This document shows, piece by piece, positions 1 to 24,331 of a stretch of 24,331 nt of DNA (positions are counted from its first letter, which is position 1; every line of letters starts with the position of its first letter). Both the position numbers and the translations under genes were made by a program. The notes below the pieces were generated by a model. It ran no database searches. It was not told the DNA's origin and saw only the letters and a program-made list of their open reading frames with translations. Source of the stretch: a virus. The stretch spans positions 1-24,331 of the IMG/VR virus record IMGVR_UViG_3300042946_000144; one strand, given 5' to 3'.

Positions 1-1
1 G

Positions 2-1810
2 GAAATTGTTTAAACTAACATCAAATCTAGCAAATTCATTGCTATTCGCTTTGAATACAAGATCTTGAGCATCGTTTGTTCCAATGTAGTTTACATTTTC
101 ATTTGTTCCAGCATTACCTGTAAGTCCCCAACCTGTGCTAGTAGGAATATCAGATAACATTGCAAATGTACCACTTTGATCAGGAAGTGTATATTTTCTA
201 TCTGTAGTTAATGAGTTGTAATTAATTCTAACTTGTTTATTTCCTCCATTTGTAAATACAGTTTGGTTAGGACCGTCTGCTTGAGCAGCTTGTCCAAACA
301 AGTTTACATAGTCATAGTTGTTATTAATACCTGCTTCATATCCAATAGCGTTTACATGATCTCCATTGTTTCCAGTAAGAGAGTTGTACCCGATAGCATT
401 TACAGAAAGTCCATTATTACTAAAACCTGCTGAAGAACCAATAGCAACTACATAAGGTGCAGTGTTACCATATGCTGATTGATTACCCATAGCAACTACT
501 GAAGAACCGCTATTACCATTTGCTGCACTATAACCAATAGCGTCTACATAGTTACCAGAGTTGTTATAAGTAGCATACACTCCAATTCCGTTAACAGACT
601 CACCGCTATTACCATTTGCTGCACCTGTACCAATCGCGTTTACATAATTTCCATCACTGTTAACAGCTGCATTATTACCAATTGCGTTTATATCATTACC
701 TTGTACATTATATGCTGTATTGTATCCAATTGCGTTTATATAATCACCATTTGGTGTTGTCAAATCTGAAGAACCCATTGCATTATCACCAATTGCATTG
801 ATATAGTTTCCTGAGTTAAATCTAGCAGCTTGATTACCAAAAGCATTTACACTATATCTAGTTCCTACCGCATCATTTCCTGCACCAGTTCCTTGATAGT
901 TACGTCCATCAAGTAAATCATGATTGTAGTTAAGAACCTGTTGAAGAGTTGGAGTTGCAACATTATTTGCTATATAACCAGCAACAGCTGCTTGTGTTGG
1001 GAAAAGAACACTAGACGGAGAACCAGAGTTGAACGTAGAATCGTCAGATTTGTTAGCTGAGTTTTCAGGAACAAAACCAAGACCAACGTTTGCAATAGCC
1101 CAGTCAGCATCAGTTGTTGCACCAGCACCGTTTATCAAAGCACGAACACTATATCCGATAAGAACTGCATTACCGTTCATTGTTCCTGCTGTATCTATAT
1201 ACCAAAGATCTCCCTTTTGAATAGCTCCTCCAGATAGGGTGTTTGCTGATGTAGGATAGTTTCCTGTGACTGTAGGATCATAGTTACCATTATCTCTCAA
1301 AAGTCCTGTAGCAACACCATCAACGTAGTCTTTTACAGCTTTGATTGCAGGGTATTTGATTACGCTAGTACCGTCTGTAATAAAGTTTGCTTGTGTTGTA
1401 ACCTTATTTGTTATATCTTCTTTAGCTGTAAGAGCTGTAGAAACAGAGCTTTCTGTAGGATAGAGAACTGTACTTGTACCTAAAGGTCCGTTTGACTTAT
1501 TAGCAACATTTTCCTTTGTAGCCAAATCAGCGTTTACACTCAGTTCTAATGCTGTGATATCTCCTGCTACTTGTATAGATACGTTTGTTATTTCTCCATC
1601 TACATATGTTTTTGCAGCTTTTTGAGATGGGATTAATGTGTCAGAGTTTGCTGTAAAAGTACCATCTATTGAAATTTTGTCATCGTTGATTTTATTATCA
1701 ACAATGTTTTCAAGCATCGTACCAACCCTTGTTGCGGTGTTAGCACCTGTAGCAGTTTCGTTTTTTATAACGCCTGCTTCCGTTAATAATTGCGAATCAT
1801 TCATTGCCAT
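2..1810 (-). CDS. Phage tail fibre / receptor-binding protein, partial (3' end beyond the left edge)
   Basis: This frame starts at an ATG at 1810 and stays open for 603 codons to the window edge, so the stop is outside. The first residues are MAMNDSQLL, and a second in-frame ATG at 1804 is an alternative start. Seen in order: an N-terminal part (about 1-45) with a TATGANTATRVG stretch typical of Bacteroidota phage fibres; four dispersed copies of a YPTxxAVxxYVD-like motif (residues about 56-71, 112-127, 148-164, 266-281); a beta-rich module at about 175-255 ending in FVPENSANKS; twelve 16-residue repeats (318-514); then a fibre motif of the type RKYTLPDQSGTFAMLSDI and a WGLTGNAGTNEN segment. 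In related fibres the last segment often precedes a C-terminal S74-type chaperone domain. That would lie outside the window and is only an inference. The likely role is adsorption to the host surface. The start is 19 bases after the stop of the 163-residue gene. No Shine-Dalgarno sequence is visible. A fibre is well supported; the ligand is unknown. Confidence 0.85.
   Translation of the reverse strand, partial: MAMNDSQLLTEAGVIKNETATGANTATRVGTMLENIVDNKINDDKISIDGTFTANSDTLIPSQKAAKTYVDGEITNVSIQVAGDITALELSVNADLATKENVANKSNGPLGTSTVLYPTESSVSTALTAKEDITNKVTTQANFITDGTSVIKYPAIKAVKDYVDGVATGLLRDNGNYDPTVTGNYPTSANTLSGGAIQKGDLWYIDTAGTMNGNAVLIGYSVRALINGAGATTDADWAIANVGLGFVPENSANKSDDSTFNSGSPSSVLFPTQAAVAGYIANNVATPTLQQVLNYNHDLLDGRNYQGTGAGNDAVGTRYSVNAFGNQAARFNSGNYINAIGDNAMGSSDLTTPNGDYINAIGYNTAYNVQGNDINAIGNNAAVNSDGNYVNAIGTGAANGNSGESVNGIGVYATYNNSGNYVDAIGYSAANGNSGSSVVAMGNQSAYGNTAPYVVAIGSSAGFSNNGLSVNAIGYNSLTGNNGDHVNAIGYEAGINNNYDYVNLFGQAAQADGPNQTVFTNGGNKQVRINYNSLTTDRKYTLPDQSGTFAMLSDIPTSTGWGLTGNAGTNENVNYIGTNDAQDLVFKANSNEFARFDVSLNNF
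269..859 (-). repeat. Twelve tandem 16-residue repeats in the tail fibre
   Basis: Residues 318-514 of the fibre split into twelve units with consensus G(N/D)YVNAIGxNAAxxNS. Eleven units are exactly 16 residues (48 bases). Unit 2 has five extra residues (SDLTT or close to it). The A-I-G core is nearly invariant: AFG in unit 1, GIG in 6, AMG in 8 and LFG in 12. The pattern resembles the AIG-type head repeats of YadA-like trimeric adhesins, so a trimeric beta-roll shaft is a reasonable inference. The last unit (YDYVNLFGQAAQADGP) is degenerate, as expected for an array cap. Confidence 0.9.
506..624 (-). repeat. 23-base perfect direct repeat within the fibre repeat array
   Basis: Positions 506-528 and 602-624 are identical and lie 96 bases apart, exactly two 48-base repeat units. 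They encode the (S)AANGNSG part of units 7 and 5. Most other units differ at the DNA level, so this pair may be a recent duplication or gene-conversion tract. It is also a possible substrate for unit gain or loss. Confidence 0.85.
968..1645 (-). repeat. Four dispersed 'YPTxxAVxxYVD' motifs in the fibre N-terminal half
   Basis: Four related segments occur at fibre residues about 56-71 (SDTLIPSQKAAKTYVD), 112-127 (TSTVLYPTESSVSTAL), 148-164 (TSVIKYPAIKAVKDYVD) and 266-281 (SSVLFPTQAAVAGYIA). Segments like these are common in tail fibres of Bacteroidota phages. They are unevenly spaced, so they are linker-like modules and not a tandem array. Confidence 0.7.
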
Positions 1811-1829
1811 GACTTTATAGTTTTATTTA

Positions 1830-2321
1830 TTAGTTAAAAGTTAAATCAAAAGTTTGATCAAATATTCTAGAACCAGAAGGGGAACATCCACAAACAGGAT
1901 TCCAAACTGTATTAATACCTGTTCCAGAAGAGAAGAACATGACATTTGAGTACGTATTTATATACAGTTGACCTATAAATGAAGACTCCATAGTTGGATC
2001 CTCTTCACCAAATATAGGAAGTATTCCATAGATTCTATTATTTATTAAAGTGATCTCTTGATTAATTTGATCAATTTCAACATCAATTCCATCTACTCTC
2101 GTATCTATTTGTTGAATATCTCCAGAAAGTTCAGTGACAGATTCCCCTAAACTTGAAATATTCAAGTTTATAAGTTTCACTGTGTCATCTATGTTTCCTA
2201 GAATTGTGTCTAAATTATCTTTTGGAGAAGCATTTATATTAGAAAGATACTCTCCATTATAAATGACACATACGCTATTTACGTACGTGGCACAGGTTGG
2301 GCAAATTGCAGCTGTTCTCAT
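1830..2321 (-). CDS. Small cysteine-containing coiled-coil protein, probably tail-associated
   Basis: This 163-residue protein starts at an ATG at 2321 and ends in TAA. The N-terminus has a CPTC pair (C7, C10) and a third cysteine in a SVCVIYNGEYL motif (C18). That type of opening is familiar from short tail proteins of Bacteroidota phages. Residues about 36-96 are a heptad-like, Asn/Asp/Ile-rich stretch likely to form a coiled coil. Near the C-terminus are IGQLYINTYSNVMFFSSGTG, a fibre-like beta motif, and a second cysteine pair, CGC (C144, C146). It lies between the giant ejected proteins and the tail fibre, which suggests an adaptor or short trimeric fibre linking the tail to the main fibre. 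Its start follows a 73-base spacer and the fibre gene begins 19 bases after its stop. A real gene is very likely; the function is inferred from position and style. Confidence 0.75.
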   Translation of the reverse strand: MRTAAICPTCATYVNSVCVIYNGEYLSNINASPKDNLDTILGNIDDTVKLINLNISSLGESVTELSGDIQQIDTRVDGIDVEIDQINQEITLINNRIYGILPIFGEEDPTMESSFIGQLYINTYSNVMFFSSGTGINTVWNPVCGCSPSGSRIFDQTFDLTFN

Positions 2322-2394
2322 AATGAGTGTAAATTAATTGTTTAGTATGTATTTTCAATGACCTACATTAAATTTTATGACATAATATAGCGAT

Positions 2395-5300
2395 CTATCG
2401 TAGGTTGTTCTCTTTTTGAATTGTGATATCAAACTCTTTAGCAAAGTCAGAATCAAATATAGAGATGTATGTCAGAAGGGACTTTCCAAGAGGAATCATT
2501 CTAGCTCCGTATTTTATAGGCATAGATTTCTGTCTAACTTCATCTGGAGTTTCTGTTTCATCATCCAAATCCATTCCTGTGATTTCTGCAGAAAGGTTAG
2601 ATATAAATCTCTCAATATCGGACATTACAGAAACTGCAGGGAAAACACTACCTGAAAGCACTCTTTGGAACTCTTCAGGGCTATAGAAGAAGCTCACCTC
2701 ACCAATAAACTTATCAATAACCTTTTGGTAATATCTAAATCTATTCTTTGTAGCTCTATCATCATCATCGTCTGGAGCCATAAATCCAAGAGAGAATGAA
2801 GCTCCTAATAAAGAAAGTAGGATGGCTAACTCTTTCATCTGATTTCTTAGATTTGTTCTAACCAAATCAATGAAATCATCCTTTGACATGTTTAGTTCCT
2901 TTCCTGTTTGTTTTCTATACTTCTCTCTGAAGTCTTCATACATTTTATCCAATGCCTCAACACCCCTATCATTCATATTAAGGATGTTCATGACGTTAGA
3001 AGTCTTGTCCTTAATTGATGTTCCTATTACGTAGAACCAGAGTCTCATTCTACCAACGTCATACTTTTCACCTGTAATTGTGCCATCATCCTCAATTCTT
3101 ACAGAAAAATCATCACTAACCTTTCTAAATTCAGAGAAACGTGTATCAATCAGTTTTGGAATCCAGTTTTTGAAAACCATCATGCTTCTGGTCCAAACAG
3201 ACATTTGCATCTTGTTTATGTCTGATTCAGACAAACTACCTGTAACATTTGCAGAAAGTCTTCTTGTTAGGTTTGAAAGTCTTAACATCTCATCCCTATT
3301 TGACATATCCAGTCCTGGGATGACCAACTTACCGTTCTCAAGTTTTTTGGTAGCAGATATTGATTTTGTTCTTTTGAGCTCTTCGATTTCCTCTTCTATC
3401 TTCTTTTGAGTTTCTCTAAATACAGCCGATGAGTTTCCTCTTCCTTTATATTTGTTTTTAACAAAGTCTCTTATGTTTACAATCTTTCCATTATCTACCA
3501 TTACGTTATCCAGAAGAGTTAGAAACATTGTTTTCTCAACGTGTTGCTCTGGTTCTCTCATAAAGAACATTAACATGTCTGAGAAGTTCTGTCTTGTCAA
3601 CCTAGTCATTCCTGCTTTCTTCAAGTTCTCATAGTTAGGATCTTCTTTCAGAGGAAGGAATGCGTCTATTAATTGTACAAACATTTCTCTTTCTTCAGAG
3701 CTTGAGAATCTGTTTCCAACCAACTTTGTCTCATTTGCTAGAAACTCTCTAGCTTTAAAATAGTTTCCAGACTGAGCAGCCACCTGTAAGTTTGCACCAA
3801 ATATATTAATTGCACCTGCCATAAAATCAAGACCAAGTGTCTTAAGTTGGAAAGCTCTATTAGCAGCATCCATTGTTTTTATAAGGGATGTTGCTGAAGG
3901 GTTATCGTTAGGTTTAAACACTTCTCTACCAGTCACCTTATTAACAGCCTTTTTGATAAAATTAGCTACATTTCCAATACCAAGAGGAACGTCTGCATCT
4001 GAAAGAACATACTTCTGTCCATACAGAAGGTTTCTCATAAACTGATCAAACAGCTGTGTATTCTCATCATTTCCTTTTAGTTCCTCAGGTTTTCCGTCAG
4101 CATCAAACACAACATCTCCTGCTCTATTGGTTTTCAAATGGTTCTTGAACTCCTCAACGGTTTTAACAAGTTTAATCTGACCTTCAACCTCAGACATGTA
4201 TTTATACTTCTCCACTTGCTGAATGTACAATATCATGTTCTTGAAAAGATCTTCACTCACCTGAGAGTAGTCATTTACACCAGGAACATCTGTTGCTGAG
4301 AAATCATATGTGTAATATCTAGGAATAGAATTCTCTAATTCACCTGTGATTTCATTAATGCTACCAAGACCAGCATCATCCATTTTCAAATCAAAATTGT
4401 TTGTAAAATTAGATACAGCTGTGGTTCCATAATCCCAAGCAAGAGATTCTGCCATTGTCTTTCTAACAAATGGTAGGAAAACAGAAGACGCTCTATTGCT
4501 TAAATAGTTTACATCTTTTGCTTCTTTGTTAAACTCTGTAATGAAATTGTAAAGATCCATCAAATCTTTGTCATTCATTATAGCCTTATACTCCTTAGAA
4601 AGCCATGTGTCTTTTGGATGTCTTTTGAGGATGTAGTTGTTCCATCCGTTAAAATCATCTCTATCAATATCCCATTTCTTTTTCTCCTGCTCTATCAATC
4701 TCTCTCTGATGTCTTGTTCTTCCTCATCAGTTTCACCATATCTATTCTTCTTGATACGTTCTATTCTTTTCTTCATCATCTCACTTGCCTCAGCTCTATA
4801 TGCATCTAAATCAACGTTCTCTTTAATCCATTCAATATCTCCACCTTTCAGAGCTTTTTCATCAATTGTTTTGTAGAAATCTTTAGAAAACTTCAAAATA
4901 AGTTTGTTGACAATACCACCTTTCTCATCCTTTTGATAGATGGATTGTACAAGTTTTCTAAGATCACCACCTCTTTCAGCAAGTCTTTTTCTAATGTCCA
5001 TCAGACCCTCAACCTTCTTAGATGCTTCCTGGGAAGCAATTGCTCTTGCATTACTTGTAAGTTTTACAAGAATACTCATAGCTGCTGTTGGAAGTTCTGA
5101 TGCACCTCTGAACATTGATGAAAGTCCTTTAACAACAGCTTCTGCACTTAACAGTCCTTTTACAAGGTTTCTTTCTCCAATATGTTTATCTGCAAACTTT
5201 TTATAAGCAATCTCCAAATCAGAATTTGTTTTTCTGATTGCTCTTGATTCCTTAGAAAGGTTAAACAACACTTGCTTTCTGTCAGCAAGAGCTTCTTTCT

Positions 5301-7320
5301 CCTCATCTGTCTTAGCATCTTTCTCCCATTCAGGATTGTAAATCAAGTCACTAAGTACATCATCCACCCTACCAAGAACAGATGCCACTTGCATAAAACT
5401 TCTCATCTCTTCAGCAAAGTCAGAGAGTTGTTTATTGTCAACATCTTTAGATGTAGCAGCCATGTCTTTATAGATCATGTCATAATCATTGATGATGTTA
5501 TCACCTTCTTTTCTCATAACAGTGACCACCTTAATCAATTCTGACATGTTCAATGTTCCTTGGGCCATTCTCATAGCTCTCTTGAGAGTGTTTATTCTCT
5601 CAACCTTAAACTCACGCTCATCCTCATCTGAAACCTCTTCTTTCTGAATTTGTTTTAAAATACCATTCAGTTCAGAAAGGAGTTTATCCAAAGCTTCAAA
5701 TCCTGTAGATTCAGATTTTTCAGAAACAGGAACAAGAGTTAGGTCTGTAATCTTTGTTGTATCTACAGATCCTATTGCTATTCCTTTTAGAGCTAGTGGA
5801 GATTTTGGGTCTGCCTTATCCAATAGTCCAAATTGCATGGATATTGGAATAGCTCTGTTCATACCAAACTCTTTCACTCCATAATTATCTCTCAGTATTT
5901 CCTTATATCTACCAAGCTGAATATTAAAAGCTCCTTGCTTAAACCATGCTATATCATCTCCTTTGATGTGCATGAACTTCCAGTCTATGATGTGTGTCTT
6001 ACCAGAAGGTTCAACCACAAGCATATCGATTGTACCAGCCTCTTTGTTTTTAGAATCATAAATAATCACCTCAGAGAATACAAGTGGAGTTTTACCATCC
6101 TTCGAAAGACTATCTATAAGTTCTACATAATAGTTTTCCAGCATGTCATACATCTGCGTATCTTCTAGATTGAACTTAGAAGGACGAGGATCAGCTTTTT
6201 CTTTTCTTGTACCATCCTTGTTAAAATATCTATCGTGTATTTCTTCAAAGTCTTTATGTCCCTTTACACCAAGAGTTCTTTTAAACTCATTAAACTTCTG
6301 CTCTTCTTTTGTAAACACCTTACCTGGGAACTTTGATCTATACCAAGCCTTCACTCTATCAGTAACCCTCTTAGTGATTCTTTCATATACACCTTCAGCG
6401 TTCTTTGCTTCATACCAGTTATTAGCTTCTTCTGAATCAAGAAGCAGAGGATCTGCTGCCTCTTTACCTTCCACTTTCTTTATACTATCCCTTGTCTCAA
6501 GGATCTTCTGCTGTATGTTTTTCTGTTGGTCAGATAGTTGGAACATCACACCTTCTGAAGCAATATCAGAAACTGTTCCACCAACTTCTCCTTGACTAAC
6601 TATACCAGCAACTTGTTCGAATATAGAGATGTTTGATTTTTTATAAATACCTCTAATCCAATCAGTTATAGCGTTCCACCAACTTCTGATCAAGCTTCTG
6701 TTCTCTTCTTGCATCAGTTCAGGGAACTCTGTAGATCCTTCGCTCTCATTTATAATCAACTCAGCAATCAGTTTATCTACAGCCTCTTTCTTAATCTTAC
6801 GAATATCTGGTTTACCATTAGGAAGCTGATATGCTTTATTGTTCTTATAGGCTTCAAGTGTTTGTTTGTATATCTTGAATCTTTCAATCTTAGCTATCAT
6901 CTCTGTTACCATCTTTGGATTGGTTTGTTCCAAGATGGCTGTAGCTAAATGGACCATTTCCTCTGTAAGGGCAGCATCTTCTTTTCCTTCAGAGACAGCA
7001 ATAACCCCTCTGACAAGATCAGCAACACCACTTGCAGAAGTTACATCTATCTCTGGATGTGCCTTAGCATAGTCTGTAAGTGATTGAATGTCAACACCCA
7101 TCTTCTTAGCAGCTTCTTTCACCTTATTCAAGGTTTCTTCTGAAGCTCTAGATGCAGGCATTTCTTCTATTTGCAACATTATTCCCTTCTCAACATCACC
7201 ATATTCTTCCTGAGGAACAACTCCATCATAACTATCCCATAGGTAGTAGGCAAGATCTTCACCTCTAGCTGCTACAAGATTTTTCCAAGAATCAAGATTT
7301 ACATTAGGACAAGTTGCCAT
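2395..7320 (-). CDS. Large virion protein (1,641 aa) with PD-(D/E)XK nuclease domain, probably ejected
   Basis: The ATG at 7320 follows the TAA of the RNA polymerase gene with one base between them; the stop is TAG. Regions in order: an N-terminal CPNVNLDSWKNLV...AYYLWD opening, a style seen on large phage ejected proteins; a helical segment with E120-E121-M-V-H124, which looks like a degenerate HExxH helix; an FQLSDQQ segment; a PD-(D/E)XK nuclease domain at about 400-480 with E417, D432 (GTIDML), D446-W-K448 (IIDWK) and Q468/Y472; a long helical, charged middle (about 550-1150); and a C-terminal part with a hydrophobic helix at 1498-1516 followed by five aspartates (1517-1521). The nuclease fold acts on DNA in its family; here it could process host DNA or help genome entry. 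The protein is in the same coupled gene set as the virion polymerase, so packaging and ejection are likely. A large virion protein is well supported. The nuclease call rests on motif spacing read by eye. Confidence 0.8.
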   Translation of the reverse strand: MATCPNVNLDSWKNLVAARGEDLAYYLWDSYDGVVPQEEYGDVEKGIMLQIEEMPASRASEETLNKVKEAAKKMGVDIQSLTDYAKAHPEIDVTSASGVADLVRGVIAVSEGKEDAALTEEMVHLATAILEQTNPKMVTEMIAKIERFKIYKQTLEAYKNNKAYQLPNGKPDIRKIKKEAVDKLIAELIINESEGSTEFPELMQEENRSLIRSWWNAITDWIRGIYKKSNISIFEQVAGIVSQGEVGGTVSDIASEGVMFQLSDQQKNIQQKILETRDSIKKVEGKEAADPLLLDSEEANNWYEAKNAEGVYERITKRVTDRVKAWYRSKFPGKVFTKEEQKFNEFKRTLGVKGHKDFEEIHDRYFNKDGTRKEKADPRPSKFNLEDTQMYDMLENYYVELIDSLSKDGKTPLVFSEVIIYDSKNKEAGTIDMLVVEPSGKTHIIDWKFMHIKGDDIAWFKQGAFNIQLGRYKEILRDNYGVKEFGMNRAIPISMQFGLLDKADPKSPLALKGIAIGSVDTTKITDLTLVPVSEKSESTGFEALDKLLSELNGILKQIQKEEVSDEDEREFKVERINTLKRAMRMAQGTLNMSELIKVVTVMRKEGDNIINDYDMIYKDMAATSKDVDNKQLSDFAEEMRSFMQVASVLGRVDDVLSDLIYNPEWEKDAKTDEEKEALADRKQVLFNLSKESRAIRKTNSDLEIAYKKFADKHIGERNLVKGLLSAEAVVKGLSSMFRGASELPTAAMSILVKLTSNARAIASQEASKKVEGLMDIRKRLAERGGDLRKLVQSIYQKDEKGGIVNKLILKFSKDFYKTIDEKALKGGDIEWIKENVDLDAYRAEASEMMKKRIERIKKNRYGETDEEEQDIRERLIEQEKKKWDIDRDDFNGWNNYILKRHPKDTWLSKEYKAIMNDKDLMDLYNFITEFNKEAKDVNYLSNRASSVFLPFVRKTMAESLAWDYGTTAVSNFTNNFDLKMDDAGLGSINEITGELENSIPRYYTYDFSATDVPGVNDYSQVSEDLFKNMILYIQQVEKYKYMSEVEGQIKLVKTVEEFKNHLKTNRAGDVVFDADGKPEELKGNDENTQLFDQFMRNLLYGQKYVLSDADVPLGIGNVANFIKKAVNKVTGREVFKPNDNPSATSLIKTMDAANRAFQLKTLGLDFMAGAINIFGANLQVAAQSGNYFKAREFLANETKLVGNRFSSSEEREMFVQLIDAFLPLKEDPNYENLKKAGMTRLTRQNFSDMLMFFMREPEQHVEKTMFLTLLDNVMVDNGKIVNIRDFVKNKYKGRGNSSAVFRETQKKIEEEIEELKRTKSISATKKLENGKLVIPGLDMSNRDEMLRLSNLTRRLSANVTGSLSESDINKMQMSVWTRSMMVFKNWIPKLIDTRFSEFRKVSDDFSVRIEDDGTITGEKYDVGRMRLWFYVIGTSIKDKTSNVMNILNMNDRGVEALDKMYEDFREKYRKQTGKELNMSKDDFIDLVRTNLRNQMKELAILLSLLGASFSLGFMAPDDDDDRATKNRFRYYQKVIDKFIGEVSFFYSPEEFQRVLSGSVFPAVSVMSDIERFISNLSAEITGMDLDDETETPDEVRQKSMPIKYGARMIPLGKSLLTYISIFDSDFAKEFDITIQKENNLR
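2773..2829 (-). other. Hydrophobic helix near the C-terminus of the 1,641-residue protein
   Basis: Residues 1498-1516 (LAILLSLLGASFSLGFMAP) are the clearest uncharged hydrophobic stretch in this protein. They are followed at once by five aspartates. The length suits one membrane crossing. An internal virion protein that inserts into the host envelope during ejection is a plausible reading, but a buried core helix cannot be excluded. Confidence 0.45.
5905..6078 (-). other. PD-(D/E)XK nuclease catalytic core
   Basis: Residues 415-472 of the 1,641-residue protein contain FSEVIIYD (E417), AGTIDMLVVE (D432), HIIDWKF (D446, K448) and NIQLGRYKEIL (Q468, Y472). Order and spacing match the RecB/Cas4-like branch of the superfamily: helix glutamate, aspartate on strand 2, D-x-K on strand 3, then Q-xxx-Y. 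All presumed catalytic positions are present, so the domain looks active. Confidence 0.75.
6949..6963 (-). other. EExxH motif, possible degenerate zincin helix
   Basis: Residues 120-124 read E-E-M-V-H in the helical context ALTEEMVHLATAILEQ. It resembles a zincin HExxH helix in which the first histidine is glutamate. I see no third ligand with certainty, so an inactive domain or a chance match remains possible. Confidence 0.35.
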
Positions 7321-7321
7321 C

Positions 7322-10300
7322 TTAACATTTTGATTTTATAATTTTACCTAATTCAGTTTGAAGCTTTGAAAGAGTGGTCATCTCAGCTGGACTCAAACCT
7401 TTTGTTTTCTTTTTCTCCTCTAGAGCAGATATCTGTTCTTTGAGAGAAGCTTCATCTTCTGGTAGGTCGAGTTGTTCTTCTGAAACAATCTTACCATCTT
7501 TCTTCTTGAGACTCAAGAACTTATCAACAATTCCTTCATCAGCTGCCTCATTTGGAACTTTCAGGAAGTTGTTATCTATTACAGACTCTTTAGCCACATC
7601 ATAAAACTCATTTGCTCTGAAGCTATCACCCCAAGCATTGATCATCTTGTATACGTAGTTCAAGTAAACAATTCCATCTTTTCCTGGAGATTCGTACACA
7701 AAAGGATTTCCTGTAGAATCATACACCTTTTTAAACAGCCCTTTCTTTATGTATGAATAGTCACCCTTTTCACGCATTTCTTTCTTCTTCTGTTTTGTGA
7801 TGTTGTCTTCCCATCTGTATACAATGATATCATTTTGAGCTTCCCTGGTTCTCATTGAAATGTTCAACAACTGAGGAACATCTCCGTTTTTAATTGATGA
7901 TTGTATAGCCTTAGGGATAGTTTTTATTGGAAGATTGTAATAAAGTTTACCCTTCTTACTTTTTCCCCATCTAGCAATCATATAAGGAACTACATCATCA
8001 TTGTTCCAGTTGTTCCTTTCAAAGATGTTCAGGTTATAAAACTCCTCTAAGTTAGGAATTGTTTCTAATTTAGAAAGGGTTTTATTGTAAATTTCTTTGA
8101 AATCCTCATATGGCAATAACGAAGTAAATGATATTGGGGAGTTTGACACACCACTTTGAAGCACTGAAAGATTCTTTATTCCTTCATATAGAGGAGAGTT
8201 GATTGAATTTAGGTAGTCTCTCAGTTCACGGAATGCATATATCAAGCTGTTTTGGTCGTACACTTTATTATCTCTTCCTTTCACCTTGATGTTGTTCACC
8301 CCATCATCTGATATTTTAGTGGAGAACATTGGAGTTAACACATTGACAATGTGATTGTTCTCCATTGGGTGACCTGGTGTTTCTTTAACCTTTGTAACAA
8401 AGTCAAAGAGTTCTTTAGCCACACCACCGTTATCAATCATCACCTCTCTAACAAGCTTGTTGAATTCCTGGTTTGTTTGAACAGCCCAGTCAAACATGTC
8501 AGATACAGCCTTCTGTGAAACTTTTACAAAGTCTCTATCGCTCAAACCAACGTAAGGCAGTAAAACCTTTTCCATTACGTTTCTAACATTAGGCTTATCT
8601 GAGATCAAGATTGTAGAGAATGCATCTCTAAAGTCTGAAATTCTCTTAGCCAAGTTTCCAAGGAATGAATTCTTCAATATTTCATCTACTGAGGAGATGA
8701 TTGTGTTTTGAGCTTTTAACAACTGCATCAGCTTCTTGAATACCAAGTATGGATCATTGATTGTAGCTGTATCAAAGTTAGACCCCTGTGTTACGTAGAA
8801 CATTTGTTCAGCCAACTTAGCATATTTCAAAAACTCATTCAGGATATACTGCTGTTCAACCCTGCCACTAATATCAAACTTAGTCTTACCAATGTTTTCG
8901 AAAAGCTTTGTCTCTGAAGGAAGTTGATCAATATCAGCAAATCTTGCTTCTGTAATGTCTTCTTCCTCATCTATTGCATATTTTGAATCCTTCTTAATTT
9001 CAGAAACATAAGTTGCATTGAATATGTAAGAATATCCAGAATTCTCCAAGCTACGAAGGTAGTCACGGATGATTGGCTGATTCATAAAATAAGCCACAGT
9101 GTCAATAGGTACACCAAGCTTTGTAAGGAATAAGAATGTTCCAGCAACGTTAGGTGATGCTCCAAGTTCCATAATCCAAGGACCTTTGGATATATCCACA
9201 TATCCATCGATGAACTGACCTATGATATCAGAGATGTATTCATTATTAGCATTCTTGATCATAGAGAGGGTTGGAACCATTTTCCCATTAATCTCAATCT
9301 TGTTATACTTCTCAAACTTTATATCTATATCATTAGGATTCATTGTTCCTTTTGTGAGCCAAAACTTATCATCAGCTGATAGTTTGTCAAACCTTGATAT
9401 ATCGATGTATATAGGCTGTCTTTGATTCAAGGAGTGATTTGTCTGGTTTACAGCAGCAATACCAATTGCATACTTACCTGTTACAAATGCATGTCTCAAT
9501 CTTGACATAAAGTGTCTGTTCAACATGTTTCCTGTAGAGGAATAGTCAAACGAATCAAATCCAAGCTTCTCTGTAATTTTTTCAGAAAGTTCTCTTAACT
9601 GATCTGCAGAGTTTGGCTTGATCAATTGTCCAAAGTTTTCTTTACTTGATACAAGGTTTTCTCCAGATTCAACATAGGCATTTTGCAATGACTTCTTATA
9701 CATCTTTTCAAAAATCCTATCTCTAACTTCCTTTCTTGTGGACTTTGCCATGTATTTTATGAAGTCATCTGTAATCTCTTGTTCAGAGAATGCATCTTTG
9801 AAAATGTTAACCATTAGCTTTCCTGATGGAGATTCTTTTGACATATCCTGAAGAGCAAGTCTTTCTTCTTCTAGGATTCTGTCAAGCTCCTTCAGTTTCT
9901 CAGGTTTAATGAATTCCCCAGCATCAAACATTTCGTCAAACTTCTTTCTAGCTTCTGTTCTGTTTATTCCAAAGAATGGAACAGCTTTTAGCTCACCTTT
10001 AGAATTTGTAAATACATTCTTCAGGTAGATTGACAATTTATCAATATCAAAATCCGATCCAACCTTCTTAACCATTCCAGAAGGAATGATTACGTTATCT
10101 CCAAACTCTCTAGGAAGGAACTTTTTAATTACAAATGCATCAATTGAGTTTTGTTTCTGTGTAGGAATACGGAATGCAAGACCTCCCATGATTTTCTTAC
10201 CCTCTTCAGTGAGAACCTTTTCACCATCTTTCTCCTCATACATTCTTTCAAGAATCTCTTCATCTGACAAATCACTCTCAAACCATCTACCCACCATGAT

Positions 10301-13300
10301 TTCACATACACGTTTACCGTCTTTATCCTCATAGAACTTCAAAACATCTGATGTATATGCAGTCTTTCCATTTACAGTTTTCTTTTGGGCACGTACTGAT
10401 TCAAGCATTGTAGAAGGTAGCTGAACCTTAAATCCACCCACCATCTTTTGAGAAATAACTTCTCTATCAGCAATTGAATACAGGATGTTTCTTACAATCT
10501 GGTAAGCTGGAGTTGCTTCAATAATCACTTCTCCATTTAAGAATCCTGATAATGAATCAATTATGTTATCATTAACTTCTCTTTTTAAGATCTCTTCTCT
10601 CAGGGTTTCGCTAACCTTTGCTCTGTTTTCTTCAGGAATTGAGAACTCTCCATCCTTTTCTACAATACCCAGATCATTCAAAAGGTTTCTATATCCCTCA
10701 TCTGTAAGAGCCTTCAGAAGATTTTCATTGTTCTTTATCTCTTTATATAATGGAGATCTTTCTTCTTTTTGTTCTTCACTTAAAGTGATCCACTCTTTAT
10801 ATCTCTTTGCTGTGAACTTCTTACTTTTTTTAGAATCCGCAAAATCAACAGGAACTCCTGATTCCATAAAGTCCATTGTAATCAGCTTAGTCACTTGAGA
10901 ACCTCTTGTCAACTCATCATCCTTAGAGGGAACCTCTGACTGAACACTGATGATAGAGAATGGAATGTTTACAGTTCCTTTGAAAGGAGCTTCATTGAAT
11001 GTGTTGTCCTCATTATAAACAGCATTAGTTTCTGTTGTTCCAACCTTTCTACCACTCTTGAACACAATATAATCTACACCATCTCTTTGCATTTTGTTGT
11101 AAAGCTTCACTGAATTAGATTCAGGATCTAGCTCCATCATAACACGATATGACAGTGGATAGAATGCAAACTTATCCAACACTATATCATTCCATGGATT
11201 ACCATCGTTCTTGTTTCCAGATACGATAGGTTTTTCTGTGGTGTATGCACTTCTAACCATTGGGTTGCCCTGCTTAAGAAGTTCTATTTCTTCTGGGCTT
11301 AACTTAAGCTTCTTATGGTTTTTCTCCCAAGCAATATCATATCTGTATTGTCTTTCCTCATCAGAATTCCATCTACTAGCACGGATTCTGAAATTACGAT
11401 AGGATTTAAAATTGATTATACCAGAACCATCAGTCTCCTCATAGGCATCTTTATACAAATCTTGGTGTCCTGCTATTTCAACTAAAGCCTGAACATCTTC
11501 CATTGTTGCAGAAACAAACTGATCAGTAGTCATGTCTGTATACCCAATATCTCCAGGTTTATATCCCTTGTTCCAAACTTTATTCAAAACTCCATTTATC
11601 TCAGGAGAGTTAGAAAGAATTGCCTGACGAGGTGAGTTGAAGTTCTTGATACGCTTCAGCTCATCTGAATACTGATAAGGATCAGAATATAGAAGTTTGT
11701 GCATTTCTATATTGCTAATCATATAATTGATACTAAGAGCTTCCAAGTTTCTATCCAGGAAGATTTCATCCATTCCTGTTTTAGAATCTTCAAGGTTCAG
11801 ATTATCAGCAATAAATCCATCTTCTGTTAAAGATATTATATTGTAAGACTGTAGAACACCTTTGAAGTTCTTTGTTTCTTTCTGAACATAGTTTTTAATA
11901 GCAGCGTTTATCTTTGATTCAAACTTCTCATAAACACTTTCGATAGATCCTTCTGCTTTAACAATCTCATCATGCAGTTCTTTTCCAAGGATGTTTTTAA
12001 AGAATCTCATATCAGAAGATTCTCTCTGCTTAATGCCAGCTTTCTTCTGCTTATCTGTAAGTTTGAGCTTTACAATGTTTCTTCCTTCTCTAGAAAGTTC
12101 TAGCTCAGACATGAAATATCCTTTGAATATCTCGTTAACCAAGGATAGGCCATATCTCAAATCATTTACAGAAACAGCATTTCCCATGTAAAGCATGTGC
12201 TCCATAGACGCATCTCCAGGGACAAGGTTAAGATAGTATCCAGCAAGATTCAAGTTTATCTCCTGAATAAGTCTGTCTCTATAGTTTAGCTTTGAAGATT
12301 CTTTTCTCTTTCCTCTACTTTCATCCACTGTACCATCTACATATCCAGGTTTGAAAAGTTCTTCAGATCCTTTTATACGATCACCATTCTTAAGGAACAT
12401 TCTTTGAAGAATGTTAGAACCTTTTGTGAAAGAGTCTGTAAAAAGATATTCATATTTTGTTCCTTCAACAGCTTCCTTTGTAAACTCTGGAAGTTGTGAA
12501 AGGAAATCAAAAAGCTCACTCACTGCGTTTGTTCCTATGTAAGATTGAACACGTTCACCGTTTACATTAAAGAATGTACTTTCAAATTCAGGATTTTGAA
12601 TAGCTGCCTGAACAATACCAAGATCAAGTAATCTACCATCCATTTTGAGAACCTTTCCAGATATGGAAACTATCTCATCTGCATCCTTGATACTCTTGTA
12701 TATACCACCAACAGCATCTTTGAACCTTTCAATTTGATTATTGGGGAGTCTTAATATGTCAGCTTTGTTAAATTCAATTCCAAAATGTTTCAAGAACTCC
12801 ACCATTTCTGGAATTGTTCCAATCTTATCTTTCTTCAGAGAATCAGGAACACCTACATATTTCTTACCATCCGCAGACTTTTTGAAATATTTTGTTCCAC
12901 CTTTAATCTTTGCAACCAGATTTTCTCTAAATTCAGACTGAAGTTGTCTAGCAGCTGTTGAAAGATTTGAATCACCAACAACAACATCACCATTTTCAAG
13001 AACAAACACATTCTTTACAGAAGGGTTTTGTTTCTTAAATGTCTTCCAGAAAGCACTAATGAGATTCAAACCATTCTCGTTCTCAACCTTCTTAAGATCT
13101 AATCCAGGAGTTTCCCAACTAGACTTTGTAAGACGTGTGTACAAGTCTCTATAGTTAGGATCATTTTCAGCCATCTTTCTGATCTTCTCCAACATTTGTT
13201 CAACTCCTTGAGAGTTGTGGATATTGTTCATCAAGCTGATGTAAACCTTGCTCATAGGAAGAAGAACATATCCACCTATAGATGATTTTACAGGAACAGC

Positions 13301-16300
13301 TTTTCCTTCCTCATTTATCTTTTTCACACGCATTGTTGCAAGAAGAATCTTTACAGCAGGGCTAGCTTTTCTAAAACTATCTATCTTATTAGCTTCTCCC
13401 CATCCAGATTCTTTTGCTCTCTCATCACTCTTGATGGTTGCCTCATCATTTTCATCAAACTCAATAGAATACACTTTCAGATATTCTTCGTGTTTCTTAA
13501 CAATCTCATCCCACTGAGAGGTGACATTCTTCCAGAGAGCCACTTGTCTATCTATTGATGGTTTAACTTGTTCTCTTGTATATTTACCATCAACAATAGA
13601 TTTTTCAAAAGCTGCTCTGTTCTTAGCAAAGATTGTTTGAACATCTTCTTTCAATCTTGCATAAACTTCTTCTCTCTTGAGCTTTTCATTTATTCTAAAC
13701 AGGTCATCATCGTTCTTAATCATGTCAGTGAGCATCTTGTATGTCATGTGCTCAATGATTTCATGTCTCTGTTTACCAGATATTCCAATTAAGCTAAATT
13801 CACTATCTCCATCAGCATATGCTTCATTTATGTCAATTATTCCTTTTTTAGCATACGACAGATTTACGTGATAAGGGAAGTGGTTTTTGTAATAGCCATT
13901 TCCTATATTAGAGAAAAGCTTCTCTGTATTACTCAATGCTTTCTTTCCTGTAAAGAACTCTTGTATGAAGTTCTTCAGATCATAGAACAACTTGAGAATG
14001 AACGGTCTTCCACTGTTTGGTTTAGGTGGAACCTTTCCTTCTTGTACATAATCTCTGAATTCCTCAGCTAATTGTTCTTTAGCATCTTGATAGTTAGCAT
14101 CCTTATATGCAATTGTCTTACCTGTAACTCTATCTACAAAAGAACCTTTTCTGCTTCTGAATTCTTTAAGCACTGCATTTTGTTCATTTTCATCTGTGAA
14201 CATCTTCCAAACAGCCTCAAAGATTTCATGATATGCTGTACCAACTTCTGCATTCTCATAGATGTAAATAGCTCCATCCTTGAACATACCCCAAGCTTGT
14301 CTACCGTTTGTAGCCTGTATAACATTCTTCACTCTATAGACAGGAACATTTGGGAAGTTCTTTTTCAAGAATTCCTCAACCTTACTCCAATTCTCAGGTT
14401 GGAACTTTTCTATCTCATTCTCAATCAATAGGCGATATTGTTCCTCATCTTCGTCTGTAGAGGAAGCACTTGCTTGTCTAATCATCTCAGCTTCTTCCTC
14501 AGGAGTGAGTGATGCTGTAGATGCATCTGATACAGTGGTTGTAGAAGTAGGTTTAGCCCCACCTTCTAAAGTAGTTAGTTTAAATACTTTATTTTCAAAA
14601 TCTTTTCTATCAAATGTTTCTGTAAACTTCTCACCATCAGGATAAGTTACTTCAACTTCTACAGTATTATCTGTAGCACTTAAAACTTTAACTTTAGTTC
14701 CTTCATAAGATTCTTTTGAAGCAGCTCCATAATCAATGAGAGGTGTAGATATTTCTCCTGAAGGACTATCTATTGCTACTTCTTTATTTTCTAATACATA
14801 CTCAACTCCAATAACTTTAGCATCTGTAGGAGCAGCTGGTTGTGCAGGGGCTGGTGTAGGTTCTTCTTTCTTGTTTATTTTATTCTGAATCTCCTGAAGT
14901 TGAGGAGTGAGCTTCACTATTACGTATTTAGCAATGTTTGCTCTAGCCTCATCTTCTGATATGTTTTTTGCTTTTGCAAGTGCTGCTACAGTTTCCCCTG
15001 TGAAAGTAGGAGTGAAACCTTTAGCACCACCTGTAGTTACAAATTCTTCACCGTTTATAGAAAACTCTACAGATCCATAATCTGTTCCTTTAGAGTCAAC
15101 GATGTTCATTTTGTTTTTAGAAGATCCGCTTAAATCAAACTTATCTCCTGATGGAGTGGGGGTTGGTGTAGCTGTTTGAGCCTTAGGAGCACCTGGTGTA
15201 ACTACAGCTGATGTAGCAGCTTTCTTAGGAGCAGTGATTACAAACTCATCAGCATTGTCTGTTGTATAGAAATAAACACCTTCTCTGTTCACATCATCTT
15301 CACTTGTCAAAGGTCTCATGATTGTAGACAGAGGGAGTTCTTCCGCTTTTCTTCCCTTTTGAGAAAGCAGATATGTCTGATAGTTTGGCCAATAAGGCTT
15401 ACCATCAACTGTTCTTGTAATTGGAGAACCATCTTCTGCAAATCCTACAATCTCATAGTATGGTTTGTTCCAATAGTCCTTACCTGTAGCAAGTGTGGAG
15501 TTAACATTATTGTACATGTTCTCCAAGATCATGAGGATTTGATCTTTGTTATCCCTGATAGACGAAGGTGTGAATGGAAAATCTTTTCCTTTTCCAGACA
15601 TGTTCAACATCCATCTTTGAGAATTCTCATCAAAATCAAACCAAATACTGTTATATCCAGGTCTCTCTTTAGGAGTGCCCCAGTATATAATAGACTTCAA
15701 CCAACTAACTAGAAGTTTAGATTCTTCAGATTTAAGCCCTTTCTCAGGATCAACCATGTTTTTAGAAAGCTTATAGATAGCTTCATACACTGTACTAGCC
15801 TCATTCTTTGTAAGCTTTCTGTTCTTAAGTTTAACCAATCCAATACCAGGGATTCTTAAGAACACCCTTCCTAATGGAGTTTTGAATGAAACTGTTCCTT
15901 CAGAAGCAGTGTCATTTGTTGTTGGTATTTTCAGAACTGGATCTCTCTCAAGTTGGTCTTCTGTTACAAGACCTGCATCAACTACAGAAGTTGTAGCATC
16001 AAAGTTGGTCTTTGTATTACCTTCAGAATCAGTGAGTTTTACGTTTTGAGCAATTCCAAAAGAAGCATCCACTTTATGGAGTTCAAGAGTTGATTTTGCT
16101 AAGGTTGCTTTTCTCCAAGCAGCATATTGTTCCTTCACTTGATTCACCACTTCTGCAGGAGTATCTTTTCTAAACATACTCTCAGCCTTACCACTCTTTG
16201 ACCACTTAGCATCCCACTCAAGTTTCTCTGTAGGATATGTTTGGTAGATGGCACTATCTAGCTTATTATCTCCAGCCTTAAGAGGTTCACCATTTGTATC

Positions 16301-19300
16301 AACAAGTTCAAATGACCCATCGTCATTCAGAGAAACCATTACAAGAGCTATCACTTGATCTCTTGGAATAGACTCATCTATTACACCTTCCTCATTTTTT
16401 CTAAGATGGTCTATTAATCCAGGGATAAGTTGATCCTCGTTACTAGCTGTAATATATACACCACGGATCTTGTTTCTTAAAGACTCTTTTAGTTTTGGAA
16501 GATTTACACCAAACTTATTAGCTCTATCGTGATGAGGTTTTCCTTGGGAAGCAGCGGTTGCTCTTGGGAGAATAGATGTTTCTTTCTTACTCTCTGGTTC
16601 GTATGTTTTGCTAAACTCTTGTGTCTGAACACCTTTGTATTCAGTTCCAAGAATCTCGCTCATGATTTCTTTAGTCTTTAACAAGAGTCTCTCTTGTTCT
16701 TTCTGCTCTTCGTATTTCTTAACAGTTTCTTCAAACGCATCAAGAATAACACTCTTAGCTTTTAACTCCTTCTCATATTCTGACAGCTGACCTTGAATAG
16801 TTTCCAAACTTTCTCTAAGCTCTGATACAGTACGCTCATTAGGAACAATGTCAAGATCTTCCACTTGAGCAACAATATCTTCAACTGTTGCAAGGTCTTC
16901 TTTGAAATTAGGATTGAGTTTTAAGAAGTTAGGATTGGCTTTCAAGAAATCAACCCACTCTTGTCCCATGATTGTTGGAACATTTGGATAGGTAGATTCA
17001 AACTTCTTGATCAAATCTCTAACCAAATCAAGAGCCTTCTCAAGAGCACTCTCTGTGTTATCTATTATCTTAGAAAGAGCATTGATGTTTTCTCCTGTAG
17101 AAAGAATCAATGATTCTAATGAACTAACTTGTTCTTTAATCTCATTCAAGAATTCTCTACTGTCTGTAGGGAGCTCATCGATGTTCTGAGCAAGATCCAT
17201 TAAATATGACTGCGTAAACTCTATCTCATCTCTCTGAGCTTCAAGTTCTTGTATCTCAAGACGCAATTGTTCTTGCATTCTTGACAATCTGTTTGCAGCT
17301 TTAATAGCATTTGCTGTTACCTTCTTGAAGTTACTTTTCTTTGTAACCTCTCCAGCTTTGATTTTATTCTCAATAGCAACAAGCTCGTTTGTAATTCTTT
17401 CAAACTCTGTATACTTCTGCTGAATAAGTCTTGATGTTTTGTCAAACTTTTCAGTGAGATTGTTAAACAGATTGTTGATTATTTCAAGACGAGCACCTCT
17501 CTTCTTATTTATATCTTGAGTTGTCTTACCAGACTCTTCTCTATTCTGTATATCTGCCTGGTCTGCTGCAGTGAGAGTTCTACCAAAAGAGAAAATCCCT
17601 TCATCAAAACCTTCTTTAGGTTTGAATGAATCAAGTGACACTTGTACACTTTGAATCTTACCCTTGCTATCTTTGTATGTAAAATACAGGTCATCGTTCT
17701 CACTATCGTATGTAAGTCTTCCTGCAACCTTACCTTTCTTAGCTTTTCCAGTGTTCCAGTATACAACGTTGTTTATATTTCTAAGATAGAAATTAGCGTT
17801 CTCGTTTGTTTCAACAGAGCTAACCTTACCAAGCTTATAGCTAGCAAGAACTTCTTTCGACACATCTCTAATCTTACCAGAGCTATCCTTTATCTTAATT
17901 GTACCATCTGAGTTCTCACCAATGATTGTTAGTCTTGGGAACTTATAAACTTCATTACCGTCCTTATCATATTCAACAACACTTCCTAAGAAATACTCAA
18001 CACCAGTTTCATAATCCTTAACACCATCTCTGGTTTTAATTTTAACTGTAGGAGTGATTTCTTTATCTGGAAGTACTTCTGCTTGCTCCTCCTTATACTT
18101 CTCTGGAGATTTCATTATATCATTAAGCTCTTGTAAAATAGTTTTTCTACGAAGAGACATATCTAAATAATCAGAAAAATCTTCCTTCATCTGATCCTTT
18201 ACAGCATCTGCAACATCTAGGCTGTTTATACTAGAAACAGCTTTTGAAATAGCTGAAACTACAGCTTCTTCCTTAACTGCTGTTTCTAAATCACCTGCTT
18301 CCCAACTAGCTGACTGTCTTAAAACTTCATTTATGGACATATTGTCTATTCCAGTTGCAGAAATATCACCACCTAGTTCCATCAAACGTTTGTCATAGTC
18401 ATTGATTTTAGAAGATGCATAAACCATCTTATCAATAACTTCATCTGAATATATTCTATTACCTTCTGCATCCAGTCTTCCTCCATAGCGAATGTTGGCA
18501 GATTCATACAATGAGCTAACTTCTCCTACATGATTTTCAAACTCATTTAGTTTTTTCAGGTAGTCTTCTCTTGATAGATTGGTTGGAGCACCACCGTTTG
18601 CTTGAAGATTTTTATATCCATCTTCGGTAGAAGCTTGTTTTCTACGTTCATTTATATCATCATATATCATTTCAGCTCTACCATACTTCACTCTAGTAGA
18701 GATGTAATTGTAAGATTGATCGTGCTTATTATCTAAAAATCCAGATTTATTTCCTTCTCTTACAAACTGTTCACTTTCTTCTTGAAGTTTTATACCTCTT
18801 TGTAAAGAGTTTGTTCTTTCTATGAAAGCTTTTGTAAAAGTGTTATCAGGAGTGTTCAGTTCTGCAAGAAACTGTTTTGTATTTTTATCTCTTAGTTTAT
18901 TTTCTCCATACTTACCTTTTGCTTGCATCAATCCTCCAGAGAGTCCTCCAAGAAGTATACTCTCACCACCTTCCTTGGAAGTGATAGATTCTTTGAAAGC
19001 AGTTGCTGCTGAAGACCCAGCATTTGCAAATGCATCTAAAAGATCATCTGTTTCGTTTCCTTCATATGCTTTATTGTAGTAGTCCTGAACTCCTACATCA
19101 ATTGATGTTTGAAGAAATTCTTGTGCAGATTCTTTTGGATCAAATATGTAAGATTTTACAAATCTGCTAGCTTTTGATAATCTTGATGTAGGCTTTGCTA
19201 CAAATTTACCACCTTCAAGCATAACATCATCTGTAGACTTGAAAGCATTAGCAACAGCTTTGTTTGGTTTATAGGAGCTACCTAAAAGATAAGGAAGTTG

Positions 19301-20374
19301 TGTAAACTCTGTAACAGACAAAACTGCCATGTTAGCCATGAATGATGCATTACCTACATCTTTTGACAACTTGTCTATTTTCTCTAAATCTTGTCCAGTA
19401 GGATCAAATCCCCAAGTATCTCTATACTCTTGTATCTTCTTTTCTCTAAAAGCAGTTGCTGTACCAATAGACTCAAAAGAAGATTCTCCTGCAGAAGAAT
19501 ACAGAGACATTATAGATCTTCTTGTAAAGTCTTGTACACCTTCTACGCGAAGGAACTGGTCTGAAACCTTCTTTAACTCAGTAGCTGCTTTTTCAATATC
19601 ATATACACTCTTAATTTCCTTCTGAAGGATTTCAGCAGCTTCTATGTTCTTACCTTGAGAGAACAGACGTGCTGCACCTTTGTTAAGATTTGAGAAACTT
19701 TTCCAAGCTTCTGTATACTTTCCAACTTTATCAAACATTCCACCAACACCTTTTCCTATAACTCCAATTCCTTTCGCAGCAAGATTTCCTGAGTATATAG
19801 CACCAACTGCAAATCCTGTATTCTTAACTAACTTATCAAATAAGAAGTTTGCAGTGAACAAGTTATCTGGAGAATACCATGCTGCATTCTTCTCATTATC
19901 TGTATAGTAGTTTGGAAGATACCTATTATCTATTTCTTTATTTATCTCATCTAATGACTCACTGATTTCATTTTGCCATACGTCAGAGAGCTTTCCTGAA
20001 AAGAAAGATTTACCTATGCCATACACAGTACCAAGACCTCCAGCAAAAGTTGTAGCTGCAAGACCAACACCTTTCAATGTTCCATTTACAGCCTTGTCAA
20101 GGAATGATTGGTTTCTACCGTGTATATCTTCATTGTTTGCTCCGTATATAACGTTGTTATATCTTCCTGTTAACAGGTCATCAACTTCAGATTGATAAAC
20201 AGTTGACTGCTTTGCACCAGTATCAATAGGAACTGATGCGAACAATGACTCAAGTGTATCTTTTGATTGTCTGTAAGCAAGACTTCCTGTTAACTGAGCA
20301 GGACCACTGTTGTCTAAAGGAACAATATTTCTTGGTCTACCAGGTAGGTTTACAGGTTTTAACTCTTCAGGCAT
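7322..20374 (-). CDS. Giant virion RNA polymerase polyprotein (4,350 aa), crAss-like
   Basis: The ATG at 20374 follows the previous gene's TAA by one base; the stop is TAA. The C-terminal half has the hallmarks of the crAss-like single-chain RNA polymerase. A first presumed double-psi barrel at about 3060-3175 has lysines K3106, K3110 and K3163. The second, at about 3397-3450, has R3402-I-P and ends in D3441-F-D-I-D3445. Downstream is a GKYAIGIAA segment at 3633-3641. In phage phi14:2 the homologous gp66, about 2,200 residues, is packaged in the virion and transcribes early genes. Its three DFDID aspartates bind catalytic magnesium. Here about 2,100 extra residues precede it: a YQSEVDDLLTGRYNNVIYG...NNEDIHGRNQSFLDK opening (about 60-95), glycine-rich hydrophobic stretches (100-127, 186-217, about 464-493), SH3-like beta modules (about 790-915), a coiled coil (about 955-1240), proline-rich linkers, and a zincin-like domain with H2049-E-I-F-E2053. 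It is therefore both polymerase and ejected structural protein, probably entering the host with the DNA. No frame break is seen. Confidence 0.93.
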   Translation of the reverse strand: MPEELKPVNLPGRPRNIVPLDNSGPAQLTGSLAYRQSKDTLESLFASVPIDTGAKQSTVYQSEVDDLLTGRYNNVIYGANNEDIHGRNQSFLDKAVNGTLKGVGLAATTFAGGLGTVYGIGKSFFSGKLSDVWQNEISESLDEINKEIDNRYLPNYYTDNEKNAAWYSPDNLFTANFLFDKLVKNTGFAVGAIYSGNLAAKGIGVIGKGVGGMFDKVGKYTEAWKSFSNLNKGAARLFSQGKNIEAAEILQKEIKSVYDIEKAATELKKVSDQFLRVEGVQDFTRRSIMSLYSSAGESSFESIGTATAFREKKIQEYRDTWGFDPTGQDLEKIDKLSKDVGNASFMANMAVLSVTEFTQLPYLLGSSYKPNKAVANAFKSTDDVMLEGGKFVAKPTSRLSKASRFVKSYIFDPKESAQEFLQTSIDVGVQDYYNKAYEGNETDDLLDAFANAGSSAATAFKESITSKEGGESILLGGLSGGLMQAKGKYGENKLRDKNTKQFLAELNTPDNTFTKAFIERTNSLQRGIKLQEESEQFVREGNKSGFLDNKHDQSYNYISTRVKYGRAEMIYDDINERRKQASTEDGYKNLQANGGAPTNLSREDYLKKLNEFENHVGEVSSLYESANIRYGGRLDAEGNRIYSDEVIDKMVYASSKINDYDKRLMELGGDISATGIDNMSINEVLRQSASWEAGDLETAVKEEAVVSAISKAVSSINSLDVADAVKDQMKEDFSDYLDMSLRRKTILQELNDIMKSPEKYKEEQAEVLPDKEITPTVKIKTRDGVKDYETGVEYFLGSVVEYDKDGNEVYKFPRLTIIGENSDGTIKIKDSSGKIRDVSKEVLASYKLGKVSSVETNENANFYLRNINNVVYWNTGKAKKGKVAGRLTYDSENDDLYFTYKDSKGKIQSVQVSLDSFKPKEGFDEGIFSFGRTLTAADQADIQNREESGKTTQDINKKRGARLEIINNLFNNLTEKFDKTSRLIQQKYTEFERITNELVAIENKIKAGEVTKKSNFKKVTANAIKAANRLSRMQEQLRLEIQELEAQRDEIEFTQSYLMDLAQNIDELPTDSREFLNEIKEQVSSLESLILSTGENINALSKIIDNTESALEKALDLVRDLIKKFESTYPNVPTIMGQEWVDFLKANPNFLKLNPNFKEDLATVEDIVAQVEDLDIVPNERTVSELRESLETIQGQLSEYEKELKAKSVILDAFEETVKKYEEQKEQERLLLKTKEIMSEILGTEYKGVQTQEFSKTYEPESKKETSILPRATAASQGKPHHDRANKFGVNLPKLKESLRNKIRGVYITASNEDQLIPGLIDHLRKNEEGVIDESIPRDQVIALVMVSLNDDGSFELVDTNGEPLKAGDNKLDSAIYQTYPTEKLEWDAKWSKSGKAESMFRKDTPAEVVNQVKEQYAAWRKATLAKSTLELHKVDASFGIAQNVKLTDSEGNTKTNFDATTSVVDAGLVTEDQLERDPVLKIPTTNDTASEGTVSFKTPLGRVFLRIPGIGLVKLKNRKLTKNEASTVYEAIYKLSKNMVDPEKGLKSEESKLLVSWLKSIIYWGTPKERPGYNSIWFDFDENSQRWMLNMSGKGKDFPFTPSSIRDNKDQILMILENMYNNVNSTLATGKDYWNKPYYEIVGFAEDGSPITRTVDGKPYWPNYQTYLLSQKGRKAEELPLSTIMRPLTSEDDVNREGVYFYTTDNADEFVITAPKKAATSAVVTPGAPKAQTATPTPTPSGDKFDLSGSSKNKMNIVDSKGTDYGSVEFSINGEEFVTTGGAKGFTPTFTGETVAALAKAKNISEDEARANIAKYVIVKLTPQLQEIQNKINKKEEPTPAPAQPAAPTDAKVIGVEYVLENKEVAIDSPSGEISTPLIDYGAASKESYEGTKVKVLSATDNTVEVEVTYPDGEKFTETFDRKDFENKVFKLTTLEGGAKPTSTTTVSDASTASLTPEEEAEMIRQASASSTDEDEEQYRLLIENEIEKFQPENWSKVEEFLKKNFPNVPVYRVKNVIQATNGRQAWGMFKDGAIYIYENAEVGTAYHEIFEAVWKMFTDENEQNAVLKEFRSRKGSFVDRVTGKTIAYKDANYQDAKEQLAEEFRDYVQEGKVPPKPNSGRPFILKLFYDLKNFIQEFFTGKKALSNTEKLFSNIGNGYYKNHFPYHVNLSYAKKGIIDINEAYADGDSEFSLIGISGKQRHEIIEHMTYKMLTDMIKNDDDLFRINEKLKREEVYARLKEDVQTIFAKNRAAFEKSIVDGKYTREQVKPSIDRQVALWKNVTSQWDEIVKKHEEYLKVYSIEFDENDEATIKSDERAKESGWGEANKIDSFRKASPAVKILLATMRVKKINEEGKAVPVKSSIGGYVLLPMSKVYISLMNNIHNSQGVEQMLEKIRKMAENDPNYRDLYTRLTKSSWETPGLDLKKVENENGLNLISAFWKTFKKQNPSVKNVFVLENGDVVVGDSNLSTAARQLQSEFRENLVAKIKGGTKYFKKSADGKKYVGVPDSLKKDKIGTIPEMVEFLKHFGIEFNKADILRLPNNQIERFKDAVGGIYKSIKDADEIVSISGKVLKMDGRLLDLGIVQAAIQNPEFESTFFNVNGERVQSYIGTNAVSELFDFLSQLPEFTKEAVEGTKYEYLFTDSFTKGSNILQRMFLKNGDRIKGSEELFKPGYVDGTVDESRGKRKESSKLNYRDRLIQEINLNLAGYYLNLVPGDASMEHMLYMGNAVSVNDLRYGLSLVNEIFKGYFMSELELSREGRNIVKLKLTDKQKKAGIKQRESSDMRFFKNILGKELHDEIVKAEGSIESVYEKFESKINAAIKNYVQKETKNFKGVLQSYNIISLTEDGFIADNLNLEDSKTGMDEIFLDRNLEALSINYMISNIEMHKLLYSDPYQYSDELKRIKNFNSPRQAILSNSPEINGVLNKVWNKGYKPGDIGYTDMTTDQFVSATMEDVQALVEIAGHQDLYKDAYEETDGSGIINFKSYRNFRIRASRWNSDEERQYRYDIAWEKNHKKLKLSPEEIELLKQGNPMVRSAYTTEKPIVSGNKNDGNPWNDIVLDKFAFYPLSYRVMMELDPESNSVKLYNKMQRDGVDYIVFKSGRKVGTTETNAVYNEDNTFNEAPFKGTVNIPFSIISVQSEVPSKDDELTRGSQVTKLITMDFMESGVPVDFADSKKSKKFTAKRYKEWITLSEEQKEERSPLYKEIKNNENLLKALTDEGYRNLLNDLGIVEKDGEFSIPEENRAKVSETLREEILKREVNDNIIDSLSGFLNGEVIIEATPAYQIVRNILYSIADREVISQKMVGGFKVQLPSTMLESVRAQKKTVNGKTAYTSDVLKFYEDKDGKRVCEIMVGRWFESDLSDEEILERMYEEKDGEKVLTEEGKKIMGGLAFRIPTQKQNSIDAFVIKKFLPREFGDNVIIPSGMVKKVGSDFDIDKLSIYLKNVFTNSKGELKAVPFFGINRTEARKKFDEMFDAGEFIKPEKLKELDRILEEERLALQDMSKESPSGKLMVNIFKDAFSEQEITDDFIKYMAKSTRKEVRDRIFEKMYKKSLQNAYVESGENLVSSKENFGQLIKPNSADQLRELSEKITEKLGFDSFDYSSTGNMLNRHFMSRLRHAFVTGKYAIGIAAVNQTNHSLNQRQPIYIDISRFDKLSADDKFWLTKGTMNPNDIDIKFEKYNKIEINGKMVPTLSMIKNANNEYISDIIGQFIDGYVDISKGPWIMELGASPNVAGTFLFLTKLGVPIDTVAYFMNQPIIRDYLRSLENSGYSYIFNATYVSEIKKDSKYAIDEEEDITEARFADIDQLPSETKLFENIGKTKFDISGRVEQQYILNEFLKYAKLAEQMFYVTQGSNFDTATINDPYLVFKKLMQLLKAQNTIISSVDEILKNSFLGNLAKRISDFRDAFSTILISDKPNVRNVMEKVLLPYVGLSDRDFVKVSQKAVSDMFDWAVQTNQEFNKLVREVMIDNGGVAKELFDFVTKVKETPGHPMENNHIVNVLTPMFSTKISDDGVNNIKVKGRDNKVYDQNSLIYAFRELRDYLNSINSPLYEGIKNLSVLQSGVSNSPISFTSLLPYEDFKEIYNKTLSKLETIPNLEEFYNLNIFERNNWNNDDVVPYMIARWGKSKKGKLYYNLPIKTIPKAIQSSIKNGDVPQLLNISMRTREAQNDIIVYRWEDNITKQKKKEMREKGDYSYIKKGLFKKVYDSTGNPFVYESPGKDGIVYLNYVYKMINAWGDSFRANEFYDVAKESVIDNNFLKVPNEAADEGIVDKFLSLKKKDGKIVSEEQLDLPEDEASLKEQISALEEKKKTKGLSPAEMTTLSKLQTELGKIIKSKC
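10025..10186 (-). other. RNA polymerase catalytic barrel with DFDID motif
   Basis: Residues 3397-3450 read as GGLAFRIPTQ...FLPREFGDNVIIPSG...KKVGSDFDIDKL. The three aspartates of DFDID (D3441, D3443, D3445; bases 10040-10054) correspond to the metal-binding triad of the polymerase family that includes crAss virion polymerases and eukaryotic RNA-interference polymerases. The upstream R-I-P (3402-3404) and S3410 sit where the conserved RxPxxxxxS segment of this barrel is expected. All key residues are intact. Confidence 0.93.
10865..11173 (-). other. Presumed first double-psi barrel of the virion RNA polymerase
   Basis: Residues about 3068-3170 contain KFAFYPLS, YNKMQRDGVDYIVFKSGRKVG and TRGSQVTKLITMDFMESG. 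In two-barrel RNA polymerases the beta-type barrel supplies basic residues to the active site. K3106, K3110 and K3163 are the visible candidates. It lies about 270 residues before the DFDID motif, in the order expected for a single-chain two-barrel enzyme. Confidence 0.7.
14057..14230 (-). other. Zincin-like metallopeptidase domain, degenerate
   Basis: Residues 2049-2106 of the giant protein contain GTAYHEIFEAVWKMF followed by QDAKEQLAEEFRDYV. Phage zincin-like domains of this type usually read HExFH, with a later E-x-x-A-E-E-F helix supplying a third ligand. Here the second histidine is replaced by glutamate (E2053), while H2049, E2050 and the E2100/E2104 helix remain. Activity is therefore doubtful. 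It sits just before the polymerase, where it could be a structural spacer or a former self-processing unit. Confidence 0.65.
14820..15240 (-). other. Proline/alanine/threonine-rich linkers in the giant protein
   Basis: Two low-complexity segments flank a small domain: residues about 1712-1745 (with TPGAPKAQTATPTPTPSGD) and about 1836-1852 (KKEEPTPAPAQPAAPTD). A third Ser/Thr/Glu-rich stretch (about 1946-1982) lies before the zincin-like domain. Such linkers separate independently folded parts, so this looks like the hinge between the N-terminal ejected part and the polymerase half. Confidence 0.7.
16660..17500 (-). other. Long coiled-coil region of the giant protein
   Basis: Residues about 955-1240 are almost entirely Glu/Lys/Gln/Leu-rich with repeated heptad-like spacing, for example LRLEIQELEAQRDEIEF and ETIQGQLSEYEKELK. 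They break briefly near the TYPNVPTIMGQEW segment. A coiled coil or helical bundle of this length could form an elongated rod inside the virion or span part of the periplasm during ejection. Confidence 0.65.
19720..20080 (-). other. Glycine-rich hydrophobic segments, possible membrane-active region
   Basis: Residues 100-127 (GVGLAATTFAGGLGTVYGIG core) and 186-217 (TGFAVGAIYSGNLAAKGIG core) are hydrophobic, rich in glycine and alanine, and poor in charge. A similar GGLSGGL patch lies at about 464-493. In short-tailed phages the large ejected core proteins form a conduit across the cell envelope, and these segments are candidates for that role. This is inference from composition only. Confidence 0.45.
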
Positions 20375-20375
20375 A

Positions 20376-23084
20376 TTATTTCTTTTGTTTCAATTTGTTC
20401 AATTCGTTTGCAATCATAGCAGGAGTAACATTCGGAATAACATTGTATATCTCATTATAGTCTGTAAAATAGACAGGGTTTCCATTAACTGTTGTTTTTA
20501 TAGGAACCATTTCTATTCTTTTAAAGTTAGACATACTTCTATCTTTAGCGTATATTGCTATTCCTAATTTACCTCCAGAAAGTGGAAGTATATCCGCAAA
20601 TGCTGTATAGTCTGAATTTGCAAGACTTCTAAATCTGTTAGATTTAATAGCAGCAGTTGTGTAAGCATTGGGATCTGTAGTGAAAGCACCTAAGTTTGTA
20701 GATCCAAATTGACTTACGTTAGCTCTTGCTCTAAGACCATCTTCTACATAAGGATTAAAAACCCTTCCAGTTATAGTTTCTAAATTTGCTTGGTCAACTT
20801 CTACAGAATGTTTTTTACCTTTTTTATCAGTTACATATATTGTACCTGTCCAAGCTTCACCTTCTTTTGTAGGTCTTTTAGCATCGTATGTAATAAGTCC
20901 ACCAGATTCTGCAAGTGCTGCTGAAATAGCATCTTGATCACCTTCTTCTAATCTTTGAGCATTAAACAGTGGAGCAAGTCTTCCTTTAGCTGCTTTTATT
21001 TCATCATCACTTCCTGATAATGTAGCTGAGAAGTTATCAGATACAACATTTACTTTTTTAAATTTATCAGAAACAGATTCGTAATACTTTTTTATATCTT
21101 TATTGCTTGCTAAACCACTTAGACGTTGTACCAATCCTTTCTGAAGTTGTTCAGCATAGTATTCAAACTCTGACCAACTTCCAAACTTTTTCTTCAATCT
21201 TTCTTCTGCAGTTCTTACACTAGTTCCTGTTTTAAGAAGACCCCCACTTTTCCAAGTGATATAATCCATTTGATCTTGTACAGTTATAGCTGGTCCTTGT
21301 GAAATCTCAATTCCTATATTCCTCTCAACCCAATTCTCAAAACCACTCTTTGAAGCAGGTTTTATCTCAGTTAAGTTTAACTTTTTAGGATCAAGTCCAG
21401 TTTCAGATTTTACTTGTCTATGTATATCTTCTGTTATAGCAAGTCTATTTGTTACATCATTATGCAACTTATTTATTTCGTCTATCTTTTCAAGATCTTG
21501 AACAGATAGCTTTATACCATTTGCTTCAGATCTATTTTTTAAATCTGTAGACCATCTGACAATCCATTGATAAGGGGTTTCTCCATTGGATTTAGCCCAG
21601 CTTTCGATATCTCTTTTTGCAACTTCTCTTGTAAAAGGTTTACCGTCTTTTGTTTTTCCATTATTCACCTTGTACAAAAATGAATAAATGGCATCAAATC
21701 CTTTAAGTTGTATTTGAGATTGTAAATCAGAAGTTATATTTTTATAACTATCTTCAGCATCAATTGGCTCACCTTTGTTCTCAGAATTAATCTCAGAAGT
21801 TGTTGTGGTGTTTATAGGTTTCTTTTTATTAGCATCAGTAGTTTCTACCTTCTTATATCTACCTGTTACAGGATCAAATTCATAATCTGCTTCAAACTTG
21901 AGTGTTTCCAACTGAAGTCTTCTTTCATCTCTTGATGCTGTGGCTAATGCTATCTTTCTATCAAATGCTTCTTTGTTCCTACTAAAGTCCATTTCTTCTT
22001 CCCAGTTCAATTGCTTTCTGAGAGGACTATCTTTCTGTTCTTTCTTAGATTTAATTGTTGTAAATCCGTTTATTAAGTTAGACGTGTAGCTATCCTGATA
22101 GTATTCTATTTTAAATTTTTCAGGATCGATTGTTGACTTTTCCTTGAGGTTTTCTAGTTTTTTTCTATTTATTTCTTGTAGCTCTTTTAGTTCTGATATC
22201 TTATTTTTAACAGCTTCTTTATTATCTGAAGATAAATTATTAGAATCTAATTGAGCCTGCAAGAACAAAAGTTCCTGATTGTTCAATGCATCCCTTTCCC
22301 CAAAATCATTTTCAAATGTTTTGTATATGCTCTCTACAGGAATGTTTCTTGTATTTGCCCAACCATCAATGTAAAGTTGCTTTTGAATATCTCCTTGAGA
22401 CATAACATTAGCAACAATAGCCTTTACCTTATCAGCGTTTGTATCAAGAGTTTCAGTTGCCATAACTCTTGCTGGAATAGGGTGATTGTTTCTATCACGA
22501 AGTATATTACCATTAACATCAGTTTCATACATTTGCTCTATATACTTACTATCTATACCAGCTGCAGCAACATTCTCTCTAATGGTCTTCATAATATCAA
22601 CGTGCTCTGTAAAAGAGTCTGAGAATTTAGCACCAGCGTTTTTATCAGTCAACCATTTATTCGCATCGTTATAGAAAAAGTCTTCATTATTTTTATCAGA
22701 CTTTCCTTTCTTCCTAGCTTCTTCCATTCTTTTTAGCTCATTTCTGTAATGAGCTGTAGAACTTACAGCATTCTGAACTGTTTCATCAGCTGCCACCTGT
22801 TTAGCCATACCAGCTACAGAGTTAACTAATTGATAGTTAGAGAAATCTGAGGCTGCAAAGGTTTGTAACTTTCCACCAAGCTCATTGAGTTTAGACTGCA
22901 GATAGTTCTTATCTACATCTTTATAGATGTCAAGACCAGCAACCTGGTCAATTTGAGATTGTATTTTTGCATATCCCTCGTCATACCTTCTCTGTTTCTC
23001 CATACCCACCTTCACCATTGCCTCTACAGGAATGGTGGAAACATAGGGATTAAATTGCGTTATTGCGTCTGTCCAACTAGCCAT
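20376..23084 (-). CDS. Large virion cargo protein (902 aa), crAss-like
   Basis: The gene starts at an ATG at 23084 and ends in TAA one base before the giant polymerase gene. The N-terminus (residues 11-45) reads FNPYVSTIPVEAMVKVGMEK then QRRYDEGYAKIQ, followed by a DFSNYQLVNSVAGMA segment at 80-94. I recognise this arrangement from proteins encoded just before the polymerase genes in crAss-like phages. The rest is mostly helical and charged, with a probable coiled coil at about 267-318, a Thr/Ser-rich linker at about 424-438 and a beta-rich C-terminus ending in lysines. No enzyme motif, signal peptide or transmembrane helix is visible. It probably fills the capsid or tail and is ejected with the polymerase; its tight spacing to that gene supports a shared complex. 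The family call is fairly secure, while the exact role is inferred. Confidence 0.8.
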   Translation of the reverse strand: MASWTDAITQFNPYVSTIPVEAMVKVGMEKQRRYDEGYAKIQSQIDQVAGLDIYKDVDKNYLQSKLNELGGKLQTFAASDFSNYQLVNSVAGMAKQVAADETVQNAVSSTAHYRNELKRMEEARKKGKSDKNNEDFFYNDANKWLTDKNAGAKFSDSFTEHVDIMKTIRENVAAAGIDSKYIEQMYETDVNGNILRDRNNHPIPARVMATETLDTNADKVKAIVANVMSQGDIQKQLYIDGWANTRNIPVESIYKTFENDFGERDALNNQELLFLQAQLDSNNLSSDNKEAVKNKISELKELQEINRKKLENLKEKSTIDPEKFKIEYYQDSYTSNLINGFTTIKSKKEQKDSPLRKQLNWEEEMDFSRNKEAFDRKIALATASRDERRLQLETLKFEADYEFDPVTGRYKKVETTDANKKKPINTTTTSEINSENKGEPIDAEDSYKNITSDLQSQIQLKGFDAIYSFLYKVNNGKTKDGKPFTREVAKRDIESWAKSNGETPYQWIVRWSTDLKNRSEANGIKLSVQDLEKIDEINKLHNDVTNRLAITEDIHRQVKSETGLDPKKLNLTEIKPASKSGFENWVERNIGIEISQGPAITVQDQMDYITWKSGGLLKTGTSVRTAEERLKKKFGSWSEFEYYAEQLQKGLVQRLSGLASNKDIKKYYESVSDKFKKVNVVSDNFSATLSGSDDEIKAAKGRLAPLFNAQRLEEGDQDAISAALAESGGLITYDAKRPTKEGEAWTGTIYVTDKKGKKHSVEVDQANLETITGRVFNPYVEDGLRARANVSQFGSTNLGAFTTDPNAYTTAAIKSNRFRSLANSDYTAFADILPLSGGKLGIAIYAKDRSMSNFKRIEMVPIKTTVNGNPVYFTDYNEIYNVIPNVTPAMIANELNKLKQKK

Positions 23085-23099
23085 AGCTTATTATGTTAG

Positions 23100-23130
23100 C
23101 AAATATAATTTGAAAAATTAAGACTACCAA
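23100..23130 (-). promoter_or_regulatory. Possible Bacteroidota-type promoter upstream of the cargo/polymerase genes
   Basis: On the minus strand TATATTTG (23100-23107) matches the Bacteroidota -7 consensus TAnnTTTG. A TTG lies 20 bases further upstream (23128-23130), close to the expected -33 position. Transcription would begin only about ten bases before the ATG at 23084. The upstream box overlaps the terminator stem. AT-rich DNA gives such matches by chance, so this is a candidate only. Confidence 0.35.
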
Positions 23131-23157
23131 GAAACTATAACAGCTTCTGGTAATCTT
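23112..23157 (-). terminator. Intrinsic terminator after the partial structural gene
   Basis: Read on the minus strand, AAGATTACCAG (23157-23147) pairs with TTGGTAGTCTT (23130-23120) over 11 positions, two of them G-U, around a 16-base loop. It is followed directly by AATTTTTC (23119-23112). The hairpin begins 16 bases after the stop at 23173. It would reduce read-through from the upstream genes into the cargo/polymerase set. Confidence 0.6.
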
Positions 23158-23172
23158 ATATAACTGAATCAA

Positions 23173-24331
23173 TTAGAAACCCTTCATAGCTTTTACGATT
23201 CTACCATTTCTACCAGTGTCATCATCTTTCTTGGAAGACTTCCTAGTACCAATGATGTTACCGTTAGCATCGTATGTAAATTCATATCCTGAAGCTAATC
23301 CTCCTTTACCAGAAGATGTTCCAGATCCTCCCACTGTAGCATTAAACTTAGCAAGAGGGTTGTAATTAATTGCTCTTCCTCTATCGTCAAATCTAAAGTT
23401 ATAAAGGTTTTCGTACGTCTGTAATGTTTTGTTTTCCAATCTATTCTTAGCAATCTTATCAGAAATAGACTTAGCAGCTTCCATTGCTTGAGCTTTTGTA
23501 TTAGATCTTGCCATAGCTTGTCTCTTAGCCTGCTCATCCAGAATAGCTAGATTCTTCAACTTAGCATCGTTGAGAGTTGCTATGTTCTGATTGTAAGTAC
23601 CCATTCTCTGAGCTTGGTTATCTCTGAACTGTTGTCCAAGGATGTTTGATTTAGCTCTATTAGCTTGACCCATTATAGCTGCAGCTGCTGCAGGATCTTG
23701 TCTAGCCATTCTTTCTGCAGCTCTTGATTGTGCTGTCACTTCGTTCAGTTGATCCTGATAAGAGACATCATACGGTGTTAAGAGCTGTGGTTGATAGAGT
23801 TGTGCAGGAACTGATTCCAGCTGGTTCATTGAAAGAGCCATCATCTCTGGAGTGAGATCTACATTATAGTCAACGTCTGTAGGTCTTAAGAATGGTGTAA
23901 TTTGATTTACCACCCCAGTCCAATCAAAGTCATCCTTCTTCTTTGAAATATCTTTTTGCTTAGGTATTGGGATTGGTTTGAATTTAGGTTCTGGCATCTT
24001 TGGACCAGGGAATGGTATCGGTATAGCCTTAACTGGGTCTCTCTTCTTATCAATCAATTCATCAACCAGTCTATGATAAGGACCAACTTTTCTATCTTTA
24101 GCCAATCTCTTAGCAATCTTAACCTTTTCATCAAATGTCTTACCTTTAGCAATAGCAGCTTGTACATCTTCAAAATCCTGACCTGAGTAGTTCTCAATGT
24201 CTGATATGATTTGTCTAGCTTTAGAAGGAACACTGAACGCATCATCAACCTTTGGTTTCCAGAGCTTATTGTAATTCTTCCTTGTCCAAAGATCACTACC
24301 AGCCTTATCTAATGGATTGTAATCAATAGAT
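23173..24331 (-). CDS. Helical virion structural protein, partial (5' end beyond the right edge)
   Basis: The frame is open from the right edge to a TAA at 23173, giving 385 visible residues. There is no credible start in the window. A TTG at 24105 could be taken for one, but the frame continues upstream through protein-like sequence (for example SDIENYSGQDFEDVQAAIAK). A short proline-rich stretch (bases about 23953-24034, with IPIPFPGPKMPEPK) separates the first part from an alanine- and glutamine-rich helical region (AAERMARQDPAAAAAIMG, then repeated Ala/Asn/Gln/Lys helices). The C-terminal part is glycine-rich and ends in NGRIVKAMKGF. No catalytic motif is visible. Its place just before the cargo/polymerase genes suggests a tail or internal virion protein. 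I cannot name the family. Confidence 0.75.
   Translation of the reverse strand, partial: SIDYNPLDKAGSDLWTRKNYNKLWKPKVDDAFSVPSKARQIISDIENYSGQDFEDVQAAIAKGKTFDEKVKIAKRLAKDRKVGPYHRLVDELIDKKRDPVKAIPIPFPGPKMPEPKFKPIPIPKQKDISKKKDDFDWTGVVNQITPFLRPTDVDYNVDLTPEMMALSMNQLESVPAQLYQPQLLTPYDVSYQDQLNEVTAQSRAAERMARQDPAAAAAIMGQANRAKSNILGQQFRDNQAQRMGTYNQNIATLNDAKLKNLAILDEQAKRQAMARSNTKAQAMEAAKSISDKIAKNRLENKTLQTYENLYNFRFDDRGRAINYNPLAKFNATVGGSGTSSGKGGLASGYEFTYDANGNIIGTRKSSKKDDDTGRNGRIVKAMKGF

What the first reader, a model, noticed from the sequence alone, without database searches (positions are those of the whole stretch)
7322..20374. A 4,350-residue virion RNA polymerase fused to a long N-terminal ejection-type region
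The polymerase half (DFDID at residue 3441, with about 900 residues after it) is similar in scale to phi14:2 gp66, but it is preceded by about 2,100 residues with membrane-like, coiled-coil, linker and zincin-like parts. One chain may therefore act as both entry machinery and early-gene polymerase. In several relatives these parts are separate genes. Whether it stays whole or is cut in the virion is unknown.
Basis: partly seen in the sequence, partly recalled or inferred. Interest (0 to 1): 0.8.

Follow-up and report, generated by a model that had tools for sequence, protein, structure and literature searches.

The report
Fused phage polymerase, cysteine-capped cargo chain
This gene makes one 4,350-residue crAss-like phage protein that joins a virion cargo protein to the injected RNA polymerase, and comparison with its relatives reveals an apparently unreported rule: wherever such cargo chains are separate proteins, the neighbouring ends carry a lone cysteine each, as if the chains were stapled end to end for injection.

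Summary
One minus-strand ORF (7322-20374) encodes 4,350 residues with DFDID at 3441. The C-terminal half is a crAss-like virion RNA polymerase: its profile matches the phi14:2 gp66 structure 6VR4 (E=3e-27) and its predicted fold matches it (E=9e-31). The N-terminal ~2,200 residues are the crAss001 gp47 type of RNAP-associated virion cargo. Fusion itself is not new: 71 of 73 informative relatives are fused, as are Suoliviridae phages; p-crAssphage carries a different fusion. "Entry machinery" remains unproven, and the zincin-like site is degenerate here (HEIFE).

The new result is a terminal-cysteine rule. These giant chains nearly lack Cys, except that true chain boundaries have a Cys in the last ~12 residues of the upstream protein and near residues 3-6 of the downstream one. 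Outer ends have none. Two triple fusions (6,405 and 5,485 aa) have no Cys at all. Intron breaks have none. Boundaries re-created inside the chain regain the pair. I infer that cargo chains are disulfide-linked head to tail in the virion, and that gene fusion is the genetic equivalent. No chemistry was tested. In the window the pair is Cys4350 and Cys4 of the downstream 1,641-aa protein.

The parts
7322..20374 (-). Fused gp47-type cargo protein + virion RNA polymerase, 4,350 aa
18935..20197 (-). N1 domain (residues 60-480): conserved domain of the gp47 family of virion proteins
   Evidence: profile hits: bajarodcaudo 9e-55, phi17:2 gp39 3e-54, crAss001 gp47 7e-50, Lbo-JY46 2e-42, phi14:2 g067 1e-11
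17795..18937 (-). N2 (residues 480-860): helical, ending in a small beta domain at about 775-860
14510..15199 (-). Variable linker, residues 1726-1955
   Evidence: 3-25% identity and many gaps in relatives over most of it; composition
13595..14497 (-). Zincin-like domain (residues 1960-2260), the C-terminal domain of crAss001 gp47
   Evidence: profile hits: dulem 9e-22, cr108_1 5e-17, crAss001 gp47 9e-16, cr1_1 3e-14
14216..14230 (-). HEIFE (2049-2053): degenerate HExxH; second histidine replaced by Glu
   Evidence: 50 of 64 relatives HExxE, 14 of 64 HExxH
8825..12307 (-). Catalytic core modelled (residues 2690-3850), fold of phi14:2 gp66
10040..10054 (-). DFDID catalytic motif, residues 3441-3445
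   Evidence: aligned with the motif in 6VR4
7325..7327 (-). Cys4350, last codon of the fused ORF; one of only two Cys in 4,350 residues (the other is Cys3357)
2395..7320 (-). Downstream gp49-type RNAP-associated protein, 1,641 aa; hydrophobic segment at 1498-1516
   Evidence: homologous to cr108_1, Dulem 41 and crAss001 gp49-type proteins; hydrophobicity
7309..7311 (-). Cys4 of the downstream protein, its only Cys; proposed partner of Cys4350
20376..23084 (-). Upstream protein, 902 aa, no Cys; gp46-like position
   Evidence: Lbo-JY46 and epsilon crAss homologues; Cys count

Best explanation
The ORF is a natural fusion of the crAss-like gp47-type virion cargo protein (residues 1 to about 2200) with the virion-packaged two-barrel RNA polymerase (about 2200-4350). 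Together with the downstream 1,641-aa gp49-type protein it forms one head-to-tail cargo thread. In these phages the thread (gp47, then polymerase, then gp49) is kept continuous either by gene fusion or, at each remaining chain boundary, by a pair of terminal cysteines. In the window these are Cys4350 of the fused protein and Cys4 of the downstream protein. The most likely chemistry is an interchain disulfide formed in or after the virion and reduced in the new host's cytoplasm. The chains would then be extruded in order as one partly unfolded thread ahead of the DNA, after which the polymerase transcribes early genes. Shown by computation: polymerase homology and fold, gp47 and gp49 identity, conservation of fusion, and the terminal-cysteine rule with its exceptions. 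Inferred: packaging of this particular protein, disulfide chemistry, threading, order of exit, early transcription.
For: Polymerase: profile vs 6VR4 E=3.1e-27 with DFDID aligned; Foldseek 6VR4 E=9.1e-31. N half: gp47-family domains; crAss001 gp47, gp49 and gp50 are in virions by mass spectrometry and are proposed to be ejected partly unfolded (PMC10172136); phi14:2 g065, g066 and g067 are annotated from MS/MS. Cysteine rule, own clade: 65 of 66 complete fused ORFs have Cys within the last 6 residues (0.33 expected in the last 12 by random placement); the exception, L113, is a triple fusion with no Cys at all. 73 of 73 downstream proteins start M-x(1-4)-C, and 66 of these have no other Cys. 0 of 67 have a C-terminal Cys and 0 of 66 fused ORFs an N-terminal Cys. 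Controls: 6 of 67 and 10 of 67. Other families: RNAP C-term 27/27, gp49 N-term 27/27, gp49 C-term 0/25, gp47 C-term 18/18, 16 of them encoded on the opposite strand, so not a gene-overlap effect. phi14:2 g067 has one Cys (its last residue), g066 exactly two (residues 3 and 2179 of 2180), g065 one (residue 3). Architecture changes track it: L085, re-split at about 2170-2200, has KKCKG / MGVC and an end cassette resembling that of the next boundary; L149, split between the barrels, has KKCTTV / MANNC; p-crAssphage and crAss002, with gp50+gp49 fused, have the pair only at gp47/gp50; the Chitinophaga provirus triple fusion (5,485 aa) has zero Cys. Breaks at DxDxD have no terminal Cys; the one in cr108_1 is a group I intron.
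Against: No biochemical evidence of any interchain disulfide. Host cytoplasm is reducing and many crAss hosts are anaerobes, so oxidation would have to come in or after the virion; disulfides are however seen in the crAss001 tail and portal vertex (PMC10172136). p-crAssphage gp47 (857 aa) ends QSCR with no obvious partner, csAssE-Sib epsSib_4 has a C-terminal Cys whose partner I did not locate, and one distant homologue (L165) lacks terminal Cys. Relatives are not statistically independent. N-terminal counts allow for start-site choice. Entry function of the N half is not demonstrated.
Confidence: 0.6

Rival explanations
1. The fusion has no delivery role. The N half is simply a polymerase-associated subunit, and terminal cysteines only help subunits dock non-covalently (for example through a shared metal site or a docking helix).
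For: gp47 and gp49 homologues are annotated as RNAP-associated; in several Steigviridae the C-terminal tail before the Cys looks like a short conserved helix; two thiols could contribute to a metal site.
Against: Usually only one Cys per end; Cys position varies from the last residue to about -9; pairs exist only at chain boundaries and vanish on fusion, which fits joining better than docking that a fused chain would still need. Other metal ligands near the ends were not systematically examined.
Confidence: 0.2
2. Polyprotein model: the zincin-like domain cuts the fused chain during virion maturation, giving the same separate subunits as in phi14:2.
For: The zincin-like domain lies just upstream of the gp47/gp50 junction, and HExxH is intact in crAss001, cr108_1, cr1_1, L013 and 14 of 64 relatives.
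Against: The window and 50 of 64 relatives have HExxE; phages with separate genes still keep the domain; where chains are separate the ends carry Cys, which the fused junction lacks.
Confidence: 0.1
3. One reading: the N-terminal half itself forms the entry channel, so one chain is both ejectosome and polymerase. (Compatible with the best explanation.)
For: It is the first link of the cargo chain, has Gly/Ala-rich segments near residues 102 and 188, and its region 119-198 is the stretch most alike in crAss001 gp47 (47.5%).
Against: Hydrophobicity below usual transmembrane levels in most relatives; the structural study expects gp45 and gp46, not gp47, to form the channel (PMC10172136); no structural match.
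Confidence: 0.25
4. The terminal cysteines are packaging tags that attach each cargo protein to capsid or portal.
For: Ends of proteins are typical sites for packaging signals; the cargo zone lies near the portal (PMC10172136).
Against: The first chain has no N-terminal and the last no C-terminal Cys, and triple fusions have none at all, which a tag on each cargo would not predict.
Confidence: 0.07

Closest known systems
phi14:2 gp66 virion RNA polymerase (PDB 6VR4)
   Same: Catalytic core homologous with DFDID aligned, same predicted fold, about 820-900 residues after the motif, same neighbours (g067-type before, g065-type after)
   Different: gp66 is a separate 2,180-aa chain with Cys only at residues 3 and 2179; here it is fused behind the gp47/g067-type protein
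crAss001 gp47 / gp50 / gp49 cargo set
   Same: All three homologous parts present; detected in crAss001 virions (PMC10172136)
   Different: Three chains in crAss001, gp47 on the opposite strand; two chains here
Suoliviridae cr1_1 (4,551 aa) and cr118_1 (4,946 aa), with smaller downstream proteins
   Same: Zincin-like domain and RNAP in one giant chain with C-terminal Cys; downstream protein with N-terminal Cys
   Different: HExxH intact; sequence very divergent, N1 domain not detected by profile
p-crAssphage gp44 (4,070 aa, annotated 'RNAP catalytic subunit fused to unknown RNAP subunit') and gp45
   Same: Giant fused RNAP chain
   Different: Fusion partner is the downstream (gp49-position) part; the gp47-position protein, annotated as fused to a zincin protease, is separate
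Thermus phage P23-45 gp96, tape-measure-fused virion RNAP (PMC10770324)
   Same: Two-barrel virion RNAP fused to a virion protein
   Different: Polymerase is N-terminal and fused to a tape measure protein; not the same fusion
N4-type (Schitoviridae) virion RNAP, about 3,500 aa (PMC12633501, abstract only)
   Same: Giant injected RNAP that takes part in an ejectosome
   Different: From general knowledge, a T7-type single-subunit polymerase of unrelated fold; not tested here

Membership tests
crAss-like virion RNA polymerase (gp66 family) | DxDxD catalytic motif in homologous context | tested here: met
crAss-like virion RNA polymerase (gp66 family) | Single-chain two-barrel fold as in 6VR4 | tested here: met
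   Foldseek E=9.1e-31, TM 0.63 over the 1,161-aa model; individual barrels not inspected
crAss-like virion RNA polymerase (gp66 family) | Packaged in the virion and active in early transcription | not testable with these tools
   Known for phi14:2 and crAss001 homologues (PMC10172136, PMC10136315)
gp47-type RNAP-associated cargo protein | N1 domain homology and position before the RNAP | tested here: met
Zincin metallopeptidase | HExxH zinc-binding motif | tested here: not met
   HEIFE in the window; intact in 14 of 64 relatives
Membrane-inserting ejection protein | Transmembrane-grade segments or structural match to ejection proteins | tested here: inconclusive
crAss-like phage (Crassvirales and close kin) | TerL, portal, MCP, IHF, tail and muzzle gene block in crAss order | tested here: met
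   portal 5e-47, TerL 9e-27, MCP 4e-12, IHF 3e-15, large muzzle-like protein 7e-99; no family-level assignment attempted
Cysteine-linked cargo chain (proposed here) | Cys at every chain boundary and none at outer ends | tested here: met
   unpaired end cases, one distant exception
Cysteine-linked cargo chain (proposed here) | Actual interchain disulfide | not testable with these tools
   needs virion biochemistry

The most novel reading that the evidence does not exclude
crAss-like phages, and related phages of other hosts, store their giant cargo proteins as a single covalent thread, stapled head to tail by disulfides between lone terminal cysteines. The thread is ejected in order and released by reduction in the host, and gene fusion is an evolutionary substitute for the staple.
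Probability: 0.55. Interest if true: 0.88.

Novelty: new variant of a known kind. Interest (0 to 1): 0.72.

Why it matters
How phages push several hundred kilodaltons of polymerase through a tail narrower than the folded proteins is open. A cysteine pair at chain boundaries, absent from outer ends, intron breaks and fused junctions, gives a concrete and cheaply testable answer: the chains travel as one thread. It would also explain why fusion and splitting are so freely exchanged in this group, supplies a sequence rule for finding true chain ends and cargo partners in phages with unrecognisable polymerases, and bears on whether the fused window protein must be cut. Two proviruses in bacterial isolates (Chitinophaga sp. 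YR573, Spirosoma oryzae) may offer laboratory material.

Tried and rejected
PHROGs and Pfam scans gave nothing useful. Single-sequence searches of the PDB missed 6VR4; the alignment profile found it. Foldseek of the N-terminal model found no relative. Gene overlap as the cause of terminal Cys was rejected: gp47 lies on the opposite strand in 16 loci, both TGT and TGC are used, and stop-to-start distances vary. Frame-broken L093 was first counted as a split; it has no terminal Cys and is probably an assembly or frameshift artefact. Four apparent violations at RNAP N-termini (L132, L135, L141, L153) were cases where gp47 was cut off by the contig or flank, or fell below my length filter. No plasmid match. 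Literature searches found no report of the cysteine rule, but the original gp66 paper and the 2018 crAss paper are not in the library, so priority is not certain.

Full report
Observation. The ORF at 7322-20374 (minus strand) is real, 4,350 aa, with DFDID at residue 3441. The window begins a 111,215-bp virus record whose structural genes match crAss-like phages: portal E=5e-47, TerL 9e-27, MCP 4e-12, IHF 3e-15, a muzzle-like protein 7e-99.

What the C-terminal half is. tblastn finds phi14:2 g066 (4e-18), crAss001 gp50 (3e-17) and cr108_1 (5e-23). A four-sequence profile of residues 2690-3850 hits 6VR4, the phi14:2 gp66 structure, at 3.1e-27 with the DFDID motif aligned. An AlphaFold2 model built from 45 sequences has pLDDT 84.9 and pTM 0.83, and its best PDB match is 6VR4 at 9.1e-31, followed by QDE-1 at about 1e-5.

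What the N-terminal half is. Profiles from 64 sequences place residues 60-480 in the gp47 family: crAss001 gp47 7e-50, phi17:2 gp39 3e-54, Leptolyngbya phage Lbo-JY46 2e-42, phi14:2 g067 1e-11. Residues 1960-2260 match the zincin-like C-terminal domain of crAss001 gp47 at 9e-16. The second histidine of HExxH is Glu in the window and in 50 of 64 family members. Between them lies a poorly conserved linker at about 1726-1955. Membrane character is weak, the N-terminal model is mostly helical with modest confidence and matches nothing in the PDB. The downstream 1,641-aa protein is the gp49 type.

Is the fusion unusual? No. In 80 IMG/VR loci, 71 are fused, 7 contigs are truncated, and 2 are interrupted. 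One of these, L085, looks like a genuine re-split; the other, L093, looks like an error. One relative (L113) is a 6,405-aa triple fusion including the gp49 part. Suoliviridae cr1_1 (4,551 aa) and cr118_1 (4,946 aa) and Flavobacterium phage Fpv3 (4,287 aa) also have giant single-chain RNAP proteins, and p-crAssphage fuses its RNAP to the downstream part instead. A review already mentions crAss RNAP genes of up to about 6,000 aa (PMC10136315).

The cysteine rule. While comparing ends I noticed that each upstream chain ends with a Cys and each downstream chain starts with one. Counts are striking: phi14:2 g067 has one Cys in 1,797 residues, the last one; g066 has two, residues 3 and 2179; g065 has one, residue 3. 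In the window, the fused protein has two, 3357 and 4350 (the last residue), and the downstream protein has one, residue 4. In the window's clade 65 of 66 fused proteins have the C-terminal Cys and 73 of 73 downstream proteins the N-terminal Cys; expected by random placement 0.33 and 0.37; controls 6/67 and 10/67. In 38 loci retrieved with profiles of other families, the countable ends give RNAP C-termini 27/27, gp49 N-termini 27/27, gp47 C-termini 18/18, and 0/25 for the last protein's C-terminus. For twelve lineages the joint probability of random placement is about 10^-27, ignoring relatedness.

Why this points to joining. The number of pairs equals the number of chain boundaries: two in three-chain phages, one in two-chain phages whichever pair is fused, and none in the two triple fusions, L113 and the Chitinophaga sp. 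YR573 provirus (5,485 aa, zero Cys). New boundaries regain the pair. L085 carries a head like that of its gp49-type neighbour (z-score 30 against shuffles) and a tail like that of its own RNAP (z-score 7.8) at its gp47/gp50 break. L149 is cut between the barrels and has KKCTTV followed by MANNC. Breaks at the DxDxD motif have no terminal Cys; the one in cr108_1 is a group I intron (Rfam E=1e-20) and the one in L126 gives weaker group I matches. gp47 keeps the Cys even when it lies on the opposite strand or about 4.5 kb away across other genes, as in Spirosoma oryzae.

Mechanism proposed. The crAss001 study found gp47, gp49 and gp50 in virions, disulfides in the tail and portal vertex, and proposed ejection of partly unfolded proteins (PMC10172136). 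I infer that the cargo chains form one thread, gp47 first, joined by disulfides and released by reduction inside the host. Packaging of the window protein, the bond itself and the order of exit are not shown.

Limits. All evidence is sequence- and model-based. Unexplained: p-crAssphage gp47 ends in QSCR without a visible partner; epsSib_4 of csAssE-Sib has an end Cys whose partner I did not find; L165, a distant homologue, has no terminal Cys. The key gp66 paper could not be read, so whether the rule has been noted before is uncertain.

Noticed in passing
L010:19775-20093 (cr108_1): A group I intron interrupts the RNAP gene at the DFDID catalytic codons; similar breaks at the same motif in L126, L134/L136 and L152, and a break nearby in L150. 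The annotated CDS of cr108_1 are therefore probably two exons of one gene.
   Followed up: partly
L180 (Chitinophaga sp. YR573 contig, 3725500-3745000): A crAss-like provirus in a bacterial isolate: 5,485-aa triple fusion with no Cys, and a portal protein 52% identical to this phage's portal about 30 kb upstream.
   Followed up: partly
L181 and L183 (Spirosoma oryzae DSM 28354): A second crAss-like provirus in an isolate, with gp47-type and RNAP genes separated by about 4.5 kb of other genes yet still carrying the end cysteines.
   Followed up: partly
L020 (Leptolyngbya phage Lbo-JY46): A cyanobacterial phage shares tail and cargo genes with this phage (muzzle-like protein E=7e-99, N1 domain 2e-42) and follows the cysteine rule, although no DxDxD polymerase motif in the expected context was found by pattern.
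   Followed up: partly
window 2395-7320, residues 1498-1516: The gp49-type protein has the most hydrophobic segment of the block (mean 1.86), a candidate membrane segment near the end of the chain; also a weak PD-(D/E)XK match at 428-564 (E=0.059).
   Followed up: no
window 2-1810: Protein with repeated NAIG-type units resembling trimeric adhesin (YadA-like) head repeats, likely a tail fibre; no Pfam or PHROG match.
   Followed up: no
L114 (p-crAssphage gp47, 857 aa): Its only Cys is the second-last residue, without an obvious N-terminal Cys partner in the neighbouring gp46.
   Followed up: no
L162 (Aenigmatarchaeota MAG, 5419-9459): A distant 1,346-aa DFDID protein without any Cys in an archaeal bin; origin unclear.
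   Followed up: no
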